Virus record (IMG/VR): IMGVR_UViG_3300010885_043172 | Coordinates: 1-38,161 of that record | Source of the DNA: a virus | Reading direction: 5' to 3' (one strand) | DNA: 38,161 nucleotides | Part shown: in pieces, positions 1-38,161 of the stretch | How the letters are laid out: every line of letters begins with the position of its first letter | Position numbering within the stretch: the stretch's first letter is position 1 | Notes under the pieces: model-generated | Told to the model about the DNA's origin: nothing | The model's database searches: none | What the model saw: the letters and a program-made list of their open reading frames with translations, nothing else | Made by a program: the position numbers and the translations under genes

Positions 1-352
1 GGAAAGGCAGAGCAATGAGCGACGATTTTAAAGAGAGGCTGCGGAACACCGACCACAACTGGCACGAAGCGGCTTGTGCGGAAGCTGAACACCGCATCGA
101 AGCCCAAGCGGCAGAGATTGAGCGGCTGCAAGCTACAGTGGGCGACCGGATGGAGTTTTATCTCGACCGTATCGAAGCCCAAGCGGCGGAGATCGAGCGG
201 CTACGTGAGGCGTTGCGTGACGCTGCGGAAGTGATTGAAATTTGCAATACTGTATTTTTGCACAAGTTGGGAACCACAAATAAATGGCGCAACGCCGTCC
301 TTGCTAAAGCCCGCGCAGCATTGGCGGGAAAGGCAGAGCAATGAGCGACGAT
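1..352 (+). repeat. 26-bp direct repeat, copies at 1-26 and 327-352
   Basis: The 26 bases at 1-26 are identical to those at 327-352. Each copy holds the end of one gene (codons for GKAEQ and stop, in the second copy), a weak ribosome binding site and the ATG plus first codons (MSDD) of the next, giving a repeat period of 326 bp. It is the footprint of a tandem gene duplication. Confidence 0.85.
15..344 (+). CDS. small coiled-coil protein with internal repeat
   Basis: A 109-aa protein of unknown function. Most of it reads as a charged amphipathic helix, and the 12-residue unit RIEAQAAEIERL occurs twice, 25 residues apart, so it probably forms a coiled coil. The ATG follows GGAAAGGCAGAGCA, which contains a weak Shine-Dalgarno. 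Its end overlaps the next ATG (ATGA at 341-344). Base composition is clearly GC-richer than the rest of the window, and a 26-bp sequence covering its start (1-26) recurs exactly at its end (327-352). This suggests one member of a tandem array of related small genes extending left of the window. The MSDD start resembles small proteins I associate with phages of alphaproteobacteria (recollection, not checked). Sure it is coding, unsure of role. Confidence 0.7.
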   Translation: MSDDFKERLRNTDHNWHEAACAEAEHRIEAQAAEIERLQATVGDRMEFYLDRIEAQAAEIERLREALRDAAEVIEICNTVFLHKLGTTNKWRNAVLAKARAALAGKAEQ

Positions 353-391
353 CTGATTAAGCGCCTACGTGAGATGCAAGAGAACATTTGA
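341..391 (+). pseudogene. truncated second copy of the MSDD-type coiled-coil gene
   Basis: The reading frame starts in the second copy of the 26-bp repeat and encodes only MSDDLIKRLREMQENI before TGA at 389-391. The start MSDD and the LRE-type helix match the beginning of the preceding protein, so this looks like the 5' stub of a tandem paralogue whose remainder was lost where GC-rich sequence gives way to AT-rich sequence. It could still be translated as a 16-residue peptide by coupling. Confidence 0.55.
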
Positions 392-419
392 AATGATTAT
401 CTGTTTTTGTTTTTAACAG

Positions 420-448
420 TTGACTTTTTATAGAAAGTAACCTATAAA
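420..448 (+). promoter_or_regulatory. sigma70-type promoter
   Basis: TTGACT at 420-425, a 17-bp spacer and TATAAA at 443-448 give a near-consensus bacterial promoter in a non-coding stretch. It lies 27 bp before the first start codon of the small-gene run at 475-2549. The same architecture recurs at 5295, 12969 and 36370, so it is likely the phage's early promoter class, read by host RNA polymerase. Confidence 0.75.
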
Positions 449-474
449 AAGATATAGTAAAGAAATGGAATGTT

Positions 475-642
475 ATGGATTGGCAACAAGACTTTAAAAA
501 AATTAAACAGATACAAGAATGCGGTGATCATGCTCAGAATCCTTGGTTCAAGGAATATTGGTATAAGACCGCAAATGTGTTGTCTGAAACATATCTTGCA
601 GGTCAACCTTGGCTTCGTACATATGATGGAGAAATTAAATGA
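475..642 (+). CDS. conserved small phage protein
   Basis: A 55-aa protein, MDWQQDFKKIKQIQECGDHA and onward, ending in DGEIK. The frame was chosen over an overlapping frame starting at 470 because it ends in a 4-base ATGA overlap with the next gene and has a soluble, aromatic-rich sequence typical of phage accessory proteins. GGAA lies 5 bases before the ATG. It is the first gene after the promoter at 420-448. Function unknown; no domain recognised. Confidence 0.7.
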   Translation: MDWQQDFKKIKQIQECGDHAQNPWFKEYWYKTANVLSETYLAGQPWLRTYDGEIK

Positions 643-1043
643 TCGTTCAGAACGCAGTAAGTTGTAATAGTTGCGGAGATATGATTATCTCGAAGCATCG
701 CCATGACTTTGTAACCTGCACATGCGGTGCCATATCTGTAGATGGTGGCCAAGCTTACCTTCGTCGGGTTGGTGGTAATCTTGAGAAAGAAGCTTTTGCA
801 GATTACTCGTGGTCGCTTCCTGACGAACTGTACAATGCTTGTGCTGATACAGTCCAAGAAGCTATGGATACCAACCGTAATAAGTTCGGTATTGCCAATG
901 CAGTAATGCGTAAGCTTCGTGAAGCTGGTCGTGTTATTGCTGAAGGTGAGCAACGTATCTTTGCTGAGAATAAGAATCTCGACGAGATTATGGTCGAAGA
1001 AGCTGATGGAACTTATAATCGTTATAGAAAGGTAGTAGAATGA
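639..1043 (+). CDS. zinc-ribbon phage protein
   Basis: A 134-aa protein. Its N-terminus has CNSCGD (Cys9, Cys12) and CTCGAISVDGG (first Cys at 27), a four-cysteine zinc-binding arrangement with an intervening SKHRHDF stretch. I recall this pattern in a zinc-ribbon family of T4-like phages (DUF7695 as I remember). The remainder is helical and charged. The start overlaps the stop of the previous gene by 4 bases, so translation is probably coupled. No enzymatic motif is visible; binding to nucleic acid or to a host protein is possible but not shown. Confidence 0.75.
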   Translation: MIVQNAVSCNSCGDMIISKHRHDFVTCTCGAISVDGGQAYLRRVGGNLEKEAFADYSWSLPDELYNACADTVQEAMDTNRNKFGIANAVMRKLREAGRVIAEGEQRIFAENKNLDEIMVEEADGTYNRYRKVVE

Positions 1044-1078
1044 ATAAAAATATTATATTATATCCAAAGAACAAGTAA
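1040..1078 (+). CDS. 12-codon coupling mini-ORF
   Basis: ATG at 1040 overlaps the TGA of the upstream gene (ATGA), and its TAA at 1076-1078 overlaps the ATG of the downstream gene (TAATG). It encodes MNKNIILYPKNK. It exactly bridges what would otherwise be a 34-base gap, so it may carry ribosomes from one gene to the next rather than make a functional peptide. It may be chance in AT-rich DNA, although both overlaps are exact. Confidence 0.35.
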   Translation: MNKNIILYPKNK

Positions 1079-1314
1079 TGAATCTCGAAGTAGAAGCTTA
1101 TGAAGGCGAACTAAAGAAGCTCCGTAAGCTCGAATCGATTATCAAGCATGAGATTCTGGCAGAGAAGCTTGGAAATATATTCTTCATCTGTGGCGAAAGT
1201 GGTGAGAAGGATATAAACGATCTGCCTAAACAGATTCACATTTGCCCTGCATATGGTGTAGATTGGTTTCAAGTTTATGAACGAACAAATAATACGTGGG
1301 GACCAGAGTGGTAA
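1078..1314 (+). CDS. hypothetical small acidic protein
   Basis: A 78-aa soluble protein that starts with a predicted helix (MNLEVEAYEGELKKLRKLES) and ends in an aromatic-rich tail (VDWFQVYERTNNTWGPEW). The ATG overlaps the stop of the preceding mini-ORF (TAATG), and its end overlaps the next gene. Not recognised. The overlaps place it firmly in the co-translated early block. Confidence 0.65.
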   Translation: MNLEVEAYEGELKKLRKLESIIKHEILAEKLGNIFFICGESGEKDINDLPKQIHICPAYGVDWFQVYERTNNTWGPEW

Positions 1315-1499
1315 TCAATGAATTCTTTGATGAGGCAATGGTGATGCTTGCATATGGATTTAAACATATGCAAGAAAACGGTGCTTCAACTGAAGAGATG
1401 ACAAAAACAGCCAGAGCAATCACTAGCGCAATATGGCAGTTTTCTGATACATGTATAAATAATGACGACATAAGTCATTTAACAATTGAGGAAAACTAA
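1308..1499 (+). CDS. hypothetical small protein
   Basis: A 63-aa protein, VVINEFFDEAMVMLAYGFKH and onward, using GTG at 1308, which follows GGGG at 1298-1301 at good spacing. A GTG at 1296 would add four residues but has no ribosome binding site. It is mostly helical. It overlaps the upstream gene by 7 bases and its TAA shares bases with the next ATG (TAATG at 1497-1501). Function unknown. Confidence 0.6.
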   Translation: MVINEFFDEAMVMLAYGFKHMQENGASTEEMTKTARAITSAIWQFSDTCINNDDISHLTIEEN

Positions 1500-2146
1500 T
1501 GAAAAAATTACTGCTTGCTCTGCTACTTTTTGTATCCCCATCAACTGCATTCGCTTCAGAGTGCGACGAATTCTTTCCAAATGGTAAAGAGATTATAGTA
1601 CCAAAGACTGTTGTACTTTGCAACTCATTCTTTGTTACTGTATATGATCCTGCTAATCAAGCAAATGTATTCTCTTCTGAGATTGCACAAGCAAGAACTG
1701 CCAAGACAGTAAGAACAAATGATTTTCGCCCAGACAAGCGTATTGCTAATCCGCCCACCCCAGATGATTATACAAACACTGGATATGATCGTGGGCATAT
1801 GGTTCCTGCTGCTGACGCTGATGATCCTATTGAAATGAGCGAAACATTTCTCATGACTAATATGACTCCACAGTTACCTTCAGTCAATCGTGTTGCATGG
1901 AAGAACCTTGAAGAACGTGTACGCTCTGTGCCGTTCACATATGTTATAACTGGTGCACACTATTCTGATAAACCTAAGCGTATTGGTAAGCGTGGTGTTC
2001 CTGTTCCTGATATGCTATACAAGGTAGCGTTCTTTGATGATGGTAAAACTGCTGTTTATATTGTAGATAATATTGTTCCTAAGTCAACTATTTCAACAAT
2101 GCCGCTTGAAAAGCTAGAAAGTATCATTGGCTATAAACTAAGGTAA
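1499..2146 (+). CDS. secreted DNA/RNA non-specific endonuclease (NUC/DRGH family)
   Basis: A 215-aa protein with an N-terminal signal peptide (MKK, hydrophobic core at residues 4-18, likely cleavage near AFAS-EC). The nuclease core has the DRGH signature at residues 97-100, with His100 the expected general base, followed by MVPAAD. The TNMTPQ segment (Asn121) and the downstream N-R-V-A-W with Asn130 match the metal-binding helix of the Serratia nuclease/EndoG family, and W..LE follows. Family enzymes cut single- and double-stranded DNA and RNA using Mg2+. With a signal peptide the product would go to the periplasm or outside, where it could degrade incoming DNA of rival phages or released host DNA (inference). 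Its start is coupled to the previous gene by TAATG. Family assignment is firm; biological role is open. Confidence 0.88.
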   Translation: MKKLLLALLLFVSPSTAFASECDEFFPNGKEIIVPKTVVLCNSFFVTVYDPANQANVFSSEIAQARTAKTVRTNDFRPDKRIANPPTPDDYTNTGYDRGHMVPAADADDPIEMSETFLMTNMTPQLPSVNRVAWKNLEERVRSVPFTYVITGAHYSDKPKRIGKRGVPVPDMLYKVAFFDDGKTAVYIVDNIVPKSTISTMPLEKLESIIGYKLR

Positions 2147-2150
2147 GTAT

Positions 2151-2348
2151 ATGAATAATTTATATAGGTTTTTTTTGTGTTTATTAATTGCTTTGTTTTT
2201 GCATGAAGCCTATCTTGTTGGATTTTTAAATGTAGAGCCAAATAAGGATATTGTTATTCTTTCTATGGGGTTAGGTTCTTTGATGATGATAGAAAGACTC
2301 TTGATTTCTATCGCAATTGAGCATATAATTCTTTCAAAGAAAGGATAA
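2151..2348 (+). CDS. small two-helix membrane protein
   Basis: A 65-aa protein with two predicted membrane segments (about residues 5-25 and 33-58) separated by a short polar turn (NVEPNKD). The ATG follows AAGGTAAGTAT, an acceptable ribosome binding site just after the nuclease stop. Not recognised. Small inner-membrane proteins in early phage blocks often act in superinfection exclusion or host takeover, but nothing here proves that. Confidence 0.6.
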   Translation: MNNLYRFFLCLLIALFLHEAYLVGFLNVEPNKDIVILSMGLGSLMMIERLLISIAIEHIILSKKG

Positions 2349-2354
2349 AAAATA

Positions 2355-2549
2355 ATGAAAATTTTTAATTTAATTTGGTATAATTTGAATATATCATTTT
2401 TCTCTTCAATATTTGCTGCCCTTGCAATTTTAATTGTTTCAGGACATCCTTGGGGACAAGATGCTTTTTGGTTTAATACAATTTTGTTTACCATAATTTT
2501 TACTATTTTTGATTTGATTAAAAATATAGTAAATATCGCGGATAAATAA
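2355..2549 (+). CDS. small two-helix membrane protein
   Basis: A 64-aa hydrophobic protein with membrane segments near residues 13-30 and 40-56 and a short loop containing GHPWGQDAFW. The ATG follows AAAGGATAAAAAATA. It follows the other small membrane protein by 6 bases and is the last gene before the hairpin/terminator region. The two may work as a pair. Function unknown. Confidence 0.55.
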   Translation: MKIFNLIWYNLNISFFSSIFAALAILIVSGHPWGQDAFWFNTILFTIIFTIFDLIKNIVNIADK

Positions 2550-2595
2550 AAGCGTAGGCTTTTATGGTTGTGCCAACGTAGTAAAACAACCATAA
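2548..2595 (+). other. two successive RNA hairpins
   Basis: AAAAGC (2548-2553) pairs with GCTTTT (2558-2563) around the loop GTAG. Immediately after, TTATGGTTGT (2562-2571) pairs over 10 bp with ACAACCATAA (2586-2595) around a 14-base loop. Together with the terminator that follows, they form a compact three-hairpin tail, which may protect the upstream mRNA 3' end or form a small stable RNA. Confidence 0.55.
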
Positions 2596-2623
2596 CCTTA
2601 TGCCTAATGGGTAAGGTTTTTTT
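2594..2623 (+). terminator. rho-independent terminator
   Basis: AACCTTA (2594-2600) pairs with TAAGGTT (2612-2618), with a further possible CC/GG pairing inside the loop TGCCTAATGGG, followed by a run of T to 2623. It ends the small-gene operon that starts at the 420-448 promoter. Confidence 0.75.
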
Positions 2624-2646
2624 AACTCGCTTAATAGGAGAAATAA

Positions 2647-3111
2647 ATGACTTATATTAATCTTCCAAATGCATTTAAAGAATTTGACAAGTTTTTTGTA
2701 GGCTTTGATCCACTTGTAAAAAGACTTTCGAATGCTGCTGAGCAAACTGTCAAGCTAGCTCAAAACTATCCTCCGTATAATATTAAAAAGATTGATGATA
2801 ACAAATACACCATTGAAATGGCTGTTGCTGGATTTAGTAAGCAAGATATTGAAATTGAGCTAGCTAATTCAAAACTTATCATTAAAGGTAGTGTCCATCA
2901 AGGAGAACCTGCTGAACAAGATTCAAATGGCGAATGGACTTGGCCAGAAATTTTGTATCAAGGGCTTGCTATGCGCCCATTTACACGCCAGTTCACACTT
3001 GCGGATAATGTAGAGATTAAGAATGCTGAACTTATTAACGGTATTCTTAATATCGTTCTGGAAGCTATTATTCCAGACGAAAAGAAACCAGTAAAAATTG
3101 AAATTAAATAA
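2647..3111 (+). CDS. small heat-shock protein, Hsp20/IbpA family
   Basis: A 154-aa protein with an alpha-crystallin domain at about residues 42-152: YPPYNIKKIDDNKYTIEMAV, then the A-G-F-SKQDIEIEL strand pair, KLIIKG, an R-F-TRQFTLADNVE segment and the closing GILNIVLE motif (the family's GVL-type strand). These ATP-independent chaperones hold unfolding proteins; Hsp20 genes are common in T4-like phages, where they may help head or tail proteins fold. The ATG follows TAGGAGAAATAA, a strong ribosome binding site. Length is normal for the family. Confidence 0.9.
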   Translation: MTYINLPNAFKEFDKFFVGFDPLVKRLSNAAEQTVKLAQNYPPYNIKKIDDNKYTIEMAVAGFSKQDIEIELANSKLIIKGSVHQGEPAEQDSNGEWTWPEILYQGLAMRPFTRQFTLADNVEIKNAELINGILNIVLEAIIPDEKKPVKIEIK

Positions 3112-3131
3112 GTAAAAAAGAAAGTAATAAT

Positions 3132-3260
3132 ATGATTGAATATGTAAAAGAAAGTATTTCCGATAAAGAAACATCAAGAATGGTTTGGATAACTCGACTT
3201 GGTAGTGTGGTGGTTTTGTCACTTTGCTCATTGTTATTTTACGGAATACTGTTCTCGTAA
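3132..3260 (+). CDS. small single-TM protein
   Basis: A 42-aa protein, MIEYVKESISDKETSRMVWI and onward, with a polar N-terminus and one membrane segment (about residues 23-41). The ATG follows AAGAAAGTAATAAT. Its TAA lies one base before the ATG of the YbaN-like gene, so translation is probably coupled. The orientation and size would suit a small regulator of the membrane partner. Not recognised. Confidence 0.55.
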   Translation: MIEYVKESISDKETSRMVWITRLGSVVVLSLCSLLFYGILFS

Positions 3261-3261
3261 T

Positions 3262-3639
3262 ATGAAAAGGTATCTCTGGCTCACACTTGGCATTTTATCT
3301 TTAGGGATGGCATATGTTGGTATTGTGCTGCCGGGGATACCTTTCTCTATATTTCTTGTATTTGCGGCATATTGCTTTTCTAAAAGCTCAAAGCGTATGC
3401 ACAATTGGCTGTATAGCCACAAGTATTTTGGCCCATTTCTTACAAATTGGACAGAATATAAAGTATTTCCGATGAAAATGAAATATATGATGATAGCCAT
3501 GATGACCTCATCATTGGCCATTTTGTGGTTTACAACTTATAATTGGAAAGCAATATTAGGGACGGGCATCACCATGGCTATCGTAGCGATATGGGCTTGG
3601 CGATACCCGTCCACAATTGAAGAAGCTAAAAAACGTTAG
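3262..3639 (+). CDS. YbaN/DUF454-like inner-membrane protein
   Basis: A 125-aa protein that starts MKRYLWLTLGILSLGMAYVG. It contains the signature G-I-V-L-P-G-I-P (about residues 21-28), then FAAYCFSKSSKRMHNWLYSH and FGP, which match the YbaN/DUF454 family of three-helix inner-membrane proteins. Two further membrane segments follow near residues 75-112. ATG 3262 is preferred over in-frame upstream codons because it directly follows the previous stop (TAATATG). Molecular function of the family is unknown. Its stop overlaps that of the convergent endolysin gene. Confidence 0.75.
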   Translation: MKRYLWLTLGILSLGMAYVGIVLPGIPFSIFLVFAAYCFSKSSKRMHNWLYSHKYFGPFLTNWTEYKVFPMKMKYMMIAMMTSSLAILWFTTYNWKAILGTGITMAIVAIWAWRYPSTIEEAKKR

Positions 3640-4799
3640 CCCCAATTAGCGTATTGTTTGGTCTTCTTAAGTCTATCATCTAGACCGTGTGTACCGCCAT
3701 TAACACGCTTAGTGATCTGAGTGATTACTACATCAGTAACTCCCTTATCAGCAACTGCTAATAGTCCATTCTTACGGAAGAACCATAATGCAGACTCAAA
3801 CGCCAATTCACCACATACAATATCTGGATTAGTCAATACGTCTGGGCGACCTATGTCTTTGGCGAATGCAGTATAGTTATCTTTGCCGGTTAGCTGAATT
3901 GGGCCACGACCTCTATATGTCCAACCGTCACCAGAGCTTTCTGGTCCATTCCCCATGCGACTAGCATAAACCTTGTTAGCAATCTTCTCTGGCTTACGTG
4001 CATATCCTGCTGTCGAAGCAATTGTTGGAAAATACTTCTTGAAGATACCATTTAATCCTTTATCAGAATAATTTAGGTTCTCTGAAAATACCTTAAAGTT
4101 ACCTGACTCATGTGCACATTGCCCAAAGAAATGAGCAGCTTGATTATTTGTTAACTTAAAGAAGTCACGAGCAGCCTTATAGGTGCCCGGTCCCCATTTA
4201 CCATCTGGTGATAGTCCACACTTAGCTTGAAGTTGAGCCAATGGTCCTAATTCTGAAGCAGTCTTTGATGCAGGAGCGACTGCAACAGATGCAACTACAG
4301 GAGCACCAGCTTCCTTGGTTGTTGAAGGATCAAAGTCGGCAACAGGCTTGTAATCAGTCCCACCAGCCTTAGACTTAATAGCGATTAGACGTTGCTTACG
4401 GTTGCCACCTTCTTTCTTGATTGAAGCGTGGACCCAACCAGAATTCTTGTCGCCTGAAGTATAAAACTCCAGAATGACCTGATCAAATTCAAGATTGTCT
4501 GCAACCCAATCAGCAACCTTCTTATTGTCTACACCTTTGACTTCAAAGTCAATCGCTTGACCATTAACGTGCTGTGAGGTCTTTGAACCACCAACAGCTT
4601 TGTTAACAGCAGGTGCACGATAAGAAGAATTAATTGTTACAGGACCAAACTTTGCACGAACAGGTTCAAGAATTTTTTCGCAACAGTAGCGCATGTTTTC
4701 AATATGTTCAGGCGTTGGTGTGTTTGATAACCCAAGCTTCTTGGCAGTAGGAGATACAGTCATCTCCTCTAGTTTAAAATTTTCTGTTAATTGTGTCAT
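3636..4799 (-). CDS. bifunctional endolysin: M15 peptidase plus GH19 glycosidase
   Basis: A 387-aa protein. Residues about 5-130 form an M15-type zinc D-Ala carboxypeptidase/endopeptidase domain: INSSYRAP, SQHVNGQAIDFE (His77 and Asp84 as zinc ligands) and WVHAS (His124). After a linker rich in Ala/Val (about 160-182) comes LQAKCGLSPDGKWGPGT and a GH19 chitinase/lysozyme domain (about 183-387) with AHESGNF (catalytic Glu231), SENLNY (Glu240) and YRGRGPIQLTG. The two activities would cut the peptide and glycan parts of peptidoglycan. ATG at 4799 is used because AAGGAG precedes it (reverse strand), whereas upstream in-frame codons overlap the neighbouring gene. It follows the holin-like gene by 10 bases. 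No signal peptide is seen, so export should need a holin. Confidence 0.92.
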   Translation of the reverse strand: MTQLTENFKLEEMTVSPTAKKLGLSNTPTPEHIENMRYCCEKILEPVRAKFGPVTINSSYRAPAVNKAVGGSKTSQHVNGQAIDFEVKGVDNKKVADWVADNLEFDQVILEFYTSGDKNSGWVHASIKKEGGNRKQRLIAIKSKAGGTDYKPVADFDPSTTKEAGAPVVASVAVAPASKTASELGPLAQLQAKCGLSPDGKWGPGTYKAARDFFKLTNNQAAHFFGQCAHESGNFKVFSENLNYSDKGLNGIFKKYFPTIASTAGYARKPEKIANKVYASRMGNGPESSGDGWTYRGRGPIQLTGKDNYTAFAKDIGRPDVLTNPDIVCGELAFESALWFFRKNGLLAVADKGVTDVVITQITKRVNGGTHGLDDRLKKTKQYANWG

Positions 4800-4809
4800 A
4801 GTATACTCC

Positions 4810-5262
4810 TTAGAATGGGCCGTGATCTTCGTCTGAATCATGGTACTTGTTAATAAGTTCCAGTTCCTTAGCTTCATTATCAATTTCAATTGAATGAGCT
4901 TTGGCTTCTTCTGTACGAGCTTGTGCTATTTTGACATAATCAGTCTTACCTAGTTCTTGAACTTTAACATTAGGATCAAACTCAGCAGTCTTCATGCCCA
5001 TCATGGTAGCGAATGCACCGACAAAAGCACCAACAATAGTTGAAAATGCAGGGCCAATAATTTTAAAAATTTCATTGTTGTCAATTACACTATTTGGTAC
5101 AAATAGACCAACCATCATAGTGAAAACAACAGCAACCATGATTAAACCAAGGACGAATGCAGCCATTTTCATAATTGTAAGCTGAATTCGTCCTTTGGCA
5201 ATCTCAAGGTCTTGAAGAGTTTGTACTTTCTCTTCACTTGTGATAAATGATAAAAATCCCAT
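4810..5262 (-). CDS. two-TM membrane protein, candidate holin
   Basis: A 150-aa protein with a charged N-terminus, two membrane segments (about residues 31-54 and 66-90, the second Gly/Ala rich) and a long acidic C-terminal tail ending DSDEDHGPF. GGAG lies upstream of the ATG. It is co-transcribed with and directly ahead of the endolysin gene, the classic place for a holin. A second holin-like gene lies at 35630, so which one makes the lethal hole is unclear. A signal-anchored structural role cannot be excluded. Confidence 0.6.
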   Translation of the reverse strand: MGFLSFITSEEKVQTLQDLEIAKGRIQLTIMKMAAFVLGLIMVAVVFTMMVGLFVPNSVIDNNEIFKIIGPAFSTIVGAFVGAFATMMGMKTAEFDPNVKVQELGKTDYVKIAQARTEEAKAHSIEIDNEAKELELINKYHDSDEDHGPF

Positions 5263-5294
5263 ATTTTCTCCAATTCATATGTGTTATTTTTTTG

Positions 5295-5323
5295 TTGACT
5301 CCCCCTTACATATGATATATATT
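5295..5323 (+). promoter_or_regulatory. sigma70-type promoter
   Basis: TTGACT at 5295-5300, a 17-bp spacer and TATATT at 5318-5323, in the divergent gap between the leftward lysis block and the rightward replication block. It would drive the A1-like gene at 5374 and probably the polymerase. The run CCCCC just after the -35 hexamer partly recurs in the promoter at 36370. No equally good promoter was seen for the - strand. Confidence 0.65.
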
Positions 5324-5373
5324 TCAACATGGGATTAGTATTCCAACAAACTATTTATAATATTGGAGATTAT

Positions 5374-6951
5374 ATGCATTGCATACATTGCGACTCTGAC
5401 AATCTGAAGAAGCTAGGAATGCGCTTCATGGGAAAAGAGAAAGGCTTAGGTTACACATGTTTAGACTGTGATAAGACCTTCGTGGTGCCTACAACCACAA
5501 ATGATGCTGGCGAAGAAGAAGAAGATTTTGCCATCAATGATGATCTTCATTATGTTCGTGATGATGATTTTATTGATGATCTTTTAAAATCTCAAATATT
5601 TGTATTCACATGTGCTGTCAATAACACAGAAGTAAACGAAAAGTTTTTTGGTTCACTTCAAAGTTATTGTGCTTCACGTGATGCAAAGCTTGTTATCTTT
5701 CCAATTCGCTATCGTAATCCATCAATGATTCATACTAGTGATGAAGTTGATTATCCTGCTAGTATTGTTCCATATCTTGTGGAAAATAATCTTGAATTGT
5801 TGCCAAATGTTCGTGCTCTTGGTGGATTGAAGACACAAGCCACAACGGAAAATCCATTGACAGGTGTTGATGGGATGTCAAAAGGTGCCTCGCTTATTAT
5901 CGGGCATCCACAAGTTGCATTGAAGACCCTTCCACGTAATGCTGATAAGTACCCAGCGATTATCACTACCACTGGTGCTATTACTGAAAAGCATTACAGC
6001 ACAACAAAGATGGGTTACAAGGCTGCGTTTAATCATTCAATGTCAGCGGCAGTCGTTGAGATTGATCATCAAGGTGATTTCTTTATCCGCCATCTAAATT
6101 TTGATGGTGAAGGTTTTTATGATGTTAATGGTTATTATACCAGTGATAATGTAGAATATGGTCTTAAGAAAACACTAGGTCTTGTAACAGGGGATGAACA
6201 TGCTATCTTCTCTGATGAAACTGTTATCTCTGCTACATACTTTGCACAGGATTCGATTGTTGCAACTCTGAAGCCAGAAAAAATTGTGCGCCATGATATT
6301 CTTGATTCTTATGCTATCAGCCATCATCACAAAAAGAGTTTCTTTACAATGTATGAGAAGCATCATTCACCAGAAAAGCGTGGATCGATGCGTAAGGAAA
6401 TGCTTGAAACTATTGGATTTATTGACGCATCAACACCAAATAATACTGTCAATATCGTAGTGGCTGCTAATCATAACGATCATCTTTATCGCTGGCTCGA
6501 CTCAGTAAATCCTGATGTTGACTATGAAAATGCCTTGCTATTTCATGAGCTAAGATATAAGATGCTGCTTTCAAGAGAAGATTCGGGGGTTATTCCTGAA
6601 CCATTTGAATTGTTTGCAAACGATAAGCTTAAGAGCAATACTATTTTCCTTGGACGTGACGAATCATATAAGATTGGTGAAATTGAAATCTCCAATCATG
6701 GTGATGTTGGTGTCCATGGATCACGTGGTTCTTCTAGACAGTTTTCAAACTTACCAGTAAAGACAATTACTGGGCACTCACATTCCCCTGTCATTGACAA
6801 GGGAAACTATACTGTAGGCACCACAAGTCTTCTGCGCCTTGAATATAACAAGGGTCTAAGTGCTTGGCACCATGCCCATGTTGTGGTATATCCAAACGGT
6901 AAGCGCCAGATGATCTTTATCGTCAACGGCAAATGGCGTAAAGAATTTTAA
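5374..6951 (+). CDS. T5 A1-like metallophosphoesterase with N-terminal zinc ribbon
   Basis: A 525-aa protein. The N-terminus is a four-cysteine zinc ribbon (Cys3, Cys6, Cys29, Cys32) like that of transposase-type fingers. The rest has calcineurin-like phosphoesterase signatures: GDEH (Asp274, His276), ANHNDH (Asn366-His370), NHGDVGVHG and GHSH (residues 467-470), which together would hold two metal ions. The arrangement recalls the A1 protein of phage T5, needed for host DNA breakdown and shut-off, and related early proteins in other large phages (recalled similarity). ATG 5374 is chosen because TTGGAGAT precedes it; an in-frame ATG at 5329 sits on the promoter's likely start site. It precedes the DNA polymerase gene by 15 bases. 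Likely a nucleic-acid-targeted phosphatase or nuclease; substrate unknown. Confidence 0.7.
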   Translation: MHCIHCDSDNLKKLGMRFMGKEKGLGYTCLDCDKTFVVPTTTNDAGEEEEDFAINDDLHYVRDDDFIDDLLKSQIFVFTCAVNNTEVNEKFFGSLQSYCASRDAKLVIFPIRYRNPSMIHTSDEVDYPASIVPYLVENNLELLPNVRALGGLKTQATTENPLTGVDGMSKGASLIIGHPQVALKTLPRNADKYPAIITTTGAITEKHYSTTKMGYKAAFNHSMSAAVVEIDHQGDFFIRHLNFDGEGFYDVNGYYTSDNVEYGLKKTLGLVTGDEHAIFSDETVISATYFAQDSIVATLKPEKIVRHDILDSYAISHHHKKSFFTMYEKHHSPEKRGSMRKEMLETIGFIDASTPNNTVNIVVAANHNDHLYRWLDSVNPDVDYENALLFHELRYKMLLSREDSGVIPEPFELFANDKLKSNTIFLGRDESYKIGEIEISNHGDVGVHGSRGSSRQFSNLPVKTITGHSHSPVIDKGNYTVGTTSLLRLEYNKGLSAWHHAHVVVYPNGKRQMIFIVNGKWRKEF

Positions 6952-6966
6952 ATCTAAGGGAGTTCC

Positions 6967-9519
6967 ATGAAATTTTATACTAACGCATACTCAACTAAGA
7001 ACAATATTCTTGTTCGTGGTATTGAAGACGGCAAGCCTTTTGCAGAAAAAGTGAATTATAAGCCGTATCTGTTCGTCAACAATAAAACTGATGAACAGAC
7101 AAAGTATAAAGACGTTCATGGAACTCCTGTTCGCCGCAAAGATTTTGAATCTATGTCAGAGGCGCGTGAATATATTAAGACATATTCTGATGTAGATAAC
7201 ATGACCATATATGGCATGACAAAGTTTACCTACACGTATCTCAATGATGCATATCGTACAATTGACTATGACCCATCACAGATTTCTGTAGTTGGTCTGG
7301 ATATTGAAACTGCCAAAAAAGCTGGTGGTGGGTTTGCATCTGCTGAAGTTGCTGATGCTCCTATTACTGCTATCACTATTTCTCGTAATGGATTTAAAGC
7401 AACATTTGGTTATAAAGATTATGTAGAGCACAAAGAAAACATTAAGTATTATCGCTGTGAAGATGAAGAGGCTATGCTTCGTGCATTCCTTACCATATGG
7501 AACAGCGTTGAATTTTGTCCTGATGTTATAACAGGCTGGAATATTGAATTTTACGATATTCCTTTCCTTGTTAATCGTATTGAGCGTGTGCTTGGTGAAG
7601 GTGCTTCAAAAAAGCTATCTCCATGGGGAATTATCAAATCATACGAACAAGAAATCATGGGTAGAGTTAACAAGAGCTATGAGATTATTGGTATCTCTAA
7701 TCTTGATTATATGCAGGTGTACAAGAAGTTTATTCTTTCGCCACGTGAATCATATGCTCTTGATTATATTTGTGAGCTTGAACTTGGTGTTAACAAGCTA
7801 GACTATTCTGAGTATGGTTCACTCCATGATCTATATGAACAGAATTTTCAGCTATACATGGAATACAACATCCATGACGTAGACCTAATCGACATGCTTG
7901 AAGCTAAGCTAAAGCTGATTGAAATGGTATTTGCCATTGCATATGACGCTAAGGTGAATTTCGAAGATGCATTGACCTCAGTGCTTCTATGGGACGTTAT
8001 CATTCACAACTATCTGTTGTCGTTCAACACGGTTGTGAAGCCACAAGAAACCAACACACCAGAACACGCCATCGTTGGTGGTTATGTGAAAGACCCTTAT
8101 GTTGGATTGACCAAATGGCCAGTATCGTTCGATCTTACATCACTGTATCCACACCTTATTATGCAGTATGGTATTGGTCCAGAAAACCTTGTCAAGCGTA
8201 TGGAATTCAACATTGACGAATTCCTTGCAATCTATGATGCTGGCTTCCTAGACACTACTGATGAGCATTTGAGAAATACATTGACATTCAAGTCATTGCA
8301 GTATGCTCATGCTAACAACCTATCGTTGACTGCCAATGGTGCCTTGTATAGCCGTGAGAAGCAAAGCTTCCTTGGTGAGCTAATGGATCGTATGTTCATT
8401 GAGCGTAACGAGTACAAAGGTTTGATGATGGATGCTAAGAAGGAATATTCACAAACAAAGGATGAGAAGCTTCTCAACACCATTTCGAAGTACAACAACC
8501 TTCAGCAAACACGTAAGGTCAATCTAAACTCTGCTTATGGTGCTTGTGCTAACAAGTACTTCCGCTGGTTTAGTACTGCTGTTGCTGAGTCCATTACTAC
8601 TTCTGGTCAGTTATCAATTCGTTGGATTGAGATGAAGCTTAACCGCTATCTAAACAAGCTACTTGGTACTGATGATGTTGATTATGTTGTAGCAATTGAT
8701 ACCGACTCTGTGTACATTCGTCTTGACAGTATGGCAGAAAAGTTCTTTCCAGATAAGGACACAAAGAAAACTGTTGCGTTACTTGACAAGATTTGTGAGG
8801 AGAAGCTACAGCCATTCATTACTAAGTCGTATGAAGAGCTTGCAGCCCTGATGAATGCACGTGAGAACAAAATGTTCATGAAGCGTGAAAATATTGCTGA
8901 TAAAGCTATTTGGATTGCTAAAAAGCGTTACATCATGAACGTGTACGACAGTGAAGGTGTGGCATACGATAAGCCCGATCTTAAGATGATGGGTATTGAA
9001 GCAATTCGTTCTTCAACCCCAGGTATGGTACGTGCTGCTATTAAGAAGTCTCTTGATCTTATCATGAATGCTGATGAGGCTGCATTACAACAATACGTCA
9101 TCGATTTTGAAAAAGAATTCTTTGCAAGTCCATTTGAAATGGTTGCCTTCCCTCGTGGAGTCAGTGATCTAGAAAAATATGCGGACAAAGATAAAATTTT
9201 TGGATTTAAGACGCCTGTTCACGTAAAAGGATCACTTTTTTTTAATCATCTGATAAAAAAAATGAAGTTGGATGATAAATATGAGAGCATTTCTAGTGGC
9301 GACAAGATCAAGTTCTGTTATCTAAAGGAACCTAATGTCTATCGAACGCCAGTAATATCTTGTGGTCCCGTGGTGCCGCAAGAGCTTGACTTGAAGCGCC
9401 ATATTGATTATCATGCCCAATTCGAGAAGGCATACCTATCTCCACTGTCGAACATCACCGATGCTATCGGCTGGCAGCTTGTTGATAAGCCTTCTCTTAT
9501 GGATTTTTTTGAGGATTAA
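6967..9519 (+). CDS. 43: DNA polymerase, family B (T4 gp43-like)
   Basis: An 850-aa replicative polymerase with 3'-5' exonuclease. Exo I is LDIET (Asp112, Glu114), Exo II is GWNIEFYDIPF and Exo III is YNIHDVDL. Polymerase motif A is DLTSLYP (from Asp389), motif B contains NLNSAYG (519-525), motif C is DTDS (578-581), and KKRYIM follows. All catalytic residues are present and the length is close to T4 gp43 (898 aa). It copies the phage genome with the helicase, primase and clamp (clamp genes are not in this window). The ATG follows AAGGGAGTTCC. It lies in one + strand block with the A1-like gene upstream and a small conserved gene 3 bases downstream. Confidence 0.97.
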   Translation: MKFYTNAYSTKNNILVRGIEDGKPFAEKVNYKPYLFVNNKTDEQTKYKDVHGTPVRRKDFESMSEAREYIKTYSDVDNMTIYGMTKFTYTYLNDAYRTIDYDPSQISVVGLDIETAKKAGGGFASAEVADAPITAITISRNGFKATFGYKDYVEHKENIKYYRCEDEEAMLRAFLTIWNSVEFCPDVITGWNIEFYDIPFLVNRIERVLGEGASKKLSPWGIIKSYEQEIMGRVNKSYEIIGISNLDYMQVYKKFILSPRESYALDYICELELGVNKLDYSEYGSLHDLYEQNFQLYMEYNIHDVDLIDMLEAKLKLIEMVFAIAYDAKVNFEDALTSVLLWDVIIHNYLLSFNTVVKPQETNTPEHAIVGGYVKDPYVGLTKWPVSFDLTSLYPHLIMQYGIGPENLVKRMEFNIDEFLAIYDAGFLDTTDEHLRNTLTFKSLQYAHANNLSLTANGALYSREKQSFLGELMDRMFIERNEYKGLMMDAKKEYSQTKDEKLLNTISKYNNLQQTRKVNLNSAYGACANKYFRWFSTAVAESITTSGQLSIRWIEMKLNRYLNKLLGTDDVDYVVAIDTDSVYIRLDSMAEKFFPDKDTKKTVALLDKICEEKLQPFITKSYEELAALMNARENKMFMKRENIADKAIWIAKKRYIMNVYDSEGVAYDKPDLKMMGIEAIRSSTPGMVRAAIKKSLDLIMNADEAALQQYVIDFEKEFFASPFEMVAFPRGVSDLEKYADKDKIFGFKTPVHVKGSLFFNHLIKKMKLDDKYESISSGDKIKFCYLKEPNVYRTPVISCGPVVPQELDLKRHIDYHAQFEKAYLSPLSNITDAIGWQLVDKPSLMDFFED

Positions 9520-9522
9520 TAA

Positions 9523-9786
9523 ATGAAAAATTTGGAATTAGATGATGAGTTTGACTTTGGGTTTTCTTCTGTTAGTGAAGGCGACTTCATTGAAAAGGAA
9601 AATCAGGCAGTAGCTAGTGCCGTTGAAGGTGTCCAAAGTAAGGTTGAGCGTATGTATCATATGATACTGCCTCTACTTAACAACTTGGCTAAGGATGGGG
9701 ATGAAAATGCCTACATTCATTGGCCAAATCGTTGTGAAAAGATTGAACAGTTTAAAAAGAAACTGCTCAGTGTTGTGAATAGCTAA
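9523..9786 (+). CDS. small conserved protein downstream of DNA polymerase
   Basis: An 87-aa acidic protein, MKNLELDDEFDFGFSSVSEG and onward, with a predicted helical core (VERMYHMILPLLNNLAKD) and a closing YIHWPNRCEKIEQFKKKL helix. I recall similar small proteins with the IHWPNR motif next to replication genes in marine T4-like phages. No catalytic motif; a binding partner of the replisome is possible from position only. It starts 3 bases after the polymerase stop. Confidence 0.7.
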   Translation: MKNLELDDEFDFGFSSVSEGDFIEKENQAVASAVEGVQSKVERMYHMILPLLNNLAKDGDENAYIHWPNRCEKIEQFKKKLLSVVNS

Positions 9787-9788
9787 TT

Positions 9789-9852
9789 TTCCCGAAAGGG
9801 AATAATATACGTAAAAATAAGCAAAAATCAGAACAATCTTCCCGAATGGGAA
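9789..9852 (+). promoter_or_regulatory. pair of matching short hairpins ahead of uvsX
   Basis: TTCCCGAAAGGGAA (9789-9802) and TTCCCGAATGGGAA (9839-9852) are 5-bp stems with GAAA and GAAT loops, spaced exactly 50 bases apart in the non-coding gap before uvsX. The second ends 18 bases before the uvsX ATG, next to its ribosome binding site. They look like binding sites for an RNA-binding regulator or mRNA processing signals; neither has a T-run, so they are not ordinary terminators. Confidence 0.5.
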
Positions 9853-9870
9853 TCTTTAAAGGAAAAAAAT

Positions 9871-10974
9871 ATGTCACTAATGGATAGACTCAAAAAAACA
9901 TCAACAATCAAAGACAGTGCAATTCTGTCAAAATCAAAGTTCTTTACTAAGAAGGACATGATTCCAACACCAATTCCAGCAATCAATATCGCACTATCTG
10001 GCAGTCTAGACGGCGGTCTGACACCAGGCCTTACCATGTGGGCTGGACCATCAAAGCACTTTAAAACAGCATTTTCTCTACTAATGGCTAAGTCCTATAT
10101 GGACAAGTATACAGATTCAGTATTGTTGTTCTATGACAGTGAATTTGGTACTCCACAATCATATTTTGAATCATTTGGTATTGATATGGAACGTGTATTG
10201 CATACACCAATCACTGATATTGAACTATTGAAGTTTGATTGCATGAAGCAGATTGAAGGAATTGAGCGTGATGAGCGTGTAATTATCATCATCGATTCTA
10301 TCGGCAATCTTGCTTCAAAGAAGGAAGTTGAAGATGCACTTGATGGTAAGTCAACAACCGACATGACACGTGCTAAACAGCTAAAGTCATTCTTCCGTAT
10401 GATTACACCACATTTAACAATCAAGGATATTCCTATGATTGCGGTGAACCATACCTATAAGACCCTTGAAATGTATGCTAAGGATGTCGTAGGTGGTGGT
10501 ACTGGCTCGTACTACTCAGCCGATAATATCTTTATCATTGGTCGCCAACAAGAGAAGGATAAGAATGAACTTGTTGGTTACAACTTTATTATCAATGTAG
10601 AGAAGAGCCGCTACGTGCGTGAAAAATCAAAAATCCCTGTTACCGTTCTTCATGAAGGTGGTATTTCAAAGTGGTCAGGACTACTTGACATTGCTGAAGA
10701 ATCAGGCCATATTGTCAAAACCAAGATTGGTAACAGCACTGCTTATGCCAAGGTTGATATGGCAACTGGCGTAATTGATGAAGAAAACAAGGTTAAGACA
10801 GATGCTACAAACACATCTGCTTTCTGGCTTCCTATTCTAAAGGACCAGAGTTTCCGTAACTTTGTTGAAAAGAAATACAGTGTTGCCCATGGTGATATCA
10901 TTAAAGAAGAAGATGATGTTGCTTCCGTAATTAATTCTATTGAAGATGAAGACGAAGCAATTACTTCAGAATAA
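9871..10974 (+). CDS. uvsX: UvsX, RecA-like recombinase
   Basis: A 367-aa strand-exchange protein. Walker A is GPSKHFKT (59-66), very like T4 UvsX, Walker B is RVIIIIDS (Asp142), and VNHTYKT and VVGGGTGSYYSADN correspond to the DNA-binding loop and following core. The C-terminus is acidic, as usual for UvsX/RecA. It promotes homologous strand invasion for recombination-dependent replication. The ATG follows AAAGGAAAAAAAT. It lies between polymerase and helicase genes, with RNA hairpins on both sides suggesting separate post-transcriptional control. Confidence 0.95.
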   Translation: MSLMDRLKKTSTIKDSAILSKSKFFTKKDMIPTPIPAINIALSGSLDGGLTPGLTMWAGPSKHFKTAFSLLMAKSYMDKYTDSVLLFYDSEFGTPQSYFESFGIDMERVLHTPITDIELLKFDCMKQIEGIERDERVIIIIDSIGNLASKKEVEDALDGKSTTDMTRAKQLKSFFRMITPHLTIKDIPMIAVNHTYKTLEMYAKDVVGGGTGSYYSADNIFIIGRQQEKDKNELVGYNFIINVEKSRYVREKSKIPVTVLHEGGISKWSGLLDIAEESGHIVKTKIGNSTAYAKVDMATGVIDEENKVKTDATNTSAFWLPILKDQSFRNFVEKKYSVAHGDIIKEEDDVASVINSIEDEDEAITSE

Positions 10975-10981
10975 TGTTAAT

Positions 10982-11019
10982 GACAGGTGTCCTTAGTTTA
11001 CGGACTAAGGACACCTGTC
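10982..11019 (+). promoter_or_regulatory. perfect 16-bp hairpin between uvsX and helicase gene
   Basis: GACAGGTGTCCTTAGT (10982-10997) and ACTAAGGACACCTGTC (11004-11019) are exact inverted complements around the 6-base loop TTACGG. No T-run follows, so it is not a standard terminator. A stem this long suits an RNase III site, an mRNA stabiliser or a protein operator; at the DNA level it could also be a binding site for a dimer. Confidence 0.7.
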
Positions 11020-11049
11020 TACGGTTTACTGGCAATATAAGGAAAACTA

Positions 11050-12432
11050 ATGTCGATTGAACAGGTCATTTTCAATAACCTAATCAACAATGAAGACTAT
11101 GGCCGTAAGGTCATTCCCTTTATAAAAATAGAATATTTTCAGACTAAGAATGATCAGGTCATTTTTGAACTGATCAATAACTATGTCACATCATATAATG
11201 CTTTCCCGACTAAGGAAGTGTTGATGATTGACCTATCAAACTATATTGGTATTTCAGATGAACAGTTTACAGAATGTAAAGCTGCTATTGATGAAATTCC
11301 CAATCAGTCTGATGCTTTGTCCCAAGTCGATTGGCTTGTTGATCAGACAGAATCTTTCTGCCAAGATAAAGCTCTATATAATGCAATCACTAAGTCTATT
11401 GAAATTTTAGGCGATGCTTCAGGCAGTTTGTCAAAGGGTGTTATTCCTGACCTGTTGTCTTCTGCTCTTGCAGTTTCGTTTGATACATCAATTGGGCATG
11501 ACTTTTTATCAGACACTGATTCTCGTTTTGAATTTTATCATCGTAAAGAAGAACGCATTCCTTTTGATATTGAATATCTAAACAAGATTACCAAGGGCGG
11601 ATTGCCACGTAAAACGCTCAATGTTATTTTGGCTGGTACAGGTGTTGGTAAGTCATTGGCTATGTGTCATATGGCTTCTGCTAATCTGCTAGAAGGAAAA
11701 AATGTTCTTTATATCACTATGGAAATGGCTGAAGAAAAGATTGCAGAACGTATCGATGCTAACCTATTGAACATTCCACTTGATCAATTATATGATGTTC
11801 CAAAGGATTTATATGACAAAAAAATTAATCGCCTACGTGAAAAAACAGTTGGTAAGCTTATTATTAAGGAATATCCAACTGCATGTGCTGGTTCTGCGAA
11901 TTTCCGTCATCTTCTAAATGAACTAAAGATTAAGAGAAACTTCATTCCAGATATCATTTATATTGATTATCTCAATATCTGTAGTTCTTCGCGTATGAAG
12001 CAAGGCGCAGGAGTCAATTCATATACTTATATCAAGGCAATTGCTGAAGAGCTTCGTGGGTTGGCAGTAGAATTTAACGTACCTATTGTGACTGCTACTC
12101 AGACAACACGTGGTGGTTATGACAACAGCGATGTTGGATTGACTGATACTTCTGAATCATTTGGTCTACCAGCAACGGCAGACCTTATGTTTGCGTTGAT
12201 TGCAACAGATGAACTTAAACAGTTAAATCAGATCATGGTGAAGCAGTTGAAGAATCGTTATGCTGATCCTGAAATGTATAAGCGTTTTGTGATTGGTGTT
12301 GACAAATCACGTATGAAGCTGTATGATGCCGAACAATCTGCACAAGATGATCTTGTTAATGATACGGTTGCTCCTGATACAGCATTTGGACAAAAAGCAA
12401 GTAAGAAGCCATCATTTGATGATTTTAAGTAA
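11050..12432 (+). CDS. 41: replicative DNA helicase (T4 gp41-like, DnaB family)
   Basis: A 460-aa protein. Residues 1-150 are the helical N-terminal domain. The RecA-like motor holds Walker A GTGVGKS (196-202), LYITMEMAEEKIAERI, Walker B IIYIDYL (Asp306), TATQTTRGGYD and the arginine-finger region near KNRYADPEMYKRFVIG. It would be a hexameric 5'-3' helicase that unwinds ahead of the polymerase and carries the primase. The ATG follows AAGGAAAACTA. The C-terminus PSFDDFK is short and acidic/hydrophobic, as in partner-binding tails of phage replication proteins. Confidence 0.95.
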   Translation: MSIEQVIFNNLINNEDYGRKVIPFIKIEYFQTKNDQVIFELINNYVTSYNAFPTKEVLMIDLSNYIGISDEQFTECKAAIDEIPNQSDALSQVDWLVDQTESFCQDKALYNAITKSIEILGDASGSLSKGVIPDLLSSALAVSFDTSIGHDFLSDTDSRFEFYHRKEERIPFDIEYLNKITKGGLPRKTLNVILAGTGVGKSLAMCHMASANLLEGKNVLYITMEMAEEKIAERIDANLLNIPLDQLYDVPKDLYDKKINRLREKTVGKLIIKEYPTACAGSANFRHLLNELKIKRNFIPDIIYIDYLNICSSSRMKQGAGVNSYTYIKAIAEELRGLAVEFNVPIVTATQTTRGGYDNSDVGLTDTSESFGLPATADLMFALIATDELKQLNQIMVKQLKNRYADPEMYKRFVIGVDKSRMKLYDAEQSAQDDLVNDTVAPDTAFGQKASKKPSFDDFK

Positions 12433-12444
12433 AGGGGCAGTCGT

Positions 12445-12654
12445 ATGAATTATAAATTAGTTGATTGTAAACAAGAAGTTTTTGAAGGAGACTTCATGTT
12501 TAGCGTATATGATTTGATTGAAACTACTACAGGATTGTTGATCAAGTCTTCCTTAAAAAAAGAAGAAGCCAAAATCCTTTTGCGCCATCTTAATATGGGC
12601 GGCGGGTTTGATGGATTTACCCCTGCATTTTTTTGCAATTTAATTAAAAACTAA
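12445..12654 (+). CDS. hypothetical small protein
   Basis: A 69-aa protein, MNYKLVDCKQEVFEGDFMFS and onward, with a mixed strand/helix pattern and the segment KKEEAKILLRHLNMGGGFDGFTPAFF. The ATG follows AAAGGGGCAGTCGT. It sits between the helicase and the Sm-like small protein in the same transcript. Similar small proteins occur in T4-like phages as far as I recall. Function unknown. Confidence 0.65.
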   Translation: MNYKLVDCKQEVFEGDFMFSVYDLIETTTGLLIKSSLKKEEAKILLRHLNMGGGFDGFTPAFFCNLIKN

Positions 12655-12666
12655 AAAGGAAATATT

Positions 12667-12960
12667 ATGTTAATTGAAATTCCATATAAGACGGGCGATA
12701 CAGTTTCTGTGAAGCTTATTTCTGGTGAAGAAGTTGTTGGTCGTATTGGTGAACCAACTCAAGATGCTGTTATTCTCACAAAGCCAATGACATTTATCAT
12801 GGGTCCACAGGGTCTTGGTATGGTCCCGTACATGTTCTCTGCTCCACAGGATGCAAAGATCAAAATTAAGGACAGTGCTATTGTTGCTATCGTCAAGACT
12901 GATGATCAGGTCAACAAGCAGTACATTGCACAGACAACTGGTCTAACTCTAGCTTCGTAA
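12667..12960 (+). CDS. small beta-rich protein, Sm/LSm-like fold possible
   Basis: A 97-aa protein: KTGDTVSVKLISGEEVVGRI, then DAVILTKPMTF, GMVPYMFSA and KIKIKDSAIVAIVKTD. The order of short strands, with KLISGEEVVGRI corresponding to an Sm1-like hairpin and AIVAIVK to a closing strand, looks like an Sm/Hfq-type small barrel. This is read from pattern only. Such proteins often bind RNA, which is notable beside several mRNA hairpins. The ATG follows AAAAGGAAATATT. Its end lies 6 bases before the inverted repeat at 12967. Confidence 0.6.
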   Translation: MLIEIPYKTGDTVSVKLISGEEVVGRIGEPTQDAVILTKPMTFIMGPQGLGMVPYMFSAPQDAKIKIKDSAIVAIVKTDDQVNKQYIAQTTGLTLAS

Positions 12961-12966
12961 AAAAAC

Positions 12967-13028
12967 TATTGACAGTTCCTTTCGAATCACTTATAACGGG
13001 TTCAACAAAACGGAAGGAACTGTCAATG
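12967..13028 (+). promoter_or_regulatory. inverted repeat able to sequester the next start site
   Basis: Bases 12967-12984 pair with 13011-13028 over 18 bp (two G-U pairs, otherwise Watson-Crick) around a 26-base loop. The right arm contains the ribosome binding site GGAAGGAAC and the ATG of the gene at 13026; the left arm contains the -35 box of the promoter at 12969. Transcripts reading in from upstream would hide the start site; transcripts from the internal promoter would lack the left arm and be open. Confidence 0.75.
12969..12997 (+). promoter_or_regulatory. sigma70-type promoter inside an inverted repeat
   Basis: TTGACA (12969-12974), a 17-bp spacer and TATAAC (12992-12997) form one of the strongest promoter matches in the window. 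The start point should fall near 13004, leaving a leader of about 22 bases before the ATG at 13026. The -35 hexamer is part of the left arm of the inverted repeat, so the DNA palindrome might also be an operator. Confidence 0.8.
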
Positions 13029-13292
13029 ACCGTAGAAATTAGCACCGCCGATTGTGATTTTATCAAAGCAAACCGTGCACTTTATATTGGTGCTGAAATG
13101 ATTAACAGCCGTGGATTTCCCAAGGAACTATTGGTTAGGTCTGCTGATACTGGTCGGGCTGTGCATTTCACTCCTATTCGTGAAGGGCATCCTCGTTTTG
13201 ATTATGATTTCTGGGACGGCGAGATGGCCATTTATGAGCCTGATACCGCTCTTCGTAATGTGGACATTCTGGTTATTAGTTATGGCATGTAA
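13026..13292 (+). CDS. hypothetical protein under hairpin/promoter control
   Basis: An 88-aa protein, MTVEISTADCDFIKANRALY and onward, with predicted beta strands (LLVRSADTGRAVHFTPI) and DFWDGEMAIYEPD. ATG 13026 is chosen because GGAAGGAAC lies 8 bases upstream; a TTG at 12969 falls on the promoter. Not recognised. Its end overlaps the deaminase gene by 11 bases, so the two are translated together. The elaborate control upstream suggests timing or dose matters. Confidence 0.65.
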   Translation: MTVEISTADCDFIKANRALYIGAEMINSRGFPKELLVRSADTGRAVHFTPIREGHPRFDYDFWDGEMAIYEPDTALRNVDILVISYGM

Positions 13293-13692
13293 GAAGTACT
13301 TCAAAGTACTACAGAAAGTGGCTGAAGCCGTGGAGCCTGTGTCTAGAAGTAGACAGAGGCTTTCGGCATGTTTGGTTTATAAGAATGAAATTATTGGGAT
13401 GGGCTTCAACAAAAAGAAGTCACACCCCTTTCAGCGTAAATTTGCTAAACATGAAGAAGCTATCTATCTTCATGCTGAGATTGATGCTATTAAAAATGCG
13501 TTGAAAGTTGTTGATGCTGATACTATCAGCAAGAGCACCCTGTATATTATGCGGGTAAAGTTTGAAGACACAAATGCAAAGAAGTTTGTGCGTGGACTAT
13601 CCAAGCCCTGTGAAGGGTGTGAACGAGCCATCGCACAGTTTGGAATTAAAAAAGTTTATTACACAACAGAAGAAGGATTTGATTATTTATGA
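13282..13692 (+). CDS. dCMP/CMP deaminase-like zinc protein
   Basis: A 136-aa protein with the cytidine/deoxycytidylate deaminase core: RLSACLVYKNEIIGMGFN, the HAE zinc/proton-shuttle motif (His64, Glu66) and PCEGC (Cys110, Cys113). Family members turn dCMP to dUMP for thymidylate supply, or act on other bases. It is shorter than T4 Cd (193 aa) and lacks the extra allosteric region, so its exact substrate is uncertain. ATG 13282 (in GTTATGGCATG) lies within the end of the preceding gene; no strong ribosome binding site, so coupled translation is likely. The next gene overlaps its end by 4 bases. Confidence 0.8.
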   Translation: MACKKYFKVLQKVAEAVEPVSRSRQRLSACLVYKNEIIGMGFNKKKSHPFQRKFAKHEEAIYLHAEIDAIKNALKVVDADTISKSTLYIMRVKFEDTNAKKFVRGLSKPCEGCERAIAQFGIKKVYYTTEEGFDYL

Positions 13693-14291
13693 GTAAAACA
13701 AATAAAACGGTTCCAGTAGAAGAAATTCAAAAAAGAATTTCATACAATAATGGCAATTTATATTGGAAATATCGTGAGGATATGTCTGAAAAATGGAATG
13801 CCAGATTTTCTGGGAAAAAAATTAAAACATTTATGACAAATGGATATGTTAGATTTTGTATAAATTATAATGGCAAGCAGTTTAAATTGAGAGGTCATAT
13901 TGTATCTTGGATAATTTTTAATAATAAGTATCCCGAAAAATGTTTAGATCATATTAATAAGATAAGATCAGATAATCGTATTGAAAATTTAAGACCAGCA
14001 AATTATTATCAAAATGTTTTAAATACATCACCGAATGATAATAAGTCAAGTCAATATAAAGGCGTGTTTTGGTCAAAAAACAAATGGCGCACGGTTTTAA
14101 GAATTGGAGGCACAAAATTTCATTGTGGATATTTTAATGATGAATTGGAAGCAGCACTTTCTTATAATAAAAATGCTGAAGAAAAACATGATACAGAATA
14201 TGCCTACATGAACGATATAAGTAACGGTTACACCAATAAGGAATATCCTAATATGCCTAGACATTGGACACCAGAAGAAATGTCCGCTTAA
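13689..14291 (+). CDS. HNH homing endonuclease with AP2 domain
   Basis: A 200-aa protein. The N-terminal half has an HNH_3-type nuclease motif: LRGHIVSWIIFNNKYPE (His about 74), CLDHINKIRSDNRIENLRP (the central His-Asn and final Asn/Arg). The C-terminal half, from SSQYKGVFWSKNKWRTVLRI to AALSYN, matches an AP2 DNA-binding domain. This two-part design is typical of free-standing phage homing endonucleases that copy themselves into related genomes. It is slightly more AT-rich than neighbours and sits between nucleotide metabolism and the sugar cluster, marking a possible boundary of inserted DNA. ATGA overlap with the deaminase gene. Confidence 0.88.
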   Translation: MSKTNKTVPVEEIQKRISYNNGNLYWKYREDMSEKWNARFSGKKIKTFMTNGYVRFCINYNGKQFKLRGHIVSWIIFNNKYPEKCLDHINKIRSDNRIENLRPANYYQNVLNTSPNDNKSSQYKGVFWSKNKWRTVLRIGGTKFHCGYFNDELEAALSYNKNAEEKHDTEYAYMNDISNGYTNKEYPNMPRHWTPEEMSA

Positions 14292-14301
14292 AGGTTTGAT
14301 A

Positions 14302-14343
14302 TATACAAGGCACATATTGAAAAGTGCCTTGTATAATTTTGTT
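14302..14343 (+). terminator. hairpin with T-rich tail, probable terminator
   Basis: TATACAAGGCAC (14302-14313) pairs perfectly over 12 bp with GTGCCTTGTATA (14324-14335) around a 10-base loop, followed by ATTTTGTTT. It separates the homing endonuclease from the sugar cluster. The tail is interrupted by a G, so termination may be partial. Confidence 0.6.
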
Positions 14344-14355
14344 TGAGGAATGATT

Positions 14356-15258
14356 ATGAAAAGTATTGTAACTGGTGGTGCTGGTTTTATTGGCTCACAC
14401 TTAGTGGATAAATTGATTGATATTGGCCATGAGGTTATTGTCATTGACAACGAAACTGCTACTTGCCACGATCATTTTTATTATAATGATCGTGCTTCAT
14501 ACTATAAGTATGATATTGCCGATTATGATTCAGTTCGTTCACTTTTTGATAATGTAGACTATGTGTTTCATCTTGCCGCTGAATCGCGCATTCAGCCATC
14601 CATCGATAACCCCCTACTTTGCTTTAGAACTAATGCACTAGGAACATCAGTTGTTCTTCAGTGTTCCCGTGAGTCTGGCGTTAAGAGGGTTATGTATTCT
14701 TCTACTTCATCTGCATATGGTAAAAATACTCCACCACTTGTAGAAACTATGACTGAGGATTGCCTAAACCCATATTCAGTTGCAAAGGTTGCAGGTGAAA
14801 AAATGTGTAAGATGTATTCTGATCTATTTGGTCTTGAAACTATCGTCTTTCGCTACTTCAATGTATATGGCGTTCGTGAACCTCTTAAGGGCGAATATGC
14901 ACCAGTGATTGGTTTGTTTATACGCAAACATCAAGCTAATCAATCGCTCACAATTGTTGGTGATGGTGAACAGCGCCGTGACTTTACTCATGTTGATGAT
15001 ATTGTTCAAGCCAATATAAATGCTATGAATTTTATTGCAGAGGAAGGTAATAATTATTTTGGCACTGTATTTAATGTAGGCACTGGAACCAATCATTCTG
15101 TCAATCAAATTGCTGCTCTTATTTCTGACAATGTAGAATTTATTCCGCCTCGTGTCGGTGAAGCTCGTGAAACCAAGGCAAATAATGACAAAATCAGAAG
15201 TGTACTTAACTGGTCGCCCACCAAGAACATCGAAGATTATATTAAGGAACAGCTATGA
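14356..15258 (+). CDS. NAD-dependent sugar epimerase/dehydratase
   Basis: A 300-aa extended short-chain dehydrogenase. GGAGFIG (residues 7-13) binds NAD, FHLAAE follows, SSTSSAYG gives the catalytic Ser/Thr and YSVAK (Tyr140, Lys144) the catalytic pair. RYFNVYG and RDFTHVDDI are typical of UDP-glucose/UDP-GlcNAc 4-epimerases and NDP-sugar dehydratases. It would act on a nucleotide sugar in the cytoplasm as an early step of the glycan pathway. ATG 14356 has GAGGA 6 bases upstream, whereas ATG 14350 touches it. The next gene overlaps by 4 bases. 4-epimerase is the best guess; exact substrate unknown. Confidence 0.88.
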   Translation: MKSIVTGGAGFIGSHLVDKLIDIGHEVIVIDNETATCHDHFYYNDRASYYKYDIADYDSVRSLFDNVDYVFHLAAESRIQPSIDNPLLCFRTNALGTSVVLQCSRESGVKRVMYSSTSSAYGKNTPPLVETMTEDCLNPYSVAKVAGEKMCKMYSDLFGLETIVFRYFNVYGVREPLKGEYAPVIGLFIRKHQANQSLTIVGDGEQRRDFTHVDDIVQANINAMNFIAEEGNNYFGTVFNVGTGTNHSVNQIAALISDNVEFIPPRVGEARETKANNDKIRSVLNWSPTKNIEDYIKEQL

Positions 15259-16124
15259 AAAAAGATGTGATAGTTGGTAGTATTACTAATTATAATTTTG
15301 ATCAAATTAAGCCTTGGGTAAATTCTCTAGATCAGTGTGGATTTACTGGCGATAAAGTTATGATCTGTTATAATATAAACACTTCAGTCGCTGATGAGAT
15401 GATATCTAGAGGATATAAAATATTTGCTTTTAATCAAATTGGTTCTAATTTAGTATATAATAATCCAAATTTTAATATAGTGGTTGATCGTTTTTTTCAC
15501 ATGTGGCTTTTCTTTAAACAGATAAAAGATCAGTATAGATATATTATTTCTACAGATGTGCGCGATGTTATTTTTCAAGGAAATCCGTCTGATTGGCTTG
15601 AAATTAATATGAAAGATAAAAAGATTAATGCTTCTAGTGAGTCTATCCTTTATAAGGATGAAATCTGGGGAACGAATAATCTTTTAAAATCTTATGGTCC
15701 CGACATTCATGCTGCATTTAATAATAATTTAATTGTAAATGCTGGTGTTATGGCAGGTGAAATTGAAACAATGTTAGATTTATTTCTCAATATATATGTC
15801 ATGTGCAATGGAGCATCATCGCATAATATTTCTGGTGGAGGCGGACCTGATCAAGCAGCATATAACATTTTACTTTCATCCAAGATATATCAAGATGTTA
15901 CTAATATAGCTTCATCTGAAGATGGATGGGCTTCCCAATTGGGGACTACAGGATTTCAGTCATCATATGGCGCTGAAGGAAAACTAGTAGAAGCGCAACC
16001 ACAAATTATTAATGGTGTTATATGCACTTCCAAAGGAATTCCATTTACGATTGTTCATCAATATGATCGAATTCCAGAATTGAATGAGTATATATTTAAT
16101 AAGTATAAAAAGGATAACAAATGA
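15255..16124 (+). CDS. GT-A type glycosyltransferase-like protein
   Basis: A 289-aa protein. IISTDVRDVIFQGNP (Asp101, Asp104) resembles the metal-binding DxD region of GT-A enzymes, and it is followed by NAGVMAGE, GPDQAAYN and, near the end, FTIVHQYDR, an arrangement seen in hexosyltransferase-like families. It probably transfers a sugar from a nucleotide donor to a surface glycan or phage acceptor. It overlaps the epimerase gene and the next gene by 4 bases each, so all three are co-translated. Donor and acceptor cannot be told from sequence alone. Confidence 0.7.
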   Translation: MKKDVIVGSITNYNFDQIKPWVNSLDQCGFTGDKVMICYNINTSVADEMISRGYKIFAFNQIGSNLVYNNPNFNIVVDRFFHMWLFFKQIKDQYRYIISTDVRDVIFQGNPSDWLEINMKDKKINASSESILYKDEIWGTNNLLKSYGPDIHAAFNNNLIVNAGVMAGEIETMLDLFLNIYVMCNGASSHNISGGGGPDQAAYNILLSSKIYQDVTNIASSEDGWASQLGTTGFQSSYGAEGKLVEAQPQIINGVICTSKGIPFTIVHQYDRIPELNEYIFNKYKKDNK

Positions 16125-16885
16125 AAATAGCATTGTTATTGCCAGGACAACTACGATGGATGGATAATCCTCATACAGTTCAAACACATCATGATTATAT
16201 TATCAATAAATATGATACTGACATTTTTGGCTCTTTTTGGATTCCAGATGATAGTGAGGTTATTCTTGATTCTCGGCATGTAAACTATGCGCCATCACCT
16301 TCAGATAGTTTAGCTTGCAATAAAATTCAAGAAAAATATAATTTTAAAAAAATAGAATTTATACAACCAAAACAATTTAGTCAGGCTGAAGAATTTTATA
16401 CTAAAGTAAAAAAGCATAAATGGCCTAATTTATGGGAAGCAGGTTGGTTAGATAGAGCTAATGTATTTAATAATATTTTTAGTCAAATGTATGCTATCCA
16501 ACGAGTAACAAGACTTTTAGATAATTTTATGTTAAGTAATTCAATATCTTATGATATGATTGTTTTATCAAGACCTGATTTATGTATATGGTCTTATCCA
16601 GAGCTTAATGAATTGGATAAAAATAAATTTTATTTGAGCAATCATCATGGTTTATTTCCAGACCTTACCTTTATTTTTGGACCATCTTTTATTAGAGCAT
16701 TCTCTGAAGTTTTTGATAATTTGCTTCATATTAATGATGATGAACTTTATAGTCTGTGGGAACCAAATGCTGAAGGAATTAAATTTAACTCATACCGCAG
16801 AAATTTTTCTTTAGAACACTTGACACCAATACCAATTCCAGTTAGAATAGTACGTGGACAAGATTGCAAAGGGCCTCAGTGGTAA
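16121..16885 (+). CDS. putative glycan-biosynthesis protein (LPGQLR-type)
   Basis: A 254-aa protein that starts MKIALLLPGQLRWMDNPHTV, followed by YDTDIFGSFW and, near residue 150, DMIVLSRPDLCIW. The opening G-Q-L-R strand and the later R-x-D resemble a set of uncharacterised, possibly glycosyltransferase-fold proteins in capsule and phage sugar clusters (recollection). No signal peptide or membrane segment. Very AT-rich. Its position between a GT-A protein and a nucleotidyltransferase supports a sugar role. Confidence in coding is high, in function low. Confidence 0.6.
   Translation: MKIALLLPGQLRWMDNPHTVQTHHDYIINKYDTDIFGSFWIPDDSEVILDSRHVNYAPSPSDSLACNKIQEKYNFKKIEFIQPKQFSQAEEFYTKVKKHKWPNLWEAGWLDRANVFNNIFSQMYAIQRVTRLLDNFMLSNSISYDMIVLSRPDLCIWSYPELNELDKNKFYLSNHHGLFPDLTFIFGPSFIRAFSEVFDNLLHINDDELYSLWEPNAEGIKFNSYRRNFSLEHLTPIPIPVRIVRGQDCKGPQW
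16820..16848 (+). promoter_or_regulatory. possible internal sigma70 promoter
   Basis: TTGACA (16820-16825), a 17-bp spacer and TAGAAT (16843-16848) lie inside the end of the LPGQLR-type gene, with a start point about 35 bases before the nucleotidyltransferase ATG. The match is good but the site is in coding DNA, so it may be chance. Confidence 0.35.
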
Positions 16886-16889
16886 TATT

Positions 16890-17624
16890 ATGAATATTGT
16901 TATTCCAATGGCTGGAGAAGGAACTAGATTTCCAAAGGCCAAATATAAAAAGTCTAAACCTTTAATTGATGTACTGGGTAAACCTATGATTCAAGCTGCT
17001 ATTGAATCATTAAATATCGATGGTCAATATAACTATATTATTCGAAAAGAACACAAAGATGAAGTATGGGATATATTAAATGACCTCACCCCTGACTGCA
17101 ATATAATTTCTGTAGAGACTACTACTGGAGGCCCGGCAGATTCAGTTCTTCTTTTTAATGACGTGATCAATAATAACGAAGAACTTATTGTAGCAAATTG
17201 CGACCAAATTATGTGGTGGGATTCTGAGATGTTTCTTGTTAATGCTAGACACGAAAAATATGATGGGATGATTGTCACATATCATTCAGACACACCAAAA
17301 AATTCATATGCTCGAATCAATAATCAAGGGTTTGTTGTTGAAATAAAAGAGAAAGTAATTATTAGTAATATTTCTCTTAACGGTATTCATTATTGGAAAC
17401 ATGGGTCTTATTTTGTGGATAGTGCAAACCGAATGAAAGCCTGTAATGATACGGCTCCAAATGGTGAGTATTATGTGGCACCTACATATAACTATATGAT
17501 AAATGATCTTGATAAAAAAGTAGGTGTTTACCATATACCAAATTTTCAGCACAATCCAGTGGGGGTTCCAGAAGACCTCGAACAATACATTTTTAAGGTA
17601 TCTTATGAAAAAAACAAGAATTGA
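16890..17624 (+). CDS. sugar-phosphate nucleotidyltransferase
   Basis: A 244-aa protein with the NTP-binding signature MNIVIPMAGEGTRFPKAKY, then KPLIDVLGKPMI, TTTGGPADSV and VANCDQI, where the Asp binds metal. It would join a sugar-1-phosphate or similar phosphate to a nucleotide. It lacks the left-handed beta-helix of GlmU-type enzymes and is about the length of a lone Rossmann domain. ATG 16890 is taken because it starts exactly at the conserved strand; an upstream in-frame start would overlap the previous gene. A second, fused nucleotidyltransferase lies at 21810, so the cluster may make two activated donors. Confidence 0.82.
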   Translation: MNIVIPMAGEGTRFPKAKYKKSKPLIDVLGKPMIQAAIESLNIDGQYNYIIRKEHKDEVWDILNDLTPDCNIISVETTTGGPADSVLLFNDVINNNEELIVANCDQIMWWDSEMFLVNARHEKYDGMIVTYHSDTPKNSYARINNQGFVVEIKEKVIISNISLNGIHYWKHGSYFVDSANRMKACNDTAPNGEYYVAPTYNYMINDLDKKVGVYHIPNFQHNPVGVPEDLEQYIFKVSYEKNKN

Positions 17625-17931
17625 AGATTATAAAAGAGGATGGTTTATTGGAAATTTTGAGCCATCTGTATTAAAAACAAAAGAATTTGAAGTGTCTTAT
17701 ATGCGACACGCTAAAGGAGAAATATGGGATGCTCATTATCATAAAGAAAGCATTGAATATAATGTTTTAATTGAAGGAAAAATGATCATTCAAGGAATAA
17801 CATTAGTGAGTGGTGATGTATTTGTTTTTGATAAAGGTGAGATTGCAGACCCAGTATTTCTTGAAGATTGTAAATTAATTGTTGTGAAAGTGCCCAGTAT
17901 TATAGGAGATAAGTATGAAGTTTTTCCGTGA
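17605..17931 (+). CDS. cupin-fold protein
   Basis: A 108-aa single-domain cupin: DAHYHKESIEYNVLIEGKMI gives the His-x-His and the following Glu of metal-binding motif 1, and LVSGDVFVFDKGEIADPVF corresponds to motif 2, lacking its usual His. Cupins of this size serve as isomerases, epimerases or sugar-binding proteins. The ATG lies 20 bases inside the upstream gene and its own end overlaps the RuBisCO-like gene by 17 bases, so it is tightly coupled to both. It may act on the same substrate as the RuBisCO-like enzyme (inference from position). Confidence 0.72.
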   Translation: MKKTRIEDYKRGWFIGNFEPSVLKTKEFEVSYMRHAKGEIWDAHYHKESIEYNVLIEGKMIIQGITLVSGDVFVFDKGEIADPVFLEDCKLIVVKVPSIIGDKYEVFP

Positions 17932-19105
17932 ACGTGAAGAAATTAATGAACAAGATTATGTTATAGCAACATATTTGCTTGGCAGCACAAAATCAATACG
18001 CGATGCAGCTTGGAATTTAGCAATTGGTCAATCTGTTGGCAATCCAAATGTTCGCAATGAATGGGAAACTGAATTGATGTTTGAGCATCATTCATGTATT
18101 ATTTTAGCGAATGAAAAACAGTTAGAAAAAATCGGAATAATGCCCGTTCAGATTGCATTTCCGATTGTTAATACAGATTGGGAAACTGATGGAATAAGTC
18201 ATCTTTTATGCCAGCTAATGGGTGGCCATGTTGATATAGATGTTGTTACCAGTTGTAGATTAATTAATTTGGAAATTCCAGTTTCCGTCAAGAAAAAATT
18301 CCTTGGGCCAAAATTTGGCATCACAGGCTTTAGAGATTTTACAGGACAATACGGCAAGCCATTATTTGGAAGTATTGTTAAGCCAAAAATTGGTATTACC
18401 CCTGAAGTGCTGCTAGAGATGGTTAAACAGATGGTAGACGGTGGGGTTGATTTCATCAAAGAAGATGAAATTATGGTTAATCCAATTATTGCCCCGCTTG
18501 AGCGTAGAGTAGATATTATTTCAAATTATCTAGCTAAACAGTCTAAAAAAGTTGTATTTTGCCACACAATTAACTGCGATCCTCATATTCTTCATGATAG
18601 AGTGTCCAAAGTACATGAACTTGGTGGCAATGGAGTACACATTAATGTATGGTCAGGATATGGAGCTTATAATAGTATTAGAAAGCTTGATTTGCCAATT
18701 TATCTTCATTTTCAAAGCAGCGGCGCTAAAGTCATCACAGACCAGTCGCATAAATACAGCATTTCGTGGTCTGTTATGTGTCAGTTAGCAACTCTTATGG
18801 GCGTTGACACTATTCAAACAGGTATGATTGGTGGTTATAGCAATGATGATCCCGTAGAAGTTAGAGAGTGTATTGATATTTTGCAGAATGGTAATACACT
18901 TCCAGCTTTAAGCTGTGGATTTCATCCGGGTTTAGTTGACTATGTAACGGAAACTGTTGGTAACGATTATTTGGCAAATGCAGGTGGAGCCGTACATGGC
19001 CATCCTAACGGTACAGTATCCGGCGCTAAGGCTATGCGACAAGCAATTGAAAAAAATTATGAAAAAGAATACCTATTAGCGATTTCTCAATGGGGAAAAA
19101 AATAA
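17915..19105 (+). CDS. RuBisCO-like protein (form IV type)
   Basis: A 396-aa homologue of the RuBisCO large subunit. The barrel has GSIVKPKIGIT (Lys156/Lys158, matching Lys175/177), DFIKEDE with Lys182, Asp184 and Glu185 in place of the carbamylated Lys201 and metal ligands Asp203/Glu204, ALSCGFHPG (Ser333 for Ser379) and AGGAVHGHPNG for the phosphate-binding GGG-GHP segment. Residues needed for carboxylation are changed: loop-6 Lys334 is Tyr308, His327 is Gln301, and His294/Arg295 fall in LHFQSSG. The N-terminal domain is short and the usual Asn123 is not evident. Thus an enolase- or isomerase-type reaction on a sugar phosphate is likelier than CO2 fixation. AGGAG precedes the ATG. It lies among sugar-activation genes, unusual for a phage. 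Confidence 0.85.
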   Translation: MKFFREREEINEQDYVIATYLLGSTKSIRDAAWNLAIGQSVGNPNVRNEWETELMFEHHSCIILANEKQLEKIGIMPVQIAFPIVNTDWETDGISHLLCQLMGGHVDIDVVTSCRLINLEIPVSVKKKFLGPKFGITGFRDFTGQYGKPLFGSIVKPKIGITPEVLLEMVKQMVDGGVDFIKEDEIMVNPIIAPLERRVDIISNYLAKQSKKVVFCHTINCDPHILHDRVSKVHELGGNGVHINVWSGYGAYNSIRKLDLPIYLHFQSSGAKVITDQSHKYSISWSVMCQLATLMGVDTIQTGMIGGYSNDDPVEVRECIDILQNGNTLPALSCGFHPGLVDYVTETVGNDYLANAGGAVHGHPNGTVSGAKAMRQAIEKNYEKEYLLAISQWGKK

Positions 19106-19120
19106 AAAAGGAAAGTAAAT

Positions 19121-19792
19121 ATGAAAGAATATAATTATACACAATGGAGCAATGATCTTACTAAAGATATCAGATTTGGTGATCATAGAGATGATATGGA
19201 CTGGAATGATGGAAGTTTTCCAGAAGTAGATACTTGGTCTATTCACGTTCAGCACCCAGTTACAGGTGTTGGTCAGACTCAAAGTGAATGCAATATCGAC
19301 AACTTATTGAAATATTTTAATTCAATTAAGAATGATTGCAAATGCATTGTTGAAATTGGTGTTGATTGTAATGGCAGTCCAACTGATATGACTTCAACCA
19401 AAAAACTTCTACTTGAAAAACATCCAGATACTGTATATATTGGAGTTGATATTGAAGATAAGTCATATTTAAACGATGAAATTAACAATATTTTTACAAT
19501 TAAGATTGACTCTTCAAATATTGATGGTGTTATGGAATTTGTTAGGTCCAAAAATATTGAAAGTATTGATTTTCTATTTATTGATGGGTGGCATAGCATC
19601 AATCAGGTTTTGAAAGAATGGGAATACACTAAGTGGCTATCTCCAAATGGAATAGTTGGATTTCATGATACGGCGGTGCACCCAGGGCCAGCAATGTTCC
19701 TTAAATATCTTGATCGTAATATTTGGAATGTTGATCTACCATGCCAGCATATGCGTAATGATTTTGGAATTGGTTTTACATGGAAAAAGTAA
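19121..19792 (+). CDS. methyltransferase-fold protein
   Basis: A 223-aa protein with a class I SAM-methyltransferase-like core: CIVEIGVDCNGSPTDMTSTK (motif I region), TVYIGVDIEDKS (acidic end of strand 2), then IDFLFIDGWHSINQVLKEWE and LSPNGIVGFHDTAVHPGP. The DGWHS and FHDT motifs resemble the Methyltransf_24/cephalosporin-hydroxylase group found in glycan clusters. It could methylate or otherwise modify a sugar. The glycine-rich motif is weak (E-I-G-V-D), so SAM use is likely but not certain. The ATG follows AAAAGGAAAGTAAAT. The WavE-like gene overlaps its end by 13 bases. Confidence 0.65.
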   Translation: MKEYNYTQWSNDLTKDIRFGDHRDDMDWNDGSFPEVDTWSIHVQHPVTGVGQTQSECNIDNLLKYFNSIKNDCKCIVEIGVDCNGSPTDMTSTKKLLLEKHPDTVYIGVDIEDKSYLNDEINNIFTIKIDSSNIDGVMEFVRSKNIESIDFLFIDGWHSINQVLKEWEYTKWLSPNGIVGFHDTAVHPGPAMFLKYLDRNIWNVDLPCQHMRNDFGIGFTWKK

Positions 19793-20598
19793 AATACCCA
19801 ACTGTGTCTCTTGTTATTCAGGGGCCAATAAACAATAAAAAAAAATTAGATTTTATTGAACATATTCCATATTATAAAACTTTATTTGATGAAATTATTG
19901 TTTCCACTTATACAGAGCATCTTATTGGTAATAGTGATTTTATTGATTTCTGCGAATGTAATAACATTATTATTCGACATATTTCAGAAAATATTGGTAA
20001 TGTTAGAAATGATGCAAGAGTTGGTTATCAGACTTTAACGACATATACAGGATTAAGGGCTGTCACCAATCCATATGCAATGAAACATAGAACTGATGAA
20101 CGATATTCTAATCTTGATAAATTAATTGATAAATTTCTTATTGATGATGAAAAATGGGTTTCTGGCAGTCTTTTATTCGGTCCAAAAGTATATCGATTAT
20201 TCCATGCCGCAGATCATTTGTTTATAGCTAAGACGGATAAACTATTGATGACATTTAGAATGACTCTTGACAATCTTAAATGTGGTAAGATGGAAGTCAA
20301 CTTTCCTGGCGATACAAATGGTGCTCCTGAAATTACTTATACAAAAAACTTTATACGTGTATCGGGCGAGAAACCAGTAGATGAAAATCATGACTATTTA
20401 ATTCGAAAATACTTCGATATTGTTAATAATTCTGAACTTTTTCCATTTATATCAAGAGAAAATGGCGCACAAAAAATTTACAGATCAATTGATGATATGG
20501 GGCCTAATAGAATACAATATCAAACAATTGAAGATATCTTGACTAAAGATTATATTGAAGGTCATGAAAATTGGAATCACCCTAACTGTTTTTATTAA
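19780..20598 (+). CDS. WavE-family glycan synthesis protein
   Basis: A 272-aa protein. VSLVIQGPINNKKKLDF at the start, DEIIVSTY, then HISENIGNVRNDAR and MKHRTDERYSNLDKLIDKF match the WavE family, named for a Vibrio cholerae LPS-core gene and regarded as glycosyltransferase-like. The motif of R-x-D-x-R after TNPYAMKH fits the family pattern. It likely transfers a sugar onto LPS, capsule or a phage acceptor. It starts within the end of the methyltransferase-fold gene. Family call is good; specific reaction unknown. Confidence 0.78.
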   Translation: MEKVKYPTVSLVIQGPINNKKKLDFIEHIPYYKTLFDEIIVSTYTEHLIGNSDFIDFCECNNIIIRHISENIGNVRNDARVGYQTLTTYTGLRAVTNPYAMKHRTDERYSNLDKLIDKFLIDDEKWVSGSLLFGPKVYRLFHAADHLFIAKTDKLLMTFRMTLDNLKCGKMEVNFPGDTNGAPEITYTKNFIRVSGEKPVDENHDYLIRKYFDIVNNSELFPFISRENGAQKIYRSIDDMGPNRIQYQTIEDILTKDYIEGHENWNHPNCFY

Positions 20599-20609
20599 GG
20601 AATTATAAT

Positions 20610-21065
20610 ATGATTTATATTGCACATAGAGGTCTTTTTACAGGCCCTGATAAAGAAAAAGAAAACCATCCAGATCAGATTGATCTTTCTTTATCAAAAG
20701 GTTATGACTGTGAAGTCGATTTATGGCGTGTTGACAATAAGTTATGGCTTGGTCACGATGGCCCATCGTATGAGATTAATGAGGATTATATAGAAAATAG
20801 ACAATTAAAACTTTGGATTCACGCAAAGAATCTCATGGCACTGCGCTGGTTGTCAGAAACCTCATATAATTACTTCTGGCATCAAAATGATGATTTTACA
20901 TTAACTAGTTTTGCTCATATTTGGACATATCCAGATAAAGAACTAACTGATCTTAGTATATCTGTCATGCCAGAGTGGAAATATACACTTAGTGAGTTGA
21001 AAGAATATAAGCCAAAATGTTATGGAATTTGTAGTGATTTTATTGAATTAATCTCGAATAGTTAA
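20610..21065 (+). CDS. GDPD/PI-PLC-like phosphodiesterase domain protein
   Basis: A 151-aa protein with glycerophosphodiester phosphodiesterase motifs: AHRG (His6, Arg7), EN (18-19), GYDCEVDLW (Glu35, Asp37) and LGHD (His49, Asp50), which form the metal and acid/base site. It is shorter than ordinary GDPDs (about 240 aa), so the barrel looks incomplete or minimal, as in a group of capsule-linked proteins. It may release or process a polyol-phosphate used in the glycan. The ATG follows AAGGAATTATAAT. The kinase-like gene starts 5 bases after its stop. Confidence 0.72.
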   Translation: MIYIAHRGLFTGPDKEKENHPDQIDLSLSKGYDCEVDLWRVDNKLWLGHDGPSYEINEDYIENRQLKLWIHAKNLMALRWLSETSYNYFWHQNDDFTLTSFAHIWTYPDKELTDLSISVMPEWKYTLSELKEYKPKCYGICSDFIELISNS

Positions 21066-21069
21066 TCTA

Positions 21070-21819
21070 ATGTTAGATGAAAAAATAATAAAATTTCTAA
21101 ATGGTCATTCTGGCTCTGAAATTATGCTGATGGAATCAGATAAACTGTTTGTAAGAAAGATAGGAAATACTACGAGAAATTATAAAAAACTAATTGAGCT
21201 TAAAGAAGAAGGATATTCGGTACCTGATATTTATTCATTTTTGGACGATGTTCTTGATATGGAATATATCAATGGTCTAGATATATCCAATTATCTATTG
21301 TATAATAACGCCAGTAAACTATATTCATTTATTTGTAGTACCATAGATAATTTTAGACATACCTCTAAAATAAAAGATTATACTGAAGTATATCATATAA
21401 AATTAAAATATGTGGATGAAGAAAATGTATTTCCATTTACAAAAAATGAACTTATAGAATGTCTACCAAAATATCTTCCATCAACTCAATATCATGGCGA
21501 TATGACTCTAGAAAATATTATATGGTCTGATAGTGGTGAATTTTATATGATAGACCCATTAGAAAGTGAATATGATTCTTATATATTCGATATAGCTAAG
21601 ATGCGACAAGATTTGGAATGCCAATGGTTTTTTAGAAATAGTACATCAAAAATTGAAACAAAAGTTCATTCATTACAGGAAAAAATACTGGAGAAATATC
21701 CTGAAGCATCCAATGATAATCTACTTATTTTGATGTTGCTTAGGGTATACCCTAATACTAAAAGTGGTGATGGGGACAGAGAGTTCCTACTAAAGGAGAT
21801 TAAAAGATTATGGAAATAA
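21070..21819 (+). CDS. APH/choline-kinase-like small-molecule kinase
   Basis: A 249-aa protein with an aminoglycoside-phosphotransferase fold: LFVRKIGNT supplies the ATP-binding lysine region, QYHGDMTLENIIW holds the catalytic HGD (His142, Asp144) and Asn149, and FYMIDP gives the metal Asp162. Relatives phosphorylate choline, sugars or polyols (LicA-type) before a nucleotidyltransferase activates them. The next gene, a nucleotidyltransferase-HAD fusion, overlaps it by 10 bases, matching that two-step logic. No strong ribosome binding site; coupling from the gene before is probable. Substrate unknown. Confidence 0.75.
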   Translation: MLDEKIIKFLNGHSGSEIMLMESDKLFVRKIGNTTRNYKKLIELKEEGYSVPDIYSFLDDVLDMEYINGLDISNYLLYNNASKLYSFICSTIDNFRHTSKIKDYTEVYHIKLKYVDEENVFPFTKNELIECLPKYLPSTQYHGDMTLENIIWSDSGEFYMIDPLESEYDSYIFDIAKMRQDLECQWFFRNSTSKIETKVHSLQEKILEKYPEASNDNLLILMLLRVYPNTKSGDGDREFLLKEIKRLWK

Positions 21820-22841
21820 TTGTGCCATCTGCTGGCTTATCATCTAGGTTTCCTAGTATGAGGCCCAAATATCTATTATACGATTATACTGGAAAGTTGA
21901 TGATTTATCAAGCTCTAAAGCCATATCTAAACAAATATAAGATTACTATTGGCATACTTGAAGAGCACGATAAATTATATGATGCTGTTGAAAGTCTCCG
22001 TCATGAATTTGGTGATCTTGTAGATATTTTTCTATTCTCAGAAACTACTACAGGCCCTGCTGATACCGTGTGCCAAATGTTGGAAAGAATTACTGCCACT
22101 CGTGGAGATACGAGCGTTCTAATTAAAGACTGCGATTCCTTTTTCGATCATACACCTATCAATGGCAACTACGTATGTACCTCTAATATATCAGAACATG
22201 ATACACTAAGAAGAGTATCGGCAAAAAGCTTTATTATATACAATAACCAAGATATCATCACTGATATTATGGAAAAATCAGTGTCGTCCGATACATTCTG
22301 CTGTGGTGGGTATAAGTTTGAATCTGCACAGCAATTCATCAACATTTATAAGTCCTTGACTGTAAGTGGAGAGCCATTTGTTTCTGACGTGATTTCCAAG
22401 ATGATTTCAAATGGCTCTGTTTTTATCAAAAATTCAGTTTCAAACTATGTAGACGTAGGAACTGCTGAAGAATGGTTTGAATACAATGATGTCCCAGTTA
22501 TCTTCTGTGATATTGACGGTACTATTATAAAAAATCAAGGTAGAATTGGAAAAAATAACTATAACACATCTCCTATATTGCTTCAAAATAATATTGACAA
22601 ATTACTTGAATATCAAGCCAAAGGGAGTCAGATTATATTTACAACATCAAGACCTACATATACGAAACAACTCACAGAAAAAATGCTTGAAGATATTGGA
22701 TTTAAAGACTTTAAATTGATTATTGGACTATTAAATAGCAGACGAATCTTGATTAATGATTTTAATGCTGCTAATCCTTGGCCTAGAGCAGTGGCTCTAA
22801 ATATTGAACGTGATTCAAATACACTAGGATATTATCTATAG
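21810..22841 (+). CDS. nucleotidyltransferase-HAD phosphatase fusion
   Basis: A 343-aa two-domain protein. Residues 1-225 form a nucleotidyltransferase (IIVPSAGLSSRFPSMRPKYL, TTTGPADTV, LIKDCDSFF with a metal Asp), and residues 228-343 form a small HAD domain with IFCDIDGTII (Asp234, Asp236) and FTTSRP. The fusion suggests activation of a phosphorylated small molecule coupled to phosphate removal, a pairing seen in capsule loci. It is translated together with the APH-like kinase. It lacks a membrane segment, so it acts in the cytoplasm. Confidence 0.82.
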   Translation: MEIIVPSAGLSSRFPSMRPKYLLYDYTGKLMIYQALKPYLNKYKITIGILEEHDKLYDAVESLRHEFGDLVDIFLFSETTTGPADTVCQMLERITATRGDTSVLIKDCDSFFDHTPINGNYVCTSNISEHDTLRRVSAKSFIIYNNQDIITDIMEKSVSSDTFCCGGYKFESAQQFINIYKSLTVSGEPFVSDVISKMISNGSVFIKNSVSNYVDVGTAEEWFEYNDVPVIFCDIDGTIIKNQGRIGKNNYNTSPILLQNNIDKLLEYQAKGSQIIFTTSRPTYTKQLTEKMLEDIGFKDFKLIIGLLNSRRILINDFNAANPWPRAVALNIERDSNTLGYYL

Positions 22842-22888
22842 TTTATAAACAAAGATTATAACCTAGTGCTGATTTTTAAAGGAAAATA

Positions 22889-23308
22889 ATGATGTTAGAA
22901 TGTTTGATTATAGGCGATTCAATCGCTGTTGGTACCAAGATGTTTTCTCCTGCTGAATGTGTTTCATATTCAAAAGGTGGATGGAATACATGGCAATGGA
23001 ATAAGAAATGGGGAAATACCCCTCTTAATGCTAAAACCGTAGTCATTAGCCTTGGTACTAATGATCACAAGGGCGTTAATACGTATAAAGAACTTTCCAA
23101 AATTCGTTATCGTATAAACTCTTTAAAAGTTGTTTGGATTATGCCGCCTTGCAATAAAGGCTTTTGTAAGTCAAATATTAATACTACAATAAGAGAAATT
23201 GCTCACCATTATGGTGATGTTATTATCTCTACACAATTTCTTCAACCTGATCATATCCATCCTTCTTCTCGTGGATATAAGGAGCTTGTAAAGAAAGCAG
23301 TGATGTGA
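22889..23308 (+). CDS. SGNH/GDSL-type hydrolase
   Basis: A 139-aa protein with the SGNH blocks: IIGDSIAVG (nucleophile Ser in block I), SKGGWNT (Gly block), VISLGTNDHKG (Asn block III) and DHIHPSSRGY (Asp and His of block V). Such enzymes remove acetyl or acyl groups from sugars or lipids, so it may edit the glycan made by this cluster or act on host surface sugar. It is short for the family (about 180-200 aa) but all four blocks are present. The ATG follows AAAGGAAAATA. No signal peptide. The stop is overlapped by the GTG of a broken gene start. Confidence 0.82.
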   Translation: MMLECLIIGDSIAVGTKMFSPAECVSYSKGGWNTWQWNKKWGNTPLNAKTVVISLGTNDHKGVNTYKELSKIRYRINSLKVVWIMPPCNKGFCKSNINTTIREIAHHYGDVIISTQFLQPDHIHPSSRGYKELVKKAVM

Positions 23309-23370
23309 ACATTTTTTATATCGATGAAGACCGTAATGCAATGTTGAATGATGAAGAAATGTGGCCGTGA
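23305..23370 (+). pseudogene. duplicated 5' fragment of the gene at 23822
   Basis: GTG at 23305 opens a frame encoding VNIFYIDEDRNAMLNDEEMW and one more residue before TGA at 23368-23370. Its first 28 bases match the first 28 of the gene at 23822 at 25 positions, giving the same NIFYIDED start. It is therefore the stranded original 5' end of that gene, separated from its body by the insertion of the endonuclease VII-type gene between them. Confidence 0.75.
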
Positions 23371-23825
23371 ACGCTCTTTTTGAACATATGAAAGACTTCT
23401 GTAATGAAGAATTTTTAAAGTGGAAAGAAGAAAACACACCGCCCATAACAAAGGTGTGCACTTATTGTTTGATTGAACAGCCAATAAAAAACTTTCAAAA
23501 CAATCAAAAATATTATAATAGACCAGATTCAAGATGTAAATCATGTAAAAAAGAAACCACTAATAATACAAACAAACTTAAGAAAATAGCTCCACCAAAA
23601 CCAGAATTTTGTGATTGTTGTGGTAAACCAAAAAAATTATTTTTAGATCACGATCATCAAACATTAGAAATTCGTGGGTGGATATGTAATGATTGTAATA
23701 CATCATTAGGTAAATTGGGCGATGATATTTCAGGTTTAAAAAATGCATTATTTTATCTAGAAAGAGATAAAACATTGTATAACCTTAGAAATTTTCATGT
23801 GATCAAAAAAGGTGATAGCAGTTGA
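23361..23825 (+). CDS. endonuclease VII-type (HNH-like) homing endonuclease
   Basis: A protein of up to 154 aa. VCTYCLIEQP and CKSCKK give one pair of zinc-binding cysteines, and the core CDCCGKPKKLFLDHDHQT, then RGWICNDCNTSLGKLGDD, is the recombination-endonuclease-VII signature (Cys pairs plus DHDH). Such His-Me finger nucleases act as free-standing homing endonucleases in phages. The start is uncertain: GTG at 23361 or 23367, or ATG at 23388. It lies exactly between a duplicated gene start (23305) and the intact gene (23822), which it overlaps by 4 bases, as expected for a recent insertion into that gene. Confidence 0.85.
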   Translation: MAVNALFEHMKDFCNEEFLKWKEENTPPITKVCTYCLIEQPIKNFQNNQKYYNRPDSRCKSCKKETTNNTNKLKKIAPPKPEFCDCCGKPKKLFLDHDHQTLEIRGWICNDCNTSLGKLGDDISGLKNALFYLERDKTLYNLRNFHVIKKGDSS

Positions 23826-24373
23826 ATATATTTTATATCGATGAAGACCCTCGTCAATGTGCACAGTGGATGGTTGACCGTCATGTAGTTAAAATGATTC
23901 TTGAGACTGCACATCTATTATCTACTGCACATCGTGTACTTGATGGTAAAGAAAAAATTGTAGAAGGATGGGTTGATGAGTTTGGTATCAAACATAGAAA
24001 AAAGAAGCTCTGGCATCTTAATGATGGCCGTGACAATATACTTTATTATGCTACTCATATTAACCACCCTTCTGCTGTTTGGTGTCGCAATTCTGTTGAA
24101 AATTATAACTGGCTTGTGGATCATCTATTCGCACTTAGTGATGAGTATTGCTACAGGTATGGAAAAACTCATGCGTCTATTACCAAAATGGGTTACGAAC
24201 TTCAGTCGCCACCGTATAACTTGAAGGAATGGGATTGGACACCAATGCCATGTTGTATGCCAGACTGTTACAAAACCTCCGACAATCCTGTAATCAATTA
24301 TAGAAATTATTACAGAGATGCTAAGTCTGAACTTCACAGTTGGAAGAAGCGTGATAAACCACATTGGATTTAA
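23822..24373 (+). CDS. conserved phage protein, NIFYIDEDP family
   Basis: A 183-aa protein that starts MNIFYIDEDPRQCAQWMVDR and continues HVVKMILETAHLLSTAHRVL; later parts include KLWHLNDGRDNILYYATHINHPSAVW and NPVINYRNYY. I recall this family in cyanophages and other T4-like phages, sometimes annotated as a pyrimidine-dimer glycosylase-like protein, but I cannot confirm that activity. The start is TTG, while the stranded upstream copy uses GTG; the shift probably followed insertion of the homing endonuclease gene. Conserved His/Asp/Asn/Trp residues suggest an enzyme. It ends 7 bases before a strong terminator. Confidence 0.72.
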   Translation: MNIFYIDEDPRQCAQWMVDRHVVKMILETAHLLSTAHRVLDGKEKIVEGWVDEFGIKHRKKKLWHLNDGRDNILYYATHINHPSAVWCRNSVENYNWLVDHLFALSDEYCYRYGKTHASITKMGYELQSPPYNLKEWDWTPMPCCMPDCYKTSDNPVINYRNYYRDAKSELHSWKKRDKPHWI

Positions 24374-24380
24374 GATCAGA

Positions 24381-24402
24381 CCCTGCTTCGGCAGGGTTTT
24401 TT
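24381..24402 (+). terminator. rho-independent terminator
   Basis: CCCTGC (24381-24386), loop TTCG, GCAGGG (24391-24396) and TTTTTT to 24402: a textbook hairpin with an extra-stable UUCG loop. It closes the sugar/homing block and insulates the late promoters just after it. Confidence 0.93.
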
Positions 24403-24406
24403 CTTG

Positions 24407-24426
24407 TATAAATAGTTCTATAAATA
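24407..24426 (+). promoter_or_regulatory. tandem T4-type late promoters
   Basis: Two perfect TATAAATA boxes, 24407-24414 and 24419-24426, spaced 12 bp, in the short gap between the terminator and the first virion-region gene. This octamer is the only essential element of T4 late promoters (read by the gp55 sigma factor with the sliding clamp). Start points should be near 24420 and 24432. Confidence 0.8.
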
Positions 24427-24441
24427 ATCAAGAGGACTATC

Positions 24442-24861
24442 ATGACAAAGTGGGTAAAAGGAAAGTTTGAGAGCGAGATTAAAAGCTTTACAGCTATTGC
24501 TAATAAAATTGCATCCGACATAAGTCAGCAAGAAATTAAAAAGAAACTTGTTGAGCAGATGCTTGAAGACTTTAAGAAAAAATATAATGCTAAAAAAGAG
24601 CAAGTCTTAAAGCCGACCACATGGAGAATGCTTGAAGGCAGTGAATCATGGAATTGCGATACTATGATTAAAATTGAAAAACAACTCAAATCTTCTGACA
24701 TCAAACTTTTATACGAGATTATATACGAAATGTTGTCTGAAAAAAATATAAATTGCCCGATTATCATGATGCAAAACAATGTTGGTATGCTTGTATGTGG
24801 TGAGAATACTCTAATGGCATGTAAATTACTAAATATAGAACCAAAAGTAATAATGATATGA
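24442..24861 (+). CDS. phage protein with ParB-like C-terminal segment
   Basis: A 139-aa protein. The first half is a charged helix; the end, NCPIIMMQNNVGMLVCGENT and LMACKLLNIEPKVIMI, resembles the closing strand-helix of ParB/sulfiredoxin-like domains (pattern G-x-N/H-R-L-x-A-x-x-L-G), though the central Arg is replaced. I recall comparable proteins near virion genes of T4-like phages. The ATG follows AAGAGGACTATC and tandem late promoters, so it is expressed late. It overlaps the next gene by 4 bases. Function unknown. Confidence 0.6.
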   Translation: MTKWVKGKFESEIKSFTAIANKIASDISQQEIKKKLVEQMLEDFKKKYNAKKEQVLKPTTWRMLEGSESWNCDTMIKIEKQLKSSDIKLLYEIIYEMLSEKNINCPIIMMQNNVGMLVCGENTLMACKLLNIEPKVIMI

Positions 24862-25112
24862 AAACACTCAAACAATTCCTAGACGAAACTCCTGCTAATA
24901 TATCTGCCGGAACGGGTGTAAGAGGATTTGGAGACGTTTCTGGAACTCCTACAGGTGATATTACTAACTATGCTGCATTTAACGCCTCAGACAATTCTAG
25001 AGCCGATGCTGTAAATGGTATCGTAGATCAACACAACGCAATGCATACAGACTCATTAGAAGCCAGTGATGCAGATACTAAAGACAACCTCTTAAAACCA
25101 AAGAAGAAATAA
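24858..25112 (+). CDS. small late protein with internal-head-protein-like leader
   Basis: An 84-aa protein. It opens MKTLKQFLDETP, resembling the capsid-targeting leader of T4 internal proteins (MKTYQEFIAE), and FLDE fits the (L/I)-x-E site cut by T4 prohead protease gp21. The rest is polar, Gly/Asp/Ala-rich and probably disordered, ending KPKKK. It may be packaged in the head, and possibly injected. It lies just before a large virion protein gene, 4 bases overlapping its upstream neighbour. The leader similarity is my reading; protease and cleavage are not shown here. Confidence 0.55.
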   Translation: MKTLKQFLDETPANISAGTGVRGFGDVSGTPTGDITNYAAFNASDNSRADAVNGIVDQHNAMHTDSLEASDADTKDNLLKPKKK

Positions 25113-25113
25113 T

Positions 25114-26640
25114 ATGGCCCAGTGGCGCATCGATCAACAGAAAAAGGTAGAACAGAACAGTAAGACCCTATATGAATTGGGAATGATTGCTAATGTTAAT
25201 GGCGATCCTGTTAGTAATACCAATCCATTTCCTGTTACATTAGGTTCAAATAATATTACCATTACAGGTAATGTGAATGTTGGTACAACAGTTGAAGTGT
25301 CGAGTACACCTCAAAATCCAGTACATACCCATATTACAGAAGTTGGCAACAGCGGTCTTTTAACAGTTTCGTATATGCCTATTGGCGGTAACGTAGTAGT
25401 TACTGGTTCTGTTAATGTTGGTAACATTCCAGCATCTCAGAATGTCGTAGTTACATCAGGTAATTTTGCATTTGATCCTGTAGCATCAGATGCGTTTGGT
25501 AGACACAGAGTATCATTACCGCTAACACTTTTTGATTCTTCTCATAGATATAAAGATAATGGATTATGGAGTACATCTAATACTTCTGGTACTACCTATG
25601 CATTTAGTCCTAATGAAGGCTTAGTAACACTAAATCTTCCCACAACAGCTAATGCAGAAATCATTCGAGAGACTAATAAAGTATTTGCGTATCAACCCGG
25701 CAAATCACTCCTTGTTCTTAATACATTTGTCCCAGAACCACCAAAGACAAATCTTCGTCAGCGTATAGGTTATTTTGGTGCACAAAATGGAATCTATTAT
25801 GAGCTAGAAGGAAATACGGCATACTTTGTAGAAAGATCATACGTATCTGGTTCTTTAGTAGAAACACGAGTAGCACAAGCAGATTGGAGTGAAAACACTC
25901 TATCAAGTTTTGATAAGAGCAAAGCTCAGATTTTCTGGATGGATATTGAATGGCTTGGTCTCGGTACTGTTCGTTGCGGTTTTGTTATTAATGGCAAGTT
26001 TATTCACTGTCATTCGTTCCACCATGCTAATTTAATTACATCCACTTATATTACCACGGCATCGCTGCCTATTCGTTATGAAATTAAAAATACAGGGACA
26101 ACTGCAAGCATTTCTACTATGAAGCAAGTTTGCTCGTCTGTAATCTCTGAAGGCGGATATGAACTGAGAGGCGTACAACAAGCTATAGGGATTCCAATCA
26201 CTGCGGCACGTACTTTGGCTACAGCAGGAACATTTTACCCAATTGTATCATTAAGATTAAAATCAACGGCATTGGATGCTATAGTGATCCTGACCGCCAT
26301 ATCTACTATTGCAGATACATCAAGCAATTTTAACTGGCAAGTGAAAGCAAATACGACTACAACGGGCGGAACATGGGTAAGCGCAGGTGCCGATAGTGCT
26401 GTTGAATATAATATAACAGGTACTAGTACATCAGGGGGTAGAGTGCTTGCCTCTGGTTTCTTTACAGCAACCCAAAGCACCAGCGTATCTGTAGATATTC
26501 TCAAAGAAGCACTATTCAAGTTTCAACTAGAAAGAAACAGCTTAACTGGAACTCCGTTTGAAATTTCTTTAGTGTTGGCATCTAAAACTAATGGTGAGGG
26601 TGTTTACGCATCGATGGATTGGGAAGAAGTTTCAAGATAA
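25114..26640 (+). CDS. large beta-rich virion protein
   Basis: A 508-aa protein. Residues about 30-125 are repeat-like strands (ITITGNVNVG, VVVTGSVNVG and NVVVTSGNF share a V-x-V-T/N-G pattern typical of fibre-like beta segments). After DAFGRHRVSLP comes a large globular beta domain with LRQRIGYFG and YFVERSY, then a C-terminal beta-sandwich-like region ending GVYASMDWEE. It looks like a surface-exposed virion or tail/baseplate-associated protein, as in T4-like phages of aquatic bacteria (recollection). No enzyme motif. It starts one base after the stop of the small leader-bearing gene and is transcribed from the late promoters at 24407-24426. Confidence 0.7.
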   Translation: MAQWRIDQQKKVEQNSKTLYELGMIANVNGDPVSNTNPFPVTLGSNNITITGNVNVGTTVEVSSTPQNPVHTHITEVGNSGLLTVSYMPIGGNVVVTGSVNVGNIPASQNVVVTSGNFAFDPVASDAFGRHRVSLPLTLFDSSHRYKDNGLWSTSNTSGTTYAFSPNEGLVTLNLPTTANAEIIRETNKVFAYQPGKSLLVLNTFVPEPPKTNLRQRIGYFGAQNGIYYELEGNTAYFVERSYVSGSLVETRVAQADWSENTLSSFDKSKAQIFWMDIEWLGLGTVRCGFVINGKFIHCHSFHHANLITSTYITTASLPIRYEIKNTGTTASISTMKQVCSSVISEGGYELRGVQQAIGIPITAARTLATAGTFYPIVSLRLKSTALDAIVILTAISTIADTSSNFNWQVKANTTTTGGTWVSAGADSAVEYNITGTSTSGGRVLASGFFTATQSTSVSVDILKEALFKFQLERNSLTGTPFEISLVLASKTNGEGVYASMDWEEVSR

Positions 26641-26649
26641 GGAAAAAAA

Positions 26650-27360
26650 ATGAAAACACTAAAAGATTTTATTTCAGAATGTGTTCTTAAAGAACGTGAT
26701 GAGGGTTCAGACCATCCGGCAGTTGTTAAGTTTGCGTCAAAAGCACATGATGAATGGCGCAGAGGATTTGAAGCATCAAATGGTAAAGGCACAGAGCGAA
26801 TCAAAAATAATAGCGATGGCACTTCAGGTAATATAAATGTGTCGTTTGATAAGTTGCACCCTGATTGGCAAAGAGAAAATCTTGCAGCAGGTAGAGCAGC
26901 AAAAGAAGCAGTGGAAAAACATGGTTCCAATACAGAAGCTGCTGCTGAACATATTCATAATGAATGGATGAAGCGCAATCCTAAAGCAGATTACAATGCA
27001 GCACAACATGTTCCTTATTCTGAACTACCAGAAGAAGAAAAAGAAAAAGATCGTGTTCATGTTAGAACAATGAGAAATCTTTTAAATGTTCATGAAGAAT
27101 ATATTTTTGAACGTGGTGAAGACGATAAAGGATATTACCGTGCAACAGAAGATGGTGCTGGCCTTACAAAGAAAGGCGCAGAACACTTTGGTATAAAGAC
27201 TGCTGTAACAAGAAAGAATGTCGATCCTGACTCTGAGGCAGGTAAACGCCGTAAGTCATTTTGTGCAAGAATGTCTGGTATGCCCGGCCCAATGAAAGAT
27301 GAAAAAGGAAGACCTACACGTAAGGCAATGTCTTTAAAGAGATGGCGTTGTAAAGTCTAA
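26650..27360 (+). CDS. late protein: internal-head-type leader, RyR-like domain, C-terminal Cys/Arg motif
   Basis: A 236-aa protein. The leader MKTLKDFISEC resembles T4 internal-protein capsid-targeting leaders, with FISE fitting the (L/I)-x-E prohead-protease site. Residues about 21-90 (AHDEWRRGFEASNGKGTERI, then KLHPDWQREN) resemble the RyR domain found in some phage and bacterial proteins. The end, RRKSFCARMSGMPGPMKDE with later K-R-W-R-C, is a short conserved Cys/Arg motif I have seen in phage virion proteins. Together these suggest a protein packed into the head and possibly delivered to the host. The ATG follows AAGGAAAAAAA. A late promoter and RNA element follow its stop. Confidence 0.6.
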   Translation: MKTLKDFISECVLKERDEGSDHPAVVKFASKAHDEWRRGFEASNGKGTERIKNNSDGTSGNINVSFDKLHPDWQRENLAAGRAAKEAVEKHGSNTEAAAEHIHNEWMKRNPKADYNAAQHVPYSELPEEEKEKDRVHVRTMRNLLNVHEEYIFERGEDDKGYYRATEDGAGLTKKGAEHFGIKTAVTRKNVDPDSEAGKRRKSFCARMSGMPGPMKDEKGRPTRKAMSLKRWRCKV

Positions 27361-27364
27361 AAAG

Positions 27365-27372
27365 TATAAATA
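27365..27372 (+). promoter_or_regulatory. T4-type late promoter
   Basis: A perfect TATAAATA. With T4 late spacing (box at -13 to -6) the start point would be base 27378, which is exactly the first base of the 27-bp stem described next. Confidence 0.8.
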
Positions 27373-27434
27373 AAGGGTGGTTAAGGCTAAGGCAAACACC
27401 CATTTAAAAACAGATAAGCCCAAGGGAAACTCTG

Positions 27435-27539
27435 ATGGAAAGAACAAAAGTAATACCCCGCGACCAAATTTCTTCTCCCAAGCTAGATGCCGTTGTCGGA
27501 GAAATGGGTGTTTCCTTAGTCTTAATCAACGGAATTTAA
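27435..27539 (+). CDS. possible 34-aa protein within the structured RNA
   Basis: ATG at 27435 follows AAGGGA at 7-base spacing and encodes MERTKVIPRDQISSPKLDAV and 14 further residues ending VLINGI, then TAA. The composition is protein-like, but the 3' arm of the long stem lies inside it. Either a small late protein or an incidental frame in an RNA gene. Confidence 0.35.
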   Translation: MERTKVIPRDQISSPKLDAVVGEMGVSLVLINGI

Positions 27540-27541
27540 GG

Positions 27542-27571
27542 GCTTCTTGTATTTTGCAAGAGGCTTTTTTT
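27542..27571 (+). terminator. rho-independent terminator
   Basis: GCTTCTTG (27542-27549) pairs with CAAGAGGC (27557-27564, one G-U pair), followed by seven T. It ends the structured RNA and lies just before the ribosome binding site of the 894-aa protein, so that gene needs read-through or another start. Confidence 0.85.
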
Positions 27572-27587
27572 ATACATAGAGGAAAAT

Positions 27588-30272
27588 ATGAGCACACCTG
27601 AAAACATTAGAAATAAAGCTTATAGTGCAGCCCGTCAACTCGTGAGAAATCGTCTCGCTGAGAGTGCTGGTGCTGCTTATGAAAAGCTTGGTCCAACTGA
27701 AAAGATGAATATTGACAGGGCCGTTGAAAAAAAGCAAGCTCAAATTAAAAAAATTGCTCTTAAATTAATTCCACAAATTGCCAACAATGATAAAAAGCGT
27801 TTAGATTCATTCAATACTGGAAGTCCATTAGCAAACTATGGTTCCCCAGAAATGGGTGATGTTAACGAAGAGCTTAATAAAAAATTTGCAAAGCAAGTTT
27901 CTTCAAACAAAAAAGAAAAGCCAACTGAAAAAGGCGGCAAATGTGCTTACATTCAAATGCACAATACTTTTGGTGAAGAAGTTTCATTAAACAGCGCCGT
28001 ATATAAAGCAATGATTAAAAAATCTGATAAATCAGGGATTGATGTCAATATTCTTGGTGAAATCTATAATCGTGGTATGAATATATGGAATAAAAATACA
28101 AATGTTTCACAACAGCAATATGCGTTTGCTCGTGTAAATTCTTTTATCAACAAAGGTAAGACATACTTCAATGAAGATAGTGATCTTGTTACTGAAACTA
28201 AAAAGAAAATGAAGGTTGAAATTCAAGAAGAAACTGAAACCTTTAAGAAGGGCGATGTAGTATATCTAAAGACTAATAAGTCTGCAAATTCTCCGCACAC
28301 AGGTATAGTTAAAACAGTTACTCCTACACATGTTCACATTAAAGCTGTGGGTGGTACAGGATTGTATAGGGCACCTCATTCTTCGGTCACTAAAGATAGA
28401 AAACTATCTTATCATCATGTTACCTATGGTAATAAAAACGAAGAAACAGAGATAGAAGAAGCTCAAGCAAAACCATATGTTAAGCCTTTACACAATGAAA
28501 GTGGAAAGCAGGTTGGGTGGAAATCATCAAATGGTCATCATGTAAAGTACTGGCAGATGTTTGCCAAAAAGTCTGCATTAAAACATGCTAAACTTGAAGA
28601 AAGTATTGAAGAAGATGATTTTTTAGAACTAAACGATGAGGGAATTAATTTCTTCATTGAAAATGGTCTTGAATTTGATCTTGCTGAAGCCACAATCAGA
28701 AACACTAAAAAATTAATTCAAAGACTTCATGATGTCGAACAAGGTCAAACTTATGGTGGCCAACCATATTCAAGCCATCCAAAGTCAGTAATGCGTCTAG
28801 GTATTAAAGTTTTTGGTGGAAAACGTTTTGATCAAAATGCAAGAAAAGCAGCACTACTTCATGATACAATTGAAGACACGCCGACAACACCAGAAACTTT
28901 AATTAAAAAAGGTTTTCATCCTGATGTTGTGAAAGCAGTTCAGCTATTGAGCAAAGACAAAACAAAATCATATGAAGGCAATATCGAAAATATTGCTAGT
29001 GGTAATACTCCTGCTCATAAAATCGCACAGATGGTTAAGTATAGTGATAACATGTCAAATTACATGTCTATGCCAAAGCCAGAATGGGATAATGAAAAAG
29101 TTAAAAAACAAAAAACAAAATATATGGACTCAATGAAAAGATTGGGTCAAGTACTTGGCGTAAATCATCATGAAACACTTGAGCCAAAGTGGAAGCTTAA
29201 AGAAAACACAACTGATGATAACAAGCCATGTCAATCAAAAGATATTAATGAAGATTTGCGTAAATGGTTTGATCAAAAATGGGTTCGTATGGACACCAAG
29301 GGTAAGATCAAAGGTGATTGTGCTAGAGAAGAAGGTGAAGGCAAACCAAAGTGTCTTCCAATGGCTCAAGCACAAGCCATGGACCCAAAGGATAGAGCCA
29401 AAGCCGCTCGACGTAAGCGCAGAGAAGACCCAGTTGCTGATAGAGAAGGCAAAGGTGAAAAACCTATTAACGTCAGAACAGAAGCGGTAAGCCGAGCGCA
29501 ACAAGCTGCAATTGCTATTTCTATGAAGAAAGCTGGTAGGAAGCCAAAGAACGAAGAGGTTCAACCCCTAGAAGAAAAATCCAATCCTACTAATCCAGCC
29601 CTGTGGTCAAAAGCAAAGTCTCTTGCTCGTCAGAAGTTTGATGTATATCCTTCTGCATATGCTAATGGATGGGCGGCTAAATGGTATAAATCAAAGGGTG
29701 GTGGATGGAATTCTGCTAACGAAGAATTTGTAGATACATCAAAAGGTTTAAATGAATCTTTCAACATGGCATTTGATTATCAGGGAAAGCCAGTAATAGC
29801 ACCTACAGCACATGAATTAATGATGAAAACACAAGGCGGGTTTGCTCATCACAATGACGTACAGGATGTTATGAACGTCAAATCAATCAAAGAAGAGATT
29901 GAGAAGATATTTCAATCGACTATTCTTGAAGAAGATGATGATAAACTAGCAATTTCTATGAATAGCTTAATTAATATGGTCAATGAAGCATTCACCACTA
30001 TTGATAGAATTAAGTCAGCTAATATTGAACGTGATGCATGGTCACAGGCTCAAATCCTTAAGTTAGAACGCTACATTGAATCGGTTGCCGCATACATTAA
30101 CAACATAGATGAAACCGTAAGAAGCGGCGAAACACATGGTGTTATCGTTCCTGCACACACAATCGTCAGTCAAAAAACAGGTCAGTCAATCACTATACCT
30201 GCTAAGACAAAGAATGTAAAGAAGAATGATGTAGTTCTTCATCCAAATGACAATCCATTCGATGGTAAATGA
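27588..30272 (+). CDS. 894-aa composite virion protein with MESH1/SpoT-type HD hydrolase domain
   Basis: Domains in order: 1-75 helical (KAYSAARQLVRNRLAES); 115-200 a segment ending QQYAFARVNSFINKGKTYF seen in phage proteins (DUF5824-like as I recall); 218-255 a KOW-like strand set (KKGDVVYLKTNKSANSPHTG); about 374-525 an HD domain of the (p)ppGpp hydrolase type with HP (His397), LLHDTIEDT (His425, Asp426, Glu429, Asp430) and KYSDNMSNY (Asp487, Asn491), all catalytic positions being at MESH1/SpoT spacing; 556-626 a DLRKWFDQKWVRMDTKG motif with basic tail; 667-707 an ALWSKAKSLARQKFDVYPSA motif; 780-894 helical/beta tail. No synthetase domain. GAGGAAAAT precedes the ATG. It lies among late virion genes, suggesting it is packaged and perhaps injected to lower host alarmone (inference). 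Confidence 0.8.
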   Translation: MSTPENIRNKAYSAARQLVRNRLAESAGAAYEKLGPTEKMNIDRAVEKKQAQIKKIALKLIPQIANNDKKRLDSFNTGSPLANYGSPEMGDVNEELNKKFAKQVSSNKKEKPTEKGGKCAYIQMHNTFGEEVSLNSAVYKAMIKKSDKSGIDVNILGEIYNRGMNIWNKNTNVSQQQYAFARVNSFINKGKTYFNEDSDLVTETKKKMKVEIQEETETFKKGDVVYLKTNKSANSPHTGIVKTVTPTHVHIKAVGGTGLYRAPHSSVTKDRKLSYHHVTYGNKNEETEIEEAQAKPYVKPLHNESGKQVGWKSSNGHHVKYWQMFAKKSALKHAKLEESIEEDDFLELNDEGINFFIENGLEFDLAEATIRNTKKLIQRLHDVEQGQTYGGQPYSSHPKSVMRLGIKVFGGKRFDQNARKAALLHDTIEDTPTTPETLIKKGFHPDVVKAVQLLSKDKTKSYEGNIENIASGNTPAHKIAQMVKYSDNMSNYMSMPKPEWDNEKVKKQKTKYMDSMKRLGQVLGVNHHETLEPKWKLKENTTDDNKPCQSKDINEDLRKWFDQKWVRMDTKGKIKGDCAREEGEGKPKCLPMAQAQAMDPKDRAKAARRKRREDPVADREGKGEKPINVRTEAVSRAQQAAIAISMKKAGRKPKNEEVQPLEEKSNPTNPALWSKAKSLARQKFDVYPSAYANGWAAKWYKSKGGGWNSANEEFVDTSKGLNESFNMAFDYQGKPVIAPTAHELMMKTQGGFAHHNDVQDVMNVKSIKEEIEKIFQSTILEEDDDKLAISMNSLINMVNEAFTTIDRIKSANIERDAWSQAQILKLERYIESVAAYINNIDETVRSGETHGVIVPAHTIVSQKTGQSITIPAKTKNVKKNDVVLHPNDNPFDGK

Positions 30273-30276
30273 TTTT

Positions 30277-30284
30277 AATAAATA
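30277..30284 (+). promoter_or_regulatory. probable late promoter (one mismatch)
   Basis: AATAAATA differs from TATAAATA only in its first base and lies 33 bases before the Dps-like gene in the short gap after the 894-aa protein gene. Expected start near 30290. Confidence 0.5.
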
Positions 30285-30316
30285 CAATGAGAACAATTTA
30301 ATTAATAGGGAATAAA

Positions 30317-30757
30317 ATGGATAAACTAATCGAACAAATGAAAAGATTACTAGCCGATGTTTATGCATATGGTCTAAAGGCACAGAACTATCATTGGAAT
30401 GTCGAAGGCCCAGACTTTATGCAATATCACGGTTTATTTGGTGGTATCTATGAAAAGGCTGCTGAAGATGTGGACACAGTTGCAGAACATATTCGTGCTC
30501 TTAATTCATATACTCCTGCTTCATTTGGTCGTTTTCAAGAACTAACATCAATTCAGGATGAGACAACTGTTCCTATTGCAATTGAAATGGTAAACCGTCT
30601 TTATCAGGACAATGCAAAGGTTCTTGCTACTGCTAAGATTGCATGTGCAACTGCTGATGAACTAAAGCAGCATGGTGTTTTAAACTTTCTTGAAGGTTTA
30701 ATTGACGATTACGAAAAACAATCATGGATGCTACGTTCAACTGTAAAGAGAGTCTAA
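30317..30757 (+). CDS. Dps-like ferritin-family protein
   Basis: A 146-aa four-helix protein with the Dps signature: AQNYHWNVEGPDFMQYHGLF then EDVDTVAEHIRAL. Ferroxidase ligands correspond to His26, His38, Asp53 and Glu57, at the same spacing as E. coli Dps His51, His63, Asp78 and Glu82; the Dps Asp67 position is Gly42. Dps proteins form 12-mers that store iron and protect DNA from peroxide. This one is translated from a late region, so it may be in or around the virion. It lacks the long basic N-terminal tail of E. coli Dps. The ATG follows TAGGGAATAAA; the next gene starts one base after its stop. Confidence 0.88.
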   Translation: MDKLIEQMKRLLADVYAYGLKAQNYHWNVEGPDFMQYHGLFGGIYEKAAEDVDTVAEHIRALNSYTPASFGRFQELTSIQDETTVPIAIEMVNRLYQDNAKVLATAKIACATADELKQHGVLNFLEGLIDDYEKQSWMLRSTVKRV

Positions 30758-30758
30758 T

Positions 30759-31364
30759 ATGGCCAACTACAAACCACTTGCATCATATATAAGAGATATT
30801 TTAGAGAAAAAAGAACTGAGAGCTAAGAATAATCAGGCTCCCGGCGGTGGTCCTGAAACTGATATGAATGATCAGATTGCTGTTGGTTCATATAATACCA
30901 AAGATTTTGAAATGTCAAATAAAGCACAAAAGCTTTATTCAAATCTACCAAAAGAAACAGATTCAAATAGTGCTGAACAGGCTGCTATTCATCTTGATCA
31001 ATTATTTGCTCTTCATAAGAATGCTAAGGTAAAGGGATATACTTCTCCAGAAGCACTTAAAACTGCTCAAAGTCATGCTGATAAGATCATGAATCTTGCT
31101 AAAAATATGAAGATGGAAAAAGAATTTGGTGATATTGTCGGCAATTCAATGGACTATCTAAAAGGACATACTGGCGAATATCCAAATAATGAGATTGAGC
31201 CAGATCAAGAGAAATCTCCTGAAGATGATAGCAGATTTAATACGCCATCTAAGGATTATACTACAGATCGTAATAGTGACCGTGATGTTGATAACGTAAA
31301 GAATTTTCTGATCAAAAGATCATTGAAAGCTCAACGTAAACTCAAGATTATCGATGACGATTGA
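30759..31364 (+). CDS. hypothetical late virion-associated protein
   Basis: A 201-aa hydrophilic protein. The N-terminus MANYKPLASYIRDILEKKEL has an I-L-E that would fit a T4-type prohead-protease site, followed by a flexible Gly/Asp segment, a helical middle (EQAAIHLDQLFALHKNAKVK, DKIMNLAKNMKMEKEFGDIV) and an acidic, charged C-terminal part (KDYTTDRNSDRDVDNVKNFL). Probably packed in the head or core (inference from leader and position). Not recognised. Confidence 0.6.
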   Translation: MANYKPLASYIRDILEKKELRAKNNQAPGGGPETDMNDQIAVGSYNTKDFEMSNKAQKLYSNLPKETDSNSAEQAAIHLDQLFALHKNAKVKGYTSPEALKTAQSHADKIMNLAKNMKMEKEFGDIVGNSMDYLKGHTGEYPNNEIEPDQEKSPEDDSRFNTPSKDYTTDRNSDRDVDNVKNFLIKRSLKAQRKLKIIDDD

Positions 31365-31378
31365 TTCATAAAAAAAAA

Positions 31379-31386
31379 AATAAATA
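31379..31386 (+). promoter_or_regulatory. probable late promoter (one mismatch)
   Basis: AATAAATA follows a run of A and lies 22 bases before the ATG at 31408. Its position relative to the gene mirrors the perfect box at 33277, so it is probably functional. Confidence 0.45.
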
Positions 31387-31407
31387 ACACACCAATTGGA
31401 GAAGAAA

Positions 31408-33273
31408 ATGATTAAGAATAACGATAATTTTGATAGTCTATCAAAAAGTCTAATTGCCGATGTTCGTGCCGTTATGGAAGGCAAGAAAAAGGCATGTAAG
31501 TGCAACAACAATTGCTCTTGCGAAAAAGAAGAAAAGGGCGAAAAGAAAGCCGACGATGAAAATGCTGAAATGAAGACTGAAGCTTATGATGAGGTTGCTG
31601 TAAACAAGGCCATCGCTTCTTCAAACCGTTCTGGTAAAAAAATCAGTAGTGGAGCAGCAAAAAGAATTCATTCTCTCTTAAAAGGACATTCTGGTAGACA
31701 ACCAAAGTGGACAAAAGATGAAGCTGATGCAATTACTGCTAAGATAAAGGCAGATAACAAGGGTGTCAAGGAAGAAGTCGAGATTGAAGAAGCCAAGATG
31801 ACTTATAAAAAGATGCTTGGCCAACACTGCGTGTATCAAGGCGATAAAATGCTTCGTTCATTTCCAACAGAACTGGAAGCCATGAACCATATTAAAAAGA
31901 ATCAAAGCGAAGAGCCTACAAAGAAAACTTATTCTTATAATGAGGAAGCTGAAAATCTTGATGAAATCAGTCATAAATTACGTAGTAGCTGGTTATCTAA
32001 AACTTTTAACAATCATTTCGATCATCGCATGGATGATAGTGATGCTGCTTCTGGTTGGAGAATAGACCCGCCTATAAAAGGACCAATGTCATCTTCTCGT
32101 CTAAAAATTTATAACAAAGCTCTTGATAAAGCTCAAAAACAGAACATGAAAGATTATGAAGATCGTGAACGTGCGAAGCGTGAAAAATATACACCTAAAG
32201 TCCACGATCTACGTGATATGGATCATGATGAAGTATATGATCACACTCAGACTAGCAATAAAATTAAGGATGGAGATGTTATGCGTGTCAAAAATGGCAC
32301 TGCTGCTATGATTGGTGCATGGCCAACAATGATCCATGGTAAAAGCGATGTTCTTCACAGTTTTAAACCTGGCACTTCTATTAAGACAATTGATGGCGGA
32401 TCATATCATAAAACATCTAAACTAGCTGATCTAACTCATGGTATTAAGGAAGAAGCTGTTAACGAAGCTAAGGCTGAAAGCCCAATCAAAGGCACTCGTC
32501 TAATTTCAAAGCATCAAGGCAAAGATGGCCACCATGCAGAAGTTCGTTTTAATCCAGATTACAACGAATATCAAGTTCATCACTATAACAATGGTAAGCA
32601 TATGGGCGAAGGTCCAGTTTCTTATCATGGCGAAGGTAAGGAAGGCAGAGAAGATGCTACTAATACTGCTGAGTATGAAGTAAACAACTATCGTCCTAAG
32701 AATGGTTCTCTTCGTAAGGAAGAAGTTGAAGTGGTCGATAATGAATTCAATAGAGCCAATTATAAGCATTTAATCGGTAAAAGATACTCAGATGAAAAAG
32801 TACCATCATATGCAAGAGTAAAGAAGGTTGAAGAAAAGCCTTTAGTTGGCAATCAACATAAGCTCGACAAAAATAAGAATGGTAAGCTTGACGCACAAGA
32901 TTTCAAGATGCTTCGTAAGGGCAAATCAATTGAAGAAAAGCTAGACCCTTCTATGGGAAGTGCTAAGTATATTGATGACTTTGTTAATTCAAAAGACCCA
33001 CGTTTTGAAGGCAAGTCAAAGAAAGAACGCATTAAAATGGCACTTGGTGCTTATTATGCTGCTAAAAATGAAGCTGTAGAAACTAAAGAAGTTGATCAGA
33101 TTGATGAAAAATATGGTGCTAAAACAAATTATAAAAAACATCATATTAGCGTAAATGGCAAGTATGTTGCTACAACAACATGGGCAAGAAGTGCCAAGGA
33201 AGCTGAACAAAGATTTATTCAACAGCATCCAGAACATAAGAATGAAAGAATCACAGTCGTTAAAGAACAATAA
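31408..33273 (+). CDS. 621-aa modular, highly charged virion protein with EF-hand-like loop
   Basis: The protein is a chain of short modules separated by acidic linkers (EEVEIEEAK, EEAVNEAKAE, EEVEVVDNE). Near residues 30-45 there is a Cys-rich patch (KACKCNNNCSCEKEE). Later come VNKAIASSNRSGKKISSGAA and KAESPIKGTRLISKHQGKDG, a region with many His (HHAEVRFNPDYNEYQVHHYN), an EF-hand-like loop LDKNKNGKLDAQDF (about residues 486-499) and DPSMGSAKYIDDFVNSKDPR. The end looks like a small strand domain (TNYKKHHISVNGKYVATTTW). These modules are common in uncharacterised phage head proteins. ATG 31408 has TTGGAGAAG upstream. Function unknown; Ca2+ binding is possible. Confidence 0.65.
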   Translation: MIKNNDNFDSLSKSLIADVRAVMEGKKKACKCNNNCSCEKEEKGEKKADDENAEMKTEAYDEVAVNKAIASSNRSGKKISSGAAKRIHSLLKGHSGRQPKWTKDEADAITAKIKADNKGVKEEVEIEEAKMTYKKMLGQHCVYQGDKMLRSFPTELEAMNHIKKNQSEEPTKKTYSYNEEAENLDEISHKLRSSWLSKTFNNHFDHRMDDSDAASGWRIDPPIKGPMSSSRLKIYNKALDKAQKQNMKDYEDRERAKREKYTPKVHDLRDMDHDEVYDHTQTSNKIKDGDVMRVKNGTAAMIGAWPTMIHGKSDVLHSFKPGTSIKTIDGGSYHKTSKLADLTHGIKEEAVNEAKAESPIKGTRLISKHQGKDGHHAEVRFNPDYNEYQVHHYNNGKHMGEGPVSYHGEGKEGREDATNTAEYEVNNYRPKNGSLRKEEVEVVDNEFNRANYKHLIGKRYSDEKVPSYARVKKVEEKPLVGNQHKLDKNKNGKLDAQDFKMLRKGKSIEEKLDPSMGSAKYIDDFVNSKDPRFEGKSKKERIKMALGAYYAAKNEAVETKEVDQIDEKYGAKTNYKKHHISVNGKYVATTTWARSAKEAEQRFIQQHPEHKNERITVVKEQ

Positions 33274-33276
33274 TAT

Positions 33277-33284
33277 TATAAATA
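33277..33284 (+). promoter_or_regulatory. T4-type late promoter
   Basis: A perfect TATAAATA in the gap after the 621-aa gene, 34 bases before the ATG at 33318. The expected start point is near 33290. Confidence 0.75.
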
Positions 33285-33317
33285 TTACAAGAAACAATTT
33301 CTAATTGGAGAAGAAAA

Positions 33318-33896
33318 ATGGCTCAATGGGGCATGATCGATAGAGCAAACAATTCACCTATTTTTGCTACATCACAAGTAAATTTAACAACAACCGCTAT
33401 TAATGCAAATACACTTTTTGGAAATACAACAGTCGGTGCATTTCAAAGTGGTGGCTTGCCTATGAAAAAGGCAGTCGGTACATTTGGTATCAGCACAACA
33501 GAAGTTGGTAATACTGTTTCTGGTGGCACAAAGGCAGCACACGCTGGCTGGAACATGAGAACAGCATTTACTGGACCGTTAACATCTGTTACCGTTGCTG
33601 CTGCTGGTAGACTTTATACCAACAATGATACCTATTCAATCGCAGCAGGTACTGGTGGTACAAACCAAACTGGAAACGTTGTAACAAATGCAACTGGTAA
33701 CTTAGTTTCTTATACTGTTACAACTGCTGGTGCTAATTTCCAATCAGCTACACCAACTGTGTCAATCAGTGTCACATCAGGCGGCACTACTGGTTCAATC
33801 ACTGCAACAGCAGGTGGTCGTGCTGGACGTGTTCAAGTAGAAACACTAGTCGCTGCTAGTTCAATCACTGGCGATAGTGACGGTACAATTTTCTAA
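33318..33896 (+). CDS. Gly/Thr/Ala-rich virion protein
   Basis: A 192-aa protein of low charge, rich in Thr, Gly, Ala and Val, with repeating beta-strand pattern (LTSVTVAAAGRLYTNNDTYS, VSISVTSGGTTGSITATAGG). This suits a small decoration, fibre or capsid-surface protein that is made in large amount. It has its own perfect late promoter, a strong ribosome binding site (TTGGAGAAGAAAA) and its own terminator, consistent with high-level single-gene expression. No specific family recognised. Confidence 0.68.
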   Translation: MAQWGMIDRANNSPIFATSQVNLTTTAINANTLFGNTTVGAFQSGGLPMKKAVGTFGISTTEVGNTVSGGTKAAHAGWNMRTAFTGPLTSVTVAAAGRLYTNNDTYSIAAGTGGTNQTGNVVTNATGNLVSYTVTTAGANFQSATPTVSISVTSGGTTGSITATAGGRAGRVQVETLVAASSITGDSDGTIF

Positions 33897-33907
33897 TTTT
33901 GAAATAT

Positions 33908-33931
33908 GGGGTGGCTTCGGCCACCCCTTTT
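33908..33931 (+). terminator. rho-independent terminator
   Basis: GGGGTGGC (33908-33915), loop TTCG, GCCACCCC (33920-33927) and TTTT: a very stable hairpin directly after the Gly/Thr-rich virion gene. Confidence 0.92.
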
Positions 33932-33937
33932 ATTAAG

Positions 33938-33945
33938 TATAAAAA
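33938..33945 (+). promoter_or_regulatory. weak late promoter candidate
   Basis: TATAAAAA (one mismatch to TATAAATA) follows the terminator directly and precedes the ATG at 33949 by only 3 bases, which would put the start point inside the gene. It therefore may serve the genes further right, or be chance. Confidence 0.25.
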
Positions 33946-33948
33946 AAT

Positions 33949-34332
33949 ATGCACCATGAAAAACTTGACGAAAGTAATTTTCTGCTATTTGCTGCAAAAC
34001 ACTATGACAATCCACAGTGTCATGATACAACAGAATTTTATGATGATTTAAAAAGATTTAAATATCTTAAAAGATTATTTGTTAAATATGAAGATTCAGG
34101 CGAATTGCGTGAGCGTTTGATTCTTAATCATTTGATTATTTTATATAATGTATTTGGTGAGGCTGCAACTAGAATGTTATTTCTCAAGCTTGAAGGGCAT
34201 TATTCATATTTAAAACCATTTATTGTAATGCTTGGGTATATGCCAGAGAAAATATTGGTTAAAAATACAATTTATTACAGTAGTGATATTCATATGAATG
34301 CTCATATTGTAGAAGTTTTAAGGAAAATTTGA
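33949..34332 (+). CDS. conserved T4-like phage protein (FLLFAAKHYDNPQC family)
   Basis: A 127-aa helical protein: SNFLLFAAKHYDNPQCHDTT, FYDDLKRFKYLKRLFVKYED, then ELRERLILNHLIILYNVFGE. I recall this family across T4-like phages of marine bacteria (DUF7207 as I remember), next to structural genes. No enzyme motif. The ATG lies close behind the preceding terminator, with no good ribosome binding site. The next gene overlaps by one base (TGATG). Function unknown. Confidence 0.72.
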   Translation: MHHEKLDESNFLLFAAKHYDNPQCHDTTEFYDDLKRFKYLKRLFVKYEDSGELRERLILNHLIILYNVFGEAATRMLFLKLEGHYSYLKPFIVMLGYMPEKILVKNTIYYSSDIHMNAHIVEVLRKI

Positions 34333-34694
34333 TGGCAAAGAATATAGATAAGGGCGAATATGATTACGAAGGTGACATGGCAATGTCACAGCTTAAGAGT
34401 GTTATATCAAATGCTAAAAGACTTCATGATATGCTAAGCCCAAACACAAACCTTCCTGAATGGGTTCAGTCTAAAATCACACTAGCAGAAGATTATATCA
34501 CTACTGCTACAAATTATATGTCTAGTCAAAATGTCAATGAAGAAGGCATTGCTCCAACAAATGCAACTGGACCTGCTGTGTATGGAACTAATGGTGAAAA
34601 TCCTCCAATGCGCCGTAAAGCAATAGAAAAATACAAGAAAAGTAATCAGCCTTTTAAGCGTAAGACGTTAGAAGACTTTAAAAAAGGAAACTGA
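34332..34694 (+). CDS. conserved T4-like phage protein (YDYEGDMA family)
   Basis: A 120-aa protein: NIDKGEYDYEGDMAMSQLKS, then LHDMLSPNTNLPEWVQSKIT with LAEDYITTATNYM, and a flexible end TGPAVYGTNGENPPMRRKAI and onward to a basic tail. I associate the D-Y-E-G-D-M and LPEWVQSKIT motifs with small virion-region proteins of T4-like phages. Possibly a structural accessory or head-completion protein; not proven. ATG 34332 overlaps the preceding TGA; AAGGAAAATTTG supplies a ribosome binding site. Confidence 0.7.
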   Translation: MAKNIDKGEYDYEGDMAMSQLKSVISNAKRLHDMLSPNTNLPEWVQSKITLAEDYITTATNYMSSQNVNEEGIAPTNATGPAVYGTNGENPPMRRKAIEKYKKSNQPFKRKTLEDFKKGN

Positions 34695-34695
34695 T

Positions 34696-35214
34696 ATGTT
34701 TGGTATGATTCCACTTCCTGTTAAACTTTTAGCAATTCTTTTTATCGTACTAGGAGCAGCAGGTTGGGGATATATGAAAGGTTCTGCACACGCAGAGATT
34801 GAACTTGCTAACTATCAGGCTAAGGCACAGAAACAAATAACTGAACTTGAAAAAAAGAATACTGAAATTTCAAGCAATGTAGTAACAGAATATGTAGATC
34901 GTGTCAATACAATTCATGACAAAGAAGTAATATATAAAACTGCTACTGCAAAAATGGAGCCGCAACATGACATGTCAAATGGCTGGGTTGAACTTCACGA
35001 TGCTGCTGCAAGACTTGTAAATCCTAATGCAATATTAGCATCTGATAAGTCTCCATCAGGTATTATGGATAACTCTGCATTATCAGTGGTTATTGGCAAC
35101 TATGCAGTTTGTCATGAAAATAAGCAACAACTAATTTCATTGCAGAAATGGATTGCTGACAATAAAGCTGCAATTGATGCTGCTAATCTTAATGCTCCAA
35201 AGGATAAAAAGTAA
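34696..35214 (+). CDS. inner-membrane spanin (Rz-like)
   Basis: A 172-aa protein with one N-terminal membrane anchor (about residues 6-26) and a periplasmic coiled-coil region (NYQAKAQKQITELEKKNTEI), the plan of an i-spanin. MEPQHDMSNGWVELHDAAARL and the later LQKWIADNK helix also match Rz-type proteins. Directly behind it, overlapping by one base (TAATG), is a small lipoprotein gene, the expected o-spanin. The pair would fuse inner and outer membranes at lysis, which implies a Gram-negative host. Confidence 0.85.
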   Translation: MFGMIPLPVKLLAILFIVLGAAGWGYMKGSAHAEIELANYQAKAQKQITELEKKNTEISSNVVTEYVDRVNTIHDKEVIYKTATAKMEPQHDMSNGWVELHDAAARLVNPNAILASDKSPSGIMDNSALSVVIGNYAVCHENKQQLISLQKWIADNKAAIDAANLNAPKDKK

Positions 35215-35384
35215 TGAAAAAAATTATAATACTTCTTCCTTTGGTGATGTTAATCGGATGTGCTGGCAAAACACGTTTAGTGCCACAGGCATATATGCCT
35301 ACGCCTCCAGAAGTTCTTATGAAAGCTCCACGTGAGCTAAATACAATTAACGTATCTAATACAAAAGAAGGTAAACCAAAATGA
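35214..35384 (+). CDS. outer-membrane lipoprotein spanin (Rz1-like)
   Basis: A 56-aa protein, MKKIIILLPLVMLIGCAGKT then a Pro-containing tail RLVPQAYMPTPPEVLMKAPR. It has a lipoprotein signal with lipobox LIGC (Cys16 lipidated). The mature part is about 41 residues with several prolines, typical of Rz1-type o-spanins. It starts on the stop of the Rz-like gene and ends on the start of the next (ATGA). The small size and position make the two-component spanin call robust. Confidence 0.85.
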   Translation: MKKIIILLPLVMLIGCAGKTRLVPQAYMPTPPEVLMKAPRELNTINVSNTKEGKPK

Positions 35385-35620
35385 ATATATGGGAAAAAAT
35401 TAAAAAATTTTTTGGTGGTTCAACTATTTTACAACAATTTAAAGAAATTATTGAAGAAGAAAAGATCATTCTAAAAAAATTAGAAACTGACTTTGAGACT
35501 TCTATCGATAAAGTTGAAGAAACTATCAAAACAGAAGTCAAGGCTGTTAACGATCAAATTACTGATGCAGTCACACAGACAAAAAAGGTGGTTAAAAAGC
35601 CACGTAAAAAGAAATCGTAA
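35381..35620 (+). CDS. small charged helical protein of the lysis cassette
   Basis: A 79-aa protein with an amphipathic start (MNIWEKIKKFFGGSTILQQF), a charged coiled-coil-like middle (EEKIILKKLETDFETSIDKV) and a very basic end (KKVVKKPRKKKS). No membrane segment. It overlaps the o-spanin gene by 4 bases and precedes the holin-like gene by 9 bases. It could be a membrane-peripheral lysis regulator or a virion protein; not recognised. Confidence 0.55.
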   Translation: MNIWEKIKKFFGGSTILQQFKEIIEEEKIILKKLETDFETSIDKVEETIKTEVKAVNDQITDAVTQTKKVVKKPRKKKS

Positions 35621-35629
35621 GGAACTACA

Positions 35630-35881
35630 ATGAAAAACGTAATCGACTATATCAAGGGTGTTCTTGCTGATGGCAAGGGTTCACCTTCTTCAAAAAGAGT
35701 GATTACATTTCTATTTGCAATTCTAATCGCAATTGCATTTATTGCTAACTTATTTTATGGTTATAAAATTGAAAAAGAAATTCTTGACTCAGTTATGTAT
35801 GTTGTAATTGCCGGATTTGGTTTTACAGGCATTGAGAAGTTCGCTCCTAATGGCCTAGCAGGTACAACGAGCGCACAATGA
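35630..35881 (+). CDS. two-TM holin-like protein
   Basis: An 83-aa protein with a polar N-terminus, membrane helices at about 25-42 and 54-70, and a short polar tail: the class II holin plan. SPSSKRVITFLFAILIAIAF and VVIAGFGFTGIEKFAP resemble phage holin families. It sits behind the spanin pair. A second candidate holin lies beside the endolysin at 4810-5262. The ATG follows AAGGAACTACA; the next gene overlaps by 4 bases. Confidence 0.7.
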   Translation: MKNVIDYIKGVLADGKGSPSSKRVITFLFAILIAIAFIANLFYGYKIEKEILDSVMYVVIAGFGFTGIEKFAPNGLAGTTSAQ

Positions 35882-36360
35882 CAACAGATAGTGATGTTAA
35901 AAAGTTATCAGAGAACGTAGCTTCCTTACAGAAGGATATGGCGCAAGTCGGCACACTCGTTGACCGTCTTGATATTACTATTGAAAAATTAACAGAAGTA
36001 TCAACCACTGTATCACAGTTATTAGCGGTGCAAGGAAACCGTCTTGAATTTCAGGAAAAAATACAAGAGAGACTAGAAAAGATGGTTGAAGATCGTCGTA
36101 TTGAGACAGATAAAGGTATCAAAGACGTTTATGTTCGTATCGAAAATGTAGAGAGAGGATTACAGGAAGATATGGACGATAACTACACCAAGATTGCTAA
36201 CAAGATCGAAGAACTTAAAAAAGAAGGCAACGAACAGCACAAGGTGCTGAATGACCGCATGACACGTATGGAAAAATGGATGTGGATGCTTATCGGGGGC
36301 GGTATCGTTGTTGGAACCCTGTTTGATAAAATTAATATACCAGCCATTTTTGGTCAATAA
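35878..36360 (+). CDS. tail-anchored coiled-coil membrane protein
   Basis: A 160-aa protein: long coiled coil (residues about 5-135, with TVSQLLAVQGNRLEFQEKIQ in the middle) and a single C-terminal membrane segment (about 135-150, WMWMLIGGGIVVGTLFDKI). The plan resembles XhlA-type lysis helpers and a family I recall from T4-like phages (DUF7201-like). It ends the lysis cassette and may regulate or help the holin. Four-base overlap (ATGA) with the holin-like gene. Confidence 0.68.
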   Translation: MTTDSDVKKLSENVASLQKDMAQVGTLVDRLDITIEKLTEVSTTVSQLLAVQGNRLEFQEKIQERLEKMVEDRRIETDKGIKDVYVRIENVERGLQEDMDDNYTKIANKIEELKKEGNEQHKVLNDRMTRMEKWMWMLIGGGIVVGTLFDKINIPAIFGQ

Positions 36361-36369
36361 ATTTTTTAC

Positions 36370-36398
36370 TTGACCCCATATATTCATATGGTTATAAT
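36370..36398 (+). promoter_or_regulatory. sigma70-type promoter
   Basis: TTGACC (36370-36375), a 17-bp spacer and TATAAT (36393-36398) just after the lysis cassette and 54 bases before the primase start. It restarts early-type transcription after the late block. The leader then has GATTC/GAATC pairing around an AT-rich loop near 36409-36427. Confidence 0.8.
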
Positions 36399-36451
36399 CC
36401 GTTTGTCGATTCGAAATATATTGAATCTTTATAATATAATGGGAATAACAT

Positions 36452-37480
36452 GTGGATTGGTTAGATAGAAAATATATTGGTTTTATATCTCATAGACTAA
36501 GAAATTACAAGCAGAAATCAGAGAATCTTTATAACTTCTCTTGTCCTATCTGCGGAGATTCCAAAACAGATAAAAGAAAAACACGTGCTTACTTCTATGA
36601 AAAGAAGGGTAAGGCATGGATGTGTTGTCATAACTGCGGTGTAGGAATGACAATTGATAATTTTGTAAAATATCTTGATCAAGGATTGTACAACGAATAT
36701 ATTAAAGAGCGTATGCTGGCCAATGGTCAAGTACGTAAAAAGACTGATGTTGAACTTTTTGCTGAAAAAATGAAAAAGCCAAAGTTCATGAAAACAAGTC
36801 CTTTGATGAAGCTAAAGAAATTGTCATTATTAAATCCTGCTGGTCCAACACGTATATATGTTGATGGACGTAAAATTCCTGCATCTATGCATCATAAACT
36901 GTTTTATTGTAAAAACTTTAAAGCATGGGTGAATAGTTTTTTGCCAAATAAGTTTGAGAATGAAGAACATGATGAAGCTCGTTTAATTATTCCATTCATT
37001 GATCAGGATGGAGAATTCTTTGGTCTTCAAGGTCGTTCACTAGTTAAGGACAGTAAACTACGATATATCACAATCATCCTTGATGAAGATAAACCAAAAA
37101 TATATGGACTTGATACTGTAAAATTGGACCAGACTATATATGTGGTAGAAGGTCCGATTGATTCAATGTTCATTCCAAACGCTATTGCATCTGCTGGTAG
37201 TGATCTTACTTCAAACTTAAGACAACTTAAAACTGATAAGAGTAACTTTGTGATTGTATTTGATAATGAACCACGAAACAAAGAAATTGTGAAGAAAATT
37301 CAAAAGGCAATTGACCAAGGATATAGAGTTTGTTTATGGCCTGAAACAATTCTTCAGAAAGATATCAATGATATGATTCTTGCTGGATTAACATCGAAAA
37401 AAATTATTGACATTATTGATGAGAATACATATAGTGATCTGTCCGCAAAAATTAAATTTGCAACATGGAAAAAAATATAA
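36452..37480 (+). CDS. 61: DNA primase (T4 gp61-like)
   Basis: A 342-aa primase. The N-terminal zinc module has C31-P-I-C34 and C59-H-N-C62, reading initiation sites on DNA. The TOPRIM core has VVEGPIDSMF (Glu233) and FVIVFDNEP (Asp271, Asn272, Glu273 as a D-x-E form of the DxD). Length matches T4 gp61 (342 aa). It makes RNA primers with the gp41-type helicase. The start is GTG at 36452, with GGGAA upstream; an ATG two bases earlier is out of frame and stops quickly. It lies far from the other replication genes, behind its own promoter. Confidence 0.92.
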   Translation: MDWLDRKYIGFISHRLRNYKQKSENLYNFSCPICGDSKTDKRKTRAYFYEKKGKAWMCCHNCGVGMTIDNFVKYLDQGLYNEYIKERMLANGQVRKKTDVELFAEKMKKPKFMKTSPLMKLKKLSLLNPAGPTRIYVDGRKIPASMHHKLFYCKNFKAWVNSFLPNKFENEEHDEARLIIPFIDQDGEFFGLQGRSLVKDSKLRYITIILDEDKPKIYGLDTVKLDQTIYVVEGPIDSMFIPNAIASAGSDLTSNLRQLKTDKSNFVIVFDNEPRNKEIVKKIQKAIDQGYRVCLWPETILQKDINDMILAGLTSKKIIDIIDENTYSDLSAKIKFATWKKI

Positions 37481-37620
37481 TGTATTTTAAAAAATTTTTA
37501 TGTCGTATAGGATGGCATGATTGGACCCCTTGGGGACAACCTGTAAGACTGCCTGACGAACGAGGGCAACAGTTTCGTATGTGTACTATTTGTCAAAAGC
37601 AACAAAGGCATATTTTCTAA
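37480..37620 (+). CDS. small C-x2-C protein
   Basis: A 46-aa protein, MYFKKFLCRIGWHDWTPWGQ and onward to MCTICQKQQRHIF, with a GWHDW segment and a C-x2-C near the end, like half-zinc-ribbon proteins in phages and bacteria. The ATG shares a base with the primase stop (TAATG), and its own TAA overlaps the next ATG in the same way. Function unknown. Confidence 0.65.
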   Translation: MYFKKFLCRIGWHDWTPWGQPVRLPDERGQQFRMCTICQKQQRHIF

Positions 37621-37889
37621 TGGATATTAAAAAAACAGATATGGCAGAGTTGGGGCTTGAATACGTTTCATGGCCCATTACTCATGTTCGCATACATAGA
37701 ACAGATAATCAGTGGCTTGTAGAATATCGTCGCAAGCCTAAGTGGTTCTTTGACCAATGGTGGTGGTTCAATGATGGAAAGTTTGTAGATTATACAGACG
37801 CGCAAGATCGTGCTGCTAAACTACTTGCACAGGGGTTTGTGCTTTCAACACGTTATCGTACTGATTATATGGAGGTAAATAATGACTAA
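37620..37889 (+). CDS. small aromatic-rich phage protein
   Basis: An 89-aa protein: MDIKKTDMAELGLEYVSWPI, VRIHRTDNQWLVEYRRKPKW, FFDQWWWFNDGKFVDYTDAQ. It probably folds as a beta sheet with a closing helix (DRAAKLLAQGF). ATG 37620 overlaps the upstream stop (TAATG). I have seen similar R-R-K-P-x-W-x-D-x-W-W proteins in T4-like phages. Function unknown. Confidence 0.68.
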   Translation: MDIKKTDMAELGLEYVSWPITHVRIHRTDNQWLVEYRRKPKWFFDQWWWFNDGKFVDYTDAQDRAAKLLAQGFVLSTRYRTDYMEVNND

Positions 37890-38046
37890 AGAAGAACTTG
37901 ATCTATGGGCTAGAGAAGTAGCTAAAAAGCTTGATGAATGTCCTATTGAAGATACAAAACAGATGTGGCAACTATTGGATGAAACTGAAAAGGTACGCCT
38001 AGAATTTGTAAAAATTTATGGATTAGAAAATGAAAATAATGAGTGA
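37882..38046 (+). CDS. small acidic helical protein
   Basis: A 54-aa protein, MTKEELDLWAREVAKKLDEC and onward to GLENENNE, predicted all-helical. The strong site GGAGG lies just before its ATG, which overlaps the previous gene by 8 bases. Its stop overlaps the next gene (8 bases). Not recognised. Confidence 0.6.
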   Translation: MTKEELDLWAREVAKKLDECPIEDTKQMWQLLDETEKVRLEFVKIYGLENENNE

Positions 38047-38161
38047 AGTGAAACGTTATCCTTGTTATAATGATCAATACGCTAATTCGGATCAAGTACT
38101 TGAATATGCTATTGATGAAATAAAATTAGCACAACTCTATAACAATAAAGTAAGTGTCGAA
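38039..38161 (+). CDS. partial gene at right edge
   Basis: ATG at 38039 opens a frame that runs to the window end without a stop: MSEVKRYPCYNDQYANSDQV, then LEYAIDEIKLAQLYNNKVSVE. It overlaps the upstream gene by 8 bases. Only the first 41 residues are visible, so no function can be proposed. Confidence 0.55.
   Translation, partial: MSEVKRYPCYNDQYANSDQVLEYAIDEIKLAQLYNNKVSVE

Follow-up and report, generated by a model that had tools for sequence, protein, structure and literature searches.

We propose that the hairpin at positions 12967-13028 is a translation-insulating promoter, in which the sigma70-like promoter of a small phage gene forms the 5′ arm and the ribosome site and start codon of the same gene form the 3′ arm, tying expression of the gene to that promoter, a reading that we consider probable. 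RNA arriving from the helicase operon would contain both arms and would fold, blocking the start of an 88-aa open reading frame (ORF) and, through translational coupling, silencing the deaminase gene behind it as well. RNA started at about position 13004 would lack the 5′ arm and would be translated, and the 88-aa gene would follow only its own early-type promoter and ignore transcription from upstream, leaving this gene and the deaminase gene uncoupled from the upstream operon. The likely purpose would be to restrict the product to early infection, as a mirror image of the arrangement at e and soc of T4: if, as in T4, sigma70-type promoters are early and then shut off while the operons are still read, the product would be early only. 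The model draws on the anatomy of the site, its conservation, its recurrence with arms that differ between genes and match within them, and a predicted difference in accessibility, all of which can be read from the sequences. From these we infer that the promoter fires, that its RNA starts where predicted and that read-through RNA exists and is silent; early timing and an effect on the deaminase would follow.

Anatomy and predicted folding of the promoter-hairpin

The window, by which we mean the whole stretch of DNA analysed, is a virus record of 38,161 bases and, judged from its helicase, UvsX, family B polymerase and primase genes, is a fragment of a T4-like phage. On its plus strand the left arm of the hairpin (TATTGACAGTTCCTTTCG, 12967-12984) contains the −35 box TTGACA (12969-12974), which is followed after a 17-nt spacer by the −10 box TATAAC (12992-12997) in the loop, giving a promoter that scores 11 of 12 consensus letters. 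The right arm (CGGAAGGAACTGTCAATG, 13011-13028) contains the Shine-Dalgarno sequence AAGGA (13014-13018), paired with 12977-12981, and the ATG of the 88-aa ORF (13026-13028). The stem found by our search has 18 base pairs, 16 of them Watson-Crick and two G-U wobbles (T12967-G13028 and T12982-G13013), so that the 18-bp inverted repeat described in the sequence-only reading, with the −35 box in one arm and the ribosome site and ATG in the other, is borne out. The predicted transcription start, an A at 13004 placed by its spacing from the −10 box, sits in the 26-nt loop between the arms, and RNA begun there would therefore be without the left arm. This RNA would open with the leader CAACAAAACGGAAGGA (13003-13018), the local form of a leader, CA[AT]CAAGACG..AAGGA, that a leader search finds across the clade. 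Inspection of the hairpin sequence revealed no late-type promoter (TATAAATA), and a search of Rfam returned nothing above the gathering score, the only hit being XIST_intron at 24.7 bits against a gathering score of 70.

The hairpin sits 3′ of a DnaB/gp41-like helicase gene (11050-12432, plus strand), identified by homology search, and two small genes. The nearer upstream gene, assigned to phrog_527 (12667-12960, plus strand), ends in a stop codon that lies 6 nt short of the stem. A ribosome that terminates there, at 12960, could open only the lowest pairs of the stem, the Shine-Dalgarno sequence being paired deeper, given the ribosome footprint that we assume. We found no terminator-like site on the plus strand from 7562 to the hairpin, and read-through from the helicase side is therefore expected. 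The last 11 nt of the 88-aa ORF (13026-13292, plus strand) are shared with a dCMP deaminase-like gene (13282-13692, plus strand; searched from 13279), an overlap consistent with translational coupling from the ORF to the deaminase. The ORF has no Pfam match, and its best PHROG match (E = 0.11) is not significant. Against phage records, tblastn with the ORF and megablast with positions 12000-14500 gave no match, blastn with 70 nt gave short chance matches only, and a scan of genome contigs found no relative of the ORF; the homologues that we did gather, five close and one distant, are described below. Elsewhere in the window, a 17-pair hairpin without a T run lies between uvsX and the helicase gene (10982-11019), scoring about as stable as the one at 12967-13028 and with no promoter found inside it, and a promoter-like TTGACC-17-TATAAT at 36370-36398 contains a short palindrome, CCATATATTCATATGG, entirely within its spacer.

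The predicted folds agree with the earlier claim that long RNA would fold and hide the start while short RNA would stay open. In the long transcript, taken from 30 nt before the −35 box, the ribosome site and AUG are predicted to be paired, and opening them is predicted to cost 18.8 kcal/mol, against 4.1 kcal/mol in the short RNA, with 40 nt of the gene included. The 111-nt RNA around the hairpin, which has both arms, folds with a z-score of −2.77, and the short RNA from 13004 to 13065 folds no better than its own shuffles (z = 0.95). Indeed, the long RNA was predicted to be the costlier one to open in all 27 promoter-hairpins for which the calculation was made, those of T4 described below included.

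With G-U pairs allowed and a span below 110 nt, the 18-bp stem is the longest unbroken stem in the 38-kb window. Its length alone is only moderately surprising, as 4 of 200 dinucleotide-shuffled windows also contained an unbroken stem of at least 18 pairs with a span of up to about 70 nt; the striking part is the coincidence of the stem with a promoter and a start codon. Within the window a stem is present at one of nine promoter-bearing gene starts and at none of 71 others, which alone is not significant (p = 0.11), and it is recurrence in relatives that, by sequence comparison, settles the reality of the coincidence.

Conservation and recurrence in related phages

Relatives of the locus were gathered through the upstream gene (24 loci) and through the 88-aa ORF (6 loci). 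The ORF, the start of the deaminase gene and the promoter-hairpin occur together in five other contigs (L001/L027, L002/L030, L003/L031, L029/L032 and L004), and all six close sequences, the window among them, keep TTGACA, a 17-nt spacer, TATA[AG]C and 16 to 18 of the 18 pairs. The arms are thus conserved as a pair, as the sequence-only reading had proposed, mostly by identity and without any double change: two stem pairs vary between C-G and T-G with pairing kept, a third alternates between T-A and T-G and is mismatched (C-A) in L004, and in the L003 contig the two outermost pairs are lost and an extra base precedes the ATG. The left arm of L004 fits the right arm of the window better than its own right arm. 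Since the arms hardly vary, covariation is silent at this locus, and the check that had been suggested on this basis succeeds elsewhere, at two sister hairpins and at regB of T4. Two of the contigs, L032 and L004, have an HNH endonuclease gene, so labelled from sequence reading and from a homologous gene family in the window, between the phrog_527 gene and the hairpin, which argues that the hairpin stays with the ORF and not with its neighbour. HNH genes flank the ORF/deaminase pair on either side, downstream in the window (13689-14291) and upstream of the hairpin in L032 and L004, suggesting a hot spot of mobile endonucleases. The distant homologue of the ORF (47%, L033) has a TTGACA about 60 nt upstream and no stem.

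The longer relative contigs were scanned for gene starts with a ribosome site and a promoter matching 10 or more of the 12 consensus letters whose predicted start lies 8-60 nt upstream, and a stem was sought between the promoter region and the ribosome site; the thresholds and weights were our own choice and the gene starts were called mechanically. A first pass over the window and G001-G003 found a stem at 11 of 45 promoter starts and at 2 of 396 starts without a promoter. A second pass, with G007 and G008 added and a lower ORF cut-off, found one at 19 of 80 promoter starts against 3 of 675 others (Fisher p ~4e-17, a value that is overstated, as homologous hairpins in different contigs were counted separately and the independent cases are fewer). 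The remaining 61 promoter starts in the clade have no stem. Of the 19 stems, one (L265, +17995) has a weak promoter and looks like chance.

The hairpin of the 88-aa ORF appears from these sequences to be no one-off, its gene being one of about eight families in the clade that carry such a hairpin: the 88-aa ORF itself, a family that we take to be SprT-like from its HELAHTNGH-type motif, and the families MxKTxKK, MTKLIAI, FKFYSD, MAFAPH, MTVND and MTKRIINV. Two layouts are present. The left arm covers the −35 box and spacer in the 88-aa ORF, MTKLIAI, MAFAPH, MTKRIINV and MxKTxKK families, and the spacer and −10 box in the SprT, FKFYSD and MTVND families. Arm sequences differ between the families, and left arms are matched to the ribosome site of their own gene; when right arms were swapped between different genes, only 41 of 6242 swaps reached the threshold score of 24. 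Furthermore, double compensatory changes occur in MAFAPH (C-G / T-A) and FKFYSD (T-A / A-T), the remaining families of the clade having one-sided or broken pairs or being invariant. One MAFAPH hairpin lies 3′ of a tRNA-Ser gene. The pattern TTGACA..TATA..TGTCAATG occurs in at least 119 stretches, nearly all of those listed being without an extended stem. One independent case, seen in both L108 (5424-5487 in minus-strand coordinates) and L133 (8686-8749), precedes an ORF starting MSMHLEGP and has TTGACA / TATAAT and a stem of about 19 pairs extending to the start codon. The pattern TTGACAGTT..AACTGTCAA was also tried and set aside, its 19 stretches being chance-like or simple repeats apart from the contigs with the 88-aa ORF.

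These comparisons bear on what else the inverted repeat might be. Operators are often inverted repeats flanking promoters, and the near-invariance of the arms at the 88-aa ORF locus would suit a dimeric repressor or activator bound as DNA to both arms around the −10 box. The arms of the sister hairpins are, however, quite different from one another, which excludes an operator shared among them, and the right arm always lies on the ribosome site while the left arm covers the −35 box and spacer in some and the −10 box in others, leaving the operator only a small chance of being correct. A different role in RNA has a slim one: the stem might be a translational operator bound by a protein, in the way that the T4 polymerase, gp43, binds a hairpin near its own start (PMC3014915), or a site for RNase III or other processing, or a protection of the mRNA, with blocking of the start incidental. 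Here too the unrelated arm sequences offer no common binding site; moreover, transcripts from the gene's own promoter do not have the left arm, which would leave read-through RNA as the only target of a regulatory protein or processing enzyme acting on the stem.

It is scarcely credible that the stem is a by-product of the partial complementarity between −35 boxes and ribosome sites (TTGACA with TGTCAA, TCCTT with AAGGA), aided by chance or by local palindrome-forming mutation. Stems of 18 pairs do turn up somewhere in a few shuffled windows, and one swap between two hairpins with similar motifs scored 31.5. The swap test, in which so few foreign arms reach the threshold, nevertheless largely refutes this explanation, and the excess of stems at promoter starts speaks against it; moreover, the stems extend well into the promoter spacers, and promoters with the same leader exist elsewhere without a stem. 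Finally, an intrinsic terminator or attenuator of the upstream operon has next to no chance of being the function of this stable hairpin, for although it stands directly 3′ of the upstream gene, no T run follows the stem, the site is not among the predicted terminators and an open frame begins within the stem.

Leader class and upstream terminators

Many of the promoters with a hairpin share the leader CA[AT]CAA[GA]ACG..AAGGA 3′ of the start. In the contigs of the clade a search for the leader found it at 22 places, a promoter being present at 18 (at the four dropped, the promoter is absent or has only 8 letters), and 12 of the 18 have the hairpin. The stricter pattern TCA[AT]CAAGACG behind TTGACA, which cannot match the leader of the 88-aa ORF itself, was found across all viral contigs in 27 stretches representing 22 distinct promoters, and only one of the 22 has the stem, which argues that the hairpin is an added feature of some promoters and no by-product of the class. 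The stretches (L343-L369), in which this leader follows promoters with TTGACA and a −10 box, come from many apparently unrelated viral contigs, and in L350 the leader stands before a tRNA-like gene.

An intrinsic terminator lies within 110 nt upstream of none of 19 promoters with a hairpin and of three of six leader-class promoters without one (p = 0.009), the three cases not being independent, as one terminator sequence is common to them all. A fourth promoter of the terminator type, with a different terminator, was found in another contig (L349). The 19 hairpin promoters of this comparison differ slightly from those of the scan: a MAFAPH promoter of 9 letters and a FKFYSD stem scoring 23.5 were added, and one chance-like and one duplicate-type case were omitted. 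For 16 of the 19, the promoter begins near the end of a co-directional open frame, at most 4 nt ahead of it or 20 nt past it. In four contigs the SprT gene is preceded by the hairpin; a fifth, L186, has the same leader but a terminator-promoter module where the hairpin would be, an alternation that would be expected if hairpin and terminator both shield the gene from upstream transcription.

Early promoters in T4 and comparison with known systems

Outside the clade, the scan covered between 80,000 and 180,000 bases per record, in some cases less than the full record. In these spans a stem was found at one of 36 promoter starts in G010, one of 12 in G013 and one of 14 in phiM12, and at none in G011 (0 of 25), G014 (0 of 18), DLP6 (0 of 14), Cr30 (0 of 8) and P-TIM68 (0 of 18). 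The cases of G010 and G013 belong to one promoter-hairpin, TTGACA-16-TATAAT with arms ATTCCTTTTCCC / GGGAAAAGGAAT, that stands before four different genes (L203, L206, L221 and L222); its upstream neighbour appears to be the same gene in each. In T4 a stem is present at three of 25 promoter starts, against three of 241 starts without a promoter, and the three genes are regB, alt.-3 and alc (L298, T4 60001-80000, and L301, T4 120001-140000, both on the minus strand). The hairpins of alt.-3 and alc are nearly identical and precede different genes. At regB, Mosigvirus, represented by five Mosigvirus-like records, keeps a perfect stem of 14 pairs made of other letters, and comparison with T4, with a gap placed by eye, gives two double changes and, in addition, one pair missing from both arms. 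The alc stem is kept in a diverged Tequatrovirus and absent from Mosigvirus p000y. The regB promoter is described as a typical early promoter in PMC3014915, and the part of that paper used here makes no mention of its hairpin. The sequence-only reading had contrasted the late promoters of T4 with the early-type promoter of the window; this holds for e, soc and 49 against TTGACA-17-TATAAC, but T4 as a whole does not fit it, having hairpins of the early type at regB, alc and alt.-3.

On this evidence we put at about even the prospect that early promoters inside ribosome-site hairpins are a general early-only gate of T4-type phages, which would have arisen repeatedly, in two layouts and with arms of different sequence, would be interchangeable with an upstream terminator and placeable before different genes, and would guard early functions such as regB and alc of T4 from later read-through RNA. 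If this is true, it would show how early genes can stay silent on later RNA in a compact genome whose genes run in one direction and have few terminators: the promoter would itself encode what silences RNA reading across it. A translational gate built into early genes would add a further testable layer to early shut-off, and the arrangement would offer a compact design for insulated expression cassettes. As regB and alc of T4 carry the same arrangement, the idea is testable at once in a laboratory phage.

A related logic operates in the insertion sequences IS10, IS50 and IS200, where RNA from outside folds back and hides the start of the transposase gene and RNA from the element itself does not; there the arms are the transposon ends, and no phage operon is involved. 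Among the closest known parallels are the T4 genes e, soc, 49 and I-TevI, where long transcripts form hairpins over the ribosome site and a late promoter lies at the 5′ arm (PMC3014915 and PMC2988022). As in our model, the long RNA folds and is silent, and the RNA of the inner promoter is without the 5′ arm and is translated. The two differ in that the inner promoter of these T4 genes is late (TATAAATA) and silences early RNA, whereas the promoter in the window is sigma70-like with TTGACA and would silence RNA from outside, presumably later RNA. The hairpins at regB, alc and alt.-3 have early-type promoters, as in the window. Their promoters, TTTAC[AT]-17-TATA[AG]T, likewise put the left arm in the spacer and the right arm on the ribosome site, although the arms and the −35 box are different and the leader is not shared. 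In Bacillus subtilis, a hairpin of at least 20 pairs has been proposed to block translation of sigG from spoIIG read-through RNA (PMC5942855), and, as here, transcripts begun at the promoter of the gene itself are unable to form it; sigG differs in being a single case, a cellular gene whose promoter is read by sigma-F and sigma-G. In the open-licence literature searched, to the extent that its text was available, we found no description of a phage hairpin that contains an early promoter in this way. The logic is thus a known one, from T4 e, soc, 49 and I-TevI with their late promoters and from sigG, and what is new, as far as that literature goes, is that a phage uses an early-type promoter as the 5′ arm, that one clade does so repeatedly with unrelated arms, that the hairpin alternates with terminators and that regB, alc and alt.-3 of T4 are arranged in the same way.

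Follow-up and report, generated by a model that had tools for sequence, protein, structure and literature searches.

Enolisation to a metal-bound enediolate is a step common to the RuBisCO superfamily, and several described proteins resemble the gene reported here. MtnW, the 2,3-diketo-5-methylthiopentyl-1-phosphate enolase of the YkrW clade of form IV RuBisCO-like proteins (RLPs), has the same fold, the same metal site and the same lost loop-6 lysine. However, our RLP lies in a separate clade, misses the MtnW cut-offs, has no methionine-salvage context and carries Gly104 at the site of the catalytic Lys98 of MtnW. OiaX and the apionate-type RLPs share the RuBisCO fold and sugar-acid phosphate chemistry with it, but their genes lie in catabolic operons alongside four-carbon acid sugar kinases, and they form a separate clade. 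Archaeal form III RuBisCO is the best profile match, but the residues for carboxylation and for the second phosphate are replaced in our RLP. The DeepYkr RLP of Rhodospirillum and Rhodopseudomonas, a 5-methylthioribulose-1-phosphate 1,3-isomerase, also acts on a sugar phosphate, and its gene adjoins that of a cupin methylsulfurylase in the MTA-isoprenoid shunt (PMC5893883). It differs in its sulfur-salvage context; we regard it as a mechanistic precedent and not as evidence of kinship. Finally, the RpiB/LacAB domain of cyanophage Bellamy occupies the same slot in a nucleotidyltransferase-cupin-GDPD module; its fold is unrelated, making it an analogue of the RLP and not a homologue.

The window (the whole stretch of viral DNA analysed, 38,161 nucleotides) comes from a T4-like phage, as shown by its T4-type genes for replication (DNA polymerase, UvsX, DnaB-like helicase and primase). 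The RLP gene lies in the following cluster.

14350..15258, + strand: NAD-dependent sugar epimerase/dehydratase (PF01370, E 2e-59)
15255..16124, + strand: probable glycosyltransferase (phrog_1579 glycosyltransferase, E 1e-4)
16121..16885, + strand: protein of unknown function (phrog_13607, E 5e-32; its cluster occurs in 26 viral RLP loci)
16890..17624, + strand: sugar-nucleotidyltransferase (PF00483; best PDB profile match 4evw, E 9e-36)
17605..17931, + strand: small cupin (HxH...E motif conserved; Cupin_2 below cut-off in relatives)
17915..19105, + strand: RuBisCO-like protein, 396 aa (PF00016; AlphaFold model; own clade)
19121..19792, + strand: methyltransferase (Methyltransf_24, PF13578 just above cut-off; its cluster is at +1 in 20 loci)
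19780..20598, + strand: WavE-like protein (PF07507, E 3e-4, below cut-off)
20610..21065, + strand: short GDPD-like protein, 151 aa (HRG...EN...E.D...GHD motifs kept; model pLDDT 97.6)
21070..21819, + strand: APH/RIO-like small-molecule kinase (PF01163 above cut-off, PF01636 below)
21810..22841, + strand: second nucleotidyltransferase with a fused HAD (EcbF-like) domain (weak TIGR03992 and HAD matches)

The initial annotation had placed the RLP among nucleotidyltransferase, WavE-type and epimerase genes; NTP_transferase and Epimerase matches were found, and the WavE match is weak. For the GDPD-like protein, Foldseek and profile searches gave only weak matches, to GDPDs. Homologues indicate that two of the open reading frames begin further upstream than the genes: the nucleotidyltransferase frame opens at GTG 16854 and homologues begin at ATG 16890, and the cupin frame (17524-17931) opens at GTG 17524 and homologues point to ATG 17605. 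The overlap between cupin and RLP genes that had been noted earlier amounts to 17 bases. Elsewhere in the window, 22889-23308 encodes a small protein whose GDS, GTND and DxxH motifs make it a probable SGNH hydrolase of the glycan deacylase type, with no PHROG match, and 2647-3111 encodes an Hsp20-type small heat-shock protein (phrog_432).

The gene at 17915-19105 encodes a real, complete RuBisCO-fold protein. It matches the RuBisCO large-chain family PF00016 with 131 bits (E 6e-38; cut-off 30.1), and its AlphaFold model (pLDDT 94.4, pTM 0.92) spans the whole fold. The nearest solved structures are form III RuBisCO (2cwx; VIA Z 44.9 over 377 residues) and MtnW with 2,3-diketohexane 1-phosphate bound (2oem; VIA Z 44.7, 29% identity), MtnW being the best single-sequence PDB match. 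By itself, this shared fold shows no function. The gene is under strong purifying selection (pN 0.07, pS 0.78 in comparison with locus L003).

We mapped active-site residues by aligning the window RLP to reference RuBisCOs and 62 relatives. As the initial annotation had observed for the window protein, the carbamylation lysine and metal ligands are kept: Lys182, Asp184 and Glu185 (Lys201, Asp203 and Glu204 of RuBisCO) are invariant in 62 of 62 relatives. Equivalents of Lys175 and Lys177 (window Lys156 and Lys158) are likewise invariant. The phosphate-binding segments, also described as retained, are indeed conserved, with the equivalents of Ser379, Gly381 and Gly403 invariant and that of Gly404 present in 59 of 62 (window Ser333, Gly335 and Gly357-Gly358). 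Other positions are replaced throughout the 62: Glu60 by Gly38, Thr65-Trp66 by Asn43-Pro44, Asn123 by Gly104, His294 by Gln267, Gly380 by Cys334 and, extending the reported loss of loop-6 Lys334 to all these relatives, Lys334 by Tyr308. The Arg295 equivalent is serine or lysine. The reported loss of His327 (window Gln301) holds for a subgroup: this position is Gln in 23 of the 62 relatives and His in 39, and the loss is therefore a feature of the window subgroup and not of the family at large. We also looked for a catalytic base; the positions of MtnW Lys98 and RuBisCO Asn123 both correspond to Gly104, and no base was recognised there.

The residues expected of a carboxylating RuBisCO of forms I-III (Lys334, His294, Asn123, Glu60 and Thr65-Trp66) are thus absent from every relative, and we predict that the RLP is not a carboxylase. 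It is a form IV RLP if the term is taken broadly, for any RuBisCO fold that has lost the carboxylation residues.

A phylogeny against the RuBisCO and RLP clades, as the initial annotation had proposed, set this family apart. Our careful tree held 77 proteins, with MtnW, OiaX and related RLPs, form I, and archaeal/DPANN and Patescibacteria RuBisCOs as references; the DeepYkr (R. rubrum/R. palustris RLP1) and IV-Photo RLPs were absent from it. The window, viral and cellular RLPs formed one clade on a long stem (support 100/100, stem 0.94), apart from all of these references, and a wider quick tree agreed. By this placement the window RLP is in none of the sampled RuBisCO or RLP groups. Profile scores against solved structures were close together for form III (194 bits), MtnW (182) and a Burkholderia RLP (182), and lower for the Chlorobium RLP (C. 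tepidum, IV-Photo), at 134 bits. The window RLP also fell far short of the NCBIfam cut-offs for rubisco_III (175 vs 497 bits), MtnW (168 bits for a cut-off of 409, and 145 for one of 514) and OiaX (150 vs 700 bits). A survey of the ocean in 2007 left RuBisCO homologues unplaced (PMC1821046), and these could include the present clade.

The family is widespread in metagenomic viral sequences, with 54 close viral relatives of the window RLP and at least 297 viral contigs detected by profile search. Neither the window nor a SAR11 query found it among 50,697 phage records, and it therefore has no isolate there; it has no PHROG match. One viral copy, on a large phage contig (L048:8001-9167), is broken by a frameshift or stop, which may reflect either faulty assembly or decay of the gene. 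Cellular RLP loci number 23, with 38-59% identity, and come from SAR11 single cells, Legionella, Azospirillum, Elusimicrobia, Verrucomicrobia, Patescibacteria, DPANN archaea (nanoarchaea) and others. The contig binned as Sphingobacteriales (L077) has small phage-like ORFs around the RLP and may be mis-binned. Since only 2 of 297 Pelagibacterales genomes (including G002, a source locus) have the gene and 4 of 22 Legionella genomes have it at full length, it is an accessory gene in both groups. Some SAR11 copies (L058-L060) are nested within the viral part of the tree and others (L063 and L069) fall outside it, which suggests gene exchange between phages and cells.

We scanned the neighbourhoods of 118 RLP loci (89 once near-copies were removed). 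The recurring neighbours were a nucleotidyltransferase, a cupin, a short GDPD-like protein, methyltransferases, a WavE-like protein and an epimerase. The nucleotidyltransferase was present in 60 of 69 viral and 19 of 22 cellular loci. Of 67 viral loci, 52 had it no more than two genes away from the RLP, compared with a background of 0.9% for more distant genes of the same loci; at this distance the cupin was found in 45 of 67 and the GDPD-like protein in 33 of 67. In most viral loci the cupin is directly 5' of the RLP. Among 16 cellular genomes, 14 had a nucleotidyltransferase family match beside the RLP, and in the two exceptions the RLP was on a short contig (3.1 and 3.7 kb). Cellular loci had the cupin in 5 of 22 and the GDPD-like protein in 11 of 22. 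Because the nucleotidyltransferase is nearly constant in both phages and cells, we conclude that it is the ancestral partner, with the cupin and GDPD-like protein as frequent additions.

The sugar-gene context described for the window therefore stands as far as nucleotidyltransferase linkage is concerned, in phages, bacteria and archaea, but the cupin is not a conserved partner in cells. Membership of a known RLP clade, combined with a lack of sugar genes in relatives, had been named as the result that would count against the initial annotation. The RLP instead has a clade of its own and a near-constant nucleotidyltransferase. The clade is well supported as genetically linked to sugar activation. 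It should also be noted that in SAR11 loci L063-L069 the order is GDPD-like gene, nucleotidyltransferase, RLP and second nucleotidyltransferase, so that the RLP is flanked on both sides.

We searched viral contigs with cupin, nucleotidyltransferase, PMM and RpiB sequences and labelled the resulting modules. Among 91 non-identical loci collected with the cupin, 72 had the RLP, 7 a PMM-like protein, 10 a nucleotidyltransferase-HAD fusion without RLP and 2 neither. All unique cupin contexts comprised 104 with RLP (2 of them also with the HAD fusion), 59 with RpiB, 15 with the HAD fusion, 14 with PMM and 6 others, counts that are not frequencies because several baits were used to collect the loci. 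No context had RLP together with RpiB, and none had RLP together with PMM. The window's own second nucleotidyltransferase has the HAD-fused architecture of the RLP-less loci.

Nucleotidyltransferase-RpiB fusions numbered 81 in viral contigs; the cupin lay downstream of nearly all of them, and none had an RLP. In the isolated cyanophages Bellamy (gene 206) and SynMITS9220M01 (SynMITS9220M01_192), the fusion adjoins a cupin and has a LacAB_rpiB domain (PF02502, E 4e-32). Both genes (L504:3841-4995 and L505:3841-4995) are annotated as 'phosphatase' and are actually this fusion. The PMM-like protein belongs to PF03332 (E 7e-24). In 11 of 56 PMM loci the order is nucleotidyltransferase-cupin-PMM-GDPD, with the PMM-like protein in the place of the RLP; none of these has an RLP. 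Such operons, with a protein of the eukaryotic-type phosphomannomutase family, are seen in L313, L326 and L379-L389. A further 43 PMM-like viral loci lack the module, and PMM-like genes also occur in cyanophages S-SSM7 and P-TIM68. Another fusion partner was seen in cyanophage S-SKS1 (L588:6001-7425), where a nucleotidyltransferase of the same family is joined to DHBP synthase (RibB; PF00926, E 5e-65). A separate DHBP synthase gene lies near the RLP in six loci (L034, L244-L246, L257 and L261). A candidate DHBP synthase-nucleotidyltransferase fusion in RLP locus L096 was rejected, as the ORF is a DnaB-like helicase.

Because RLP, RpiB, PMM-like and HAD proteins share a slot in the module, they appear to fill one pathway step with different folds, and two of the alternatives to the RLP come from families of sugar-phosphate isomerases and mutases. 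In the nucleotidyltransferase tree the PMM type and the RpiB type each had one origin, with about nine state changes in all. With so few replacement events, a switch of partner may have come with a switch of nucleotidyltransferase substrate, and enzymes of the slot need not be isofunctional. The HAD and PMM-like members could be phosphatases. The two loci with both RLP and HAD fusion, the six with a nearby DHBP synthase, and Gly104 in place of a recognisable base also weigh against an isomerase reading.

On balance, the RLP is probably a RuBisCO-fold sugar-phosphate isomerase that acts before nucleotide activation for surface-glycan synthesis. Since it keeps the Mg2+ site (with carbamylated Lys182), Lys156, Lys158 and the Ser333/Gly335/Gly357-Gly358 phosphate segment, it is expected to bind a sugar-phosphate substrate by one phosphate group. 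It would then remove a proton from the carbon next to the carbonyl, giving a metal-bound enediolate, and return the proton elsewhere instead of adding CO2, the residues for which are gone. Loss of the CO2-handling residues with retention of the phosphate glycines leads us to expect isomerisation or tautomerisation of a sugar phosphate, and RpiB in the same slot points to an aldose-ketose type of isomerisation via an enediol(ate). The proposal in the initial annotation of enolisation without carboxylation is thus supported by the residues and, independently, by RpiB and PMM-like proteins in the same slot. The adjacent nucleotidyltransferase would join the isomer to a nucleotide, possibly once the cupin had acted on it, and the surrounding glycosyltransferase-like genes would use the resulting NDP-sugar for glycan synthesis. 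Glycan assembly is the most likely destination of the activated product because of the glycosyltransferase, WavE-like, epimerase and methyltransferase neighbours. The glycan may remodel the host surface or decorate the virion. Isomerase activity, the order of steps and this end use are all inferred.

More tentatively, the whole clade may consist of sugar-phosphate isomerases of nucleotide-sugar synthesis, interchangeable in phage genomes with the unrelated RpiB and with PMM-like proteins; shifting the carbonyl along the carbon chain might achieve what a mutase achieves by shifting the phosphate. In that case viral 'rbcL' genes of this kind would belong to glycan synthesis and not to carbon fixation. 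We find it unlikely, if deserving of weight, that the RLP is no equivalent of RpiB and instead tautomerises, epimerises or decarboxylates a keto intermediate of nucleotide-sugar synthesis, with chemistry like that of MtnW or OiaX, and that RpiB and PMM loci make other sugars. Most characterised RLPs do catalyse tautomerisation or decarboxylation (NCBIfam names; PMC5893883), the replacement events are few, and nucleotidyltransferases of the RpiB type have diverged to about 30% identity with that of the window. However, RLP and PMM loci have the same gene order, cupin and GDPD-like partner, and the PMM-type nucleotidyltransferases, a single clade, branch among the RLP-type ones.

A LicD-family gene lies beside the RLP-nucleotidyltransferase pair in three Legionella species (L075:8940-9776, - strand, and likewise L076 and L078), which hints at transfer of a phospho-substituent. 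Together with the phosphodiesterase-like GDPD protein of the module and the kinase adjoining the second nucleotidyltransferase of the window, this would suit RLP, cupin and nucleotidyltransferase making an activated non-sugar or polyol phosphate (for example CDP-linked) for LicD-like transfer and not a glycosyl donor. We consider this rather improbable: LicD was recognised only in Legionella, and the nucleotidyltransferase profile is nearest to 4evw and sugar-1-phosphate enzymes, a match that does not settle the substrate.

A phage-borne methionine-salvage enzyme for sulfur recovery, either MtnW or a MTRu-1P 1,3-isomerase with a cupin methylsulfurylase, was rejected as very improbable on residues, cut-offs, tree and context. 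The RLP-cupin pair does recall the MTA-isoprenoid shunt of R. rubrum and R. palustris, and MtnW is the best single-sequence PDB match, but the protein reached 145-168 bits against MtnW cut-offs of 409-514, falls outside MtnW in the tree, and has glycan genes in the scanned neighbourhoods with no mtn genes. An auxiliary viral RuBisCO boosting host CO2 fixation agrees with the fold and intact metal site, but we reject it as the least credible reading on the same four grounds, given the carboxylation residues replaced in 62 of 62 relatives, a score far from the rubisco_III cut-off (175 vs 497 bits), the separate clade, and linkage to sugar-activation genes with no Calvin-cycle context in the neighbour scan.

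In the literature searched, which lay mostly outside subscription papers, no phage RLP was described from a nucleotide-sugar cluster, and the SAR11 O-chain paper makes no mention of RuBisCO. The family is known broadly as form IV RLP; within the literature searched, its gene context and the role proposed for it are new. Viral surveys label rbcL as a carbon-fixation gene (PMC12607003, PMC8506154), and viral members of the present clade annotated in this way are not to be counted as carbon fixation. This family is abundant in uncultured viruses, and the four-gene module and its RpiB-fused version in an isolated cyanophage make function directly testable. To our knowledge, the RLPs characterised so far act in catabolism or salvage. 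An RLP clade associated with sugar activation would extend the RuBisCO fold to anabolism and connect it with the making of surface glycans.

Follow-up and report, generated by a model that had tools for sequence, protein, structure and literature searches.

Closest to the proteins described here are the internal proteins IPI, IPII and IPIII of the T-even phages. They share a leader of 10 residues with key positions 4, 7, 8 and 10 and a gp21-type L/I-x-E end, and the mature parts behind the leader are unrelated to each other (PMC9026906; PMC12373910). Mutagenesis in T4 assigned residues 4 and 7 to targeting and residues 8 and 10 to processing, and an aspartate at position 10 stops processing (PMC9026906). 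Non-structural proteins were also detected in purified virions of the cyanophages S-CREM2, S-SZBM1 and S-SCSM1 (PMC10665884, PMC9146016, PMC9602691). In the portions of these reports accessible to us, the authors do not decide between true packaging and carry-over, and neither a leader nor a cutting site is described there. Polyvalent proteins of phages and conjugative elements combine several effector-type domains, RelA/SpoT-type domains among them, in one delivered protein whose parts are later separated (PMC5512222). Finally, the ejection proteins of giant phages, e.g. SPN3US, are packaged in the head, trimmed by a prohead protease and ejected (PMC7411985, PMC10052503). In the open-access literature searched the terms "capsid targeting sequence" and "cyanophage" occur together only in a T4 review; other journals may hold more.

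Leaders in the window

We analyzed the viral fragment IMGVR_UViG_3300010885_043172, a stretch of 38,161 bases which we call the window. It carries T4-type replication genes, namely a polymerase (6967-9519), a UvsX-like protein (9871-10974), a gp41-type helicase (11050-12432) and a gp61-type primase (36452-37480, plus strand). Its polymerase shares about 46% identity with cyanophage polymerases and 54% with that of contig G071, the nearest among the large uncultured contigs examined. The two genes in question, which we name 24858 and 26650 after their first positions, sit in a cluster at 24.4-36.4 kb directly upstream of the primase. Their counterparts in Melnitz, S-SCSM1, S-SZBM1 and S-CREM2 lie in the helicase-primase interval or beside the primase. 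Elsewhere in the window a RuBisCO large-chain-like protein (17915-19105, Pfam E 6e-38) is found within a phage sugar and nucleotidyltransferase cluster.

An open reading frame is indeed present at 24858..25112 (plus strand) and codes for 84 residues starting with MKTLKQFLDE/TPANIS, where the slash marks the predicted cut after Glu10. The second gene (26650..27360, plus strand) codes for 236 residues with the start MKTLKDFISE/CVLKER, an RyR-like domain and a DUF6321 domain; here as well a cut after Glu10 is predicted. The leaders themselves span 24858..24887 and 26650..26679 on the plus strand. A preliminary description of this DNA had likened both N-termini to the leader of the T4 internal proteins. 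This likeness is real and above chance. Leu4, Phe7, Leu/Ile8 and Glu10 are present in both proteins, that is, the hydrophobic residue 4, the aromatic residue 7, the I/L at 8 and the Glu at 10 of a T4-type internal protein. The pattern M[KR]x[FLYIM]xx[FY][ILVMF]xE matches just these two among the 50 non-overlapping open reading frames of the window, and the scan for further leaders, which the same description had proposed, thus returned no others there. When the N-termini of all window open reading frames were shuffled (n = 20,000), one match arose in 0.3% of the shuffles and two matches in none. In pairwise comparison of the N-termini (1,225 pairs), no other two share 6 or more of the 9 residues that follow the methionine. 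Their leader DNA differs at synonymous positions; therefore, the pair is no fresh duplication. In T4, taken as a positive control, the leader pattern in its DNA form recovers ipII and ipIII.

Leaders in other T4-like phages

Judged from sequence comparison, unrelated proteins of T4-like phages bear the leader as a mobile tag. In related loci it stands ahead of DUF6321, RyR-like (MINFKTFLNE, locus L001) and DUF6267 proteins, on NMNAT/NadR-like enzymes with a fused zeta-type kinase domain, and on a small protein beside a phrog_1645 structural protein. The residue after the N-terminal [FY][ILVM]x is Glu in 29 of 33 cases in T4-like loci, a set gathered partly with leader-bearing queries. DUF6321 without leader is also found in loci without T4-like markers. 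Across 11 T4-like genomes the DNA pattern has 30 matches, a few of them not gene starts, and the reversed pattern has 1; in 6 genomes without detected S77 protease, the family of the gp21-type enzyme, there is no match. The pattern also has no match in ACG-2014f, and the cytidylyltransferase of HTVC008M carries a degenerate leader (MKTLKELLRKK). A scan for leaders in the surroundings of S77 genes (80 loci) gave nothing but two weak matches, so in that clade the protease has no leader genes beside it.

T4 gene 61.1 (NC_000866, 18966-19130, minus strand; L467) encodes 54 residues with the start MKTFKEFIKE/DMVAGDSGG and a KKKK-rich tail. Annotated only as hypothetical, it adjoins gene 61, the same place as the cluster of the window, and it is among the matches of the DNA pattern in T4. 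Leader-like starts (MQGFKTFLSE, MKKFSEIIE and MKNFKNHIAE) are also observed among the helicase-primase genes of the Methylophilales phage Melnitz (L291, 12203-26000), a cultured phage in which the leader prediction could be tested; its S77 protease gene is located at 125945-126592.

Virion proteomes of relatives

Six annotated proteins of S-CREM2 carry, within 12 residues, a leader that obeys the T4 rule; five of these were detected in virions (PMC10665884), that is, the SAM hydrolase gp6 (MKDFDSFLEE), gp13, the kinase gp14 (VKRFDAFLTE), gp136 and the cytidylyltransferase gp154 (MKNFSSFLTE). The leader-bearing gp175 was undetected. Counting non-structural proteins, 5/6 with leader compare with 23/189 others (p = 2.4e-4, which is somewhat optimistic since the rule comes from T4 but was tested after the N-termini had been viewed). 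A control motif with a non-Glu residue at the place of the Glu matches no S-CREM2 virion protein. The virion protein gp137 has DUF6321 as its C-terminal end. Also in virions is the Cas9-like nuclease gp12 (L294, 7704-10313), in which LRFASFMAE/A ends at residue 25 and the leader is set back from the annotated start.

The sole enzyme detected in S-SZBM1 virions, an NMNAT-like cytidylyltransferase (MRFRQFIIE), has a leader (PMC9146016); the proteins 191 and 192 have clear leaders and were undetected. S-SZBM1 was rejected as an independent replicate of the link between leader and virion, as it points in the same direction but is not significant alone (p = 0.15); stratified over both phages, the link has p = 7.6e-5. 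The virion NMNAT of S-SCSM1 starts with MKSFLQFLKE (PMC9602691). Several of these cyanophage virion enzymes thus bear the leader, and they partly share the neighborhood of the window genes. Between 24858 and 26650 lies a phrog_1645 virion structural protein (25114..26640, plus strand) whose S-SZBM1 homologue 190 was detected in virions and is located beside two leader genes. The S-SZBM1 genes 192-191-190 (leader plus DUF6321, small leader gene, phrog_1645) resemble 24858-25114-26650 of the window in content.

Comparative sequence analysis together with these proteomes lends good support to the idea that a T4 internal-protein-type leader with a gp21-type L/I-x-E end marks head-packaged proteins, as the preliminary description had supposed. 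In its sequence features the leader falls in with the capsid targeting sequences of the T-even phages, and it would work in the same way. That the likeness is a matter of chance, or of a generic amphipathic start, might be argued from the shortness of the motif and from the low model confidence of the leader helix. We regard this as highly improbable in view of the shuffle test, the prevalence of Glu at P1 in T4-like loci, the behavior of the DNA pattern against its reversal and in S77-less genomes, and the enrichment of leaders among the S-CREM2 virion proteins.

Predicted cargo proteins of the cluster

Behind its leader, 24858 is rich in Gly, Ser and Thr and ends in a KPKKK tail, a layout which resembles T4 gp61.1. 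Its body reappears as an internal module of a 512-residue protein of contig L081, after TNE/SVNTAGSGGVRGFG. This is the sole match; homology of 24858 to isolated phages was sought and not found.

Residues 24-145 of 26650 (26719..27084, plus strand) form an RyR-like helical domain, which is missing from the close relative L005. The preliminary description had proposed such a domain, and it holds in a weak form: the top structural match is a human RyR3 repeat (26% identity over 87 residues) with Z 5.5, low for a helical domain, and the Pfam RyR family (PF02026) gives 14.2 bits, below the cut-off of 27.4. The structure model makes an RyR fold likely. A second predicted protease site, IFE/RGED after residue 154 (27103..27111, plus strand), stands between the two domains of 26650 and had been overlooked. 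The DUF6321 domain (PF19846) at residues 169-232 (27154..27345, plus strand) reaches 52 bits against a cut-off of 28.5. The model shows a helix at residues 4-17, with low confidence for the leader helix, the helical RyR-like region and a confident DUF6321; residues 148-155, which adjoin the internal site, are of low confidence. Neither Pfam nor PHROG links the mature parts of 24858 and 26650 to a T4 internal protein family (E <= 0.1). Nothing was found on DUF6321 and DUF6267 in the open-access literature searched.

The neighboring gene 27588 (27588..30272, plus strand), likewise overlooked before, looks from its sequence like a polyprotein of cargo modules. Its 894 residues comprise DUF5824, HD, DLRKWF and YPSAY modules, and there is no T4-type leader at the N-terminus. 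The HD domain (residues 376-480; 28713..29027, plus strand) follows the motif LAE/ATIRNT at residue 367 and is kin to small alarmone hydrolases (PDB 7smg, MESH1), with E 3e-7 to hydrolases of (p)ppApp/(p)ppGpp. It is possibly a packaged enzyme directed at host (p)ppGpp-type signals. Further sites are predicted at INE/DLRKWF after residue 555 (29244..29252, plus strand) and, ahead of the YPSAY module, at LEE/KSNPTNP after residue 663 (29568..29576, plus strand). The cluster also encodes a multidomain protein of 621 residues (31408..33273, plus strand), and none of 26650, 27588 and 31408 has a peptidase domain by Pfam and PHROG searches. A Dps/ferritin-like protein without leader is encoded within the cluster as well (30317..30757, plus strand), and a Dps-type ferritin gene adjoins leader genes in two different contigs, the window and L081 (8485-8919).

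The leader proteins might instead be prohead core or scaffold proteins or DNA-condensing virion proteins, which stay or leave during assembly and are idle in the host. DUF6321 is basic and also occurs leaderless in the head gene block of the T7-like phages S-CBP4 and HTVC031P; therefore, this domain may serve the virion and not act against the host. Moreover, 24858 is small, unstructured and core-peptide-like, and the Dps gene lies within the cluster. However, leader cargo elsewhere includes clear enzymes detected in virions (SAM hydrolase, kinase, cytidylyltransferase), an alarmone-hydrolase-like domain is found in the cluster of the window itself, and the cargo turns over quickly between close relatives. 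We consider the core or scaffold role doubtful and prefer injected cargo.

Protease motif at module boundaries

In T4-like contexts the DUF6321 domain is immediately preceded by [ILVMF]xE at a constant position (115 distinct DUF6321 sequences compared). The site follows either a bare leader (MKSFKEFLNE/SSAWQ) or hundreds of unrelated residues, as in the internal junctions YIFE/RGEDDKGYY of the window, DIME/RGEDDKGYY (L008) and IINE/VAAWQ (L020). Leaderless homologues lack the motif (MAKTAAWQ, SLAVGRGEK). Where a locus has T4-like markers the motif is present in 34/35 cases, and where it has none in 15/80 (p = 2.6e-16); for the internal cases alone the figures are 23/24 and 8/28 (p = 4e-7). Some T4-like contigs escape the marker calls when the locus is short, and lack of a marker therefore does not prove that the phage is of another type. 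In S-SZBM1 192 the site ahead of DUF6321 (MRAE/G) has no L/I at P3.

The YPSAY and DLRKWF loci were gathered afresh by module sequence alone. The motif precedes YPSAY at 82/82 and DLRKWF at 34/34 distinct boundaries. P1 and P3 are fixed there, and the residues vary from P4 onward; as the boundary sequences are related, being gathered by similarity, these counts stand for conservation and not for independent events. Both modules also occur straight after N-terminal leaders (MKSFIQYLKE/DLRKWF in L164, MITFKQLLE/KNVPTNP in L356). P1' at the predicted sites is often Lys, Asp or Arg, a point against cleavage there. In the close relative L005/L304, the version of 27588 is without residues 207-554 and has the new junction DLAE/DLRKWF, the version of 26650 is without the RyR-like part and has the junction VLIE/RGED, and the gene 24858 is missing. 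The LxE is kept in these deletions; thus, modules come and go at these sites.

It could be that the leader is truly of T4 type but the internal [LI]xE is left uncut, a conserved module start within long proteins that act as whole multidomain internal virion proteins. The motif borders conserved module sequence, and the linkers at the predicted sites are Glu-rich, which makes an LxE easily found. In 31408 the LxE sites are indeed no commoner than in shuffles, which gives a polyprotein design of that protein no support. Against this speak the fixed P1 and P3 with variation from P4 onward, the lack of the motif in members of the same DUF6321 subfamily that have no leader (MAKTAAWQ vs LNE/SSAWQ), and the use of the same junction behind true leaders (L164, L356) and its restoration after deletions. 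We judge uncut proteins to be unlikely. Processing of polyproteins is likely on these sequence grounds.

The gp21-type protease itself, which the preliminary description had also suggested to look for, has no gene in the window, a fragment of 38 kb. Of 19 contigs of 100 kb or more that carry site-bounded modules (and were found by module sequence), 15 encode an S77 prohead protease, among them G071, the closest large relative by polymerase. Of 4 large contigs with siteless DUF6321 none has it (p = 0.008 against 15/19). In short fragments presence or absence of the gene is uninformative.

Discussion

We think it quite probable that the leader proteins are head-packaged and probably injected cargo, much of it made as polyproteins which a gp21-type (S77) protease would cut. 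The process could proceed in the following steps. Binding of leader residues 4 and 7 to the prohead core would pull the protein into the forming head. Then, the S77 protease would cut after Glu10, with residues 8 and 10 recognized. The mature part would be left in the head with the DNA and ejected at infection. 26650 (IFE/RGED) and 27588 (INE/DLRKWF, LEE/KSNPTNP) are most likely polyproteins from which separate cargo proteins would be released inside the prohead, because the protease motif also separates cargo modules in this lineage. For the phage of the window we infer cleavage, packaging and injection, as well as any effector role. At least some of the cargo is likely to be injected and to act in the host, and it is plausible that 24858 and 26650 are injected effectors.

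In contrast to IPI-III, to which the mature parts are unrelated, the leader is found here in aquatic T4-like phages, and modules also occur in series with a site before each, as read from sequence alone. With its DUF5824, HD and two further phage modules, 27588 is multidomain in the sense of the polyvalent proteins. Those carry an embedded peptidase, whereas none was found here and a separate prohead protease would cut in the head. For the ejection proteins of the SPN3US type, which we compared by description only, the accessible parts of the reports describe no T4-type tag of 10 residues on interchangeable modules.

Enzymes recur in cyanophage virion proteomes, and leader plus protease site offers a mechanism and a predictor that can be read from sequence. 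Candidate injected proteins could thus be listed in thousands of uncultured T4-like genomes, and the RyR-like, alarmone hydrolase, DUF6321 and DUF6267 domains are targets for counter-defense screens. The rule at the module boundaries suggests a way in which phages build and exchange multi-part cargo. We lean towards the view that a large group of uncultured T4-like phages carries injected cargo as polyproteins of interchangeable, site-fronted modules, which would be drawn into the prohead by the leader and freed by the capsid-maturation protease. The site would then be both cutting and shuffling point, and recombination there would swap the cargo.

What the first reader, a model, noticed from the sequence alone, without database searches (positions are those of the whole stretch)
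28707..29162. (p)ppGpp-hydrolase (MESH1/SpoT-like) HD domain inside a late virion-type protein
Residues about 374-525 of the 894-aa protein carry every catalytic position of the Rel/SpoT/MESH1 hydrolase fold: HP (His397), HDTIEDT (His425, Asp426, Glu429, Asp430) and the SDNMSN site (Asp487, Asn491), with spacings close to MESH1 (28 between the two His; 61 from the HD Asp to the second Asp; 4 to the Asn). There is no synthetase domain. The flanking modules are of the kind found in phage head proteins, and the gene sits among genes with T4-type late promoters. A virion-borne alarmone hydrolase could reach the host cell at injection and switch off a stringent response before any phage gene is read. 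It could also act late to keep metabolism up during assembly.
Basis: partly seen in the sequence, partly recalled or inferred. Interest (0 to 1): 0.92.

Follow-up and report, generated by a model that had tools for sequence, protein, structure and literature searches.

The report
Alarmone-hydrolase domain in phage head-type polyproteins
A marine T4-type phage gene carries an intact enzyme domain of the kind that destroys bacterial stress signals (alarmones), placed inside a large modular protein that looks like cargo of the virus head, and relatives of this domain sit in head-type proteins of many other phages, so such phages may deliver the enzyme together with their DNA; neither the delivery nor the exact substrate has been shown.

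Summary
Residues 368-535 of the 894-aa protein are an intact hydrolase domain of the small-alarmone-hydrolase (SAH)/MESH1 type. The predicted structure (pLDDT 93) matches SAHs, MESH1 and a (p)ppApp hydrolase at Z about 19; HD phosphohydrolases outside the RelA/SpoT family reach at most 12. All seven catalytic residues are present, also in all 35 family members checked, and selection is purifying. About 30 relatives (40-71% identity) were found in viral contigs, nearly all inside large modular T4-type phage proteins. In the closest relative the gene lies between small and large terminase, in the gp13...gp23 head operon, on a contig that also encodes the gp21 protease. The domain follows a [LI/V]-x-E sequence (T4 gp21 cuts after L/I-X-E) in 22 of 22 complete members.

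Not shown: that the protein is in virions, cleaved or ejected, or acts on (p)ppGpp. The loop that carries basic residues in characterised hydrolases is shortened to GQxYGxxPY, so the substrate is open: (p)ppGpp, (p)ppApp, tRNA 3'-pyrophosphate, NADPH or PAPS. Best reading: head-targeted SAH-type cargo, likely counter-defence (0.45). New variant of a known kind; interest 0.68. In passing: a conserved structured late RNA without an Rfam match lies just upstream.

The parts
27588..30272 (+). Gene for the 894-aa modular head-type protein that carries the hydrolase domain
   Evidence: modules shared with other T4-type phages
28689..29192 (+). SAH/MESH1-type hydrolase domain (aa 368-535): H397, H425-D426, E429-D430, D487, N491
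28680..28691 (+). L-A-E|A (aa 365-368), candidate gp21-type prohead protease site immediately before the hydrolase domain
   Evidence: motif L/I-X-E from PMC9026906
27588..27902 (+). Module A, N-terminal helical module (phrog_23027), shared with L008 and L094
27909..28178 (+). Module B, DUF5824; also in Kyanoviridae phage Melnitz
28188..28463 (+). Module C, 60% identical in L008 and L094
28464..28622 (+). Module D, 49% identical in L105 (another HD-carrying contig)
29220..29507 (+). Module F (phrog_23735-like), found in the T4-GC_119 gene between gp16 and gp17 of cyanophage S-BM3
29550..29753 (+). Module G, 74% identical over 53 aa in the same S-BM3 gene
29751..30269 (+). C-terminal part, begins at L-N-E|S (Glu723); no relative found among the held loci by tblastn, though L008/L094 show a similar L-D-E|AFNIAF start by eye
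27365..27372 (+). TATAAATA, T4-type late-promoter-like, conserved at the same distance upstream in L008 and L094
27377..27583 (+). Conserved structured RNA with terminator-like hairpin, between promoter and gene
   Evidence: no Rfam match
25114..26640 (+). Upstream neighbour: virion structural protein (phrog_1645), up to 67% identical to cyanophage virion structural proteins
26650..27360 (+). Upstream neighbour: DUF6321 protein with a start like a T4 capsid-targeting sequence (MKTLKDFISE)
30317..30757 (+). Downstream neighbour: ferritin/Dps-like protein, conserved next to the HD gene in L008 and L094

Best explanation
The domain is a functional SAH-type metal-dependent hydrolase that removes a 3'-(pyro)phosphate from a nucleotide or tRNA end, and it is made late as part of head-targeted cargo. 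The modular precursor is incorporated into the prohead core, the gp21-type protease cuts after L/I-x-E sites between modules (one, LAE|A, lies right before the domain), and the released enzyme is ejected with the DNA and erases an alarmone-type signal: (p)ppGpp, (p)ppApp, or a toxSAS-made 3'-pyrophosphate on tRNA. Shown here: fold, complete conserved catalytic residues, purifying selection, modular head-type architecture, position in the head operon of the closest relative. Inferred: catalysis, packaging, cleavage, ejection, substrate, counter-defence role. Rough step confidences: SAH-type enzyme domain 0.95; active 0.85; packaged in the head 0.55; acts after ejection on an alarmone-type 3'-pyrophosphate 0.45.
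For: Fold: pLDDT 93; Z 19.7 P. aeruginosa SAH, 19.4 7smg, 19.2 MESH1; the closest HD enzyme outside the RelA/SpoT family is YpgQ at 12.0. Catalytic residues kept in 35 of 35 family members; dN/dS 0.07-0.17 for the domain against 0.26 for a whole polyprotein pair. Closest relative (71% identity over 165 aa): gene order head-tail adaptor, head closure, TerS, HD gene, TerL, sheath, tube ... gp21 protease, scaffold, major head protein on one 24-kb contig. Window modules F and G are homologous to the cyanophage gene in the same gp16-gp17 slot. The 141.8-kb relative (L094) ends in T4-type neck genes 67-69% identical to those of that contig. [LIV]xE directly before the domain in 22 of 22 complete members, 16 with L or I, against 29% of random 30-aa windows in the same proteins; L/I-X-E[AGS] enriched in the window protein (5 v 1.5 expected, P 0.018) and in L008 (9 v 2.8), not in DNA polymerase or helicase of the window. 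Some relatives start with CTS-like peptides (MKPSEFLTE, MKSFTEHLTE, MDKINEITE). The nucleotidyltransferase module fused to the domain in relatives resembles T4-GC_190 (28% identity, E 4e-5), a family detected in S-SM1 virions (PMC3037559). Precedents: T4 IPI* is packaged, cut and injected as counter-defence (PMC3012670); phage SSU5 SAH reverses tRNA pyrophosphorylation by FaRel2 (PMC11559606).
Against: No proteomics; the phages are uncultured. No gp21 or gp23 was found in the window contig (it is a 38-kb fragment). The [LIV]xE before the domain may be conserved as part of the domain's own N-terminal segment, since the members are related. The site after the domain is weaker in the window (LKE|N). 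The N-terminus of the window protein (MSTPENIRNKAY) is not clearly CTS-like. Enrichment of sites is weak in G010 (P 0.046) and absent in L105 (P 0.40). The basic residues of the substrate loop are missing, so action on (p)ppGpp is not assured. In P. putida about half of 67 phages did better without (p)ppGpp, half worse (PMC12814882), so removing it is not always useful. L094's genome also has a stand-alone SAH away from the head-type block, so virion delivery would be a second, partly redundant route.
Confidence: 0.45

Rival explanations
1. The enzyme is real but acts in the cytoplasm late in infection (keeping nucleotide pools and translation going during assembly); the fusion to head-type modules only links its expression or location to assembly and nothing is ejected.
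For: Stand-alone SAHs of many phages lie among non-structural genes; the closest relative L092 is only 281 aa with one small N-terminal module; no proteomic proof of packaging.
Against: In the closest relative the gene sits inside the head operon; the fusion partners are varied and head-type; LxE sites precede the domain throughout. L094's phage already has a stand-alone SAH for cytoplasmic work.
Confidence: 0.27
2. Virion-borne or not, the substrate is not (p)ppGpp but another 3'- or 2'-phosphate: toxSAS-pyrophosphorylated tRNA ends, (p)ppApp, NADPH or PAPS. The enzyme undoes toxSAS-type defence or tunes NAD(P) or sulfur pools.
For: The GQxYGxxPY loop lacks the Arg/Lys of RSH and MESH1 and is shorter. 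The profile of the close family scores Lmo0812 and the (p)ppApp hydrolase 7smg above MESH1, and 7smg is the top single-sequence and Foldseek hit. Several relatives fuse the domain to nucleotidyltransferase modules, one with weak NMN-adenylyltransferase similarity. SAHs vary widely in base preference and some act on NADPH (PMC9765508, PMC7644958); a phage SAH acts on tRNA (PMC11559606).
Against: [quoted passage not shown] scores differ little between the classes.
Confidence: 0.4
3. The domain is a catalytically dead structural passenger in a head protein.
For: It sits among structural-type modules of unknown function, and the substrate loop is changed.
Against: All seven catalytic residues kept in 35 of 35 members and dN/dS of 0.07-0.17.
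Confidence: 0.06
4. It is an immunity protein for a phage-borne alarmone-synthetase toxin (like Aph1 next to MuF-Apk2).
For: The fold is closest to Aph1-type 7smg by Foldseek; MuF-Apk2 is a head-associated alarmone synthetase (PMC12226406).
Against: No RelA_SpoT synthetase (PF04607) found in this or seven related contigs, control positive in 11 of 14 genomes; the contigs are incomplete, so absence is not proven.
Confidence: 0.05

Closest known systems
Small alarmone hydrolases (P. aeruginosa SAH 6yvc/6z3n, human MESH1 3nr1/5vxa, RelH 7qod)
   Same: Fold over the whole domain (Z 17-20); HP, HDxxED and D-x3-N catalytic residues; no synthetase domain
   Different: Single-domain proteins; MESH1 and RSH carry basic (R/K) residues in the loop before the PY..HP motif, which here is a shorter GQxYGxxPY loop; not linked to phage heads
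(p)ppApp hydrolase of Bacteroides caccae, PDB 7smg (Aph1-type by inference)
   Same: Top hit by single-sequence search and by Foldseek, 25-30% identity, similar size
   Different: Stand-alone; DKAG in the loop; Aph1 enzymes are described as immunity to MuF-Apk2 toxins (PMC12226406), and no such toxin is found here
Stand-alone phage SAHs (phrog_990; e.g. PaSpo of Salmonella phage SSU5, Pseudomonas phage Adele, Vibrio and Aeromonas phages)
   Same: Same fold family; Vibrio phage members share the GQxYGxxPY loop
   Different: About 150-170 aa, among non-structural genes; not fused to head-type modules
T4 internal head proteins (IPI, IPII, IPIII, Alt) with capsid-targeting sequence and gp21 cleavage
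   Same: Late, head-type, LxE sites, CTS-like starts in several relatives and in neighbouring genes; gp21 present in the closest relative
   Different: T4 IPs are single modules, no SAH among them; packaging is demonstrated for T4, not here
Cyanophage T4-GC_119 gene between gp16 and gp17
   Same: Same gene slot as the closest relative's HD gene; shares modules F and G with the window protein
   Different: No hydrolase domain match in S-BM3's gene; function unknown

Membership tests
RSH/SAH hydrolase superfamily | RSH hydrolase fold | tested here: met
   AF2 model pLDDT 93; Z about 19 to SAHs/MESH1, mostly 12-16 to Rel/SpoT hydrolase domains, 12 or less to HD enzymes outside the family
RSH/SAH hydrolase superfamily | Metal and catalytic residues (HP His, HD, ED, Asp/Asn) | tested here: met
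   All seven present; 35 of 35 family members
RSH/SAH hydrolase superfamily | Basic residues in the loop before PY..HP (R/K in RSH and MESH1) | tested here: not met
   Loop is GQTYGGQPY here, GQxYGxxPY-type in the family; 7smg has DKAG, ttRel RRSG, MESH1 RRKDPEG. The role of these residues in base binding is from memory
RSH/SAH hydrolase superfamily | Mn2+-dependent hydrolysis of (p)ppGpp or (p)ppApp | not testable with these tools
   Needs purified protein
Small alarmone hydrolase (SAH) in the strict sense | Single-domain protein | tested here: not met
   Domain is 168 of 894 aa; most relatives are also fused
Small alarmone hydrolase (SAH) in the strict sense | No synthetase domain | tested here: met
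T4-type internal (ejected) head protein | Located with late head genes of a T4-type phage | tested here: met
   Closest relative lies between TerS and TerL in the head operon; in the window next to a virion structural protein
T4-type internal (ejected) head protein | gp21-type cleavage sites (L/I-X-E) and N-terminal capsid-targeting sequence | tested here: inconclusive
   LAE|A before the domain and enrichment of sites; CTS-like starts in relatives but not clear in the window protein; cleavage not shown
T4-type internal (ejected) head protein | Present in purified virions and ejected | not testable with these tools
   Uncultured phage; no proteomic data found
Aph1 immunity of MuF-Apk2 | Adjacent alarmone-synthetase toxin | tested here: inconclusive
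   PF04607 not found in eight contigs including this one, control positive; contigs incomplete

The most novel reading that the evidence does not exclude
A widespread group of T4-superfamily phages packages an alarmone-hydrolase-type enzyme as protease-released head cargo and injects it, so that alarmone or tRNA-3'-pyrophosphate signals are erased before any phage gene is expressed: a virion-borne counter to alarmone-based defence, and the counterpart of head-borne MuF alarmone-synthetase toxins.
Probability: 0.38. Interest if true: 0.87.

Novelty: new variant of a known kind. Interest (0 to 1): 0.68.

Why it matters
Stand-alone alarmone hydrolases in phages are known and are usually read as host-takeover genes made inside the cell. 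Finding the same enzyme domain repeatedly inside head-type proteins, in one case between the terminase genes, points to a different delivery route: with the DNA, at time zero. That would fit defences such as CapRel/toxSAS that shut translation down before a phage could make its own antidote, and it makes the question directly testable with virion proteomics and a simple enzyme assay. It also extends the T4 internal-protein idea (injected counter-defence proteins) to an enzyme that acts on a small signalling nucleotide or tRNA end, in aquatic phages.

Tried and rejected
(1) First related-locus search with the single domain gave only L002, a DnaB-type helicase with a chance match; rejected. (2) Gp21 and gp23 were not found in the window and its first eight relatives; resolved by the closest relative L092, whose contig has both. 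(3) Claim of a preference for (p)ppApp: the mixed profile scores 7smg far above the rest, but that profile holds 7smg-like stand-alone proteins; with the close family alone the lead disappears, so no claim is made. (4) Chance HD motif or dNTPase-type HD enzyme: rejected by fold, profile and residue conservation. (5) Recent host gene capture: cellular relatives reach only 26-46% identity, the higher values over short segments, many in SpoT-type contexts by organism and length of match, so the family looks phage-typical and old. (6) Toxin-immunity pair: no synthetase found. (7) Defence-system model: no PADLOC hit. (8) Late-promoter argument by count alone: not significant; only position and conservation support it. 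(9) The upstream RNA as a known family: no Rfam match at gathering, only chance-level hits at relaxed threshold.

Full report
WHAT IS THERE. The window is a 38,161-base fragment of an uncultured virus. Its DNA polymerase is closest to those of T4-like cyanophages (46% identity), and its UvsX, gp41-type helicase and primase fit a T4-superfamily phage. The gene at 27588-30272 codes for 894 aa.

THE DOMAIN IS OF THE SAH/MESH1 TYPE. Pfam HD_4 just misses its cut-off, but phrog_990 (E=2e-28), NCBIfam spoT_relA and phmmer against the PDB agree. An AlphaFold2 model from 15 window/locus sequences has mean pLDDT 93. Foldseek and VIA-align put it with P. aeruginosa SAH, the B. caccae (p)ppApp hydrolase 7smg and MESH1 (Z 19.7-19.2), then RelH and Rel/SpoT hydrolase domains; the best HD enzyme outside that family has Z 12.0. 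A shared fold does not show function, but catalytic residues are kept in 35 of 35 relatives and the domain evolves under purifying selection (dN/dS 0.07-0.17, against 0.26 over a whole polyprotein pair; pairs with saturated dS were left out).

SUBSTRATE IS OPEN. In RSH and MESH1 the loop before PY..HP carries Arg/Lys (RRSG in T. thermophilus Rel, RRKDPEG in MESH1), and 7smg has DKAG; here it is a shorter GQxYGxxPY, with Tyr and Gly invariant in the close family. That these basic residues contact the nucleotide is from memory. [quoted passage not shown] Known SAHs range over (p)ppGpp, (p)ppApp and NADPH (PMC9765508), and the SAH of phage SSU5 removes the toxSAS modification from tRNA (PMC11559606). 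PDB entry 9chy shows MESH1 with PAPS.

A PHAGE FAMILY OF FUSIONS. Two profile scans of IMG/VR returned about 30 contigs with clear relatives (40-71% identity). Apart from small forms such as L015, L116 and L117 (183-202 aa), the domain lies in proteins of 268-1554 aa with varied partners: DUF5824, DUF6267, a cytidine-deaminase-like domain, nucleotidyltransferases and unnamed modules. Cellular relatives are distant. Stand-alone phage SAHs are common but are about 150-170 aa and lie among non-structural genes. One relative phage (L094, 141.8 kb) has both kinds: the fusion, and a 152-aa SAH between two calcineurin-like phosphoesterases (the phosphoesterase names are by eye).

WHY HEAD-TYPE. (a) The closest relative (L092, 71% over 165 aa) lies between TerS and TerL in the order head-tail adaptor, head closure, TerS, HD gene, TerL, sheath, tube, portal region, protease, scaffold, major head protein. 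(b) Window modules F and G are found in the gene that occupies the same gp16-gp17 slot in cyanophage S-BM3 (T4-GC_119). (c) The window's 24.8-36.4-kb block is syntenic with L008 and L094, and L094's contig ends in neck genes 67-69% identical to those of L092's contig, tying the lineages together. (d) Next door is a virion structural protein up to 67% identical to cyanophage ones. (e) T4 gp21 cuts after L/I-X-E (PMC9026906). Directly before the domain there is [LIV]xE in 22 of 22 complete members, 16 with L or I; the background for any 30-aa window is 29% (the script printed 23 of 23, but one member, L109, is truncated and is not counted). In the window it is LAE|A, in L008 LLDE|A. This could also be conserved as part of the domain. 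(f) L/I-x-E[AGS] sites are enriched in the window protein (P=0.018), L008 and L009 but not in replication proteins; L105 shows no enrichment. (g) Several relatives and neighbours begin like T4 capsid-targeting sequences (MKPSEFLTE, MKTLKDFISE, MDKINEITE). (h) The nucleotidyltransferase fused to the domain in L013 is related (28%, E=4e-5) to a cyanophage protein annotated as similar to T4-GC_190, a family found by mass spectrometry in S-SM1 virions (PMC3037559).

MOST LIKELY MECHANISM. Late synthesis, incorporation into the prohead core, cleavage between modules, ejection with DNA, and removal of a 3'-pyrophosphate from an alarmone or tRNA. T4 IPI* is the precedent for injected counter-defence (PMC3012670); CapRel/toxSAS (PMC9712102) and stringent signals are possible targets. 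Only the anatomy is shown; every step after it is inferred. A late cytoplasmic role is the main rival. The effect of (p)ppGpp on phages is mixed (PMC12814882), which favours toxSAS products over (p)ppGpp itself as the target; this is inference.

LATE PROMOTER AND A NEW RNA. TATAAATA at 27365 lies 215 nt upstream of the gene and is conserved 219-222 nt upstream of the gene in L008 and L094. Between it and the gene lies a 207-nt stretch that is 86% identical per column, more than the proteins (41-58%), with an 18-bp closing stem, a conserved core and a terminator-like hairpin; the window copy folds at z = -4.9. No Rfam match, no match in 50,697 phage records; found only in these three viruses and a near copy. 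There are no compensatory changes in the three sequences, so the structure rests on energy and conservation. It looks like a separate late small RNA gene, which means the promoter may not serve the hydrolase gene.

NOVELTY. The searches of the held library gave no report of an SAH in a head-type or virion protein; most subscription papers are not held. Domain and delivery principle are both known, their combination appears new: new variant of a known kind.

Noticed in passing
window 27377-27583 (+); L008 1567-1779; L094 2028-2240: Strongly conserved structured RNA (18-bp closing stem, core AACAGATAAGCCCAAGGGAAACTCTGATGGAAAGA, terminator-like hairpin) right after a TATAAATA late-promoter-like site; no Rfam family, only in these viruses. 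Likely a new late phage small RNA.
   Followed up: partly
G010 (contig of L094) 139796-140254 (-): A second, stand-alone 152-aa SAH between two calcineurin-like phosphoesterase genes, in the same phage that has the head-type fusion.
   Followed up: partly
window 30317-30757 (+): Ferritin/Dps-like gene directly after the HD gene, conserved in the same place in L008 and L094 (65% identity).
   Followed up: partly
L010 about 3586-3648 (aa 651-671), also in L124 downstream of the HD domain: Internal Tat-signal-like segments (SRRGFLRGAGAAAALGA; SRRGFLGGLGALVASSG) inside the modular head-type proteins; after cleavage of the precursor they would lie near a new N-terminus.
   Followed up: no
window 14350-22841 (+): Long block with a nucleotide-sugar epimerase and ORFs that look by eye like nucleotidyltransferases and glycosyltransferases in a T4-type phage, perhaps surface-sugar synthesis.
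   Followed up: no
window 24407-24426 (+): Two TATAAATA sites 12 bases apart just before the ORF at 24442, the start of the head-type block.
   Followed up: no
window 24858-25112 and 26650-27360 (+): Short proteins starting MKTLKQFLDE and MKTLKDFISE, resembling T4 capsid-targeting sequences.
   Followed up: partly
L009 1166-4174: One polypeptide that joins DUF6267, a nucleotidyltransferase-like part, a cytidine-deaminase-like domain and the SAH-type domain, a possible multi-enzyme head cargo.
   Followed up: partly
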